From the NCBI GenBank assembly GCA_017506865.1, contig JAFCMP010000035.1, positions 1,302,001 through 1,366,000 on the forward strand: a DNA stretch of 64,000 nucleotides, written 5' to 3'. The DNA comes from Tribonema minus (taxonomy: Eukaryota > Sar > Xanthophyceae > Tribonematales > Tribonemataceae). A model generated the notes under the pieces. It saw only the letters and a list, made by a program, of their open reading frames with translations, had not been told where the DNA came from and did not search any database. Positions 1 through 64,000 of this stretch are shown here, piece after piece; positions within the stretch are counted from its first letter, which is position 1, and every line of letters starts with the position of its first letter. The position numbers were made by a program, and so were the translations under genes.

Positions 1-81
1 GCTTCATGGGCAGAGAAATGTGACTCTCAACAGCATTGTGTGGTGCTCTTTGAAGGTACGAACCCTATGGCCCAATCTTCC

Positions 82-155
82 TCATTTTTGCTGAACCTGC
101 TGCTCACACCGGATCAGGGCATTGTACACCTGCAAAGTCTGGTCAACTGTCCCTG
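82..155 (-). CDS. Tentative terminal exon of the GSDH-like gene
   Basis: The 371-546 exon ends with one leftover base. A frame starting after an AG at 156-157 accepts that base and stays open for 24 codons to a TGA at 82-84. The acceptor has a weak pyrimidine tract and I see no conserved motif, so the gene may instead continue past the window edge. Confidence 0.3.
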
Positions 156-370
156 CTTCCAGGTGAACGCGCTTCTCACAGCTCACTAGAAGTCAGCACT
201 TTGTGTATGTTCCGATTACGATCATTATGTATTTCACGGCGTATCAACAGCAGTGTTTTCTGCAGGTCCGCCCCCCCAGCACACAGTGCAGACTACTTGC
301 AACCTATAACCCAAGTATTGCGCAGTTCGTGAGATCAATCGAGCACAAAATCAATCAAGCATTCACTCAC

Positions 371-3300
371 CATTAACAAAGTCAGTCCCGTAAAGCGCGC
401 CATCCGGGCCAGTCTCCAAATGCACAAAACCTGTGCCCACCAGCAGTGTCTTGGGCAGCTTGGTGGTGTCCGGCTTGCCATCTTTGTTCTCAAAGTACCA
501 CACGCACTGCTTGGCGTAGTCACTGAACATGAGCTTGTCTGCATACCTGCAGATGGCACGTGGTTTGTGCACATTGAGTCGGTGGATCTGTGAATCATAC
601 TAGATGTTACAGGCATGCAAGTGCACGAAATGACAAACACACCAAACACCCAAGCTAAAGTTGCTCTGGTTGCATGCTTTAATCCTCTTGCATATTATAC
701 ACTTGACTATCCAAAACACAATATGCATGCAAGCATCCTCAAATTATTGGTCCCTTCATGACTTGCACACTTGCTATTGGTGCTTTCGAATGACTTGATC
801 CTTGCAAAACTTGCCAAATCTGTCTCAGCAAGATCAAGGAAAGCAGTTGCACTTTGCACTCACTGTGCGGGCATGTTGGCTCCTTTGTAGAAATGAACGG
901 AGGTGAGAGCTGCAAACTCGCTCACGCACACATCCTCGTAGTCCTTGTCCATGACGCCCACGCGATACTCAAAAACAGGTGCCTTCCAGTCCGGATCTGC
1001 ATCTTCACTCGCCTCCCTGTTTACCACAGCAAGTAATACATGCACAGCACTGATCAGGCATGTCATGGACAGCAACAGCCAGTTTTCCTGCGCTATCGCA
1101 AGTGTGTCATGTCATACTGCGCAACGTTCATCGGTTGCAGGCTTGAGCATGACCGTGACGACACCCCAGAACTCACAAGAGCCTTGCAATTGTAGTAATG
1201 ATAAGTACCCGTGCGAGCGCATGCTGAGCGGGCACGTGATGGCACATACCTCTAGATGCGGTTCAAGTAATCTTGCTTCACACACCGTTAAGCTATCTGC
1301 ATGCAGGACTCCCAGCTGTGTCGTATGCACACTGTACATAGCTAAGCATCACAATGGCAGCCAACGCATTGATGTCATATCTCCCAAAGAATACTCCCTC
1401 ACCTCTGTTCGACATAGGCACTGGCGGCCAGCATGGTGGAGTCACAGTAGTCCACACCCTCAGCCTCATACCACTTTTGCAAGTCCTGCACAGTGCCGCG
1501 TTGAAATGCGTGCGGTGCACAGTGATGCTGGTGAATAACAGACACCCTATGAGGGACGGATGCACAGACGCTCACGAGGTGCAGTGCACATACATAGGCT
1601 GGCAATGACCTGACTTGTGCGCGTGTGCGCTGCTGCTCAACGCCCGCAGTGCGGTGGTACAACAGATACAACACGCCATGACAATGGTGGAGAGCATTGC
1701 TATCCAGAAGAAACCAGTGTTCTGCACACGTGCTGGTCACCAGGAGGTCATGGTATTGCAGCATCAAACATGGTGATGCAAAACATGTAAAGGCTGTGCA
1801 TACGACATGATATGGCTCGCACCCTAAACTCGTGAAGGCAACCATAACTGCTACACCAGCTGACCGTGGTAGAAATAGATCAGCACCTGCACCAACGACG
1901 CTAAATGTGGATGCAGGTCCGATTACGGAATGTCTGCCCTCCCATGTAGGTGCATGCCATTACGTGGTGATGCAGAGCAATACTCTGTTGCATGTCACTC
2001 CTTTGTCATGCATAAGTATCATGCACTGCATTCACTCCTTCTTCGAAAAATACCAATCAAAGCGATGGATAGCAGCTTTTGAAAGCCACCAGCAAGAGTA
2101 GCACTGCAACTTCCTCACCCGCTCAAACGGTCCGTCGTATATTTTGAAACCACCTAATATGTATTCCCTCACGCCCTCCTGCATGACAAGAAACCAGAAT
2201 CATGAGACATCAGGTGCCGCGCTTTTGACTTGCTCACATATTCTTCATACTCGGAGTCAGCATGCAGCACAATAAAGTAAGAACATGCAGGTAACAATCA
2301 ACAGTGCGGGGGCATCAATGCAGCAGCTGCATCACTTCAGGCCCAGTGAAGGTTGTGCCAATAATGCATCCAATCACATTTGTAAAGGGAAAGTTGCATA
2401 CGTTGAAGCACCGGAGCCGCCAGATGCCGCCAGATGCGGACTGCAAGTAGAAGTAATTGTGAAACCAACAATCGCTTTGCATCTCTGTCACCCACAGCAA
2501 ACACAGCACCATTGTACCCCGGCATTCAGAGGGAAGAAGAGAGGCGCACCTGGATGCATGCTTGCCAGTCCGCCCACACTACCTCTGAAGTATGTTTTTG
2601 CAGGTATTGCATATGAACATCACATTCACTATAATTGAGAGAGGGCATTTCTGACTTGCTCGCATGCGGTGCATCATGTTGTGCGGTGAATCGCAACCCC
2701 TAAGAAACTGTCAAAAGTTTTGTAAAGCCCCTCTTGAGGCTCACATGTGCTCAAAAGCGTAGCAGGTTTTCACAAACATGTGGAGGTAGAAGGGTTCACA
2801 ACGCAAAGTGACGACAACAACATTGCAACCTGACGTGCACCAAGTCAGCAGGCGTCTTAATGAAGGAGCTGTGCGATGCTTTCCTGTCATGCAATCAGTT
2901 GTAGGCTCCATGAGGTGAAGTGAAACAGGGAAGACCAAGCGGCAGACAGGCAGAAGCACGCAGGTGTCATGCTTACTAACTCACCACACACGGCCAACCA
3001 AAGTTTGACACCGGCAACGCAGGTGCTTTCTTGAGGTCCCCCAGGCCCTGCCACAAACAGCAAATGGTGAAGTATCACAAAAAACAAGTGCAGTCTTAGA
3101 CTCGTGTGAGTTGCATTCACACTGTTGCCTCTTCTGTAAAACATAATTGCTGGAGGCAAAAAGGGCTGTGGCAGGTGTAGATACAGCAGCAGTCAATATG
3201 CGTGAGGAGTTGAGGGTCTGGATTCAGGGGGCTTGATCTCCGCCAGCCATAAGAAGCCAATGGCCAGCTGCGTGAGCATGCAATCTACAAGCACCAAGCA

Positions 3301-6300
3301 TGCATGTGATCAGCAGCGTCCAGACCACAATACATCTAGGTGACACCACAGCGATGTAAACAAGCGCATTGAACAGACAAAATCAGCTTGCACATATGTA
3401 CCTCCATCGTGAATATACGCTCGCTCGTTCCCGTGTCGCCAAAGCCCACATCGCCAATGTACAGCACGTCCTGCTTGTCATGGTAGAACATCCTGAAGGG
3501 CTGCCGCACGCCCTTAGCTATGACTGGCACCTGGGGCAAGAAAAGAGCACAGGGGGAGGGGGGACGGGGGGGGGTGTTTCATGGCGAAGGAAAGTCATCC
3601 AGAAGTATATTATACAGACCACATGCAGTTTTTGCCAAAAGGCGTTCTGCTTCAAGGGAAGTACTGCGAAGTATAAAAACACTCTGTGGGTTGCAAGGCT
3701 TAATCTAAAGCTGAGAAAGCTCAGCAAGATGCCCCACTCAGTGGTGCAGAAGCAAAAGCGGAGAACCCACATCACATCTTCGGGTGGGTGACTTATAATG
3801 CAACTGATCAATCACATCTCCGTGTTCTCGTCAACACTCTTTTGCAGTCATTTATGACTGTTATTGTTCAAAGTAGCGACTCAAGATAAGTTTGAAGGAT
3901 GAATGAAGGATTAGGTGCCGTGCTCTGCACTCTGCGATTCACTGCTTTCCGATCTACTAGAGCATGTTGTACTGCGGCAGGCCATGACAGCAGAAGCAGG
4001 TAGCGTGGGTATTACCTGGTCGCCTTCGAGCTCCTCTGGGCTATCCATGAGATTGTAGGGCAGCCGCCGTATTTTGCCGTTGTTGAAGTCATCCCTGTGC
4101 ATAAGCAGACCACGCAATGACTCAGCACATGTGATGCGGTCTATGGCTGACTGTCAAGGCATCATGCATTTATGTTGTACATAAGCAAACACATTGTGCA
4201 CCGCCCTGTCATCGAAGCAGCCACATGAAACCTGCAGCACGGCTTCTTGATAAGCAGCATTGACAGAAAGCATAGTATGACCTGGCGTAATCGAAGCATT
4301 CCTGATGAGCCATTTGTTCCTGAGCACTGCAACACTCTATGAGTACAAGGAATACCAGGTAAAGCCTGTACCAGGAATACCAGGTAAAGCCTGACCTTGC
4401 TCGTAAAAAGAAAAGACTGAAGGCGACCAGCTAAGTAGGCAGTGTGCGGGGGCATTGCTCTCACCATGTACTGCCAATCACTAGCCATTGCAACAAGGAT
4501 GGTTCATACAGAGGGCCATGCTTCATGCAATGTGCACATCACCTGTTCAATTAGTGCTTCTTGCACAGAGTGTATGTGCCAATTGTTGGCACGCCTTGAG
4601 AGTGTTCTCACCTGATGGCCCGCAGCGATCCCTGTCCCTTGCCCTTGTCCGGATCAAAGCACCCATCCTCTGGCAAACCCGTATCTATGATGGTGAACTG
4701 AGACCCATCGCCAACGCCAAACAAGATATCATCGCCGACTCGAAGGAGGTGCCCTGGACCGTGGGAAGAGCTAGCTCCGCAGGCTGCCTGCAGCAGGGTG
4801 ATGTCCTTCGTGGCCTTGCCTTTCTTGACGTCTATGTTGATTCTGCGCACCAGAGGCAAATGAAAAGGTCCGCCATGCAGCAGCAACGTAAATGGCCGGT
4901 GAAGCATCAAGTATGAGGAGGCCAACGGGTACTGTACACACTTGCTGATTTACCAACTCTGGAAGTAATACAGCACTGGCAAGGGGGGTCATGTTTACAT
5001 CGGACAAGTAAGGGGTGAGATTTTCATGAGAAAATGCCCTGCATGACAAATAGCAACTCTGTGCAGCACATGATGTGTGGTGTAGATATGAGTGAGCAAT
5101 ACAAGATTGGGCCACCACATTGGCCAAATTCAGTTTGATGTTCAGGATGTAGAGATGATCAGCAATGTGCATTGCATTGCGGTGGAAGATTCACTCCATG
5201 GGCCTCCTGCTGCTAGTCGGCTTGCTCTTTTACTGAGCTTAGGCTAGCACAAAGACAGTACTGCCCATGCACCGCAGAGTGCATGCGGTGCATATGTGCC
5301 CCTGTGGCAAGGGCAGTCCTGCCGCATACGTCTCACTGGTGCTGGATGCTAACCATGTCAAACCAACAACAAATTGACAATGCAGCAGCAGCGGCTTCGG
5401 CAGCCACGAAGTTGACACGTACAAGTCATGGCTTGTCAGGGTCAGATTGCCGTCTCCCTCAGTCTTCCTGATCAATGGTGCATTGTAAAACTTCAATTGT
5501 ATCCCCTGCTTACGTATGGAGCAAAGTTGATTAACCACAACACTCTATCAGCCGTCATGAAATTGCTATTGCTTATTGCTATTGCTCCAGGACTTCAACA
5601 TAATGAAGGCAAATAGTTACATACCTACGCAGTGACATCATCGTGCTACAATCGCCTAGTGATTTACGGCCCTTCCCACCACAGCAATTGTGTTGCTCAC
5701 AGGTGCCACAATTTCATCCATGGACAGTTGCAGCAGTACTGTTGGCGCTGCCCATCATGACAATGGCTGCCATTGTTGAAGCAAGCACGTGGTGCGGAAA
5801 CCTGATGTTTTAAGGCAAATCACCACGCTTGCTGATCTGCTGTTGGCTCACCACGCGCACCGTTTATCCAAGGGCTTCAGATAGATAGCAAAGTTAGGAG
5901 CTGCCAAGAAGGAACATTCCGCAGTGTGTTTCGCATTTTGAAGCGATTATCGTAACCAGCAGCATTATTGTCACAAGCACGGGGTACCAACAATGCCAGC
6001 ACCTATGACCACAAAGACCTGGAAGGGTACATCAGCCCTCATGGCACCTTGGCCCACCAAAAAAAGCATCTTGATTATACTAGCAGACACCTGTGCCTTG
6101 ACAGTTTGATGTTTGTTAATCTGTGTTCATCGTGGCGTGGCTGTCAAACAAGACATTCTTCACTGCTTGCAATCTAATCATGGGCATCCACGATCACATT
6201 CAAGAACCTTGTATGGATGATGCGTCAGTGCCACACCCCTCGTGCTTGTCAAATGTTGTTCTGCTGTTCAGCCCGCAACATAAGTAAGCATAATGCATCA

Positions 6301-7857
6301 CAAACTGAACGCACTTTGTGCCTTTTCCTACAGGCTGCCATTTTGATGATGACTGCGTATACATAAACTTGATGGGTGAGTGGTTTTTATTTACAAGCTT
6401 CAGTGACCATGTAAGTGCTCCCACAAGCTGGCAGGGCAATGTTACAGCCTGCGTTAGTGCGCGACATATGAAACTGCTGCCGGTGAAAACGGGGTCCCGC
6501 CTGCATCTAGGTGCAGTGAAGTAGCAGACACCAAAGCTTCGAATTTGCATTTATCACACATGACATACTTTCTTTCATTGCGACCCACCTGTCAATGTAA
6601 TACGGGTGCTCGCACAGCAGCCCATTCTCGTTCTGCCCCGTTCCCTCGCAGTCCAGGCATGGGCACTGGTCCCACCACTTGTACCCCCCATTATCGTCCC
6701 CCCACCCATCTGGCCGCATGCTTTTGATGGCGGCCTCATTGGGCAGCGTCTTGACGCTCTTGGGCTCGCCCGTGTACAGCACAAATGCAGTGTGCACGCC
6801 CAAGTCCCAGTCCGGGTGGAACTCCAGGGACTGCACGCCATGGTCCGCATTGGAGTGCACATCCGCAGACATGTCCAGCATGACCGTGAATTTGTCCTTG
6901 TCAGCGTCAATGGAGTTGTACCAGCGCAGCACGCCCGTCTTGCCGACGGTGATGACTGCGTCAGAGCCGGGGACAAACCGCAGCATGGTTGGCTTGTCGT
7001 TGTACTCAAACGTCCAGAGTTGCTCCAGCTTGAGCTCCGGATCGTCGTTAGGCTGCAGCGGGAGTGCCACAGGCAGTGCATGCAAGGTGTGGGTAAGCGC
7101 ACCATGCAACGACGGTTACGGTGAGGCTTTCACGTACCGGATGAAGTTATGGACGCTGTGTCTTTCTGGTGCAATGTTGCCTGCAGTGCGCTGGTTGTGT
7201 GAGCAAGGAGGAGTAGACATGACTTGACACATAGGTAATACGTAAACACACAAGATGATCAGCAACCCAAGAGCAAGTCCCTCGTGCCCAGATAAGGCAA
7301 ATTCAGGCTGCTTGAACATGACAGTGGGTACCCCGGCATTGTATGCCATTTGTATCAATGACATCAAGTCTGAGCAACATCAAGTGAAGCCAGTGATGGT
7401 TATTATGCATCGCTCTTGAACTCAATTCAAAAGTTGCATTTGCCGAGGACGCGGGGAGTTGTCAGCACGAGGTTTGGGAGGATGCTAGGACACGGGGTAC
7501 TGTGCACAAGGGGGCTACTTCATGGTATACTATACAGTACCCTCTTCTTCTTTACAAGCAAGGCCCTAGTATGTAGCAACAAGACGACGAATATAATCCG
7601 TCTCGCATCTAAAGACCTGGGCTAAGAAATCCACAAGCGGCAACGAATTAAATTCAAGATTTGGTTTCAGAAGTCGATGCATCATGATCTGAGCAGGTTG
7701 TTGCTCTACACAAAGCAAAGTGCTACCGTATAATCGATTTGCTCACCACATATGGCGTGTACTGATCAAAGCCCTCGAACTGCACGGCCGTTGTGATGGT
7801 AGATAGACAAGCCAGCAGCAGCGGCGTTGCCAGCGACGGCGCCACGTATCGTCTCAT
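371..7857 (-). CDS. Glucose/sorbosone dehydrogenase-like secreted beta-propeller protein, 10 exons, 3' end uncertain
   Basis: Exons read on the minus strand are 7747-7857, 6589-7052, 4612-4842, 4016-4094, 3402-3530, 2985-3047, 2119-2178, 1403-1485, 864-1016 and 371-546. Each has GT..AG borders and all phases agree, giving about 516 residues. The first exon starts MRRYVAPSLATPLLLACLS, a basic start plus hydrophobic core typical of a signal peptide. The propeller signatures follow in family order: RFVPGSDAVITVGKTGVLRW, DHGVQSLEFHPDW, GHLLRVGDDILFGVGDGSQF, GVRQPFRMFYHD with YIGDVGFGDTG, the diagnostic NFGWPCVEG (split by an intron), APVFEY, then YADKLMFSDYAKQCVWYF and ETGPDGALYGTDF. This order matches the GSDH/HIPL family of PQQ-type sugar dehydrogenase-like proteins; the substrate is not predictable. 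A Cys-rich insert (WWDQCPCLDCEGTG) sits near the third exon. A tentative last exon at 82-155 would end in TGA; it is less certain. Confidence 0.87.
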
Positions 7858-8059
7858 GCTGCCCTCTGCGGCCGCGGCGTGCGGGAATCAAATCCTCAGC
7901 GGGGTGGAACTGCTCAAAGATATCGCCTATTCCCCAAAGTTGCAGAGTTTTGCGCTTGAGCCAATTGAAATCCGGCAGACTAGTCCTAGCCAGACTGAGT
8001 TGTGGCAGTTGTGGCTCGTCGTGCACCGCGCACGTGCACTTAGTAACTCCATTTAGCCG

Positions 8060-8740
8060 AAGTTTTCCCGAGGGTTAAGGGGCTACGGTTAGGATTAGGG
8101 CTACGGCTTAGACTTTTTTTGTTGCGCAAAAGCAGTGCTCAAGCTCAGCACTGTGCTCAGAGGAACGCAAATGTGTTACGCAAGGCCGGGTTAGCTAAGC
8201 GTCAGATCCTCATTGAGCTGAGCATATCGCTGGCGCGGGAGTTGGCGGAGCGCGTCATGGCGTATACACACGCGGAGCGCGAATGCTGGGCTGTGTTGCA
8301 GCGCCGGTATCCAAGCTCCTAGCGCAGACTAGGCTGCTGCGTTGACGCAAGCTTTTCGATTGCATACGCAATCCGGCCTCTCTTGGGTCTTTCTAATACA
8401 AGTCCATACGTACTATCATGAACTCTGATATTTAGATTGCTGCACTTGAGTTTGAAGATCTTCTGCAGTAGTCGGACTTGAGCACCGCAGTCCTAATACA
8501 ATTTACAGTACAGGTAGTTGCTACCAAATGAATGTGAGCACCTCTGTCTAGGCTTCCTATTGGCATAATGTATGTGCGCTACAAATGATGGTGCCGCAAG
8601 GTGCTCATGACACTGCGTCCACAACGTGTGCTCCTCACATGCGGCCACAGTGACAGCGAGGCGCACAAGTACAGTGGCTGATGGAAAGTGCGTCACAAAA
8701 TTTATGTAACGCAGACTCTAGTTGTCACCATGACCGCATG
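8060..8740. other. Intergenic stretch upstream of the GSDH-like gene
   Basis: This holds the presumed promoter side of the minus-strand GSDH-like gene. A plus-strand open frame at 8119-8322 (no ATG at its start; charged, helix-like) could be an exon of a divergent gene, but nothing in it is recognisable. A GGTTAGGATTAGGG-like patch near 8067-8112 is too irregular to call telomeric. Confidence 0.4.
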
Positions 8741-8745
8741 TACTT

Positions 8746-9080
8746 TTTATTAATTCTCGCTCAGGGCGCGAAAAAGCCCAGATGATGGTCTAACTTGATG
8801 CTGCTGTACGGAAATCTACATGTCGTGTGACTTCTGAAAGTGTCTCAACGACAACCACTCAAACGCCGCCGCCGCCAAATGGCATCTCGGGATCCTCCCC
8901 TACGTCCTCCTCCATGTGCCCCCCCCCCCTGGATTCTGCCATGTGTGTCATGACACGGCCAGAGTACGCCATGTGGAGCTTTGCCGACAGTGCCGAGCGT
9001 AAGCGCGCCAGGGTGATGCCCTTGAGAGCTTTAGAGCGCGCTCTTCCGGGCACTGACGTCCTGCTGGCATTACTCCGTCG
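8746..9080 (+). repeat. Degenerate repeat family, copy 1
   Basis: A roughly 40-bp AT-rich motif (attaattctcgctcaggg, then a gaaaaagcccagatgatgg-like half) at 8746-8790 is followed by a block at 8870-9080 that aligns with blocks at 9465-9700 (inverted) and 14469-14740. Shared words include tacgccatgtggag and a run of C after tcctc. All three have lost a common reading frame. This is probably a non-autonomous or decayed mobile repeat. Confidence 0.55.
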
Positions 9081-9299
9081 CCACAGCCTCCCGCATGTAC
9101 TTTGCGGGCACTTGTGTGACCGTCATGCGTCATGTACCACTTGCAGACGACGCTACTGCATGGAAGCAAACTTGACGATTGCACAGGGCACCGGGCCTCC
9201 CTTGGGGTCTTGATGAATACAAGCCCACAAGGTGACCGGCAATGTGCATTGAGACACTTTCGAGGTGTTGACAAGACACAGTAGATTTTTACTGGACGT

Positions 9300-9400
9300 C
9301 CACCATCTGCGCTTTTTGGCGCCCTAAGCAAGGATTAGTAGATAGTGCAAAGTTAGATACCATTCATCTGGGCTTTTTCGTGCCCTGAGCGAGAATTAAC
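9300..9400 (-). repeat. Two inverted copies of the 40-bp motif
   Basis: Positions 9301-9336 and 9363-9400 carry reverse complements of the motif seen at 8746-8790 and 14320-14356. The 8746/9301 pair forms terminal-inverted-repeat-like ends around copy 1 (about 590 bp), which suggests a MITE-like unit; divergence is high. Confidence 0.45.
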
Positions 9401-9464
9401 TCAAAGTACAAATCCACTCCTCGTCACTACGATCAGGAAATTGCTATAAACTCGCCTCCTTGGG

Positions 9465-9700
9465 AATCGGGGTCATTTGGCAGCATTGGGGCGCAGGATG
9501 GAAGCTGCTGGAGGCATCGCTACGGAGTATGCAAGGAAGTAGTTGGTCCCCGGAGCAACCAGTACTCTGACATTCGAGGCATACCACTGGCATGCGAGCG
9601 CACACATCTCTCTTGGCAGTGCTCCACATGGCGTACTCCTTTTGTGTGATGGAACACATAAAGGGGGCGGACAGATTGACGAGGATGTAGTGCCCATGGG
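9465..9700 (-). repeat. Degenerate repeat family, copy 2 (inverted)
   Basis: The reverse strand matches the 14469-14740 block, ending in the shared run around gctgccaaatgac and cccgattcccaagg. The translation keeps fragments such as APGT and AYSVA that resemble the APGTDILIAYPVA stretch at 14.6 kb, hinting that the ancestor was coding. Confidence 0.5.
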
Positions 9701-9740
9701 CATGCGTCTTTGTTGCTCCTGCCATCTGGAAAGACAATCA

Positions 9741-10438
9741 CTCAGTCATGCACGCACACGCACACAAAGGTAACAGGGAATGTGCATGTGGCAGGTGCAC
9801 ACATCATGCACATGGGAGACCAGACTATACGTGCCAATCACTCCGATAATATAACGTCCAACCAATTGGTGCTTTCTGGGGTGCTGCAAGCATGACACTG
9901 CTGTTCATATATTTCATTGCACACATGCAGGCTGGAGCCAAGCAACTGCGGCATACTAGTGTATCCCCTCAAGTGCACTGCGCGCAGCTGCATGATGGTG
10001 GCATAGGCCGCACGCAATGCTTATCCATGCCGTAATCACACTCGTTCATGTCGGGTGATGATTGCGCACATTGGCGGGCATTGAACACGGTGCATGCGCA
10101 TTGGACACCAACAAAGACGGCAACAAGCTGCAAAGGCGATGAGAACATAGCAGTGGTACACATCAACATAGAACGTTTATGTTTACGGGAGATTGCAGCA
10201 TCACTCAGCCGGTACTGCGCACTCTACCACTTTACGACAGGTCGAACACAGCTGCTGACTTTAGCTACACAACTACTCTACCCTCTCACGTCATGGGCCG
10301 TACTCAGACCACAAACACTCGCGCATCAACAAAAGCTGCAGCAACCAAAGGCTGGAGGCGGGTCATATAACTTAAGCCTGGTTGCGCATGGAGAGTGAAT
10401 ACCGTCACCTCACCACTTGGTGTGCACAGCCACATTGC
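9741..10438. other. No recognisable gene
   Basis: Short frames only and no conserved motif. Part is likely the 3' flank of the minus-strand surface-protein gene that ends at 10439. Confidence 0.4.
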
Positions 10439-12210
10439 CTACATGGCCATGAAGAGCAAGGTAGTGACAGCACCAACCAGCAAGGCAACACTGCTGGCAA
10501 CAGAGCTCGCAGATGCTGCAAGAAGCGCTATTTCTGCATCAGCATTGCAGCCGCAGCCAGTCTTCACATCGCCCTCGTTCAAGGGATAGCCTTCAATGTT
10601 ATCCGTGGGGTCACTGCCGCTCTGCAGTGCTGCAGTGATGGCAGCATTGTCAATCACATAGCAGGTGGTGCTACTCCCTGCTGTAGGCGGCATGACAGGA
10701 GTGCGACTGACATCGAGGCAGATGACCATGGAGTCCATGACATCGCCACCAGAGTTGGGCCACGACATAAACACGAACACGTCACTGTTGCTGCGGCCCT
10801 GCAATTCCTGATTGGGCATGAAGACTGCCATCGACGTCTTGTCACTACTGACTGGCGCTCCCAAGAATATAACCTCACCATCACCGCCATCGATGGACTC
10901 AAAATAGTAGCAGGTGTTGACGTCATCATTGTCGAGCCCTGTCACACTAAATGCCGCAGTGAGGGCACCAGTCGTGTCGGTGCAGCAAGATGCCGCGGCC
11001 GTTGCCTCTGCCGAGCAAGTGTTGTCAACGAGAGCTCGTTTGCCCTAGTTGCAAACACACAAGACTGCCCGGCAGTATCGGCACAGCCGCATGCTGATGT
11101 GACATCTGCAGTGTTAATGTTTACGGTGCTCACATCGGACTCAGTGGAGGATGACGTGGAGATACCGGTGACGAAGTAGCAGCCGCTGTCGGCGCCAGCG
11201 GGCGGGCTCACTTGTCCACTGGCAGTTTGTGCAAAGCACACATAACCGTCGGAAATGTTGGTCTCGAGGAACATCCACATCTGCAGGGTGTCACGAAGCG
11301 GAGAACATTGAGTTGACATTGTGCGCATTGGGCATGTGGACACTTCTTTTGGGAGTTGATTCTGATTGAATTGCTATGAATACTGGGTGCTCATGTGAAA
11401 TGTCGTTCACATGGGATTTCTGGTAAGCATGATGCACCGTTGATCGACAAGTGAAACCCAAAATGTCGGTGTAGTAACATGATGACTGTGGAGTCTCAAG
11501 CTCAGGTGCATTTGTTGCCTGGATGGGCAGCATGACTCTTTTTTTTACTATTGGTGCATATATTTGAGGTAAAAAATTTGCCATTTGGGCTCTTGTTCCA
11601 TCTGGGCCCTTATTATGCTGCTTGTGGACTGAATGGAGAAGGTGCCTGCAAGTTGCAAGGCTGTAAGGCTTATTAATGCTTGCAGGCTACGCTTACGTCT
11701 TATATGTCTGAAGCATCTGATTAAAAAGCCTTGAATACATTGAAAATAAGCTTTCATGCAGCCCAGGCTGAATGCAACACTATGACTGACTCCTTCAAGA
11801 AGTGCTGCCATTCAATGCGATGGCTCTCACCTCCGCAATGGTCACTCCGTCAGGCGCACCAACGTCACTGTTGACGTTCTCAAAAAAGAGGGCGCCACCG
11901 TAAAAGGGTCCATTCGCACTGTCGCTTTTGCCGCCGAAGACTGTGATGGTGACTCCGGTATCAGGGTCTGTAAAGGCTTCCACGAACTTGTAGCACGTGT
12001 TGAACCTTGCTGTATCGAACCCACTCATGGTGAAGGCAGCCTCGCTGACGGCATCGCCGTTGCTGCAGCAGCCATGTGCAAGCCCAGCGCCTGACACATC
12101 GCTGCAGAGGGTGGCGTCCCAGGTGAGAGTCGACGACGACGATGACGTTGATGTGGTAGTCGTTGTCAGCTGTCGCGTGCCGCTTGTCACCGATGGCTTG
12201 ATGCCAATAC
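10439..12210 (-). CDS. Cysteine-bearing, Ser/Thr-rich surface-type protein with hydrophobic C-terminal tail (frame break)
   Basis: The exon at 11831-12210 opens after a CAG acceptor and ends at GAG|gtgaga. It joins in phase to an exon starting at 11280 (CTGCAG acceptor). The first part has a Thr/Ser-rich linker, then a module with paired cysteines (HGCC), SGFDTARFNTCYKF and TVFGG. A second copy of the module (ASCC, TGLDNDDVNTCYYF, VIFLG) lies in the last exon, so two tandem domains are present. The C terminus (ALLVGAVTTLLFMAM) is a hydrophobic tail ending at the stop, as in GPI-anchored or tail-anchored surface proteins. Near 11030 the two halves of the last exon are out of frame by one base with no plausible intron, meaning an indel, a sequencing error or decay. 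The family is not identified. Confidence 0.6.
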
Positions 12211-13085
12211 CTGCGCAGTCATGCCGGCGGTCAACACATGTACAACATGTTTGATGTTAGGCTATGTGTAATAACTGGATGACAGAGATGAGCAGTGACT
12301 CATCATGAACAGTATGGGGGGGGTAGATTTTGATGCCAGCATATTGGCTTTCCACAAACAACAAAATACTAGCATGAGTGATATGTGCAGACATTGAAAC
12401 AAGTGCACATGTGCAGTTTTCAACGGAATTTGGTTGCACTGCTGTACATTTCAAGGTCAATATTCTAAACAGACGCAAGTTTGATCATGATGTCGATGCA
12501 CCTGACTAGCACTATGTGATTGCACTGGTAACCAAATGCAATTACACGTCGCCTACAACAGTACGGGCTTCCCCAGGCAATTCATTGGATGACAATGGTA
12601 CTAAATGGTGCAGCAGAAGAACCAAAAATGTGTTGTTCAAGTTGCCAATTGGTGTATCTAAGGGTCATTCAAAATTATTGAGGACACTGTGGCAACTGCA
12701 ATAGTAATGTTCTGCCGGTTCACTGCTGGCACAGCTGATGTTCTTGTGGCAAGGAAGCATCACCGGTGGCCAACGCGCTGATGTAACATCGTGATCTTAT
12801 AGGTCATGATATTTCAGGTGCCCTCAGGCTACCAGAGGTAGACCGTTATTGAAACATACTGAAGTTTAGTGTGAGATTCAAGCAAGTAAAAAGCATACCA
12901 CGTAGTGCTTCACAACAGTTGTGACCACATAGTTTTTGGGTGATGCATTTCAGCCAGCTCACCTGAGCACATGGCATTTCCGACATGGCATGCCTACAGT
13001 GTTTTTAAAAGAGTCACTGTGGCACATCGAAAAGCTGCATGAGTGACTCTCACCCACGGTGCTCGTGCTATTGTCATTGCCAATT

Positions 13086-13167
13086 CAGTCACAAACATCA
13101 GCGATGCACAGCACCATACTGCAGCCCAGTCACAAACATCAGCGATGCACAGCACCATACTGCAGCC
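13086..13167. repeat. 41-bp tandem duplication (2 copies)
   Basis: Two perfect head-to-tail units start cagtcacaaacatcagcgat, at 13086 and 13127. They lie in the putative intron of the surface-protein gene. Confidence 0.9.
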
Positions 13168-13199
13168 CGTCAGACATGATTGGTCACCGTGGACTTTAC

Positions 13200-13484
13200 C
13201 TGCGAGACTGCCCCGGACGGCATCGGCGAACGAAGTGGCGTTGACGCTACCCGACGGGGCGCCGGCGGTGCCAGGCTTGGACTCCGCACCGCTCAGAACA
13301 TCGTGCAGCACGATTGCTGGGATAGAGTCGGCTGGAGAGTGAATGACCGGCCCGAGCTTGCCTGTTGCCCGGCCGCGGTGCTGAAAGAGTCGATGATGCC
13401 CGCTAAATTCAAAGGCGCCGCGCGAGCTGCGAAGACCATAGTTGCAGCCTGTAAGATCCGGCGACAAGCTGGTGCACGCGTCAT
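13200..13484 (-). CDS. Possible 5' exon of the surface-type protein gene
   Basis: An open minus frame ends at GCA G|gtaaag (donor at 13199) and would join in phase to the 12210 acceptor. Its last residues are ATSFADAVRGSLAG. An ATG at 13484 begins an Ala-rich, signal-like peptide, but in another frame, so the true start is unresolved. The intron at 12211-13199 would be about 990 nt. Confidence 0.35.
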
Positions 13485-14059
13485 GACGCTAGTAGGTTAA
13501 CCTCAGGCAAAGTAGCAAATGCTTCTCCTTGCGAGAGTTAACGACGCTGACGCTGCTGTGAGTGTGAGCTCGGCAGCAGCAGCACGCACGCGGACTTAGA
13601 GCACACGGGATTTGTGTGTAACGCATCTGATCTGCAGCTTGCCGCTTGGCGAATGGCCTCTCGACGAGCATCATCACATATGGATCAATCAAAGATCCTC
13701 TTCTCAGCCCGCAGCCCCGAAAAAAGCTCCGTTACGCGTGAAACTTCCAAGAGGCAAAAAAACCAACACAAGATATCAGTCGTCAGACGGCAAGAAGCAA
13801 GAGTTGCCATCCAATGATGAACGGGTCCGCCATCTGCCAAAACGGCAGCGCAGTGTTTCCTTCAAGATTTCGTGGGCCCTGAGTCGTATGCTCTGAGTCC
13901 GCGTGCTGCTAGGAGCTTCACTCACAGCAGCGTCTGAGCTTGCAAGTAGAAGCATTAGCTACCAAGTAGCGTCAGACGCGTGCACCAGCCGGATCTAACA
14001 GGTTGCAGCTCTTCGTTGCCACTTTTAAAAGCAAGTGCCTCTATTGGTGGCTCTGCAGC

Positions 14060-14060
<1 letters not shown>
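13485..14060. other. Divergent intergenic region with weak plus-strand ORF
   Basis: A Lys/Arg-rich plus frame at 13612-13896 could be a first exon of a gene divergent from the surface-protein gene. Nothing in it is recognisable, and splice sites cannot be chosen with confidence. Confidence 0.3.

Positions 14061-14061
<1 letters not shown>

Positions 14062-14093
<32 letters not shown>
14062..14093. repeat. (GT)n microsatellite
   Basis: An uninterrupted run of about 16 GT dinucleotides. Confidence 0.95.
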
Positions 14094-14096
<3 letters not shown>

Positions 14097-14319
14097 TGCA
14101 CCATAATGTAATGTTTTCGTGAAACGACATGCATGAAGTGGCTTGCTGTTTAAAAAAACAAACCGCGTCAGGTAGGCAAATCAATAATATTTATGTCACA
14201 ATCTTGTTGCAAAGGTCTCTCTCTTTCTCTTTTCTTCATTCTTCCAAACGCATCATGACGCTGATGGCCTCAAGCAGTCGACTGGTCTGGTGTGTTTTAG
14301 TACTGCCAGATACTTTTCA

Positions 14320-14745
14320 TTAATTCTCGCTCAGGGAACGAAAAACCCCAGATGATGGGAAGTACATGTCCATGTACTTGCAACCAGAATCTACTTGTGT
14401 CATCGTGAACACCTCAAAACTTTGAGGCAAAAGTCTCAAAGCACATTGCCAATCACTTCTAACCGACATTGCCATGTGGCATCTCCCCCCCCTCAAAGTC
14501 CTCGTCCATCTGCCCCCCCTAAAATTCCGCCATGTGCGTCATAAGACGCTAAGAGTACGACATGCGTGGAACGCTGCCGACAGAGCTGAACGGACACGCG
14601 CAAGTGCTATACCTTTCAGGGCTAGATGCCTGGCTGCTCCAGGCACCGACATCCTGATCGCATACCCCGTAGCGGCAGCCTCCAGCAGCTTCCGCCCCTG
14701 CGCCCCGATGCTGCCAAATGACCCGATTGCCAAAGTGCAAGTTTG
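14320..14745 (+). repeat. Degenerate repeat family, copy 3
   Basis: The 40-bp motif at 14320-14356 is followed by the block 14469-14740 shared with copies at 8.9 and 9.5 kb. This is the best-preserved copy; one frame reads APGTDILIAYPVAAASSSF before drifting out of similarity. Confidence 0.55.
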
Positions 14746-16218
14746 TAGCATATTGGACGACCGTGTCTGTACCCCACAGGGTGATTCATCAGTTCAGTAC
14801 CTCTACATGCAAACATGTATCTTGCCGATGAGAGGATGCCACGCAGTGAGTCGGACTACCATCCACAGGGAGCATGCACATGCATGCATGCCATTACCAA
14901 CTTGGACTACCGAGTGTTGCGTCCTGCGCTGCAGCAGTTGAGCATGCAGGCAGCAGCCGACAGTGTCCTTTACAGACAAAAAGATGGCGTAGCACAGTCA
15001 GAACGACTGTTCTCGGAAGCTGCATATGACAGATGCTTGACCATCTCAACCCCGCAAACCAAGTAAGAACCGGAGCATGTTGATAGACCCATACATGATC
15101 AAAGCAAATAACATCAGACCCCACCACAGTGCAAAAGGAAGCACCATGTATTTGGCACGGCTCAATACTCCTCGGCCCTTGGTAGTGGCCGCACTATACC
15201 CCCCCCCCCTTAAAAAGTCAACGCTCCTTGTGGCAGCACGTCATCTGAAAAGCTATTGACATCAGTTGAGCCTGAAAGTGGTCGTGAAATGCGTATTCCG
15301 AACAGCTCGCGTGTTGCCGCTCACTGTGTGTTCATGAGCAACTAGCACATACTGAAGGAAGGGCATTTTGCTGCCAGGCTGGCTTCTCGTGTGCTTGCGC
15401 GTGCATCATCCAGCCTGCATGACAACAAGAGCGTGATCGCACATCAACAATGTGATGCGACCAAACAGCACATGACAATGATGTAGGGTTGATGTACATG
15501 CAGCTATTTGAGTGGCAGCTGACAACATGATTGTGCTGCGCAAACTCTCTGCAGCTTGTAACAGATGAGCCCAAAACGAAATGAAGTACAGCTTGTCAGA
15601 TTTGGTGTATACTCCAGAGCTGGTGCAAAGCCGCTTGGAAAACTGCAGGAAGTTTTGCAACTTTCTGCTCGGCGTTTACAAGCTGCCATGCCATCAAACA
15701 GGGAGCGCAGCAACGTTCTGCTTGGTTATTACGAGCTGCCATGCTGTTACGATGGGGAGCACAGCAACGCACAAGTTAAATCATTGCGCTGTGAGGCAAG
15801 TGTCAACATACTTAGGCAGAGTGCCTGCGGCGCTATCGCTACTCAACGAACACAAGCACAGCATCAGCACTGCAAACAAGTTGCTACAGCAAACCCACCG
15901 CAGCTCGCCTCTGCGGGCTGTGTGCTGGTCCGCAAAACACATGTCATGCGCCCAATGAAACCGTGCACACAAGACCGAGGCGTGATTCCAACACTGACCC
16001 CATCTCAGCAGCGGTCAACAGTTGTGCTGACGCATTTGAGCCTATATGTCAGTTTTTCCCCCTGTGGTCGATGCTCCCAGTGCGGTGACCATTGTGTGGC
16101 AATCAAATGCAACAGCTGCTGTAACTGGTGCTGCGGATCGGCAGCGGATTCATGGTTGTAGCACCCAACCCGCCTTGCCACATGCACTTGGTACTAACAA
16201 AAACTGTTTGATTGGTAC
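14746..16218. other. No supported gene; contains a diverged about 53-bp tandem repeat
   Basis: Positions 15663-15770 hold two imperfect units of about 53 bp, each with a gctgccatgc core and ending in cagcaacg. A 198-codon plus frame at 15565-16161 spans them but shows no family signature and is probably fortuitous. Confidence 0.45.
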
Positions 16219-16362
16219 TGTCAATCATATTCTGAAGGAACCGCATTCTTTTGAAATGTCGGTGTCTGGCTACAGCATCTTTAGCCTGCTCAAACTTCTG
16301 GCTGAGGACCTGTGCGCGCGCGTACTCTGCGTTGTCATATTTCATTGTGACGAGCCCTTTTT
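16219..16362 (-). CDS. Possible internal exon, charged helical segment
   Basis: An open minus frame is bordered by a CAG acceptor (16363-16365) and a GTACC donor. It encodes a Lys/Arg/Glu-rich helix-like stretch including AQVLSQKFEQAKDAVARHRH, of the kind seen in coiled-coil proteins. It does not look like part of the E2 gene to its right. The gene is unidentified. Confidence 0.3.
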
Positions 16363-17341
16363 CTGCCTCATCAAACAGTCAGGGACGGTCATACATGGCG
16401 CAATCAAAGCACAATATTGCAAGTTTTGAAGCTTGCCTGAGAGAGTGCTGATCAAAGTACACATACACCAGGAAATGGTTTGCTTACCGCAAGTAGTGAT
16501 TTCATGCAAACCTTTGACGCTCCTTGAAAGTTAAGGTATTGAAGCGCTGTGCGCGCTGACCTGTGCAGAAATATCCTATCAATCATGCAAGCAATTGTTC
16601 AAGATGGCATCTAGTTTCACTTACATGCTCAGAGCTCCTGCAGTGTGGCTCCAAATCTGCTGCTATACAGCTTCTGCTCCTGGCTCAACCTGGAGCGGGG
16701 GCATGTCCAGAAAGCAGGTGGTGGTCAGTGGCCATTGTCTACTTCTGCAGTACTTCTTTATTGGTCACGTATTCATATACACGTGTGCTATGTGAGGACA
16801 GCGCTAATCAGTCATGTTGGTACAATGCCTGGTGGGACAGCGTGTGACTACTGGAGAAGTGCAAAACACAGTGCGCCATCACTGTGCTGTGCGACACTGC
16901 GACCAAGCCATTACGAACATGTGCACGCTCTTACCACTCTGCTGCACACTTCACACGTGTCTACTGCAGAGCGATGCAGCCGCGCTGGCCTGAAAGTCTG
17001 AGTGTAAAACTCACAACTGTGGCTGGGCGAGGCAGGTAGGGTAGCAGGGGAATGCCCATATTCACAAAAACGGCACACATGTGATTGCACTTTCCTACAA
17101 ATGCACACATTCATCAGTGATAGGACAATGGGCATGAAATTCAATGAGCTTCAAATCAGTGTAGTACAAGCATGTCACATGAATGGAATTGAGGTGTTGA
17201 AATTTTGCAGCATGACAGCACACACCATTGAGCACCAGCAGCAGCCCACATCAACGTTGCAGCAAAACGTCCAGACATGCAACACACATGCGAACATTAC
17301 TGGCGATCAATGATGAATGACAGACACAGAAAGGCACAAAC

Positions 17342-20300
17342 CTGTAGTACAACGGGCTGCGGCTCACGCGTTGACCCCAGTTTACGGATGCTGTTGGTGC
17401 TCCGGCTGGTGCATCTGGTGCCTTTTGTGCAGACTTTGCTGCTTCTGTGGCCTTCGCCGCCACAGGCTCAGCACCTGCACCAGATACAATACAGGATGGT
17501 TTGATGTACACGTGCTTTGGGTCCCCTGGTATGCCGCTTTGCTGCTTGTGCAACACACCGGAGAGTCAGAAATTGTTTCCAACAAAAGTGGCTTGGCTAA
17601 GTGGTAGCACAGGCCGTTAGGATGTTCGTTTCCAAGCATCCGTGAAACCAGTTTGGCACAGCTGTACGCTTCAACTCTACCAAAGTATCAATGCTCTCAG
17701 TAAAGCTGCGCAGAGATTGATAGTACTTCACAGTATTTCATTTGGTTGCTGATGCAAAATGAATCTGCAACCACGCCATGACATTCTGCTTCGTAGAGCC
17801 GAAGCAATATTGCTTATCATAAGAAGCTACACAATACTATGCCAGGTCACTCATGTGTCGCCACACATCACTCCCTAGCACCGGAAACCATGTGGACACA
17901 GCATGGCGAGCAGTGACGCCGCTGCTGCATATGCGCACCAACACATACCGGAAGAGCTGTACCAGTGGATGTTGATTCAAAGAAGTACAGCTAAAACGCC
18001 AGGCTACCTCACAAGTAAGTCATCATGCCGGTTCAATCCGCAACCCTCAGCACATGGAGCGTAAACGTTAGATTATACACAAGAGTGTGCAGCCCACCCC
18101 TTTGCTCTGATGGCTCTTCCATGTGTCGCTTGGGTTGCACCTCGATCACACACACAACCCACACATTTTGAGGGGCTGCGCATTTGAGTCACATGATGCC
18201 AGAAGTCGAGAAGGTCCGTCCGCACTAATGTACGCGGACGCCAATGTCATTGTGCTTATGGTCGAGGATAGCTGCATCTTTCACTGTGGTGTCTGTGGTG
18301 ATATGGGTTGGGGATCCAAGGCCTACGCTTCTTGCCATCGATGTTGAAGCTGCAGGTTAAAGCCAGATGAATGCACTAATCGTAGCAGCCAAACCACGCC
18401 GCTATGTCGTGTTTTTCAGTGTCAGACATGTCAGTAGCTATGACGCCTTTCATGACGACGCGGGCATGTAGTGGTACGATTGTTCTACGACAAGTTACCC
18501 AGGCAGCGCGGTACAGACTACGCCTTCCATTGTGTCCCTGACCATCTTCTACATAGTAGAAGTGCTGTCACGTCCATGTTACCTGATGCTACACGGTGAG
18601 CAGCTGCGGAGTGAGGCAGAAACTGCAATGCCTTCACACAAATGACGACAGCTGCGGTGCTGCCAGATCCAACGCAGGAATATACGTCGTCCTGTCGACC
18701 AATCCAGAGATAATGCCTAGGAAATAGTTGCAGGTATGAGAGTGTGCACGCCTGCTGTAACGTGGTTCAAAGTGCAACACGGCTCACAAGCGAATGTTTG
18801 ACATACAGGAGTATGTATATGAAGGTGTTGGCTGGTGAATGACAATAAATGCACTGCTTGTATCATGTCTGCTGCATGTGCGACGCGAGCGCTGCAGAAA
18901 AGTGTACATGTCAAATGCGAACTGGTGTGGCTGTCGTTCTGTACGGAAGACATTCAGTATAGACACCACACATACCTGGCGGCGGCAGTGGCGGAGGCAT
19001 GGTCTTGGGCTTGACGGCCTCCACCTTTGGAGCCTCAGCCTCTGGCGTAGGCGACACGGCCGGCGGCGTAGCAGCAGCAACAGGCTCAGGCTCAGGTTCA
19101 GGTGCAGGAGCCTCCTTGGTGGCGGGTGCCTCATACGACTCAAACGCAGCCACAGAATCCTTGTCCTCGACGGTAATCAGGATAGGGTCACCCACGGTGA
19201 TTGATTGTGCGCCCTCGGGCACCAGAAGTTTTGCGACAAAGCCCTCGTCCTGTGCCTCAAAGTCAACAGTCGCTTTGTCTGTTTCTACCTGTAGTAGGGG
19301 TGCACAACATCGAGAAAGTGAGAGGATGAGGTAGAGACGTGCAAGTCAATGTCAGCTTGAAGCGAGCGGGCTATTCTGCATGGGCACCGTAAGACTTGGC
19401 TGAAGAATGGTGGGCAGAAGCAGACATGCTGCTGATGTGCGTGTTGAGAGCACCACTCTTGCTGTGCACTGGCCTGCTGCAGGCAGTGAAGCTCAGGCCT
19501 AGTCTAGAGGGTCTAACTAAGGCCATCCCTCTTGACCTGAAGCCATCCAGCATAGCAGCAATAGAAAGCAACAGAAGCCGCAGAGACTGCAACAGACTTG
19601 AATGAGAATACGGTAGGCAGGGCGGTGCAAGTACCTATGCTGCTGCGCCTGCAGCAGCTGCAAAGTGCAGCAGATTGAAATCTAGGCTACCATGAAACGC
19701 CAGCAAGCCCGCTACGGGCAAAGCTCTCGCGCTACACGCATGGTCAAACGCTTATGCAGATTTGCAGTTCATCGCATTGCCTGTAAAGCACTATGATGTG
19801 CCATACCATATACCACACGTTGTGAGCAACGATGACTGTGCGATGCACTTACTTTATGCCATGCAGTCCATCTTGTGTGTGATATGTGACACATCACAAG
19901 CTGCTGGCTGCTTTGTAGCGCAATGGGCGCCAATCAAGCATAACTGGTCAAGCTTTACAAATGTTGCTGATGCTGCTGCTGCTGATGTGCGTGTCATTTT
20001 AAAAGTTGTTTGGAATCAAGAAAGAAGGGCACAAGCTGCTGCCAGTGCGGTGTACGTGCCTGCCTCTTGAAGCCTTCTTAAATGTATGGGTGCATTGAGT
20101 ATACCAGTGCATGATAACCCAAGCATGCGGTGGCTGTGCAACACAAGTGTGGTGGAGCGTCTGTCAAATAAAGAACAGCATACGGAAAACTTGTTGACTG
20201 TATCACCGGTTGCGCACAAGCATGCATGCACGAGTTGGCACAGTGGACAGTTGAAAGTCAATACCTACCACAACCGGGTCTGTATACTCATACGTATGGT

Positions 20301-21631
20301 TGATGACGTTTTTCTTGCGCAACGCGCACGACTGGTTGAATGATAGCATTATGCGCCATATCTGGGATACGCGCATTCAAGAGCGCTGTCACTAGCTGCT
20401 GAACCTCTGTGTTGGGCTGCCGGCTGGAGCTGGCCTACCGAAAACGTGAGACCTGTCCATACTGAACATCCATGTCTTGAACGTTAAAAGCTTGCACATA
20501 GAAGTCTTTTTGCCTACTGTGGTTATGGTGGCACTGTTTGACTTGTGGCCAATGACTGCAGCAGCGGCGACCACGGTTATTGGTGGAAGGCACTTGCAGC
20601 TAACCATCCCTTGTCACCTAGAGCTCAACGATCTTTTGATTCGTTTTTCATATACTGTGACCTGTTGCCGGTAGTTTGACATGGTTTGGGGCAAGTTCCA
20701 TGAAGAGTATGTAGTTTATGTGCTATGACCAGTGACATGAGGTGCCCAGCTTAATAGACCACCAGCAACAGAAAGGAGAGGCTGAAGTTGACTGCCAGGT
20801 TTGTTCAAATCACACCTGGCAGATGATGTCGCCAGCAGCTATCTCATCTCCCGCTGCTTTCAGCCACTTCGCCAGATTTCCCTGTTGCAAGCACATTCGT
20901 TGAAAGCATCAGCAAGCAGTTTTCAAGAAAAGATGCCGTAACCGGGCAGAGCAGGCTCGCAGAGGTGTCGAGCGTCACGTAGCATTAATGCTATGTGCAG
21001 TGGTGCATAGCCAGCTGCCATCGCGTGGCGCACTTGATGTGCACAAAATCTGCAGTCAGACCGATATGTTGTATCCCACAAAGCGCGCTGCGTTGTCACA
21101 AAGGCTCCTGCGTTGATGACATGAGTACACCTGAGCAAAACCCAAGACCATGTAATCAAACATCGTACAACGATGCAAAATGTTTCTTGCATGCTCGTAT
21201 GATGCTGCTAAGAGGCAACATGCGTCCATTAACGCAATACCTCCTAACTAGTATGGTGGCACCAGATTATCAAAGGCTGCAAGCATCCTTTGTGAAAGGC
21301 ACCTTTCAAAATTACAGGTGTGTGTGTCCAGCGTAATCAGCAAACGCCAGCTCACAAAAATTGAGGCAACCATTTGAGAACAAATGGACCTCGAACGAAA
21401 ACAAATGAACCTCGAAAGGTGGCCGTTTGCCTCACATGCACGCATGCTAAGAGCAGCAATATAACTCACGTGCTCCATGGTCGGGCTCAAAGCAGGCATA
21501 CCAACTAGCGTATGGCTCGGAAGGGTGGCCATCGCTCGTAAAGCATGCTGCAGACCGTGGCTGCGGAGATTGCTGCTGGAGCCCGTCCTGCGGCTGCAGC
21601 TTATTGCAGCTCGGGCAATGTTGCGGTACAT
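17342..21631 (-). CDS. Dihydrolipoamide acetyltransferase (PDH complex E2), N-terminal part, mitochondrial
   Basis: Four phase-consistent minus exons are 21470-21631, 20816-20881, 18976-19288 and 17342-17474. The first gives an Arg/Ser-rich presequence (MYRNIARAAISCSRRTGSSS) suited to mitochondrial import, then GMPALSPTMEH. The second is GNLAKWLKAAGDEIAAGD. The third has the lipoylation motif ETDKATVDFE with its modified Lys, and VPEGAQSITVGDPILITVED. Together they form one complete lipoyl domain. A Pro/Ala/Glu-rich swinging-arm linker follows, then VNWGQRVSRSPLYY, the probable start of the E3-binding domain. E2 transfers acetyl groups to CoA in the pyruvate dehydrogenase complex. I could not find exons for the catalytic core left of 17342; they may be small, lie outside what I can recognise, or be lost. 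The promoter lies in the short gap before the retrotransposon at about 21766. Confidence 0.85.
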
Positions 21632-21880
21632 CGCCAACACAGCTGCGTGACAAAGCTGGCAATGCAATGCCTCTCTCTCTCTTCTCTCTTTTTGTTTTTC
21701 AAGGTAGAACAAAAAAAAAAAACAAAACGTTTCTGGGTGGATTTTGCTGGCGCCACGTTGGTGACTCCCACCCTGTGTGCCTGCTGTTCAGCCAACGCTC
21801 GGCACCCTCCACGAGGGGCAGCCGCCACCGTGTCCCAGGGGCGGGGCAGGGCCCGCCCCATTTCAACTTCAAGTCGTTTC

Positions 21881-24373
21881 ATGCCATCCGAAGCGATGGA
21901 GGTGGTGCTGCCAGCGGCGACTGGCGACACGCCAGCTGGCCCAAATGGTCGCGCGGCCACCCCTCCTGCTGCTGCTGCCTCGTGGGCGGCCAAAGCCGCC
22001 AAAACTGCGACAACACCCCCGTCGCTTACAGCGAAGAGCAACCTGCTTCGGGAGGAGGCACGGCTGCTGCACGGCCACGATGGAGCCTACTTCACTCCCC
22101 GAGGCAGCTACACGCCAACCCCAGCCCCATCCGCCCTCACTCCAGGGCAGCTATACCAACAGGCGAGCGAGATGTTCCACGCCGCGGAACAGGAGCAGTA
22201 CTTCTTCGTGCCCCCCGCTGTCGCGGCGGTGGGGCGCCAGGGTGGAGCCGCTGCGGGCCGCCTCATGGCGATGGCGGCGCGCGTGCAGGGCCGTCCGACA
22301 GCGGAGGGACAGCCATTTGTGCCGCCGGCGGCGGCAGCCGGCACAGACCTAGTCTCGTTTACGGTGGATCCAGTCACCTGCTACACCCAGGAGCACTTGG
22401 CTGCCTTGCCGGCCAGCGTCCGCGCACTGTTAGCAGAGCTCGCGCCGGCCCGTCAGCCTCACGAGCGCGAGCGCAGCACCCCTGCGGCGGCTGCACAGCG
22501 CCGCGCCCGACTCACGCGGGGGCGCCAGCAGCTGCTAGCGGCGGCGCTCACGCACATGCACGACGCGGCGAGGGCCGGCGCTGGAGACGCTGCCTCACTT
22601 GCGTCCCTATTCAAGGGTGCAGAGACGCTGGGGCCTCTGTCGCCTCGCGATGACTTCCGCACGCTATGCTTGCGGGCGCCGGCCGCGCTCGTTGACGCGG
22701 CGCTCGGAACGGTCGGCGACTCCGCTGACTTCAGCTTCAGCGGCTTCCGCCTGCGCATCACCCGCGCTGGTGACATGAGCGCCCCGGTCACGGTCACCGT
22801 GCGCGGCGCGCCGGCGGCGTGGTCTGCAGCGCAGCTTGCAATGCTGCTTGCGCCCGCACTCGCAGCTCCTGGCATGCCCATCGCGCCGGTGCGCTTGCGG
22901 GCGGGCGGCGGCGGCACTTCCGCCGCCTTTCTGCTGCTGGCCAGCGCTCTGAAGACCTGCGGCGTAGGCATTAACGGTGCGGCCTCATCCGCGGCGCCGG
23001 CGTCGGCGGCATCGCCAGGCGCCGCGGGTGTTTGGGAGCTAACAGTGGTCCGCGGCGTTGCGCGGCGACTCGCGCACTCGGTCCTATGCGCGGTGGACGG
23101 CACGGAAGTAGCGCTGCGGCTGCTGGGCCCTGACAATCTGACAGCGTGCCCGTCCTGCTTGCGACGGCACTTCACGCGCCCGGGTCAGCAGTGCCGGGCA
23201 ACGCGCTGCGCGCACACCACGCTCCCCGCGGCCTGCACCACGCCAGCCGCCGCCACTGGCACAGCCGCCGGTGCCCCTGCGGTAGCCACGGCTGCAGCCG
23301 CCGCGGCGGCAGCCGCCGCGACGCAGCGTGCGCCCACCGGCGCCGCCGCCTCGCACCCCCCAGCGCCGGCGGCGACCGGCGCCGCCGCGACGGACGCTGC
23401 CGCCGCCTCGACGCCCGCGCTGGCGAGCGCGTCGCCGGGCGCCTCGCCGCCGCCGCCGGCGGCCGACGCGGACCCTGCGCAGCTGGGCCAGGAGCAGCGC
23501 ATTCAGCAGCTGCAGGGGGGCATCCTGGAGGGGAGGACCGCGCGGAAGGGGCTGCAGCAGCAGGTCAAGGCACTGACAAAGCTGCTGGCAGCCTCCGAGG
23601 CGGGAAAGCGGGCTGCTGAGGCCGATCGCGACCGGTCTCTGGCAGAGCAAGTTCGTGCGGAGCGGCTGGCGGCGCAGCAACGGAGCCTGCGCGAAGGAGA
23701 GCAGGTGCGCAACGCTGCGGCGACCGCTCGACTCGAGGCGCAGCTGACAGCGGAAGCGGCGCGCGCTGCGAGCGTGGCGGTGCCGGCGGCGGACGCCGCC
23801 GGCGCGGTGGCCACCACGCCCGTGGCGGGAGACCTTGAGGCTAGCTCTGCAGCGGCTGGCGCTGCGGCGGCGGTGGCGGCGGACGGGGCAACGGCGGCGG
23901 GCGCGGCGGCGGCAGGCGCGGCGGCGGCGGGCGCGCCGCCGCCTGCTGTAGGCGCTGCCAGCGCGGCAGCGGCAGCGGCCGCAAGCGCGGCAGCGGACCC
24001 CGCGGTGGCACTGGAGGCAGCGGCGGCGCCGCGGCAGCCGCCGCGCTCTTGCTCACGCGGGCGCTCGCGGTGTCGGCGCGCATCGTCGCCAGCGGCTCGG
24101 CACGGCAGCGACTGCAGCGCCTCCCCCTCGCGCAGTAGGCAGCCCCCCATGCCTGCCAGTGACAGCAGCGCGCTTATGTCCGACAGTGGCACACCCCGCG
24201 CCAGCCGCAAGCGCACGGCTGCTGAGCGCACGCCGGGCTCGGCGGCGGAACCCCCCGCTGCACGCCCCGCGCGCGGGCTGCCCCAAGGTCAGTCCGCCGC
24301 CGACCGCTTCCTCTCCACCTCGACGGCCCAGCCGCCGGCATCGGAGGGAGGCGGCGGCGCCTCGGGCCTGTAA
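21881..24373 (+). CDS. Non-LTR retrotransposon ORF1, zinc-motif and coiled-coil protein, copy A
   Basis: 830 residues from ATG 21881, chosen because the two copies agree from here onward, while upstream they are shifted by one base. An Ala-rich N-terminal half is followed by a Cys/His cluster (CPSCLRRHFTRPGQQC, about residues 422-445), plausibly a nucleic-acid-binding zinc motif. A Gln/Glu/Ala-rich coiled coil follows (about residues 534-630). A long low-complexity Ala/Gly tract and an Arg/Ser-rich patch (CSRGRSRCRR) lead to the end. By analogy with LINE ORF1 proteins it should bind the element RNA; no named domain is recognised. It ends 33 nt before ORF2. Confidence 0.8.
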   Translation: MPSEAMEVVLPAATGDTPAGPNGRAATPPAAAASWAAKAAKTATTPPSLTAKSNLLREEARLLHGHDGAYFTPRGSYTPTPAPSALTPGQLYQQASEMFHAAEQEQYFFVPPAVAAVGRQGGAAAGRLMAMAARVQGRPTAEGQPFVPPAAAAGTDLVSFTVDPVTCYTQEHLAALPASVRALLAELAPARQPHERERSTPAAAAQRRARLTRGRQQLLAAALTHMHDAARAGAGDAASLASLFKGAETLGPLSPRDDFRTLCLRAPAALVDAALGTVGDSADFSFSGFRLRITRAGDMSAPVTVTVRGAPAAWSAAQLAMLLAPALAAPGMPIAPVRLRAGGGGTSAAFLLLASALKTCGVGINGAASSAAPASAASPGAAGVWELTVVRGVARRLAHSVLCAVDGTEVALRLLGPDNLTACPSCLRRHFTRPGQQCRATRCAHTTLPAACTTPAAATGTAAGAPAVATAAAAAAAAAATQRAPTGAAASHPPAPAATGAAATDAAAASTPALASASPGASPPPPAADADPAQLGQEQRIQQLQGGILEGRTARKGLQQQVKALTKLLAASEAGKRAAEADRDRSLAEQVRAERLAAQQRSLREGEQVRNAAATARLEAQLTAEAARAASVAVPAADAAGAVATTPVAGDLEASSAAAGAAAAVAADGATAAGAAAAGAAAAGAPPPAVGAASAAAAAAASAAADPAVALEAAAAPRQPPRSCSRGRSRCRRASSPAARHGSDCSASPSRSRQPPMPASDSSALMSDSGTPRASRKRTAAERTPGSAAEPPAARPARGLPQGQSAADRFLSTSTAQPPASEGGGGASGL

Positions 24374-24406
24374 GCCGCCGGTGCGGCGCTCCCCTCATCC
24401 ACCGTA

Positions 24407-27400
24407 ATGATGTCTGACTCTACTTCAGGGGGAGCCGCACCGGCGGCCATTGCGGCAGCTGCTGCTGCAGCAGCGGCTGCCGCGGCGGGCATAGACCCTG
24501 CGCAGCCTGAGGCAGTGCAGGCGCCCGCTCAGCCTGCAACAGCTGCCATCTATCCGCGCTGCCCTTTATATGACACTGGCTGCCTCTTTCGGGTGCCAGT
24601 GCCCAAACCGCGCCTCCGCCGGAACGGGGAGGCGAACACGCTCACGGCGCAGACGTCGGCGTCGCTGGCGCTGGCGCGCCGCATCGCCACGACGCTGGCG
24701 GATCACCAGCGCCGCGAGCATCCGAATGTGCCTGCCGACTTTCTCGCGCGTATGCAGGCGGTCGACGATGAGTGTTTGACTCTCCACCGAGCCGGCGCGG
24801 GCACCTACTACGCCGTGGAACCCGAGCTGCTACTCTGCGCATGCGCCTCGTGCGGCGAGCCAGGGTGCGTGCGCACGAAATTGCACCAGCGCGACCACCT
24901 GTACAAGTCCCGGGGGGCGGCCGCAACGCAGCGGCCACACGGGCCCCGCGTCGCGCCTCTGCCCCCCATCCTCCCCCTCTCTACAGCCAGCGGCGGCGCG
25001 CGCGGCCCCGGCGCCCGCGCAGCTGCCGCTGTGGCTGCGGCAGGGCCAACATGGCGCAGCGCGCTTCCGCTCTGGACGCTGGCGCCGCTCTCGCCCGCGC
25101 GCGCAGCGCTTGACGACCTCTCCTTTGACTATGTTCTGCAGCAGCAACTGGTGGTCGGCCGCCGCATTCGCCTGGAGCACCGCTCGGACTTCACAGCCGC
25201 CTTGACGGCCACGCTGGCGGGCCTCCGGGAAGCGCAGACGGCGGTAGCGCAGGCACACGGGGTTGAGGCAGCGGCACAGGCGTCCGCCACAGCCGGTGCA
25301 TGGTGCAAGCTGCTGCATCTGCTGCCGTGCCTGCTGCTTGTACCCGACGGCTCCCTGCCGCGGGCGCACCGTTTTGCGGCCTTCGTGGCAGGCGACCTGG
25401 ACCTGCTCACGCGCACAGCGCTGGCCTTCTGCCGCCGCGGCGCCGCCCGTGCGTGCACGCGCCGCGCTAGGTCTATGACGGAGGCGGCGGCGGCAGTGCG
25501 GGAACGCGCGGCGGCGACGGCGCGGCAGCCGGGCGGCGTCGGGCGCGCCGCGCGGCTGCTGGCGGAGGGTGCTGACACATCTGCCCCCCGCGACTCTGCT
25601 ACCTTGCATAAACTGCAGGCTAAACACCCAGCTGGCGATGCGTCTGCGAAGCTGGATGCCGCGGCATCGCGGGCGCGCAGCTTGGTGGCGGCGGCGGCGC
25701 TGGCGGCGCCGGCACCACTCAACTGCGCTTCATTCACGGCGGACGGGCTACGCGAGGCCATCCTCGCCGCCAACCCTGGCTCGGCCGCCGGTCCCTCTGG
25801 GCTGCGCAACTCCCACCTCCAGCAGTGCGTCCGGCACACGGCGCACACGTCGGGGCGCACGGTTGACTGGCTCCTTGAGCTGCTGGCGTGGCTGGGTACC
25901 GCGGTGTACTCCACCCCCGCCGCGCTGCCCGCCCCCTTTTGGCGCCTTCACGCGGCCGCGCGCCTCAGCGCTGTGGGCGAGAAGGCGCGCCCCATCGCGT
26001 GCGGCGACACCATCCGCCGCCTGTTCGCCCGCACCTTCTGCACGGACACCCGGGACCGCGTCTCCGCGCTGCTGGAACCAATTGGCCAGTTTGGGGTCGG
26101 CGCGCGGGGGGGCGCAGAGAGAGTGGCGCTCATGGCGCAGCTCACGCATGAGTGCGGCGGCGTGCTCCTTGCCATTGACGGCAGTAATGCCTTCAACGCG
26201 CTGTCGCGCTCGGCAGTCCTCACCGCGGTGGCCGAGCATCTGCCTGGCCTGTACGGCTACGTCGAGCACATCTACGGCCCCGGCCGGGCCCCTTGGCTAC
26301 AATTTGGCCTAGATGGGCACGCCGACGCCGCCATCATCCTCTCCCAACAGGGCGTGCAGCAGGGCGACCCATTGGGGCCGCTGCTGTTCGCGCTGGCACT
26401 GCGCGGCACCATGGTGGCTGCCCGCGCCAAGTTCCCGCAACTGGCGCTTCCGGGCTACCTCGATGACCTCACCATCATGACGCCCAGCTGTGACGCGCCG
26501 GTGCTCGACCACGTTGGCCGCGCGTTCTGCTTCATACAACAGGCGCTGAGCGAGCTCAACATTCAGGTCAACGTCACGAAATGCGCGGCGGTGGTGCCGG
26601 CCTCAGGCGGCGCCCGCGAGCGCGCCGCCGCCGTCTTTGCCGCCGCCAATGTCCCCGTACCAGTATGTGACGACGGCATCACGCTGATGGGGGTGCCGGT
26701 CGGCACCGAGGGCTTCGTGCGCGCGCAAGTGGCGGCGACCCTTCGTGCCCCCGGCACCGACCGCCTGGTTGCGGAGCTTGTGCAGATGGAGGATGTGCAG
26801 GCTGCCTTCTCCATTCTGCGTCTTGCCGTCCCCGCCCGCGCAGGGCATGTCTCGCGCAATACAGCGCCATCCCTCACGCACGAGGAGCTACGGCGCTTCG
26901 ACGCCATCACGCTAGCGGCCGTGGCCGCGCTGGCGCAGGAGCCATCGGCGGGTCTTACGCCGCCGGCCCACCAGCGCGCGCCGGCGGCGGGTGACGATTG
27001 CCGCGGCCCGCCGGCGGTTTCGGCGGCGGCGGCGCCGCCCTCTCTGTGGGCGGCGGCAGTGGCATGGGTACGCGGCGCCGACTGGGGTGGCGAGGCCCCA
27101 GTGACGCTACCAGCACATCAGCAGGTACGCGTGCATCTGCGGCTGGGGAGTGGTGGCTTTGGCGTGCTGGGCGCGGCGCCCCGTGCATGTGCCGCATTTG
27201 CTGCACGTTCCCTCGAGTGCATGGGGCCGGCACTGGCGGCATTTCCAGTCGCGGCACGCAGCCGCGTCCTAGAGCATGCCCGCTATGGCTTCACCTTCAC
27301 CCAGATAGCTACCTGCCTGCAGCAGCTGCGCAGCGGCAGCGATGAGGCTGCAGCGGCCCTCGCACTGCTCCTGCCCACGGTCTGGTACCAGGACTGGCGC

Positions 27401-28573
27401 CAGGACGACGGCGCATGGCGGGCGCTGCGCGATCTGCTGCAACGGGCAGGCGGAGCTGCGGGGCCGGGCATGCGGACTCGCGCCGGCGCGCGCCGCGCTG
27501 CTGCGCCAGCGGTGGCGCGCGAGCCAGGCTCTGCCCAGGCCCCGCCGGCCGCCGTGCTGCCGCGGCGTCAAGCGGCGCTATCACGGGTGCTAGACGCAGC
27601 GCTCGCCGCCACGCAGCTGCGTCGGCTTGAAGCAGCAAATGCGTTGGAAGCAGTCGCGGCGTGGCGCAGCGGCGCCTCTAAGGGGGCCATGGGTTTCTTG
27701 GCGCAATTGCCGAGCACTGACCCAGCGGAGACCATGTCCCCGCCGGAATTCCGCGAGACGCTGCGGCGCCACCTGGGCGTGGAGCGCCCCGCCCCCGCTG
27801 CGGCGCGGTGCCCCAAGTGCCATAGACCAGTGGACTCGGGTGCCCACTTGCGCCGCTGCACACAAGGGCTTAACGTCACGCGACACAACTTGCTCGCAGA
27901 CGCGCTCTTTCAGCTGCTCAAGCAGGTGGCCCACCTCCGCGGTCTCGACCGGGACACCCTTGCCCCCTTCCGCCGCTACGCGGCGCGCCACGGGTTCAAC
28001 AAGTTCATGGACATCGTCTTTGGCAGCAACCAGGTCTGCCTTCCAGTCCCTAAAGTGCAGCCGAGCGCCGACGCGGTAGCAGCAGGCCGGTGCACTAAAC
28101 TGCGCGGCGGCTTTGAAGTAGCTTGTTGCATAGACGTCACCATACGTGACAGCTCATGCCCCTCCCGCCTCCGTCAGGCTCAGGGGGGCGCGCGCGATGT
28201 GCAGCGCGTGCTTGAATCGGCTTCGCAGGAAAAGATAGACACATACGTAGTCTCAGGGGCCCTGGACCCCACTACACACACCCTATTTTCCGCAGCCTTT
28301 GACCACTTCGGCGCTATGTCACGCGACACCCAAGCGCTGCTACACGCACTCGCCGAGCAGAGCTCGCAGGGCAGCTACAATCTCGCGCAGCGCGTTGCCT
28401 TCTGGCGCCGCCGCACCTCCCTCGCGCTACAGCGCGCGCTCACACGTGTCGTGATCGACAACTGGAACGCAGTCATTGCCCCTGATGGCGACGTCAGCGC
28501 TTACCGCCGCATCGCACTGTTGCAAGTGCCGCGGCCCTCGCCGGCCAGCGCCGAACCGCCGGCTCCTCCGTAG
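24407..28573 (+). CDS. Non-LTR retrotransposon ORF2: zinc fingers, reverse transcriptase, CCHC and RLE-like endonuclease, copy A
   Basis: 1388 residues. N-terminal Cys/His clusters (CPLYDTGC...HQRREH; CASCGEPGCVRTKLHQRDH) resemble the DNA-binding fingers of R2-type elements. The reverse transcriptase core has motif A LLAIDGSNAFNAL (about residue 588), motif B GVQQGDPLGPLLFALAL (about 647) and catalytic LPGYLDDLTI (about 682). After the thumb comes a zinc knuckle (CPKCHRPVDSGAHLRRC, about 1135). A C-terminal segment follows with ACCIDVTIRDS (about 1241), in the position and style of the restriction-like endonuclease of R2/NeSL/CRE-type LINEs. No apurinic endonuclease domain is seen. It should nick target DNA and prime reverse transcription there. 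The frame is uninterrupted. Confidence 0.9.
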   Translation: MMSDSTSGGAAPAAIAAAAAAAAAAAAGIDPAQPEAVQAPAQPATAAIYPRCPLYDTGCLFRVPVPKPRLRRNGEANTLTAQTSASLALARRIATTLADHQRREHPNVPADFLARMQAVDDECLTLHRAGAGTYYAVEPELLLCACASCGEPGCVRTKLHQRDHLYKSRGAAATQRPHGPRVAPLPPILPLSTASGGARGPGARAAAAVAAAGPTWRSALPLWTLAPLSPARAALDDLSFDYVLQQQLVVGRRIRLEHRSDFTAALTATLAGLREAQTAVAQAHGVEAAAQASATAGAWCKLLHLLPCLLLVPDGSLPRAHRFAAFVAGDLDLLTRTALAFCRRGAARACTRRARSMTEAAAAVRERAAATARQPGGVGRAARLLAEGADTSAPRDSATLHKLQAKHPAGDASAKLDAAASRARSLVAAAALAAPAPLNCASFTADGLREAILAANPGSAAGPSGLRNSHLQQCVRHTAHTSGRTVDWLLELLAWLGTAVYSTPAALPAPFWRLHAAARLSAVGEKARPIACGDTIRRLFARTFCTDTRDRVSALLEPIGQFGVGARGGAERVALMAQLTHECGGVLLAIDGSNAFNALSRSAVLTAVAEHLPGLYGYVEHIYGPGRAPWLQFGLDGHADAAIILSQQGVQQGDPLGPLLFALALRGTMVAARAKFPQLALPGYLDDLTIMTPSCDAPVLDHVGRAFCFIQQALSELNIQVNVTKCAAVVPASGGARERAAAVFAAANVPVPVCDDGITLMGVPVGTEGFVRAQVAATLRAPGTDRLVAELVQMEDVQAAFSILRLAVPARAGHVSRNTAPSLTHEELRRFDAITLAAVAALAQEPSAGLTPPAHQRAPAAGDDCRGPPAVSAAAAPPSLWAAAVAWVRGADWGGEAPVTLPAHQQVRVHLRLGSGGFGVLGAAPRACAAFAARSLECMGPALAAFPVAARSRVLEHARYGFTFTQIATCLQQLRSGSDEAAAALALLLPTVWYQDWRQDDGAWRALRDLLQRAGGAAGPGMRTRAGARRAAAPAVAREPGSAQAPPAAVLPRRQAALSRVLDAALAATQLRRLEAANALEAVAAWRSGASKGAMGFLAQLPSTDPAETMSPPEFRETLRRHLGVERPAPAAARCPKCHRPVDSGAHLRRCTQGLNVTRHNLLADALFQLLKQVAHLRGLDRDTLAPFRRYAARHGFNKFMDIVFGSNQVCLPVPKVQPSADAVAAGRCTKLRGGFEVACCIDVTIRDSSCPSRLRQAQGGARDVQRVLESASQEKIDTYVVSGALDPTTHTLFSAAFDHFGAMSRDTQALLHALAEQSSQGSYNLAQRVAFWRRRTSLALQRALTRVVIDNWNAVIAPDGDVSAYRRIALLQVPRPSPASAEPPAPP

Positions 28574-28635
28574 ATTTAGTTATTGCAAGCCCGATTTATC
28601 GTGCGCGCAGCCCATGCGGTCCAGGACATAATATA

Positions 28636-28654
28636 CAACTTCATGTCAAAGTTG
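28636..28654. repeat. Palindrome centre between the two LINE tails
   Basis: CAACTT (28636-28641), a 7-nt spacer catgtca, then AAGTTG (28649-28654). Outside it the two 3' ends are perfect inverted copies for at least 70 bp on each side. Confidence 0.9.
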
Positions 28655-28716
28655 TATATTATGTCCTGGACCGCATGGGCTGCGCGCACGATAAATCGGG
28701 CTTGCAATAACTAAAT

Positions 28717-31700
28717 CTACGGAGGGGCCGGCGGTTCGGCGCTGGCCGGCGAGGGCCGCGGCACCTGCAACAGTGCGATGCGGCGGTAAGCGCTGACCTC
28801 GCCATCAGGGGCAATGACTGCGTTCCAGTTGTCGATCACGACACGTGTGAGCGCGCGCTGTAGCGCGAGGGAGGTGCGGCGGCGCCAGAAGGCAACGCGC
28901 TGCGCGAGATTGTAGCTGCCCTGCGAGCTCTGCTCGGCGAGTGCGTGTAGCAGCGCTTGGGTGTCGCGTGACATAGCGCCGAAGTGGTCAAAGGCTGCGG
29001 AAAATAGGGTGTGTGTAGTGGGGTCCAGGGCCCCTGAGACTACGTAGGTGTCTATCTTTTCCTGCGAAGCCAATTCTAGCACGCGCTGCACATCGCGCGC
29101 GCCCCCCTGAGCCTGACGGAGGCGGGAGGGGCATGAGCTGTCACGTATGGTGACGTCTATGCAACAAGCTACTTCAAAGCCGCCGCGCAGTTTAGTGCAC
29201 CGGCCTGCTGCTACCGCGTCGGCGCTCGGCTGCACTTTAGGGACTGGAAGGCAGATCTGGTTGCTGCCAAAGACGATGTCCATGAACTTGTTGAACCCGT
29301 GGCGCGCCGCGTAGCGGCGGAAGGGGGCAAGGGTGTCCCGGTCGAGACCGCGGAGGCGGGCCACCTGCTTGAGCAGCTGAAAGAGCGCGTCTGCGAGCAA
29401 GTTGTGTCGCGTGACGTTAAGCCCTTGTGTGCAGCGGCGCAGGTGGGCACCCGAGTCCACTGGTTTATGGCACTTGGGGCACCGCGCCGCAGCGGGGGCG
29501 GGGCGCTCCACGCCCAGGTGGCGCCGCAGCGTCTCACGGAATTCCGGCGGGGACATGGTCTCCGCTGGGTCAGTGCTCGGCAATTGCGCCAAGAAACCCA
29601 TGGCCCCCTTAGAGGCGCCGCTGCGCCACGCCGCGACTGCTTCCAACGCATTTGCTGCTTCAAGCCGCCGCAGCTGCGTGGCGGCGAGCGCTGCGTCTAG
29701 CACCCGTGATAGCACCGCTTGACGCCGCGGCAGCACGGCGGCCGGCGGGGCCTGGGCAGAGCCTGGCTCGCGCGCCACCGCTGGCGCAGCAGCGCGGTGC
29801 GCGCCGGCGCGAGTCCGCATGCCCGGCCCCGCAGCTCCGCCTGCCCGTTATAGCAGATCGCGCAGCGCCCGCCACGCGCCGTCGTCCTGGCGCCAGTCCT
29901 GGTACCAGACCGAGGGCAGGAGCAGTGCGAGCGCCGATGCAGCATCGTCGCTGCCGCTGCGCAGCTGCTGCAGGCAGGTAGCTATCTGCGTGAAGGTGAA
30001 GCCGTAGCGGGCGTGCTGCAGGACGCGGCTGCGTGCCGCGGCTGGAAACGCCGCCAGTGCCGGTCCCATGCACTCGAGGGTACGTGCAGCAAATGCGGCA
30101 CATGCACGCGGCGCTGCGCCCAGCACGCCAAAGCCACCGCTCCCCAGCCGCAGATGCACGCGTACCTGCTGGTGTGCTGGTAGCGTCACTGGGGCCCCGC
30201 CACCCCAGTCGGCGCCGCGTACCCATGCCACTGCCGCCGCCCACGGAGAGGGCGGCGCCGCCGTCGCCGCAACCGCCGGCGGGCCGCGGCGATCGTCAGC
30301 AGCCGCCGGCGCGCCCCCGTGGGCCGGCGGCGCGCCCTCGTGGGCCGGCGGCGTAAGACCCGCCGATGGTTCCTGCGCCAGCGCGGCCACGGCCGCTTGC
30401 GTGACGGCGTCGAAGCGCTGTAGCTCCTCGTGCGTGAGGGATGGCGCCGTGTTGCGCGCGACATGCCCTGCGCGGGCGGGGACGGCAAGACGCAGAATGG
30501 AGAAGGCAGCCTGCACATCCTCCATCTGCACCAGCTCCGCCACCAGGCGGTCGGTGCTGGGGGCACGAAGGGTCGCCGCTACGTGTGCGCGCACGAACTC
30601 CTCGGTGCCGACCGCCACCCCCATCAGTGTGATGCCGTCGTCGCATACTGGTACGGGGACATTGGCGGCGGCGAAGATGGCAGCGGCGCGCTCGCGAGCG
30701 CCGCCTGAGGCCGGCACCAGCGCCGCGCATTTCGTGACGTTGACCTGAATGTTTAGCTCGCTCAGCGCCTGTTGTATGAAGCAGAACGCGCGACTGACGT
30801 GGCCGAGCACTGACGGGTCACAGCTGGGCGTCATGATGGTGAGGTCATCGAGGTAGCCCGGAAGCGCCAGCTGCGGGAACTTGGCGCGGGCAGCCACCAT
30901 GGTGCCGCGCAGTGCCAGCGCGAACAGCAGCGGCCCCAATGGGTCGCCCTGCTGCACGCCCTGTTGGGAGAGGATGATGGCGGCGTCGGCGTGCCCATCT
31001 AGGCCAAATTGTAGCCAAGGGGCCCGGCCGGGGCCGTAGATGTGCTCGACGTAGCCGTACAGGTCAGGCAGATGCTCGGCCACCGCGGTGAGGACTGCCG
31101 AGCGCGACAGCGCGTTGAAGGCATTACTGCCGTCAATGGCAAGGAGCACGCCGCCGCACTCATGCGTGAGCTGCGCCATGAGCGCCACTCTCTCTGCGCC
31201 CCCCCGCGCGCCGACCCCAAACTGGCCAATTGGTTCCAGCAGCGCGGAGACGCGGTCCCGGGTGTCCGTGCAGAAGGTGCGGGCGAACAGGCGGCGGATG
31301 GTGTCGCCGCACGCGATGGGGCGCGCCTTCTCGCCCACAGCGCTGAGGCGCGCGGCCGCGTGAAGGCGCCAAAAGGGGGCGGGCAGCGCGGCGGGGGTGG
31401 AGTACACCGCGGTACCCAGCCACGCCAGCAGCTCAAGGAGCCAGTCAACCGTGCGCCCCGACGCGTGCGCCGTGTGCCGAACGCACTGCTGGAGGTGGGA
31501 GTTGCGCAGCCCAGAGGGACCGGCGGCCGAGCCAGGGTTGGCGGCGAGGATGGCCTCGCGCAGCCCGTCCGCCGTGAACGAAGCGCCGTTGAGTGGTGCT
31601 GCCGCTGCCAGCGCCGACGCCGCCACCGAGCTGCGCGCTCGCATTGCCGCGGCATCCAGCTTCGCAGACGCGTCGCCGGCTGGGTGTTTGGCCTGCAGTT

Positions 31701-32904
31701 TATGCAAGGTAGCGGAGTCGCGGGGGGCAGATGTGTCAGCACCCTCCGCCAGCAGCCGCGCGGCGCGCCCGACGCCGCCCGGCTGCCGCGCCGTCGCCGC
31801 CGCGCGCTCCCGCACTGCCGCCGCCGCCTCCGTCATAGATCTAGCGCGGCGCGCGCACGCACGGGCGGCGCCGCGGCGGCAGAAGGCCAGCGCTGTGCGC
31901 GTGAGCAGGTCCAGGTCGCCTGCCACAAAGGCCGCAAAACGGTGCGCCCGCGGCAGGGAGCCGTCGGGTACAAGCAGCAGGCACGGCAGCAGATGCAGCA
32001 GCTTGCACCATGCACCGGCTGTGGCGGACGCCTGTGCCGCTGCCTCAACCCCGTGTGCCTGCGCTACCGCCGTCTGCGCTTCCCGGAGGCCCGCCAGCGC
32101 GGCCGTCAAGGCGGCTGTGAAGTCCGAGCGGTGCTCCAGGCGAATGCGGCGGCCGACCACCAGTTGCTGCTGCAGAACATAGTCAAAGGAGAGGTCGTCA
32201 AGCGCTGCGCGCGCGGGCGAGAGCGGCACCAGCGTCCAGAGCGGAAGCGCGCTGCGCCATGTTGGCCCTGCCGCAGCCACAGCGGCAGCTGCGCGGGCGC
32301 CGGGGCCGCGCGCGCCGCCGCTGGCTGTAGAGAGGGGGAGGATGGGGGGCAGAGGCGCGACGCGGGGCCCGTGTGGCCGCTGCATTGCGGCCGCCCCCCG
32401 GGACTTGTACAGGTGGTCGCGCTGATGCAATTTCGTGCGCACGCACCCGGGCTCGCCGCACGAGGCGCATGCGCAGAGTAGCAGCTCGGGTTCCACGGCG
32501 TAGTAGGTGCCCGCGCCGGCTCGGTGGAGAGTCAAACACTCGTCGTCGATCGCCTGCATACGCGCGAGAAAGTCGGCAGGCACATTCGGATGCTCGCGGC
32601 GCTGGTGATCCGCCAGCGTCGTGGCGATGCGGCGCGCCAGCGCCAGCGACGCCGACGTCTGCGCCGTGAGCGTGTGCGCCTCCCCGTTCCGGCGGAGGCG
32701 CAGTTTGGGCACTGGCACCCGAAAGAGGCAGCCAGTGTCATGTAAAGGGCAGCGCGGATAGATGGCAGCCGTTGCAGGCTGAGCGGGCGCCTGCACTGCC
32801 TTAGGCTGCGCAGGGTCTACGCCCGCCGCGGCAGCCGCTGCTGCAGCAGCAGCTGCCGCAATGGCCGCCGGTGCGGCTCCCCCTGAAGTAGAGTCAGACA
32901 TCAT
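28717..32904 (-). pseudogene. ORF2 of copy B, one in-frame stop
   Basis: Same domain order as ORF2 of copy A and collinear with it. TAA at 29848-29850 replaces a Gln codon (CTGCAA in A, CTATAA here), cutting off the CCHC and endonuclease part; the frame then stays open to 28717. A 21-bp insertion duplicates part of a Pro/Ala/His linker (PAHEGAPPAHGGAP). The RT motifs YLDD and GVQQGDPLGP are intact. Confidence 0.9.
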
Positions 32905-32937
32905 TACGATGGATGAGGGGAGCGCCGCACCGGCGGC

Positions 32938-35430
32938 TTACAGGCCCGTGGCGCCGCCGCCTCCCTCCGGTGCCGGCGGCTGGGCCGTCGAGGTGGAGAG
33001 GAAGCGGTCGGCGGCGGACTGACCTTGGGGCAGCCCGCGCGCGGGGCGTGCAGCGGGGGGTTCCGCCGCCGAGCCCGGCGTGCGCTCAGCAGCCGTGCGC
33101 TTGCGGCTGGCGCGGGGTGTGCCACTGTCGGACATAAGCGCGCTGCTGTCACTGGCAGGCATGGGGGGCTGCCTACTGCGCGAGGGGGAGGCGCTGCAGC
33201 CGCTGCCGTGCCGAGCCGCTGGCGACGATGTGCGCCGACACCGCGAGCGCCCGCGTGAGCAAGAGCGCGGCAGCTGCCGCGGCGCCGCCGCTGCCTCCAG
33301 TGCCACCGCGGGGTCCGCTGCCGCGCTTGCGGCCGCTGCCGCTGCTGCGCTGGCAGCACCTACAGCGGGCGGCGGCGCGCCCGCCGCCGCCGCGCCTGCC
33401 GCCTCCGCGCCCGCCGCCGTTGCCCCGTCCGCCGCCACCGCCGCCGCAGCGCCAGCCGCTGCAGAGCTAGCCTCAAGGGCTCCCGCCACGGGCGTGGTGG
33501 CCACCGTGCCGGCGGCGTCCGCCGCCGGCACCGCCACGCTCGCAGCGCGCGCCGCTTCCGCTGTCAGCTGCGCCTCGAGTCGAGCGGTCGCCGCAGCGTT
33601 GCGCACCTGCTCTCCTTCACGCAGGCTCCGTTGCTGCGCCGCCAGCCGCTCCGCACGAACTTGCTCTGCCAGAGACCGGTCGCAATCGGCCTCAGCAGCC
33701 CGCTTTCCCGCCTCGGAGGCTGCCAGCAGCTTTGTCAGTGCCTTGACCTGCTGCTGCAGACCCTTCCGCGCGGTCCTCCCCTCCAAGATGGCCCCCTGCA
33801 GCTGCTGAATGCGCTGCTCCTGGCCCAGCTGCGCAGGGTCCGCGTCGGCCGCCGGCGGCGGCGGCGAGGCGCCCGGCGACGCGCTCGCCAGCGCGGGCGT
33901 CGAGGCGGCGGCAGCGTCCGTCGCGGCGGCGCCGGTCGCCGCCGGCGCTGGGGGGTGCGAGGCGGCGGCGCCGGTGGGCGCACGCTGCGTCGCAGCGGCT
34001 GCCGCCGCGGCGGCTGCAGCCGTGGCTACCGCAGGGTCACCGGCGGCTGTGCCAGTGGCGGCGGCTGGCGTGGTGCAGGCCGCGGGGAGCGTGGTGTGCG
34101 CGCAGCGCGTTGCCCGGCACTGCTGACCCGGGCGCGTGAAGTGCCGTCGCAGGCAGGACGGGCACGCTGTCAGATTGTCAGGGCCCAGCAGCCGCAGCGC
34201 TACTTCCGTGCCGTCCACCGCGCATAGGACCGAGTGCGCGAGTCGCCGCGCAACGCCGCGGACCACTGTTAGTTCCCAAACACCCGCGGCGCCTGGCGAT
34301 GCCGCCGACGCCGGCGCCGCGGATGAGGCCGCACCGCTAAAGCCTACGCCGCAGGTCTTCAGAGCGCTGGCCAGCAGCAGAAAGGCGGCGGAAGTGCCGC
34401 CGCCGCCCGCCCGCAAGCGCACCGGCGCGATGGGCATGCCAGGAGCTGCGAGTGCAGGCGCAAGCAGCATTGCAAGCTGCGCTGCAGACCACGCCGCCGG
34501 CGCGCCGCGCACGGTGACCGTGACCGGGGCGCTCATGTCACCAGCGCGGGTGATGCGCAGGCGGAAGCCGCTGAAGCTGAAGTCAGCGGAGTCGCCGACC
34601 GTTCCGAGCGCCGCGTCAACGAGCGCGGCCGGCGCCCGCAAGCATAGCGTGCGGAAGTCATCGCGAGGCGACAGAGGCCCCAGCGTCTCTGCACCCTTGA
34701 ATAGGGACGCAAGTGAGGCAGCGTCTCCAGCGCCGGCCCTCGCCGCGTCGTGCATGTGCGTGAGCGCCGCCGCTAGCAGCTGCTGGCGCCCCCGCGTGAG
34801 TCGGGCGCGGCGCTGTGCAGCCGCCGCAGGGGTGCTGCGCTCGCGCTTGTGAGGCTGACGGGCCGGCGCGAGCTCTGCTAACAGTGCGCGGACGCTGGCC
34901 GGCAAGGCAGCCACGTGCTCCTGGGTGTAGCAGGTGACTGGATCCACCGTAAACGAGACTAGGTCTGTGCCGGCTGCCGCCGCCGGCGGCACAAATGGCT
35001 GTCCCTCCGCTGTCGGACGGCCCTGCACGCGCGCCGCCATCGCCATGAGGCGGCCCGCAGCGGCTCCACCCTGGCGCCCCACCGCCGGGACAGCGGGGGG
35101 CACGAAGAAGTACTGCTCCTGTTCAGCGGCGTGGAACATCTCGCTCGCCTGATGGTCTAGCTGCCCTGGAGTGAGGGCGGATGGGGCTGGGGTTGGCGTG
35201 TAGCTGCCTCGGGGAGTGAAGTAGGCTCCATCGTGGCCGTGCAGCAGCCGTGCCTCCTCCCGAAGCAGGTTGCTCTTCGCTGTAAGCGACGGGGGTGTTG
35301 TCGCAGTTTTGGCGGCTTTGGCCGCCCACGAGGCAGCAGCAGCAGGAGGGGTGGCCGCGCGACCAGGTGGGCCAGCTGGCGTGTCGCCAGTCGCCGCTGG
35401 CAGCACCACCTCCATCGCTTCGGATGGCAT
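32938..35430 (-). CDS. Non-LTR retrotransposon ORF1, copy B
   Basis: 830 residues, the same length as copy A, with only scattered replacements in the parts I compared. It starts at the equivalent ATG (35430). Zinc motif, coiled coil and Arg/Ser patch are all present and the frame is intact. Confidence 0.8.
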   Translation of the reverse strand: MPSEAMEVVLPAATGDTPAGPPGRAATPPAAAASWAAKAAKTATTPPSLTAKSNLLREEARLLHGHDGAYFTPRGSYTPTPAPSALTPGQLDHQASEMFHAAEQEQYFFVPPAVPAVGRQGGAAAGRLMAMAARVQGRPTAEGQPFVPPAAAAGTDLVSFTVDPVTCYTQEHVAALPASVRALLAELAPARQPHKRERSTPAAAAQRRARLTRGRQQLLAAALTHMHDAARAGAGDAASLASLFKGAETLGPLSPRDDFRTLCLRAPAALVDAALGTVGDSADFSFSGFRLRITRAGDMSAPVTVTVRGAPAAWSAAQLAMLLAPALAAPGMPIAPVRLRAGGGGTSAAFLLLASALKTCGVGFSGAASSAAPASAASPGAAGVWELTVVRGVARRLAHSVLCAVDGTEVALRLLGPDNLTACPSCLRRHFTRPGQQCRATRCAHTTLPAACTTPAAATGTAAGDPAVATAAAAAAAAAATQRAPTGAAASHPPAPAATGAAATDAAAASTPALASASPGASPPPPAADADPAQLGQEQRIQQLQGAILEGRTARKGLQQQVKALTKLLAASEAGKRAAEADCDRSLAEQVRAERLAAQQRSLREGEQVRNAAATARLEAQLTAEAARAASVAVPAADAAGTVATTPVAGALEASSAAAGAAAAVAADGATAAGAEAAGAAAAGAPPPAVGAASAAAAAAASAAADPAVALEAAAAPRQLPRSCSRGRSRCRRTSSPAARHGSGCSASPSRSRQPPMPASDSSALMSDSGTPRASRKRTAAERTPGSAAEPPAARPARGLPQGQSAADRFLSTSTAQPPAPEGGGGATGL

Positions 35431-35714
35431 GAAACGACTTGAAGTTGAAAGTGGGGCGGGCCCTGCCCCGCCCCTGGGACACGGTGGCGGCTGCCCCTCG
35501 TGGAGGGTGCCGAGCGCTGGCTGAACAGCAGGCACACAGTGGGAGTTGACTTTCAGTTCATGAACGTGGTAGTGTGTACCTTCAGAGAGAGTGACCTCAG
35601 GCCGGCGTTGACCCCAGGTGGGGATGAGAGAATTCGAATGAGCACCAGGCTTTGTCTGGATGACGTGCATGCTCCCACCCACACAACTGCTCAAGCAGGA
35701 GAAGGTGGAGCTGC

Positions 35715-36665
35715 GCCTGGCCACGATGCCGCAGGCTTCTTAGGCAAGCTGCAGTTGTTGGGAGACACCGGCTTAGTCAGAATGCTAGTTACCGCCATGG
35801 TGACCGTTGACTTCATGTGCCGCTTGCCTGTGGGTGTGTGCGCCCAGGTGGTCAATGCAACGCGACGCATTGACCACCTGGGCGCACAGGTGGACCACGG
35901 CTGTTTGTACACAGGCAGGCGCGCGCTGGCAGGGGCAGCTGCACTTCTTGCGCTGGGCGAAGCACCATGGGGCTTGCCACAAAGACCATTGCTGGGGGTG
36001 CGATGTGTGAGCACGGAGCAGCGGGGGGGCACCTCAATGCGCTCAAATGGCTGCGCTCGGACCGTTGTAGGTGACATGGGATGAGGACACGTGTGCAGCT
36101 ACCGGCGGTCACACTGATGTCCTACAGTGGGCCCATGCGAACGGCTGTCCCTGGGATGAATGGACGTGTGAAGGCGCCGACAAGCAAGGAGACACATCTC
36201 CATGTTGCACTGGCTGCCGAAGAAGCAGTGCCCCATGGGATGTGACATAGTGCCATGCTGCGGCACGCCACGGGCACCTCGGGATACTGCAGTACACATA
36301 CCAGCGCGGATGCCGAGGGACTGCTGCCACGTTTAAGAGGGCGGCCACCAGCGGCAAGATATACATTCTCGAGCGGCTGTGCAAAGAGGGCTGCCCATGG
36401 ACCTGGCGCACCTGCATGCGGCCGCCAAGCACGACCACTTGCACGTGCTCCAGTGGGCCCGACAGAACGGCTACCAGTGGTCATCAGACACTTGTGAGGC
36501 GGCCGCTAGTGCAGGACACTTGGAAATCCTCCAGTGCGCGCACGCTAAGGACTGCTTTATGGACCTCTCAACACGTGAGGTGGCAGCACAGAGCCACCAC
36601 CTGAAGGTTCCCCAGTCGGCGCGCAACAACGGCTGCCCCTGGGAGGCACTGCAGACAAGTTGCTG
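35715..36665 (+). pseudogene. Ankyrin-like repeat gene fragment, left arm of a second inverted repeat
   Basis: Plus-strand frames contain ankyrin-type units such as HLHVLQWARQNGYQW, TCEAAASAGHLEILQ and VAAQSHHLKVPQ, the AAxxGHLExLxWAxxNGCPW style common in algal and protist ankyrin proteins. Frames break repeatedly. The block is repeated in inverted orientation at 36666-37610. Confidence 0.65.
35837..35888. repeat. Perfect 22-bp hairpin with 8-nt loop
   Basis: tgtgcgcccaggtggtcaat plus gc, loop aacgcgac, then the exact reverse complement. It lies in the left ankyrin arm and is absent from the right arm. Confidence 0.9.
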
Positions 36666-37610
36666 CGCGCCCACTGGAGAACTTGCAGGTGGTTTTTATG
36701 CGCTGCCACCTCGCATGTCGAGAGGTTCATGACGTAGCCCTGAGCGTGCGCCCACTGGAGAATCTTCAGGTGTCCTGCACTGGCGGCCGCCTCACAAGTG
36801 TCCGATGACTACGGGCAGCCGTTCTGTAGGGCCCACTGGAGCACGTGTAGGTGGTTGTGCTTGGCGGCCCGCATGCACCAGTCCCTGGGTAGCCCTCCTT
36901 GCGCAGCCACTTACGATGTTGATCTTGCCGCTCACGGCCGCCCTCTCGAATGTGACAGCAGTCCCTCGGATGCGTCCGCGCTGGTATGCGTACTGCAGTA
37001 TACCGAGGTGGCCGTGGCGTGCTGCAGCATGGCATGTCGTCACGTCTCAAGGGCACTGCTCCTTCCGCAGCCAGTGCAACATGGGGATGTCTCCTTGCTT
37101 GGCGGCGCCTGTGCATGTCTGTTCATCTCAGGGACAGCCGTTCGCATGGGCCCTCTGTAGGACATCAGTGTGACCGCAGGTAGATTTTCGTGCACTTGAA
37201 GTATTTTGCTTGAGTTGTTGAAGCCACGCTGAACTACGTACAACGAGTGAACTTGAACTGCAGCTGCACACGTGTCCTCATCCCACGTGCACCTACAGTG
37301 GTCCGAGCGCAGGCATTTGAGCACATCGAGGTGCCCCTCACTGCTGCGTGCTCACAAACATCGCGCCCCAGCACTGATCTATACGGCCGCCCCCACGGTC
37401 TTTGGCCCACTGCAAGAAGTGCAGCTGCCCTGTCAGCGCTGCCCCTGCACAAACCGCAGTGGTCCACTTGAGCGGCTTATGAACCATGAAGGGGTCAGCA
37501 GTCACCACCCTGGTAATCAGCATTTTGACTAGGCCGATATTTCCCAACAATTGCGGCTTGCCTAAGAAGCCTGTAGCACACTGGGCACCCGTTGGTGGTG
37601 GCCCAGGCAA
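36666..37610 (-). pseudogene. Ankyrin-like repeat gene fragment, right arm of the second inverted repeat
   Basis: The reverse complement aligns with 35715-36665 over most of its length, including the shared start gcttcttaggcaag, the word cacactgatgtcctacag and the centre gcgcccactggagaa. Minus frames keep pieces such as GQLHFLQWAKDRG and CHAAARHGHLGILQYAYQRG but are interrupted. Divergence between the arms is much greater than between the LINE arms. Confidence 0.65.
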
Positions 37611-38520
37611 CAAGCTCCACCTGCTTCTGGTGGCACGTCGTAAGCATGCACGTCATCCAGACAAAGTGCAGTTGCTCATGTCTGTGTCACCACCTGCCGG
37701 CTTGAAGTACATTGTACATCTGCCTGAACAGCTGGCTTACTGAGGGAATGACCATGTGGTACCCTGCTCCGACCATCAAAACGATGCGGCCCACGCAGTC
37801 GGCATCTGCAATTGGCACAAACATGTAATGAGTTGGAAAAACACGCATGGTTAGACACATGAACAAGCTGGCACAATTCATTGCTAATTTAGCTGTTCAT
37901 TATGCCTGCTAAAGTCGTTAGTTATAGTTACCCATTATTATTATCATGGTTGTGTTCATGATTTCATAGTTGACGTATCTAATGTATCATCTTTAATTAA
38001 GCCCATGAGGCGAGTTTTTTTATCAGTTTACGCTCAAGCCCTTACAAAATGATGCCCCCACCCTTCTCTCTGCTCGCGGCAATGAGCCCCCTCCCTGCCT
38101 TTGCATATGCAAATGTAGCATGTCTGCGCACGTGAAGGAGATGAACCACTCAGCGACTCTCACCACTCATTATGTGTGCATTATGCAAGAAAGCAAAGCA
38201 TCCATTGTCAGCAACATGTATATCTCTATAGCTATAATAGCAGGCAGAAAGGCAGCTATACTTATAAAAAGCGTTAATTTTAGGTCTGAAACGGCTGTGA
38301 TATATAGTATGCTGTTTTAATACCTGGCAACTTGAACTTGAATACACATCATGATGGTGTTGGATAAGCACACTTAAAGGCTCAATCATCGATGCACCCC
38401 GCTCTTTCTATCATGATATGGCACCCCACCCTCCTTTTTTCGCCCCACTAAACAAACAGGGGGATTGACAACACCAATTACTGTTCGACTCCGAGTCTGA
38501 CTCTTAGGCACATTGCGCCC

Positions 38521-38960
38521 GCCCAACAACTCCGACTCCGCTCCGGCCGGAGCGGAGTCGGGGGCCGGAGCGGAGTCGGAGAGGATTCAAAGCAGAGTTG
38601 GCGACGACTCCGTTCCTGCCTTATATTAGCCTGTACCACCTTACACTACGTCTGGATGTCGCTGAGCTACTTCTGTCTGCAGCCACACTGTCAGTTTGGC
38701 AACGCGTTGCACCCATTGCACAGATATATATGCATCCTTTTAAGTTGCGCATGCGCATATGTGCTCCAGCCCAGGAGTTGTATTTTTTCACTCTGGGCGA
38801 CTATATGACTCCGCTCCGGCTGCGGCCGGAGCACATCTGGTCGGCGAACGACTCTGCCTCTGACACGGTGGAGCAATGAGATGTGCCGAACAACTCCGAC
38901 TTCGCTCCGGCCGGGGCGGAGGTGGAGCGGAGTCAGCAACGACTCCGAGCGTAGAGTCGT
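38521..38960. repeat. Cluster of palindromic GGAGCGGAGTCGG-type repeats
   Basis: The core ccggagcggagtcgg and its complement recur at 38532-38580, 38808-38835 and 38893-38950. Positions 38532-38561 form a perfect 30-bp palindrome. Confidence 0.85.
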
Positions 38961-39472
38961 GACACACTTTATGAAATTTGCCCCATGGGCTTTTAAGATT
39001 AAAGTAATTTGGTAGGAAATTTGACTTGCCACCCTAGGATGGGTTACCCTAGGATGGGTCAAGGGTTATCAGTCCTCCTTTCTTTCGGACTTCCTATTAT
39101 TGTGGCTGCGCTATGTTATTTCCTAGCATTCTGTAACCTGCAAATTGATAGCATGGCGTTCTCAGAGCACCAGTGCTCGAGATTTCAGGGAGCTACTGTT
39201 AGACGCCCCATGCCTATGGGCCCCCAGTGCGCACCCTCCCCCCAATACCTATAGGTATAACCTTACTTTGTGGACAACTGTGTGTTGGAGGTTCTTATTG
39301 CGATGAAACGAACTTGAAATAACAGTGCGATCAAGGCTTAGATGTGTGTTGCTGTCAACCAGCATAAAGCAAGCACTCAGCGAGTGCCTTTGAAGTGCGC
39401 AGGTATCTCTGTGCGTGTGTTTCTGGCGAGGCTGGACAAACCTGTCCGAAGACGGGGTTTGGTGATGAGGTG

Positions 39473-39545
39473 CACGTGACATAGACGCCGCGCATGCCGA
39501 GGTTGGCACGTGACATAGACGCCGCGCATGCAGAGGTAGGCACGC
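39473..39545. repeat. About 36-bp tandem duplication
   Basis: Two units containing cacgtgacatagacgccgcg, head to tail with few mismatches. A smaller 14-bp doublet (accctaggatgggt) lies at 39034-39060. Confidence 0.85.
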
Positions 39546-39640
39546 GCATTGGTGTCGCGGTCGATTACAGCACCCCCCCCCCTCTGCCGCCTGAGCGGCA
39601 GCAGTCCACATTCCGGCATACCCTGCTCATGTGCCCGAAC

Positions 39641-40294
39641 TCATCGCCGCTGCCCTGCTGGGGCTGTCCACACCTCAGGCGCGAGAAGGAACTGCATGGC
39701 TGTGGCGTCATCAACGCTGTACATCGGCAGGCCAGCTGCGCCATCAATTTCTTGATGGGAATGGAGACGCAACCGCGGGCGGGGGAAGCGCGCACAAGCG
39801 CCGAACAAGATGATACGACGGGGTTTCCTGTGCGTGTCTCGCCACGTCATGTGCTTGCACTTGCCCGTGGATACTGGCGCCCGCGGGCCCGCACACGCTT
39901 CCAGGCCGGTGGCCTGTGCTGCCGCCGTATTGGGTCGGCTTCTCTGCCATCTTAGCAACGGCGGCCTGCTGCGCACAAAAGTGGCTGAAACTCTGACGTT
40001 GTCGTGCTGGGCGCAGCAGCTCTCCCCACATGGCATCTGCATGCTGCCCGCAAGTGGTGCAGCAATCACGGAGCACCTGAGATGGTGCAGCCATCGTGAC
40101 GGGCACCAGGTGTTCAGCAAAATGAGTGGGGATACCACAACAACAGGGGCAGGGGTAGAGTTACACAAGTGCCCACCACATCGGATTGTAAGGGACAATC
40201 TACCAGCAAACAAATCAATGCCCTGAGGCTCCAAGTCATCGAGACCCACTGTCAGAGCTCTGCGCAGCGACTCACGATCATTGGCTCTACGCAA
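39641..40294 (-). CDS. Unidentified ORF
   Basis: A 217-codon open minus frame containing GLDDLEPQGIDLFAGRLSL. No family is recognised. Other frames in the same stretch are also open, so coding status is uncertain. Confidence 0.2.
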   Translation of the reverse strand: MRRANDRESLRRALTVGLDDLEPQGIDLFAGRLSLTIRCGGHLCNSTPAPVVVVSPLILLNTWCPSRWLHHLRCSVIAAPLAGSMQMPCGESCCAQHDNVRVSATFVRSRPPLLRWQRSRPNTAAAQATGLEACAGPRAPVSTGKCKHMTWRDTHRKPRRIILFGACARFPRPRLRLHSHQEIDGAAGLPMYSVDDATAMQFLLAPEVWTAPAGQRR

Positions 40295-40740
40295 CGGTCA
40301 TACATCATCATCATGTGCACCAGACTGAGTGAATGACAGGCCCTTGATGAGATATGCCACTGATCTTGAGACCCACAAGGCTTTTCAATGGCAGCAGCAA
40401 CGAACATGAACGCACATCACGCCGGACCTGCATTTCAACTTGATGCGCTGCTTCTGCTGCAACAGGCATGCGGCGCTTGGTGAGTCAATGACAAATACGG
40501 TCAGGTCCAACCGTCATGATGTCATGTGCTCGCTCCCATAGTGATCGAGATAGACAGCAGTGGGCCCTTGCGCATTGTTGAACCAGTGTGACACAAGGCA
40601 AAAGCATGCACGCATGCACACTTATGCGGTACTGGCTCAAGACAACATGAGGCCCGGTGCTGCTGCCCGGCAATTCTGACCTGATAGCGGCCCGTGCGCA
40701 TGTGCCTGTTCGCGAGCGCCGCGAGTGCATTGCCGTACGC

Positions 40741-41240
40741 CTAATTGTCCACGCGGCGTTGCACCTCCCCCTCCTCGTTGCGGACAGACTTTGCCCATTC
40801 GCGGTACTCTGCCCCTGTCACCGCCTCCGCCTGCACGCCCTCTGGGGGCGGGTTTGCTGCAAAACCCGCGGTGTTCTCGCGCCTCCAGCGCTGGCCAAGG
40901 GCAGTGACCGCACGAAAGCCAGCACCTGGCCCGGGTCCACCCCAGTCACCAAGACATGGTCCAGGGCGTGCAGCCGCTCCTGTGCAGCAGAGGTACCGTC
41001 CGCCACCGTAGCCGGCTCCGCCCCTATCTCCCTGTGCACACACAGGTGGCGGAACACCTCATTGGGACCTTCAGCAACCTCCCCCTCCAGCACATCCCCC
41101 AGCACCTCAAAAATGTACCCGACCTGTGACAACGTTGGCCGCAGCAAGCGCAAGCGAGGAGGGGGCGTATCAGCAAGCAGCGATGCACTAGTCTCAGTCC
41201 GTCCATGAGACATCAGCGCCATGACACTCAGCACCCTCAT
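40741..41240 (-). pseudogene. Unidentified ORF in two frames
   Basis: A first frame (from 41240) with natural-looking composition (QVGYIFEVLGDVLEGEVAEG) is followed near 40920 by a second frame (TALGQRWRRENTAGFAANPP to a stop at 40741). This suggests one coding region with a frameshift or an unseen intron. No domain is recognised. Confidence 0.3.
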
Positions 41241-41368
41241 GCTGAGGCCACAAAGGTGAACCAGGCAGACACTGTGTCTGCTTTGAGTTACCGTTGAACA
41301 GTGCGCAGAGTGAAAGTTCTACCACAGCCAGACTACGCACACCATCGAGTCAGAATGCAAATGAGACC

Positions 41369-43416
41369 AAGCTAGCTGGAGCGGAGGGACGTATTCATTG
41401 CTGACGTTGTCGTCGTTAGCGCCCATGAGTCATGGAGGATGAACGACGTCACAAGGTAATTGACATAGAAGCACCGGCATCAATCCAATCTTGGGTGCAC
41501 TGTTGTATTCAGAGATGCTCCGTAATACATATTGTTAGTAGAGCCGCTCCAGGATTGTAAACGGCATCACATCAAGGTACTTTGTTGTAAGGAAGCCTAC
41601 CTAGAAACACACAAGGTTTAACTTCGGGGGCGGTGCGGCTGACGTCAAGTGCTTTGTGTTGAACTTTCATTCCCAGTGAAAACAAACTGCCAAATCCTCG
41701 CATGACGAAGGCTCAACTAGCATCCCTCATGATAACAAACTTTTTCTCTCTGACGCGCGTAAAGGATCAACAGTTACACAGCATTGCACGGCGTAATCAT
41801 GATGAACAGGCTCCATTACTTGCATCAGGCAGTACGCAAGAGGACGTGTAAGGCATTTGAATTCAACTTGAAGTTTGCCATCATTTGCCGTTATTCAAAA
41901 GTGGAGCAGTTGCTGATTTTCCAGTTACACTGATGTCATGTGGTGTCACTGCGTTTTGCACAGCACCGGCCACCTGGCTGGCTGCTGAGGAGTTGCTTTG
42001 GAGATTCTCAAGGCAGCAGAGCAGCAGCAGCAGCGCGTATACTCTGACTCTGCACTTCAACGCAAATGATATTTGTAAGCGCGTTGAGGCCTTGAAATGA
42101 GACTCGCCTGAGAGCGGCAAGCAGTAGGCATCAATGCCGCACCACACTAGGTATTACAGCATCAGTTTTTCTCCGAGTTAGTTGGACTCTGCCTTACACT
42201 GCTCTGCAGCAGAAATCAGCTGGCCTATACCGCCGATGATGGTACAGTTGTGGTCTTCTCCTTTGGCGCTCCACCAGAATACATGCGACCTGAACGGTGT
42301 GCATGTACGAGAAATTTGGAAGCTTCACCAGAATACATGCGACCTGAACGGTGTGCATGTACGAGAAATTTGGAAGCTTCAGATTCTCACCTCTTCGCAT
42401 ATACTTTTAAAAGACGACAATCTGATCTATCAGTGATGATAACCCTATAGCATAGTATACCTTTACTTAAAAGCACTACATATGTAGCTGAAACCCTTCT
42501 GCGCACTCTAGCGCTTCGTCGTTGTTCAGCTTATTGTATACTTCGAAGTATTGTTTATGCCTCATTCGCCGTCAAGCGTGCTGCTGTTCTTGACACAGAG
42601 GACGCTGAAGCTAGGAGATGATGATCCACGCGTGTTCCGCCAAGCATCTACTCTACGTGCTTGCTATGACGCCGCCATGTTTCAGCATACTTCAAGTTGT
42701 ATCAAACTTGTCACTCCGACGTGTGGAACACCCTGCACAGATAGCCTGTTTGCTGCCCAGCGTTACACTGCAGCCTATGTAGTACATCCGACTGTCATCA
42801 GCCGTTTTTCATTGCTGGCAATTTGGCCATTCGCCAACCCCGTCTCTGTCAATGCTGTAATACCAGACATTGGTGCTGCGCATGCCTCTTGCCGCAGGAT
42901 CCCTGCAAGCGCAGCGGTTACTCAACATCGCGCCCTACATTGTCATCTGCAGCCATGGACGCACGTGCCACAGCTCCTGGAGACTACCATAGCAGGCTGC
43001 CTGCAACGTACCCTACCAGCGGCTACTGCATCTCCACGCCGATGAGCTGCCAGAAAACCAGAAGTCACGCACGTGCCTATGACGCTGTCAAATGGCCAAC
43101 AGATCAGCCTCTAGGGCTTGCCTTATATGCGCTGGTGCCGCAGTTTACTGGTCAAGCGGCAGGCACTCAGACAGCGTGGGAGCTGACTGCTCAGCGTCGG
43201 CAGAAGCAACGTGGGTGCGTCGGCTGCTGAGCTGAGGGCGGCGAGAGACACGCGGCGCGCCAGCGCTGCTGCTCCAGGCTATTTAAGTTGTATGCAGAGC
43301 GGGTTGGTTGAGGAACGTCAACATCAACTGCGGTATTGGGCGTGAGCGGCGCAGCGGATCATGGCGCTGTCGAGCGTGCGGGGGGGGGACCAGGTCACGC
43401 GCTGTAGACTCTGGGA
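41369..43416 (+). repeat. Repeat R, copy 1, left part
   Basis: Begins aagctagctgg and aligns with 59798-61766 at roughly 85-90% by eye. It is interrupted at its right end by the inverted LTR junction segment of the gypsy-like element. No intact ORF is shared by the two copies, so R looks non-coding or decayed. Confidence 0.85.
42272..42379. repeat. 54-bp tandem duplication in R copy 1 only
   Basis: Two perfect units starting caccagaatacatgcgacct. R copy 2 has a single unit near 60705-60757, so the duplication arose after the copies separated. Confidence 0.9.
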
Positions 43417-43417
43417 T

Positions 43418-43630
43418 CCTACATCCTGAGAGTGAGCTCCTGTTTCCCAGAAGGGCTTGGCCTGCTCCTGGAGCAAACCAGAGGCCTTTCCCTTTGGATC
43501 ACACGCGCCGTCAGTGCGTGCCACGCGCCGTCTTTTTGCAGTTGCGATGTTCAACACTGCAGCAGCATAAGGACGGCAAGTCACAACTCAACATGCACGG
43601 CCCCGTGTTTGCATTTATACCTACATATAT
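43418..43630. other. Inverted segment across the 3' LTR / flank junction
   Basis: 43418-43501 is the reverse complement of the LTR end at 56453-56532. 43502-43626 is the reverse complement of R sequence at 61767-61891. Together they equal flank plus LTR end flipped as a single block of about 210 bp. A few filler bases (atat) follow before the LTR resumes near 43631. Confidence 0.85.
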
Positions 43631-43917
43631 CTAACCACTTGCATGGAGAAAAGGCCACACACCTGGTGTATCTGTGATGGCTCAGCTCCAATGAGTCCTT
43701 GCTGTCCAGCAGCTGGCTAGCAAGAGTGTAGACCCAAGCAAGCCACTGAGATGCTGCCCCAGATTGTTCTGTGCAAGTAGTTTCTGGAACAGTCCAAGCA
43801 AATTCCTAGGAACGGTCCTCAGGTGAACTGGCCTGAAGCACACTTGTACAGTACAGTCAAAGGTGTACACAGCACTTGAACTGCACTGTGACATGGACTT
43901 TGTATCATCCCTCTTCT
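43631..43917 (-). repeat. 3' LTR, uninverted part
   Basis: Matches 56537-56812 with about three substitutions. In element sense it starts TGATACA. The remaining LTR end lies inverted at 43418-43501. Confidence 0.88.
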
Positions 43918-43930
43918 TTGAAAGGACCGC
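43918..43930 (-). promoter_or_regulatory. Polypurine tract
   Basis: In element sense AAAGAAGAGGGA directly abuts the LTR start TGATACA, as expected for the plus-strand DNA primer. Confidence 0.8.
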
Positions 43931-44371
43931 CGTCCACGGCGCGCCCATGAGACGCACGGCGTTTTATGATACTTATATAACGCAGAAGACAGCATCGGTG
44001 TTCATTGTCGCATCATCACCACCACGGTACACGCTCTCAAGTCCCTCGCTGGCCGGCTACGCGGCGCGTGTCAAACCCTAGGCGGTCTGGCGTGCACCGG
44101 GTGCGTGACGATGATACTGCTCTTCAGTGCTAGTGCACCGGGTCAGCACAGCTTCAATGGCGACGCGAGCGTTTGCGCGGTCCTAGGTCATTCTGGCCCA
44201 ACGCAACTTGAGGTTCTATGGGAGTGTGGGGGGTTTCGGGCTGCTCTATGACTTCCTGTGCCAGTAGCAGGTTCCACGAGGAAGGTTCAGCGTTGCGATC
44301 GTCGCGGTAGTACTCTTGGCAAAGCTTCAGGCGCCTCTCCATCGGCTTGTTTCCGCGCGTATTGGGGAACT

Positions 44372-46516
44372 CTACGTCAAATACGTGCTCCCGCGCTCAC
44401 GGTTCGATGAGATGTGCCTTAGCAGTTTGCCACGGCTCCAGCCCGTGGGGAACCTGTAGCGCAGTACTTGCCCGACGTACAGTGGCCCAAAGTTAGTGGG
44501 AACGTGGGGGCACATCGTGACTCGCACGCCTGGGGGCGGGTCAGCTGTAACATCTGCAGCATGTTCAGCAGGGTCAGGCTTGCCTTGTTCGCGCGCCAGC
44601 CTGCGTAGCCTGTCTCGCACACCTTCTGCTAGCATCTTCCCTGAGCGTACCTGTGCCGATGTTAGGTCCTCCCAAATTCCATCCGTGTAACGCACTCGCC
44701 ACTTAGATCGCACGAAGTCGCGCACTTGGCCCCAAATGTACTCAGTGGTCTTGGGATCGGCACCTGAAATTTGCCTTACCACCTGAGTGCCACAAGGGTA
44801 GCGCTTCAACGCTTCGTCTTTGGGTAGTGAGCGGTCCTCACGTGGGCTAGGGCGTTCTGCGTACGACGGCATGTGACCTTCGTGTTGGATCTCATAGAGG
44901 GCATGAAAAGTGTCTAGCACCCAGGGCGGCACTATGAAACTCTCTGCAAACTCCTTCTCATGAATCCACTCAGACGAGGTACCGTCGCGTGCCAGCCATT
45001 TGTATGACCAGCTACCGTACTCATTAGCCCTGCGGTCTAGGATTCTCTGTAACCGCTGATCAAGGTCCAGTTCTTTCAGCTGCTCTGGGTCTACGGCGGC
45101 GTGTACTCCGTCGCCGACCAGTCTAGCAGGCCTAGGGTGATACGGCTTCATGTTTTCCACGTGTGCATCAGTGAGCCGCACACGCGTGCCATTGAGTTGA
45201 CATTGAAATGACAGCCCTGAGTCACCGTAGGGTGCTATCAGCCTCCAGGGTCCGGTGAAGCGCTCCTCCAGGCCACTCGCGCGTCCTTCAGAGGGTGGCT
45301 TTTTGACCCATACATAGTCGCCTACACTTACATGCAGGGTGCGTTGAATCTTGTCGTTACGAGCTCGGATGCGCTCAGCCCTGGAGCTTAACGCCTCGCC
45401 TATGACAGACTCTGCCAGCTTCAGATTCTCTTGTAACCGCTTCACCTCTATGTGCAGATCTGCCGTGCACTCTGGCTTAGAGATGAGGGCATCTAGGGGG
45501 AATCTGGCCTTGCGACCAAAGACACAGAAGAAAGGCGTAAGGCCTGTCTCTTCCCTGGGAGTGTTCCTCAGTGCAAACTGTACGATGTCAACTTGGTCGT
45601 GCCAATGGTTCTGGTAGTGCGAGCACACTCTGGCCAGGGCCCTCTTGACACGGCCGTTCAAGTTCTCAGCGACACTGTTAGACTGCGGGTGGTATGCGCT
45701 GATTTCTACCTTCTGAACAGCAAAGGCCCGGCAAAGGCTAGTCACCAACGCACTCACAAATTCCTTGGCTCCGTCCGAGCACAACTCCTCCACCAGTGTG
45801 CCACATTCAAGCAGCACCTTCGCAAGCAGGGGAGCTACCTCAGCAGCGGATCTTGTTTTAGTGGGGAAAATCCAGCAATAGCCAGACCTGGCTTCCACTA
45901 TCACGAGTAGGTAGCGGTGCCCCTCAAGAGATATGACTCCTGGCTCAGCGAAGTCTATGTGAAGACGCTGCCACATGCGCTGAGGGGGCATGAGCACTTG
46001 CTTGTACTGAGCTGTCGTCTGAGGTTTGGTCTGTTGGCACGCTATGCAACTGCGCACGTAGTCGCGAATGTCAGCTCCCATGCCGCGCCAGTAGAAGTTC
46101 TCAAACACCTTGGCGTGCGTGGCGGCGGTCGATGGGTGCTGAGCGCTGCCATCGTCGTGACACATGCGTAGCACCAGAAGCTTCAGCGCCTCAGGGGTGA
46201 CCCACTGTGTGATCAGGGCTCCCCTCTTGGGGTGACTGGCTGCAAAGTGCACCAACAGGCCATCAGGCTCTAGCGTGAAGAATTCTTGGTTCTGGGGTAT
46301 GAACTTTGCCAACTTGGCATCAGAAGGTTCATTGCGGTCCTCTAGGTAATTCTTCACAGCCATGCAGAAGGAGTCACGCCCTTGCCATTGCACAAATTTA
46401 TCGCGCTCAAGCACTGCGGGCTGACCTGAGTTTCCTCCTGCAAGGTCCCCGGGGTGTTCTGAGGTTGCTGGCGCGGGGGGTTGAACAGGGCTATCAACTG
46501 ACATCATGTCTACTTG
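44372..46516 (-). CDS. Gypsy-like integrase with chromodomain-like and Tudor-like C terminus
   Basis: The open frame continues upstream into the tail of the nested LINE, so its own start is lost; element sequence begins near residue 55 of that frame. The zinc-binding part has two His in the stretch after MCHDD and CIAC. The catalytic core shows D in HIDFAEPG, D in CSDGAKEF and E in SNSVAENLNGR, the last two separated by exactly 35 residues (DD35E). A further segment (YGSWSYKWLARDGTSSEW) resembles a chromodomain. A final segment (SKWRVRYTDGIWEDLTSAQV) resembles a Tudor-like fold found at the end of some algal and protist integrases. The role is insertion of element DNA; chromodomains in this class steer integration toward marked chromatin. 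Confidence 0.88.
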   Translation of the reverse strand, partial: QVDMMSVDSPVQPPAPATSEHPGDLAGGNSGQPAVLERDKFVQWQGRDSFCMAVKNYLEDRNEPSDAKLAKFIPQNQEFFTLEPDGLLVHFAASHPKRGALITQWVTPEALKLLVLRMCHDDGSAQHPSTAATHAKVFENFYWRGMGADIRDYVRSCIACQQTKPQTTAQYKQVLMPPQRMWQRLHIDFAEPGVISLEGHRYLLVIVEARSGYCWIFPTKTRSAAEVAPLLAKVLLECGTLVEELCSDGAKEFVSALVTSLCRAFAVQKVEISAYHPQSNSVAENLNGRVKRALARVCSHYQNHWHDQVDIVQFALRNTPREETGLTPFFCVFGRKARFPLDALISKPECTADLHIEVKRLQENLKLAESVIGEALSSRAERIRARNDKIQRTLHVSVGDYVWVKKPPSEGRASGLEERFTGPWRLIAPYGDSGLSFQCQLNGTRVRLTDAHVENMKPYHPRPARLVGDGVHAAVDPEQLKELDLDQRLQRILDRRANEYGSWSYKWLARDGTSSEWIHEKEFAESFIVPPWVLDTFHALYEIQHEGHMPSYAERPSPREDRSLPKDEALKRYPCGTQVVRQISGADPKTTEYIWGQVRDFVRSKWRVRYTDGIWEDLTSAQVRSGKMLAEGVRDRLRRLAREQGKPDPAEHAADVTADPPPGVRVTMCPHVPTNFGPLYVGQVLRYRFPTGWSRGKLLRHISSNRERGSTYLT

Positions 46517-46522
46517 AAGTTG

Positions 46523-48296
46523 TATATTATGTCCTGGACCGCATGGGTTGAGCGCACGATAAATCGGGCAATAACTAAATTTACGGAGGGGCCGGCGGTT
46601 CGGCGCTGGCCGGCGAGGGCCGCGGCACTTGCAACAGTGCGATGCGGCGGTAAGCGCTGACGTCGCCATCAGGGGCAATGACTGCGTTCCAGTTGTCGAT
46701 CACGACACGTGTGAGCGCGCGCTGTAGCGCGAGGGAGGTGCGGCGGCACCAGAAGGCAACGCGCTGCGCGAGATTGTAGCTGCCCTGCGAGCTCTGCTTG
46801 GCGAGTGCGTGTAGCAGCGCTTGGGTGTCACGTGACATAGCGCCGAAGTGGTCAAAGGCTGCGGAAAATAGGGTGTGTGTAGTGGGGTCCAGGGCCCCTG
46901 AGACTACGTATGTGTCTATCTTTTCCTGCGAAGCCGATTCAAGCACGCGCTGCACATCGCGCGCGCCCCCCTGAGCCTGACGGAGGCGGGAGGGACATGA
47001 GCTGTCACGTATGGTGACGTCTATGCAACAAGCTACTTCAAAGCCGCCGCGCAGTTTAGTGCACCGGCCTGCCGCTACCGCGTCGGCGCTCGGCTGCACT
47101 TTAGGGACTGAAAGGCAAACCTGGTTGCTGCCGAAGACGATGTCCATGAACTTGTTGCACCCGTGGCGCGCCGCGTAGCGGCGGAAGGGGGCAAGGGTGT
47201 CCTGGTCGAGACCGCGGAGGTGGGCCACCTGCTTGAGCAGCTGAAAGAGCGCATCTGCGAGCAAGTTGTGTCGCGTGACGTTAAGCCCTTGTGTGCAGCG
47301 GCGCAGGTGGACACCTGAGTCCACTGGCTTATGGCACTTGGGGCACCGTGCCTCAGCGGGGGCGGGGCGCTCCACGCCCAGGTGGCGCCGCAGCGTCTCG
47401 CGGAATTCTGGCGGCGACATGGTCTCCGCTGGGTCAGTGCTCGGCAGTTGCGCCAAGAAACCCATGGCCCCCTTAGAGGCGCCGCTGCGCCACGCCGCGA
47501 CTGCTTCCAACGCATCTGCTGCTTCAAGCCGGCGCAGCTGCGTGGCGGCGAGCGCTGCGTCTAGCACCCGTGATAGCGCGGCTTGACGCCGCGGCAGCAC
47601 GGCGGCCGGCGGGGCCTGGGCAGAGCCTGGCTTGCGCGCCGCCGCTGGCGCAGCGCGGCGCGCGCCGGCGCGAGTCCGCATGCCCAGCCCCGCAGCTCCG
47701 CCTGCCCGTTGCAGCAGATCGCGCAATGCGCCGTCGTCCTGGCGCCAGTCCTGGTACCAGACCGAGGGCAGGAGCAGTGCGAGGGCCGCTGCGGCATCAT
47801 CGCTGCCGCTGCGCAGCTGCTGCAGGCAGGTAGCTATCTGAGTGAAGGTGAAGCCGTAGCGGGCGTGCTCCAGGACGCGGCTGCGTGCCGCCACTGGAAA
47901 CGCCGCCAGTGCCGGTCCCATGCACTCGAGGGTACGTGCAGCAAATGCGGCACATGCACACAGCGCCGCGCCCAGCACGCCAAAGCCACCGCTCCCCAGC
48001 CGCAGATGCACACGTACCTGCTGATGTGCTAGTAGCGTCACCGGGGCCTCGCCACCCCAGTCGGCGCCGCGTACCCATGCCACTGCCGCCGCCCACAGAG
48101 AGGGCGGTGCCGCCGCCGCCGCAACCGCCGGCGGGCCGCGGCAATTGTCACCAGCCGCCGGCGCGCCCTCGTGGGCCGGTGGCGTAACGCCCGCCGATGG
48201 CTCCTGCGCCAGCGCAGCCACGGCCGCTAGCGTGATGGCGTCGAAGCGCCGTAGCTCCTCGTGCGTAAGGGATGGCGCCGTGTTGCGCGCGACATG
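46523..48296 (-). mobile_element. 5'-truncated copy C of the same non-LTR retrotransposon, nested in the gypsy-like element
   Basis: Contains only the last part of ORF2 (thumb, CCHC, RLE-like region) and the 3' tail, in the same orientation as the host element. Flanked by the 6-bp duplication AAGTTG (46517-46522 and 48297-48302). Small in-frame deletions distinguish it from copies A and B. 5' truncation is typical of target-primed reverse transcription. Confidence 0.92.
46581..48296 (-). pseudogene. LINE ORF2 C-terminal fragment, copy C
   Basis: Open in frame with the preceding gypsy RNase H sequence, giving a chimeric frame 46581-49019. It retains the zinc knuckle (CPKCHKPVDSGVHLRRC) and the CCIDVTIRDS segment but lacks the reverse transcriptase core, so it cannot function alone. 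Confidence 0.9.
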
Positions 48297-48302
48297 AAGT
48301 TG

Positions 48303-49058
48303 AGGTTCCTGCTCGCTGCTGCTTTCACAGTTCTCGCTTTCGGTACGCTCACCCGTTTGCTGTGCCAAGAGTGATGCGCAGCTATCCCACACGCCATCTG
48401 GGTGCACTCCGGTGCGCAGATTGCAAAGCATTGACGCCAGCGCCAGCTCCTGCAGCTCCGGCTCCGGCTGCTCCGGCTGCTCACCTCCCTCTTCTTTGAA
48501 AAGCACAGTGTCCTCACCGCTGCTTTCAAGTGAGGTGTCAAACAAAGCATCTTGCACTTGTGCAGGGTTAAGTTTGAGCATGGCCTCGCTCAGGTCTGCG
48601 GATACCTGAGCGACTTTGTCAAAGCGCATGCCAGGGCCATCTGGGTATGAGGCATAAGCTCCAATCCTGCCGATATTCGCGGGGGAATCCACGACTTCTT
48701 CGCTCTCAAAGCGTACCCCAGTAGGCGGAGCAGGTCCTGCATCCGTACAGTCTGGCCACTGCTCATCAGCGTGGTCATACTCTCTGGGGCCCAGGATCTC
48801 CGTCATTTGAGGCATTCGTGAGGGGCAGTCTGCATTACCATTGTCCTTACCAGGGCGGTGTACGACCATGATGTCATATTCCTGGAGGCGCATGGCCCAG
48901 TGCAGGAGTTTGCTATTATGGTTATTCAGTTTTAGCAACCAGCGCAGTGCCGATGCATCTATAATGACGGTCACTGGCCTACCCCACACGTATGAGCGGA
49001 AGTTGTTCAGGGCCAGCACTACAGCAAGGCATTCCAGCGCGGTGGCACCTAGCTTTGC
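48303..49058 (-). pseudogene. Gypsy-like RNase H C-terminal half and linker
   Basis: Shows VTVIIDASALRWLLKLNNH and the terminal KDNGNADCPSRM, matching the end of Ty3/gypsy RNase H, followed by an acidic linker. A TAA at 49062 separates it from the RT/RNase H frame upstream. The LINE insertion then splits it from integrase; the frame before and after the insertion is the same, so the ancestral polyprotein was continuous here. Confidence 0.85.
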
Positions 49059-49061
49059 GTC

Positions 49062-49815
49062 TTACACTGAATTGACTTTGCTGTAAAATGCTGCAACTAC
49101 CTCTCTGGCTGGCTTGCTATCCACCGTCTTGGCAGGGCGAGTGTGAGCCCATGGAAAATCTTCGTGCCGCTCTCGAAGCTTCTCAAGTGGCACAAACTGG
49201 GATAGCACTCCAGCGACTGCCAACTTGCTAGCATCTGTGTGTACTATGAATGGCAAGTCAAAATCTGGGTGCATGATAACGGGTGCGCTCGACATCGCGC
49301 GTTTGAGCTCTGCGAGTGCATCTCGACGGCGTTTATTCCATGTCATGTCAGCACCGTCCCTGGTACACTCCATCAATGGCGCCGCGATGGACGCAAATCG
49401 GTGAATGTAGCGCCTGTAGTAATTGAAACATCCCATCAAGACTTGCATGAGACGTTTGTCAACCTTGCCATCCTTACCGAGCGGGGGCATCATGTCCACC
49501 ATGGCCTTGACCTTGTCCTCACATGGCCTAATGCCGTACTGGCCGACTTTGTGACCTAGGTATGTCACTTCCTCGGCAAAGAGTTGACACTTGTGCCTTG
49601 ACACACTCATGCCATACTCCTCCACGCGACGCAGCACATCGTCCAAGTGAGCTATGTGATCTTCAAGCCCTTTGCTGTGAACCAGCACATCATCCACATA
49701 CACGCACGCATGGGTCTGTCTGGCAGCGCCTAACAGCTCGTGCATGCAGCGCGTGAAAATGCTGGGCAGACATACCAGTCCAAACGGCGCGACCTTGTAC
49801 TCCCATAGGGAGCCA
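49062..49815 (-). pseudogene. Gypsy-like reverse transcriptase C-terminal half and RNase H start
   Basis: Contains the catalytic YVDDVLVHSKG, GHKVG, the connection FNYYRRYIHRFASIAAPL and the RNase H start VHTDASKLAVAGVLSQF. It is shifted by one base relative to the N-terminal half, the break lying near 49820 just after MTKG. Confidence 0.88.
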
Positions 49816-50619
49816 TCAGGGAGCCGTCTTGCAAGAGGACCCTTTGGTCATGGGAATTTGCCTATAGCCTGAGGCAAAGTCCAGAGCTGAGAAAAATCTT
49901 GAACTTGCCACCTTTTGAATCAAGTCCTCCATGTTGCCTAAGCCGTATTCGTCACGTCTTGTGACCTTATTAAGCGGTCTGTAGGCAACACAGAAGCGTA
50001 TCTTGCCCTTTTGAGCCACCAGCACAGGGTTGCTGGCCCATGGCCCACTAGCAGGTCTAATTTGCCCACGCTTCCCTTCGTCCTGAATTGCTTGAAAAAT
50101 GATTTTGGCCTCGCGCTCGGCCCAACGCCGCGCCTTGTCGGCTATTGGGGCCGCGTCTCCGGTATCAATGTCCACGTCAAAGCGATCCGTGACCCTAGGG
50201 TTCTTGGGGTCTTTTGCAAAGGCAGCACGTCTACGGCGTAGCACTTCCATGACCCGGTCGTAGTACTTAACGCCGTCTTTGTCGCGCTCTTCTAAAATAG
50301 GTATCACCTTACCATCCCGCTTCAGCACTTCTGCCAGCTCCTCGTCCGTGCAGAGCTCTAAGGTGGCATTGTGCTCTCCAGCTACCTTACGCCTGTGAGC
50401 GGCGCGTTCCGCCTCAGCCTGTGTGGTTGCTGTGGGATCTGAGCTAGGTTTCACCTGATTGACGGTTGGGGGGTTGCTAGAAAGTCGGCTGAGCGCTATG
50501 CGCGTGAGGTTAGCCGTGAGCGTCTCTTGGTCAACGTCTAGACCGCACACCATCTCCGGTGCCTCAACAGCGCCTAGTATTGCTCCCTTACGAATGAGCA
50601 CTGGCATTGTGGAAGTGTT
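49816..50619 (-). pseudogene. Gypsy-like reverse transcriptase N-terminal half
   Basis: Shows GPWASNPVLVAQKGKIRFCV, YRPLNKVTRRDEYGL and the motif-A region FSALDFASGYRQI with its catalytic Asp. It is in the same frame as the protease ORF, separated from it only by TAA at 50620-50622. Confidence 0.87.
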
Positions 50620-53600
50620 TTAAGCCATTAGCCTGAGTGGTTTGTTCGGCATGGCAGTATCTACGGAGTCCAGCAACACAACGCCTTGCTCGGCCAACTT
50701 GTTCACGGCCGTCACCGCTTCTGGGACGTCTAGGGTTAGCAGCACCTCTATAGGACCTGTGCACTGCAGTGGCGGGTGAGACACCACTTCTAGCATGTGC
50801 GCGGTGTCAGCGTCAATGACCTGGTTTGAGGCTGCTCTGAGACGATATTTGCGTTCTGGCAGTACAGGCTTGTCCTTGGTCTGTACCCTTGCTGAGCCTA
50901 TTTTGATGGAGTTTGCTTCAGGGGGCTCCAAGGCTCCAATGCGCGCACGTTCACGCATGGGCACAGCGGGGCCTGACGAGCCAGCGGGATAGAATTTCAT
51001 CCCGTGCTCGTAGGAGATCACAGAACCGTGCTTGCCAAAGAAGTTTGACCCTAAGATTGCCTGGTAAGGCAGGTCCACGACGTAGAAGCGGTGCGTCAGC
51101 AGGTGGTCTTTGAAGCGCACTTGAGCGTGCACCACCCCTTCTACAGGTACCGACTTCTTGGCGTCAGCGAGCTCCACCGTAGTGAAGTCCCCATCAGCTA
51201 GGGGGCAGATGGTGCCCGGCGGCAGCTTGTGCGCTGAATCTTTATTGATGAACTCAGCCTCTGCGCCACAATCCACCAAAGTATCCAGGCCAAACTCTTG
51301 CACGGCATCGCCCACCTGTGTGCGCATGGTCATGTGCACAAAGCCATTCGTGCGTGGCCTCCCTACCGGGGTTACTCTGTGGAGTGGCATGGGCGCTTTG
51401 CCGCTTGCCGCCCACCTGGGTTTCAACTCAAGCAGTGTTATGTGAGTCTGCAGTGGTGCTGCTGAGTCAGAGTCAGGGTCAGCGCTCTCTTCTACCATTG
51501 GCGTCTTGGGTGTTGCAGTCGACTGAGGCACTGCTGGCTCAACGGTTACTCTTGGTGAGTCAGAATCAGAGTCAGACTCGTCGTCGCCGCATTGCCACTG
51601 TACTTCATTTAACTGCACTGGCTCACCTTGGCGCAGCGAAGCAAGAAACGCTCTCCCTTTCTCCCAACACCAGTTTGCAGCACTCCCTAGCGCGCTTGAG
51701 CAGGTCCCGGCGACCCTCAGTAATGCTGGCTGCGATGCGTCCACGACCCACTCCGGCGGCGGCGCTGTGTGATCATGCACTGTTACTTCTCCGGGAGTCA
51801 CGTCAGGGCCGGCGGGGGCAGGTCTCTCCCAGCAATTGGGCAGAGAGGCAACAGCGTGAACACACTGCATCAGGGCGCTTACAGCCGCAGGCTGTACTAG
51901 GTCAGCGGCCCACTTGCGTCTCTGGGTGAGTGTGCCTTCAGTGTAGGGCTCATGGTAGCCCAGGCACTCCATCACCTGCTCAGGCGAGAGTATCAATGCG
52001 TCCTTTGCGGGACCGGCATCCTTGGCTCTCGGTACGTACCTTGTGGGGCCCTTGCCAGGTTGGCGAGTCACAGGGCTAGGCAGTGGCATGTCAGTAGAAA
52101 GCACGCCAGCACGGTGCGGTTGACGAGGATCCCAATAAAAGGTGTCCTCCATGCAACCAGTGCAATCGCGCACAGTCTTTGGGGTACTGCTGCGAAAGCG
52201 CTCATTCAACAGGGCATTCAGGCGGGCAAAACGTGCAGGGGTGGCCTGGGTGTTGCACGCAGACACAGTATAGATGCGCTCGCGCGAACTTCCGCCATCA
52301 ACATCAGTGCCACGAAATTGCACCTCAAAGGTCGAATACCCCGCCTGACGCATGTGGCCGTCGGCGCAGCCCCATGCCCCGGACAACAGCATTCGAGGCA
52401 CATTTTCATGAAAGACCAATTTTGGCCGTACATTTACAGCAAGCTGTGCAACGGAGGGCAACACGCTGGCCGCTTCGCCTTCAACGCCCTTGCCCGAGGG
52501 CGAGAAGTCAACACATGGGGCAGTGACCCAGAATGCATCGGGTTCCAGCTGCTTGAGGCGCTTGAGCACTGCCGGACTAGCGATGTCTGCACATAGAACT
52601 TCTGTGCCAGGGAACTGGTGCTTGTACGCCTCGCATGTGTATTCGGCCCTATCTACAGCAAGGACCACATCAACCTTGACACCTGTGTGTCTGGCAAAGT
52701 CCTCTAACCCCCTATGTACACCCCCCACCCCGCAACAAAGCTCTGCCACTCGCAGTGGTCTGGCCGCCTCGTCGGGTTCTCCGCCGTGAGCGCACGCATC
52801 CCCCTTCCTAGTCTGCAAGTGCACGAAAGTGTCACGGGGGGTGGCGCACAGATCGGAAGCAAGGTCAGCGAGATCGGCATTCCCACTTACCGCTGTAGAC
52901 GCCGCGCACGGCACGCTGCGTTTGCGCTTTGCGTCAGCTCTGGCGTCGGTGTCATGGTCATTGCACCTAGCCACGCAACAGGCGCACATGATAGCTGCTA
53001 GCACGCGAGTACCGACCTCACGCCTTAGCAAATGGTTACGTGTGCCAGTGACTTCGCAGGCTGCGGGATCAGCCTCTGGGTTCACCTGGGGAGTTGCATC
53101 ACAGGCCACTATGCTGGCCTCTGAGGATGCGCATGCAACTTGAACTTGAAGTTTGTGGAAGTGAGCATCGGGACCCGCCTTGGATTGCACACGCGCAGGC
53201 TCACGCTCAAGCATGCCACTCATGAAGTTTGCAGAAGACTTAGTGTCATAGGACTCACTTTTCTGCTGCTTGTTGCCCCTCAGCTTCTCCAGCCTGGCCT
53301 GAAGCTGATCATGCGGCTTCCCTTCCTTCTTGAGTTTCTCCAGCCGCATCTTGAGCCAGGGCACGCAGACGCTCTTGTGGGCCGTCAGCTCTCCGCGCGC
53401 CACCTCCTTGCTACACCCCCAGCACGCCATTTTCACGGAAGGGTCGAGCTCCTTCTTGGGAGTGCCCTTCGGCTTAGCGGCAGCTGGCGTGCTCTTGGTC
53501 GGGGTCGGGGTAATGGCGGCGAGGCTAGACGGCGTCTCGTCGTCGCTGAGGTCCATGTCGCCGTCGTCCGTGCGTAGGTTGTGAGCTCGCGCCCGCTTGC

Positions 53601-53735
53601 CGGCGGTGGCGCCGAACTCGACTGCTGCTGCCGTGGCTGAGTGAAGGCTCTTGATCGCGGTCAGGTTGGCGCAGAACGTCTCCTTCTGCGTGGCGTTGAG
53701 GGACGCGTACAGGTCTTGGGTGCGGTACTGACCAA
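50620..53735 (-). CDS. Gag zinc motif - C5-cytosine DNA methyltransferase - aspartic protease polyprotein segment
   Basis: An open frame of 1059 codons begins at 53799 inside the mitochondrial insert, which supplies about the first 24 residues; the element part follows. A C2HC motif (CWGCSKEVARGELTAHKSVC) lies at residues 126-145, with Lys-rich helices after it. Residues 348-656 are a DNA methyltransferase: motif I VAELCCGVGGVHRGLE, motif III VLCADI, motif IV APCVDFS with catalytic Cys429, motif VI HENVPRM, motif VIII SSRERIYTV and a motif IX-like ILSPEQVMECLGY. An acidic linker leads to a retropepsin-like protease (LVDCGAEAEFI; AILGSNFF; about 820-935), where Cys replaces the usual Ser/Thr after the catalytic Asp. 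TAA at 50620 precedes RT in the same frame. Confidence 0.9.
51832..52758 (-). other. C5-cytosine DNA methyltransferase domain
   Basis: All core motifs are present in order (I, II AVDRAEYTCEAYKHQFPG, III, IV, VI, VIII, IX), with about 90 residues between VIII and IX for target recognition. Two departures: motif IV reads PCV, not PCQ, and the motif X Gly-Asn is replaced (AADLVQP). It would transfer methyl from S-adenosylmethionine to cytosine C5. The catalytic Cys, Glu-Asn-Val and Arg-x-Arg are kept. Confidence 0.9.
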
Positions 53736-54074
53736 ACAAGAAACATACCAGTAACAACAAGAAAGTATATTGAAAAAATGGGAGTATGAATAATACCAAT
53801 TATAATGGGCGTTGCAGGATCTTAAAAACCTAATTGCCATGGTATTGGTGCATCAAAAAAAGATGCTAATAAAAAGGGGCGTAGTCTTTATACTTTTTTA
53901 AATCGAAAATGGTTTTTCGACAAAGTTGATAATGATTTTGTTTCTCAGTTCTTATTAAATTTATCATATAATACTACGTATAAAGTGGTAGATCGTGGTA
54001 TAATTGAAATCCCACGCAAATCGAACGCATCTGGTGCAATGAATGCAACGGGTTATAACGGTTTTGATAATAGG
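53733..54074. other. Nuclear mitochondrial DNA insert (cox2 and nad5 fragments) in gag
   Basis: An AT-rich block unlike its GC-rich surroundings. On the minus strand 53733-53863 encodes the COX2 N-terminal signature DAPIPWQLGF, a stop, then DPATPIIIGII and a hydrophobic segment; the stop at 53822-53824 (TAA) stands where the family has Gln (CAA). On the plus strand 53870-54030 encodes the NAD5 C-terminal signature LYTFLNRKWFFDKVDND, then [13 protein letters not shown]. The two fragments are joined 5' end to 5' end. The exact right border is uncertain because the last 60 bp match neither gene clearly. Confidence 0.87.
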
Positions 54075-55318
54075 GCCAAGCCCATGCGGTTCCAGTCCTC
54101 GCGCATCAGCTGCATCTGGTGGAAGAGCTGCTTGAGAGGCTGCGCCATCGCCGCGAAGTAGTATGACTTGAGCAGGCTGGCGTCAGCGGAGGACATGTTC
54201 GAGGTGCGCTGCAACGCCTTGAGAAGCTTGGTGGCGAACTCGCGGGGGGTCTGTTGCGGCTCCCAGGGCATGTTTGCGAGCTCCATCATCGCGTCTGCGC
54301 GGCCGCTGGGGTTGTCGTAAAGCTCCTGCATGGCGTCCCATATCGCGTTGTAGGACATCTCCCCGCAGGTGTGTACCTTCTCCTCTCCAGTGACGGGGTC
54401 CTTGCGCACGTTGATGATCGAGTCCTGCTGCTCCGCCGTCAGGCACTTGCGCAGCGCGTAGACCCAATGGCGCGTCGGCACGCGGTTGTACTCGGCAGCT
54501 TGTTCAAACTGCCGGCGAGAGGTCGTGGTGGCGCCGACGTCCAGGGTGATTGGGATCGCCGTAGGGCTGAAGTAGCGCTGCCAGCTAGTGTCTTCGCGCT
54601 GAGCGTCGGGGGGCGCGCTGCTGCTCGTGGCGGGTGACGTGCCAACGGTGGCGCTGAGCAGGGGGGGCGCGTTGCCGCTCGCGACGCCGTAGGGGCCGCT
54701 GGCGCGCGCTCCCATGCCGAACGGGGTAGTGGTCTGTGGGGGCGCGAAGGGAAGGCCCGCGCCGGCGAGGCCGACACCGGGGTCCTCTCGAAGGTCGCGC
54801 GCGTCCCACTGCGCCGCGTCGGCCAGCAGGCGCGGGGCAGTCTCCTGTACGAACTGGTGCAGCGCCGGGGGCCCGGCGCGCTTGGCCTCCAGCAGGTACT
54901 CCTTGATGCGCGTGTAGCGGTGCAGGCGCTCGACGAATAGGTGGTGGTTACGCGAGAGGATCGCCTGCTGCCGTCGCACGACCTCCAGGCGGTGAGCGTA
55001 CTCAGCCTCCTGCCCCTGCAGCAGCGAGAGCTGCAGCTGCGAGGGGTTCGCCACAGGGCTGGGGCGGCTGTTACGACGGTCGCGCTCGACGGCGGCGGCG
55101 CGCTGCTCGGTGTCCTTGAGCTCGCGCTCGGCTACGTGGCAGCTCTCGAGGGTGGTGTTGATGCGTTGATTCAGCGCGCGCTCAAGCTCCTGGACCGTCG
55201 CTTCCAGCTCTGCCGCGGTGGGCACCGCAGTGAGGGAAGGAGGCAGAGTCGTGCGCGTGGCGAAAGGGTCTGGTGCGTGGTAGAAGGGCGCGAAGCCTGG
55301 CGTGAAGGAGGGGTGCGC
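54075..55318 (-). pseudogene. Gag capsid-region protein
   Basis: An open minus frame from the break near 55318 into the mitochondrial insert. A coiled-coil-rich N-terminal part (LEATVQELERALNQRINTTL) is followed by a Gag-like helical region with RRQFEQAAEYNRVPTRHWVY and TPREFATKLLKAL, as in the retrotransposon Gag family. Gag would assemble the virus-like particle. The mitochondrial insert cuts it from its C-terminal zinc part at 53.4 kb. Confidence 0.8.
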
Positions 55319-55783
55319 TTATGAGGCCGGCGGACGAGTGCCGGGGAATGAGACGGGGGACGTCATCTCGGCCGCCTCCTTGACGGCGCATCCCGCGAGC
55401 TGAGCCAGGGCGCCCTCTGGCATCAGCGGCAGGGCGCGTCGCAGCCCTTGCAGTATCTCGTTGAAGTCGGGTTGAGGAGCGGAGGTCGTAGGCGGGACGC
55501 CAAGACCCGCGCCGGAGGGGTCCGTGGAAGCGGGGAGCGACACCGGTGCAGCTCCGGTTGCGGGGGCGGTGGTGGTCGCCGTCACCGCGACAGTCGAGGG
55601 GGCGGCGCTCGACGTCGCTGATGAGGTAAGACCGGCCGACGACGTGAAGAGTTGCGTCGCCGGCTGCTGCTCGGGGGGCACGAGCGCTTGCTGCTGCACA
55701 CCGCCACCGTTGCCTTCGCCTCCCGGGGCCGTTCCAGCCTCCCCGGAGCTGTCCGTCGCCGATCTTGATACGCTATCCGCCAT
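55319..55783 (-). pseudogene. Gag N-terminal segment
   Basis: Starts at ATG 55783 (MADSVSRSATDSSG), the first good start after the leader. Low-complexity Gly/Ala/Ser/Thr composition. It ends at TAA 55319 one frame away from the following capsid region, so a one-base indel separates them. Confidence 0.7.
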
Positions 55784-56434
55784 GATTTTCCTAAGTACTC
55801 CCGTTACGCTTGTTGCAGGTCGCTCTGCATGGCACAGCAATGACAACATGTCCCGTGCATGCGTACGTCAGGCAGGCTCTCGCCCCTCGGATACAGCATG
55901 TTTGACATGATTGCCAAGACACTTTGCCCATGATTAAATCCAGCTGTCAACACCCCCCTCTTTGCAGAAGACGCTGAATCTTCAGTGGGTGTATTGCTGG
56001 GCCTGCATCGGCTATGTAAAATGCCTAGCAGTCATAGCTGGGTAGCAAAGACGTTCCCGGCGTCGTTCAGGCCTGTACGCAGCAGTGTGATCAGTACTAC
56101 TGCGTGCCTTCCTTGTCATGAGGACTACCGCTGTAGCACCCGTTCGACAGTGTCCAGCCGTAAGCGGGTTGAGCGCTCATGCGATGTTGCTACGAGCATG
56201 CATGTCGCGGCTCCAGGTGCAACGTTCTGGGCTCGGCCCTTGATCGCCGCGTTGCATGCCATACAGATCTGAGTTATTCCGTTGCAAACACTGTGCCGCT
56301 ACTCGTCGGGCTAAGCGCAGTAGCAAGCCTGGCATGGTAGTGTGCAACTCATCAATGCAACTTCTCTGGGAGGACGTCACATTGGGTATACGGCGCGCTA
56401 AAAGTGATTCCGCGCTACACTGGTGTTATCCCGA
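55784..56434. other. Untranslated leader of the gypsy-like element
   Basis: About 650 nt between the primer site and the gag ATG. No ORF or repeat is recognised. Confidence 0.55.
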
Positions 56435-56452
56435 GAGTTGGAGCTGAGCCAT
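56435..56452 (-). promoter_or_regulatory. Putative primer binding site
   Basis: In element sense TGGCTCAGCTCCAACTC directly follows the LTR end. The leading TGG complements the CCA end of a tRNA; the tRNA identity is not determined. Confidence 0.6.
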
Positions 56453-56812
56453 GATCCAAAGGGAAAGGCCTCTGGGTTGCTCCATGAGCAGGCCAAGCCC
56501 TTCTGGGAAACAGGAGCTCACTCTCAGGATGTAGGCTAACCACTTGCATGGAGAAAAGGCCACACACCTGGTGTATCTGTGATGGCTCAGCTCCATTGAG
56601 TCCCTGCTGTCCAGCAGCTGGCTAGCAAGAGTGTAGACCCAAGCAAGCCACTGAGATGCTGCCCCAGATTGTTCTGTGCAAGTAGTTTCTGGAACAGTCC
56701 AAGCAAATTCCTAGGAACGGTCCTCAGGTGAACTGGCCTGAAGCACACTTGTACAGTACAGTCAAAGGTGTACACAGCACTTGAACTGCACTGTGACATG
56801 GACTATGTATCA
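56453..56812 (-). repeat. 5' LTR (360 bp)
   Basis: On the plus strand it starts TGATCCAAAG and ends TATCA (TG..CA ends). It is followed by CGTG (56813-56816), the same four bases that border the inserted end, and by R sequence. Confidence 0.9.
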
Positions 56813-58343
56813 CGTGCAAGACTCACGTCGGTGCAGTGCTGTCGTGTGTATGTGGATGCGTGCGCGTGCACAACTGCGAGCATGTGGTTGTGCAGAGTAC
56901 CTAGGTGTGAGTCAAACGCACTTGCTACCTGCACTGACAGGCATTGTTGCTACTTGTACTACTGTTCACAATGGATCCTGCTTTGTGCTGAGTTTCTCCC
57001 GGCCTCCCCAATGTAAGCATGACATACAGATGGACCCACTTGAGGGGCGGTTTCAGCTTCTTAATTCCCCTTCTTCCTGTCAGTGATCTTTCTGCACATG
57101 CATATCCATAGAAACATGTGTGTTGATCAGCACCTGCACACGCGACTGTACACCATCCAATGTTTGCCTGCAGCAAAGCCAGTACATGTGTTCAACAAAT
57201 CTAACTGCACACGTGCCGTCACTGGATCTACTGTACATGCATTGAAGCGACCACCAAACACCCACATTGAAACATGGGGTGACCACATTCATGCCCATTG
57301 TTGGTGCGACATTGTTTGACAAACGCGCCAGCTCCTGTTACATTTGCACTTGACAGCAAGGAACGCTGGCGGCCACAGGGGGCAGGTGCAACACAGGTGT
57401 CTGAAACATTAGAGACACCTGATGTAGAGAAGATGCCTATGTAGGCTCAAAGTGCGGCCAGAGGTCACGGTGTGTGCTACTTGATAGCTCTCCAAGTCAC
57501 ATACGTCTGACTCAGCGTCTCACTTGTTGAGAACTTATCTTACCGTAAGCACCGCACTGGAGATGGTTGCAAGTATGCCACTACTAGCAGCTACTTGATG
57601 CCATCCTGCTCGCTGCAACCTTTCTGGTCGAGCAAGCTGCTACTTGCCCATGAGGCACTGCTCAACCGATGCTTGCAAGCATGCGATTATGCTGCTGACT
57701 GCATTTTGTCGAGCACGCATGTAACCATACAGAACAAGCTGATCATGCAGTGGTAGTGATATCACTCGAGTCTCCTTTACTCAAACTAGCATACAGTACA
57801 CAGTTGGAGGGTGGACCACGCCACAATGCTGTACATATCCACCTTACGCACAGCGGCAGGAGCATACAACAACCTGCAGGCACGTTTCATACATGTGACG
57901 GTGGCGCACTCACGCAATAGCGTCTGACAATTGCTGCAGCATTGCTGTCAAGCAATCCAGACGCAGTTCCACGAAATGCATGCTGGGACCTGAGCACACT
58001 GCGCTGGTTAGACAACACACCATAGACATCAGCACAGCACTTTCCACTGTTCAACAAATATTCTTGTAATTAATACTGCCCACTCAGAAAATATGCTTCT
58101 GTCGCCTCCCACTCTGCACATGCACACCGCCAGCTGTTCTGCCTGAAAATGCCTTAATGCCCTCAGAAATGCGCATGTACGTACCAGGGAAGCGCCCACT
58201 GATGCTGCTTTTCCTGGGAAGCTTCAGAGGCGCCAACACACCACTGTCTCGGCGCGAGACAGAGCACTGATGCGACGCTTAAACTGCTTATGCCCGCCTT
58301 CTTTACACACTCCTCGGGCCAGTCTAAAGCCCTTGTGCTAGCG
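56813..58343 (+). repeat. Repeat R, copy 1, right part
   Basis: Continues R beyond the gypsy insertion and aligns with 61888-63416. It is about 93% alike up to about 57110, then nearly identical to the end at gtgctagcg. Confidence 0.9.
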
Positions 58344-59797
58344 GTACCTGCATTTCAGGTGTCACGCACTTCTAGAAAAATGGCATACTTTACTATTCGC
58401 ATTTTTTTCAGCATGTAGATTTGAAGGCAACAGTTATCTGCAATCGTCAAATATGGCAGAGGTTTGCGAGTCATCTTGCTGCCTGCAGCTAAATTGCGCC
58501 TTGAATCAAAGCTGTCTTCAGACAGAAAGAGGTAAACTGCAGACGGCCTGCAGGCAACGGCTGGTGCATGTTCAGTTGTGGCAACATCGCTGTGCTGCAG
58601 CTGTCAACAACCTTGTGCTGTGCTGCTGTAAAACCTTGTCTTTCACCTACCTTCAGCGCATAGTGTGCTGCTGCTATGGCTAATTTTCTTCCATGTTTGT
58701 CTCACTCTGCAGCTTGCTTGATGAAACCCCTGTTGCCATCCTCACCGCAGCCCCGTTGCGCCTTGATTACAAGCAATTTTACAGTCGCAGTTGTGGCGGC
58801 CAAGTCACTGTGACATTGGCATCATGCGCCGCTTGTGCGCTATGATCAGCCTCAAAGGATAAGTTTGATGCTGTGCCCAGACCTTAATACAGTTGCTTGT
58901 CTGCTTGCTGCCGCAGCGTCTCAGATTAATTCACAACAGGCGACACACAACGCTCAGAGAGCAGCTGGAAAAACAGCTTTATGCTACAAGGGCAGATGAT
59001 GGCATTATGTGCTCTGCAGGGCGACCAGGGTTCTGCATTTATGGGCAAGGAAAGTCAGGCCGCGCTTGTTTGGCTGCGGGTGTGGTGACTGTGTCACATC
59101 GTGCGGCCTCATACTGTACGTGCAATTGCCACAGTCTTAGTTAGGTAGTGGCCAGTATGGTTAGACCCCCTCCCTTGGCCTCCTTCTGCCGTGCAATGGC
59201 ATATGTGGTGTAACCGTAACGCATTGTGCCGCTTCATTATGAGGCGGTTGGCATTGTGGCTGCATCGCATAGTAGTACTCCTGCTGGCACGGGTATGGGG
59301 TTACCTTGACCGGTGCACTATGCTTTCAAACTTGCCGTACACGGTGAGCGAGCGTGCCTCAACTCCTCAACTCCGCGCCCATGCTATCATGAGTGCGATT
59401 TTGCTCTCCGGATAGCTGGGCGAAGGCCAGGGTAACATTGCCCTTGTAATGTTAGGCCTTTTCTCCCCCAGCTTGCGGCATTGTGTCGCCTTCGGGTGGG
59501 TGGCTGGTTGTTGGTGACTCCTTTAGTCTTGGTTCTGTTAGCCTTAGATTGTCAACACATCAATGCATTTCTCTTGCACGTTAGTCACCTCCCTGTGGCT
59601 GCTGCAAGCTTTGTAGTACAACCCTAGGCAGCGAACCCAAAATCGCCATTCCACTCAGAACACTGTTTTTGCGCCGCCTGTGCTTGCGCAGCTTGGCTGG
59701 AAGGGCGCGTGCTAGCGGCAGTGCGTACATGCTGCAGAATGACAGCTGCTAGCAGCGCACGGCCGCTAGCACAAGCCAACATATCTGCGCTGGACAC
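58344..59797. other. Spacer between R copies; possible exons of an unidentified gene
   Basis: A plus frame at 58915-59144 after a CTGCCGCAG acceptor reads RLRLIHNRRHTTLREQLEKQ and then GRPGFCIYGQGKSGRA, which looks coding. A possible upstream exon starts after CTGCAG near 58714 (LLDETPVAIL). I cannot name the family. Confidence 0.3.
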
Positions 59798-62700
59798 AAG
59801 CTAGCTGGAGCTGAGGCTGCTGGAAGGACGTATTTATTGCTGGCGTTGTCGTCGTTAGCGCCCATGAGTCATGGAGGATGAACGATGTCACAAGATAATT
59901 GACACAACAACTTCTGCAATTGTAAGTTTTGCAAACAGTGTAAGGGTACATCATTGAAACTCAATGGTGCACCTGACGGTAGTCTAGTGCCGCTGCCAGG
60001 GTTGCAAATGGCATCACATGAAGGTGGTTTGTTGTGATGAAGCCTGCCTAGAAAATGTGTTTCAAGCTGAGGTTCAACATGTGGCGGTACAGCCGACTTC
60101 AAGTGCTTTGTGTTGAAGTTTCACTCCCAGTAAAACAAACCGCCAAATCCTCGCATGATGGAGGCTCAACTAGCATTTTGCATGCGAGACGTTTTCTCTG
60201 ACGCGCGAAAAGGACAGACAGTTACACCACAGTGACATCATGAACAGGCTCTACTACCTGCATCAGGCCAGTACGCAAGAGGACGTGCAAGTTATTTGAA
60301 GTTAACTTGAAGTTTGCCATCATTTGCCGTCGTTCAGATGTAGAGCAGTTGCTGATTTCCCAGTTGCACTGATGTCATGTGATGTCACTACATCATGAAC
60401 AGCACTGGCTGCCTGCCTGGCTGCTGAGGAGTTGCTTCGGAGTGAGTCTCCCAAGGCAGCAGAGCAGCAGCAGCAGCAGCACGTATACTCTGACTCTGCG
60501 CTTCGACGCAAAGAATGTTTTCAAGCGCGTTGAGGCTTTGAACTGAGAGCGGCAGGCAGTAGGCATCAATGCCGCACCACACTTTGACAGGATCAGTTTT
60601 TCTCCGAATTTGTTGGACTCTGCCTGACTCTGCTCTGCAGCAGAAATCAGCTGGCCTATACCGCCAATGATGGCACAGTAGTGGTCTTCTGCTCTGGCGC
60701 TCCACCAGAATACATGCGACCTGAACAGTGTGCATATATGATAATTTTGGAAGCTTCAGACTCTCATCTCTTCGCATATACTTAAGGCTTCACGCTGATC
60801 ATCTCAGTGATAACCCTATATACATATACCTTCAGTTGAAAGCAGCATGTAGCCGAAGCCTTTGCGCGCACTCTAGCGCTTCGTCGTGGTCAAGCTTATT
60901 GTATATTGTTTGTGCCTCAGTCGCCGTCAAACGTGCTGCTGTTCTTAACAGGGGATGCTGATGCTGGGAGATGATGATGCATGCGTTTTCCGCCAAGCAC
61001 CTACTCTACGTGCTTGCTATGACACCGCCATGTTTCAATATACTTGTATCAAACTTGTCACTCGCACATGTGGAACACCCTGCACGGATCGCCTGTTTGC
61101 TGCTCAGCGTTACACTGCAACTTATTCATCTGGCCATCATCAGCCGCTTTTAATTGCTGGCAATGTTGGCCATGCACCAACCCCGTCTCTGTCAATGCTG
61201 TAATACCAGACATTGGTGCTGCGCATACCTCTTGCTGCAGGACCCCTGACCGCGTGCAAGCGTAATCGTTACTCAACATCACGCCCTACATTGTCATCTG
61301 CAGCCATGGACGCACGTGCCACAGCTCCTGGAGACTACCATAGCAGGCCGCCCGCATCGTCCCCTACCAGCGGCTGCCGCAGTTCGGCGCCGATGAGCTG
61401 CTAAAAACCAGAAGTCACGAACGCGCCTATGACGCTGTTAAATGGCCAACAGATCAGCCTCTAAGGCTTGCCTTATATGCGCTGGTGCCGCAGTTTACTG
61501 GTCAAGCGGCAGGCACTCAGACAGCATCGGAGCTGACTGCTCAGCGTCGGCAGAAGCAACGTGGGTGCGTTGGCTGCTGAGCAGAGTGCGGCAAGAGACG
61601 CGCGGCGCGCCAGTGCTGCTGCTCCAGGCTATTTAAGTTGTATGCAGAGTGGGTTGGTTGAGGAACGTCAACATCAACTGCGGTGTTGGGCGTGAGCGGC
61701 GCAGCGGATCATTGCGCTGTAGAGCGTGCGGGGGGAGGACCAGGTCACGCGCTGTAGGCTCTGGGAACGTAGGTATGAATGCAAACACGGGGCCGTGCAT
61801 GTTGAGCTGTGACGTGCCGTCCTTATGTTGCTGCAGTGGTGAACATCGCGACTGCAAGAAGACGGCGCGTGGCACGCACTGACGGCGCGTGCAAGACTCA
61901 TGTCGGTGCAGTGCTGTCGTGTGTATGGGGATGCGTGCGCGTGCACAGCTGTGAGCATGTGGTTGTGCAGAGTACCTAGGTGTGAGTCAAGCGCACTTGC
62001 TACCTGCACTGGCAGGCATTGTTGCCACTTGTACTACATACTGTAGTAGATCCCGCTTCGTTGAGTTTCTCCCGGCCTCCCCAATGTAAGCATGACATAC
62101 AGATAGACCCACTTGAGGGGCGGTCTCAGCTTCTTGATTCCCCTTCTTCCTGTCAGTGATCTTTCTTGACATGCATATCAATATAAACATGTGTGTTGAT
62201 CAGCACCTGCACACGCGACTGTACACCACCCAATGTTTGCCTGCAGCAAAGCCAGTACATGTGTTCAACAAATCTAACTGCACACGTGCCGTCACTGGAT
62301 CTACTGTACATGCATTGAAGCGACCACCAAACACCCACATTGAAACATGGGGTGACCACATTCATGCCCATTGTTGGTGCGACATTGTTTGACAAACGCG
62401 CCAGCTCCTGTTACATTTGCACTTGACAGCAAGGAACGCTGGCGGCCACAGGGGGCAGGTGCAACACAGGTGTCTGAAACATTAGAGACACCTGATGTAG
62501 AGAAGATGCCTATGTAGGCTCAAAGTGCGGCCAGAGGTCACGGTGTGTGCTACTTGATAGCTCTCCAAGTCACATACGTCTGACTCAGCGTCTCACTTGT
62601 TGAGAACTTATCTTACCGTAAGCACCGCACTGGAGATGGTTGCAAGTATGCCACTACTAGCAGCTACTTGATGCCATCCTGCTCGCTGCAACCTTTCTGG

Positions 62701-63416
62701 TCGAGCAAGCTGCTACTTGCCCATGAGGCACTGCTCAACCGATGCTTGCAAGCATGCGATTATGCTGCTGACTGCATTTTGTCGAGCACGCATGTAACCA
62801 TACAGAACAAGCTGATCATGCAGTGGTAGTGATATCACTCGAGTCTCCTTTACTCAAACTAGCATACAGTACACAGTTGGAGGGTGGACCACGCCACAAT
62901 GCTGTACATATCCACCTTACGCACAGCGGCAGGAGCATACAACAACCTGCAGGCACGTTTCATACATGTGACGGTGGCGCACTCACGCAATAGCGTCTGA
63001 CAATTGCTGCAGCATTGCTGTCAAGCAATCGACACGCAGTTCCACGAAATGCATACTGGGACCTGAGCACACTGCGCTGGTTAGACAACACACCATAGAC
63101 ATCAGCACAGCACTTTCCACTGTTCAACAAATATTCTTGTAATTAATACTGCCCACTCAGAAAATGTGCTTCTGCCGCCTCCCTCTCTGCACATGCACAC
63201 CGCCAGCTGTTCTGCCTGAAACTGCCTTAATGCCCTCAGAAATGCGCATGTACGTACCAGGGAAGCGCCCACTGATGCTGCTTTTCCTGGGAAGCTTCAG
63301 AGGCGCCAACACACCACTGTCTGGGCGCGAGACGGAGCACTGATGCGACGCTTAAACTGCTTATGCCCGCCTTCTTCACACACTCCTCGGGCCAGTCTAA
63401 AGCCCTTGTGCTAGCG
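59798..63416 (+). repeat. Repeat R, copy 2 (uninterrupted, empty site)
   Basis: A 3.6 kb unit bounded by GCTAGC at both ends. The bases at 61888-61891 (cgtg) are the intact equivalent of the gypsy insertion point in copy 1. No common ORF is kept between the copies. It may be a non-autonomous element or a segmental duplication. Confidence 0.88.
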
Positions 63417-63534
63417 TAATGACGCATCTAGCCAGCTGCTGCAACTTCAACTTTCTGCTCTGCTGCACTGCTGCTGCTGCTGCTGGCCGCTGGGCTACTG
63501 CTGCTGATCCGCGTGAGCATGATGCACAGCGCTG

Positions 63535-64000
63535 CTACACACCCACTTGCACCTCTGGCCCGCAGTTGTCGTCGTAAAGTTTGGTGACCTTCTCGATCCA
63601 GACCACCACCGCCCCCCTGTGGTGCTTGCGCTTGGCGGCCTCGAGGCACATGGTGCGCTTCCATGGGCAGCGCACGCCATCGGGCAGGGAGCGCACGTAC
63701 CGCAGTACCTTGAGATGCCCCCCCTCAGCCGCCGCAAGACAAGTCGTGCGGTCCCAGGGCAACCGCGGTCACGGCACCACCTCAGCGTTTGCAGGTGCCC
63801 GCTGCCCGCTGCGGCGCTGCACGCACTGGTCGTCAGGGGCGCGCCAGCGTTGACAGCTACCGTCAGCATGTCGATGTCGCCCCTTCCGGCGGCGGCAGGT
63901 GGTCGTGCCTGCCAGCAACGCTTGCACCATTGTGGAGGCAGCGGTGTTGACACCCAATCTTCGTGCACGCTGTCGAGTGGCCTCAGCAAAGTGCAACTGC
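63535..64000 (-). pseudogene. Ankyrin-like repeat protein, C-terminal part with frameshift
   Basis: The minus strand reads AAGRGDIDMLTVAVNAGAPL and AAAGSGHLQTLRWCRDRGCP. After a one-base shift near 63760 it continues DRTTCLAAAEGGHLKVLRYV, CPWKRTMCLEAAKRKH and a non-repeat tail to a stop at 63535. Adding one C at the ccctggg run would restore the GCPW motif of the repeat, so either the gene is broken or a base is missing in the sequence. It runs off the right edge and is related in style to the sequences at 35.7-37.6 kb. Confidence 0.65.

Follow-up and report, generated by a model that had tools for sequence, protein, structure and literature searches.

The window, as the whole 64,000-nt stretch of Tribonema minus DNA analysed here is called, is occupied from position 56812 to 43631 on the minus strand by one LTR retrotransposon (Table 1). 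Its frame at 50620-53799(-), open over 1059 amino acids, holds a zinc motif, a C5-cytosine methyltransferase domain and a protease-like region.

Anatomy and surroundings of the element

A Gypsy-like retrotransposon had been named in the preliminary description of this DNA, and the finding of reverse transcriptase, RNase H, integrase and LTRs bore this out, in a copy whose coding sequence is now broken: it has stops, the frame shifts, and ~1.8 kb is inserted in pol. Assignment to Ty3/Gypsy rests on the order of reverse transcriptase, RNase H and integrase, on LTRs of the form TG...CA and on the short target duplication. As had also been described, LTRs, a primer-binding-site-like stretch, a polypurine-tract-like stretch and the integrase frame the methyltransferase, with the 3' LTR being shortened. 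The proposed succession of zinc motif, methyltransferase and protease in one frame stood as far as the first two parts and the order are concerned, while the protease is a weak match that falls below the cut-off; a protease motif (DCGA...ILGSNFF) can be read in copy L039. The two Gag-like frames gave no Pfam match above cut-off. With these gradings of its parts, a Ty3/Gypsy polyprotein of T. minus is read as containing a predicted C5 methyltransferase, with the Gag-like zinc motif ahead of it and a putative protease after it.

Table 1. Parts of the retrotransposon in the window, and the copies lacking the catalytic cysteine
Feature	Position	Strand	Remarks
5' LTR	56452..56812	-	361 nt; 96.4% to positions 1-362 of the C4 LTR; boundary from paired LTRs
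Primer-binding-site-like stretch	56435..56451	-	TGGCTCAGCTCCAACTC; adjoins the 5' LTR directly
N-terminal Gag-like frame (MADSVSRS...)	55319..55867	-	T. minus JKP88DRAFT_354395 begins almost identically
Gag-like frame, resumed past an in-frame stop	54053..55318	-	Open frame
Zinc motif C-x2-C-x11-H-x3-C	53365..53424	-	CWGCSKEVARGELTAHKSVC; residue 126 of frame 50620-53799, upstream of the methyltransferase
C5-cytosine methyltransferase domain	51832..52758	-	Residues 348-656; PF00145; whole domain by own-genome comparison; model pLDDT 90.1
Aspartyl-protease-like region	51034..51285	-	Residues 839-922; PF13975/PF13650 E 0.05-0.06, below cut-off
Reverse transcriptase, across two frames	49545..50010	-	RVT_1 E 0.006 and 2.7e-23
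RNase H, interrupted by a stop	48876..49340	-	RT_RNaseH_2 8.9e-14, RT_RNaseH 4.1e-13
Nested insertion between RNase H and integrase	46523..48290	-	~1.8 kb; without counterpart in L039; gap between tblastn segments
Integrase zinc domain and core	45686..46195	-	PF17921 1.4e-18; PF00665 1.5e-7 (32.0 bits, cut-off 32.6)
Polypurine tract(-like)	43908..43919	-	AAAGAAGAGGGA; directly precedes the 3' LTR
3' LTR, shortened	43631..43907	-	First 277 of 362 positions; other copies run on beyond this end
H44 copies	L044, L097-L102		G000: C214, C292, C8, C16, C33, C76, C112

The LTR of the C4 copy measures 362 nt and runs from TG to CA, and the two LTRs of the window copy differ at 3 positions in 277 nt. 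No target-site duplication was seen for the window copy, the 3' end of which is rearranged. The element sits inside the left copy of a repeat present twice in the window (41383-43416, 56813-58343, 59822-61766 and 61888-63416), with the right copy (59822-63416) being uninterrupted by the methyltransferase element. The flank immediately left of 43631, as read from the letters, resembles an inverted piece of this repeat, which may explain both the lost end of the 3' LTR and the absent target duplication. Elsewhere in the window, two RVT_1 elements lie tail to tail at 21451-28573(+) and 28717-35739(-), with a long frame ahead of RVT_1, and are LINE-like by look.

The element had at first been attributed to a chlorophyte, a view that was rejected, as T. 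minus is a xanthophyte stramenopile and the first 60 amino acids of its own protein JKP88DRAFT_354395 match exactly in 6 loci, including L020 on C156. The gene model of that protein (P0003) is named EGF-like and begins with pieces of the retroelement, and therefore looks like a chimeric prediction.

The methyltransferase domain and its nearest enzymes

The match to PF00145 covers residues 350-535 of frame 50620-53799 (62.4 bits against a cut-off of 22; E 6e-17), and the catalytic cysteine (APCVDFSPSG), ENV and RxR are all in place. The earlier claim of a C5 methyltransferase was thus upheld, and the residues then assigned to it, 348-656, proved to be the entire domain. The catalytic cysteine, ENV and RxR are kept in all 30 of the loci L009-L038, which belong to subfamilies A and B and include the window copy as L009; the proline preceding the cysteine is replaced by serine in 12 of the 30. 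Membership of the window domain in the C5 methyltransferase family, as an enzyme borne by a transposon, can be regarded as practically certain.

The domain has the fold of Dnmt2 and of bacterial C5 methyltransferases such as M.HhaI, together with their motifs I, IV, VI and VIII. It differs from them in its embedding in Gag-Pol, in lacking CFT and in a sequence identity of 11-20% in structural alignments. Among solved structures, all three matches of the window domain were Dnmt2, a profile of the domain ranked Dnmt2 first in the PDB, and Foldseek with the model did the same, which would suit an enzyme with an RNA target: just as Dnmt2 methylates tRNA, it would methylate the primer tRNA or the genomic RNA that is packaged. 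This reading is nevertheless unlikely, since identity to Dnmt2 in structural alignments is just 15-20%, VIA-align favours DNA enzymes, and CFT, a Dnmt2 motif, occurred in 0 of 13 proteins scanned. Two profile comparisons with the PDB, which gave 34 and 31 matches, included no DNMT3 chain; Dnmt3 was not among the 50 VIA-align entries listed either, which is no evidence of absence.

In a tree of methyltransferases, the three retroelement groups (16 rows) share one side of a branch with support of 87/80, set against 21 other rows; these outside rows include no Dnmt1, 3 or 5, so a single origin of all retroelement methyltransferases is one possibility. The three groups came out again in the reverse transcriptase tree, made of elements of the T. 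minus genome and one metagenome protein, and so did the nesting of A, B and P0002; agreement at the level of the groups is uninformative, there being just three of them. Environmental relatives of both methyltransferase groups were seen in P0002, P0005 and P0012, with the first carrying methyltransferase, reverse transcriptase and RNase H within one protein. When viral contigs were scanned once with the group-1 profile, 110 patterns matched, and tblastn showed none of them to be a relative; a viral source is still conceivable. The genome also has stand-alone C5 methyltransferase frames of 367-390 amino acids (L001, L002 and L003), the solved structure closest to the first of them being M.HhaI (E 4e-17), and an exon of a Dnmt2-like host gene at L004 1501-2022(-) (E 1.3e-37 to human Dnmt2).

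Copies, subfamilies and the loss of the catalytic cysteine

The domain has at least 130 matches in the T. minus genome, with all counts of matches being lower bounds (128 of 386 candidates were scored). At least 18 rows, being the window copy and 17 others at 97-99%, cover 299 or more of the 309 residues at 97-100%; at least 39, fragments included, lie at 58-67%, at least 65 at 33-37%, and there are at least 8 others. Internal stops are missing from the domain in 118 of the 130 matches listed. LTR matches in the genome number 42, and 12 LTR pairs on single contigs, the window counted, each enclose a methyltransferase match. Ten other LTR pairs are without a difference in 277 nt (nine pairs) or have 1 difference (one pair). 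A 4-bp target duplication was found in 6 of 7 copies read (four by script, those on C4 and C531 by eye, none in C442), and in one copy each of B, C and D by eye. The spread of these elements is recent.

A single accidental capture, which the preliminary description had allowed for should no other copy show the same order, was ruled out by the copies, the enclosing LTR pairs and the conservation of the domain: there are 17 further copies, and the order recurs in subfamilies down to 34% identity. Subfamilies at 64, 37 and 34% identity retain it in single frames of ~3000 amino acids, as seen in L039 (A), L040 (B), L041 (C) and L042 (D), which were picked because they bear the methyltransferase and each have zinc motif, methyltransferase, reverse transcriptase, RNase H and integrase in one frame. 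The putative protease that follows the methyltransferase is weak by Pfam in B (E 0.027) and in D (L042, E 2.2e-4), both below the cut-off; on visual inspection its motif can be made out in A, C and D, with no Pfam protease listed for L039 and L041. Weak Tudor-like matches lie near the end in B and C (E 0.06 and 0.002, both below the cut-off). A second arrangement, that of another family of methyltransferase-bearing Gypsy elements in this genome, has a chromodomain at the end, in L043 (29.2 bits) and L048 (24.0 bits, the cut-off being 25.1). The protease precedes the methyltransferase in L048 (E 0.0023, below the cut-off) and, as a motif read by eye, in L005, L007 and L008; none was found by Pfam in L043, nor in group H, where it was looked for.

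Wider carriage of the domain was hinted at by four loci, L044-L047, hand-picked from 150 RNase H matches at places outside both lists of methyltransferase matches. Three match PF00145 (E 1.5e-11, 1.2e-7 and 2.7e-10), and L044, with no Pfam match, can be aligned with the D domain (E 4.5e-7) and, along the greater part of its length, with L045 and L046. A methyltransferase in 4 of 4 such loci is suggestive, as four loci and no survey can be.

Between A and B, identity is 62-65% in the domain, 34-39% in Gag and the direct neighbours, and 91% in reverse transcriptase and RNase H; between C and D, it is 51% in the domain, 26-33% in Gag and neighbours, and 35% in the protease. Synonymous sites are near saturation, so conservation was argued from the contrast between regions, and by this measure the predicted methyltransferase domain is conserved while the flanking regions diverge. 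That a captured domain has simply been carried along without function is highly improbable: the domain occurs in several groups and is far more conserved than its neighbours, which makes such an account hard to maintain already for groups A-D, and what speaks for it is that a dead form has multiplied.

This dead form is H44, in which 25 residues including the catalytic cysteine are deleted in 7 of 7 copies read, whereas two copies of a sister subfamily keep them. The comparison of this loop took in 8 stretches, all 8 of which were read. With seven copies wanting the cysteine, the form has evidently multiplied, probably recently, as the copies are identical across the compared stretch; to judge by these copies, one amplified subfamily at least can do without the predicted catalysis. 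The remaining fold is kept in a long open frame, with ENV changed to ENA. Retention of the fold despite loss of the cysteine is what would be expected if it were kept mainly for a task other than catalysis, which would be optional; binding of nucleic acid, within the particle or where the element integrates, would be one such task. Such a role has a low probability for the domain in general, as every other group read retains the catalytic residues and, with seven identical copies, the loss may be a recent and short-lived one, or other elements may supply what is missing.

CpG content and a possible role in self-methylation

The preferred reading is that the domain methylates DNA, and we lean towards this as its selected function in the window's subfamily. 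The LTR has 3 CpG where 24 are expected, none of 983 window tiles outside the element is as CpG-low, and the CpG value climbs to ~1.1 right beyond the LTR. LTR values in B, C and D are 0.17, 0.42 and 0.46, with C and D near the 5th percentile of tiles; the fetched flanks of subfamily F yielded no LTR pair. As all LTRs compared came from methyltransferase-bearing elements, a low CpG content may be common to the LTRs of T. minus at large. Depletion of the whole element was not seen, with the bodies of A and B at 0.85-0.91 and the local genome at 0.67-0.77.

Changes from C to T on going from L039 to the window copy affect 53 of 1466 sites at CG against 63 of 4403 elsewhere (2.5 times, p 1e-6); the reverse comparison is weaker (29/1207 against 50/3474, p 0.04), and A compared with B gives an excess at CpG of 1.2-1.4 fold. 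Young copies gave no clear excess, with few differences to compare. This pattern fits some CpG methylation in the T. minus genome, which could be due to the element or to the host. T. minus is reported to possess DNMT5, HELLS and CDCA7 and to lack DNMT1 (PMC10538959), and DNMT5 could itself cause the CpG excess.

Self-methylation of element DNA, which the preliminary description had proposed, is the likeliest role. The domain would be made as part of the Gag-Pol polyprotein, would then either be cut out by the protease or travel with the particle, and would methylate element DNA, as cDNA or newly integrated copies, mainly at CpG; the CpG-poor LTR would then keep the promoter active within a methylated element. 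Several findings count against this: the body is not CpG-poor, the CpG excess is modest, the C and D LTRs reach only about the 5th percentile, H44 lacks the cysteine, and the nearest solved enzymes include Dnmt2. The enzyme might instead modify the host genome as a whole and so silence rival elements or defence genes, any effects on the element itself being secondary. The many copies, some recent, and the host's complement of DNMT5, HELLS and CDCA7 without DNMT1 would accord with that, and de Mendoza 2018 suggested such an effect for dinoflagellates (PMC5890265); it is quite unlikely here, the anatomy of the element giving it no preference over self-marking.

Retrotransposons with captured C5 methyltransferases are a kind already known, as the accessible text of the same paper sets out (PMC5890265). 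KnitGypsy-Dnmt3 of the charophyte Klebsormidium nitens is described there as a Gypsy-type LTR element with a Dnmt3-related enzyme in its Pol polyprotein. It resembles the T. minus element in being an intronless Gypsy LTR element of several copies, with an in-frame C5 methyltransferase that keeps key residues and is under purifying selection. It differs in that the T. minus domain lies between zinc motif and protease, in a stramenopile host. The many-copy SymbioLINE-Dnmt and SymbioDIRS-Dnmt3 of Symbiodinium also bear C5 methyltransferases, one Dnmt3 and the other of an orphan lineage, and two SymbioDIRS enzymes methylated CG de novo in yeast (PMC5890265); these are LINE and DIRS elements of dinoflagellates, unlike the LTR Gypsy element of T. 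minus.

Stramenopile Gypsy elements with accessory domains are known from Ectocarpus, where chromo-, Tudor and NADAR domains are carried, with a Tudor-bearing homologue in T. minus (PMC12477816). The available part of that source mentions no Gypsy C5 methyltransferase; the methyltransferase there is of the N4C/N6A type in a Sola1 DNA transposon, and Ectocarpus has negligible 5mC. DNA-methylase retrotransposons are mentioned in general terms for stramenopiles, green algae and charophytes in another source (PMC6338049). No report of the T. minus element was found in the open-licence literature, which leaves out most subscription papers. As far as the literature searched goes, the host lineage, the enzyme class (as far as tested), the placement after the zinc motif and ahead of the putative protease, the second arrangement with its chromodomain and the cysteine-less variant are new.

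A broader account is tentative and on balance doubtful: an old, lineage-wide methyltransferase would write CpG methylation on element bodies, CpG-stripped LTRs would exempt the promoters, and one subfamily would have dropped catalysis and live off the others. If true, the element would be a parasite that marks and limits itself and whose promoter is proof against methylation. To the short list of algae with C5-methyltransferase retrotransposons, dinoflagellates and a charophyte, T. minus adds an unrelated third group, one related to the brown algae. With forms that have and lack the cysteine and two domain orders in one genome, the question of why a transposon methylates DNA becomes testable by within-genome comparison.
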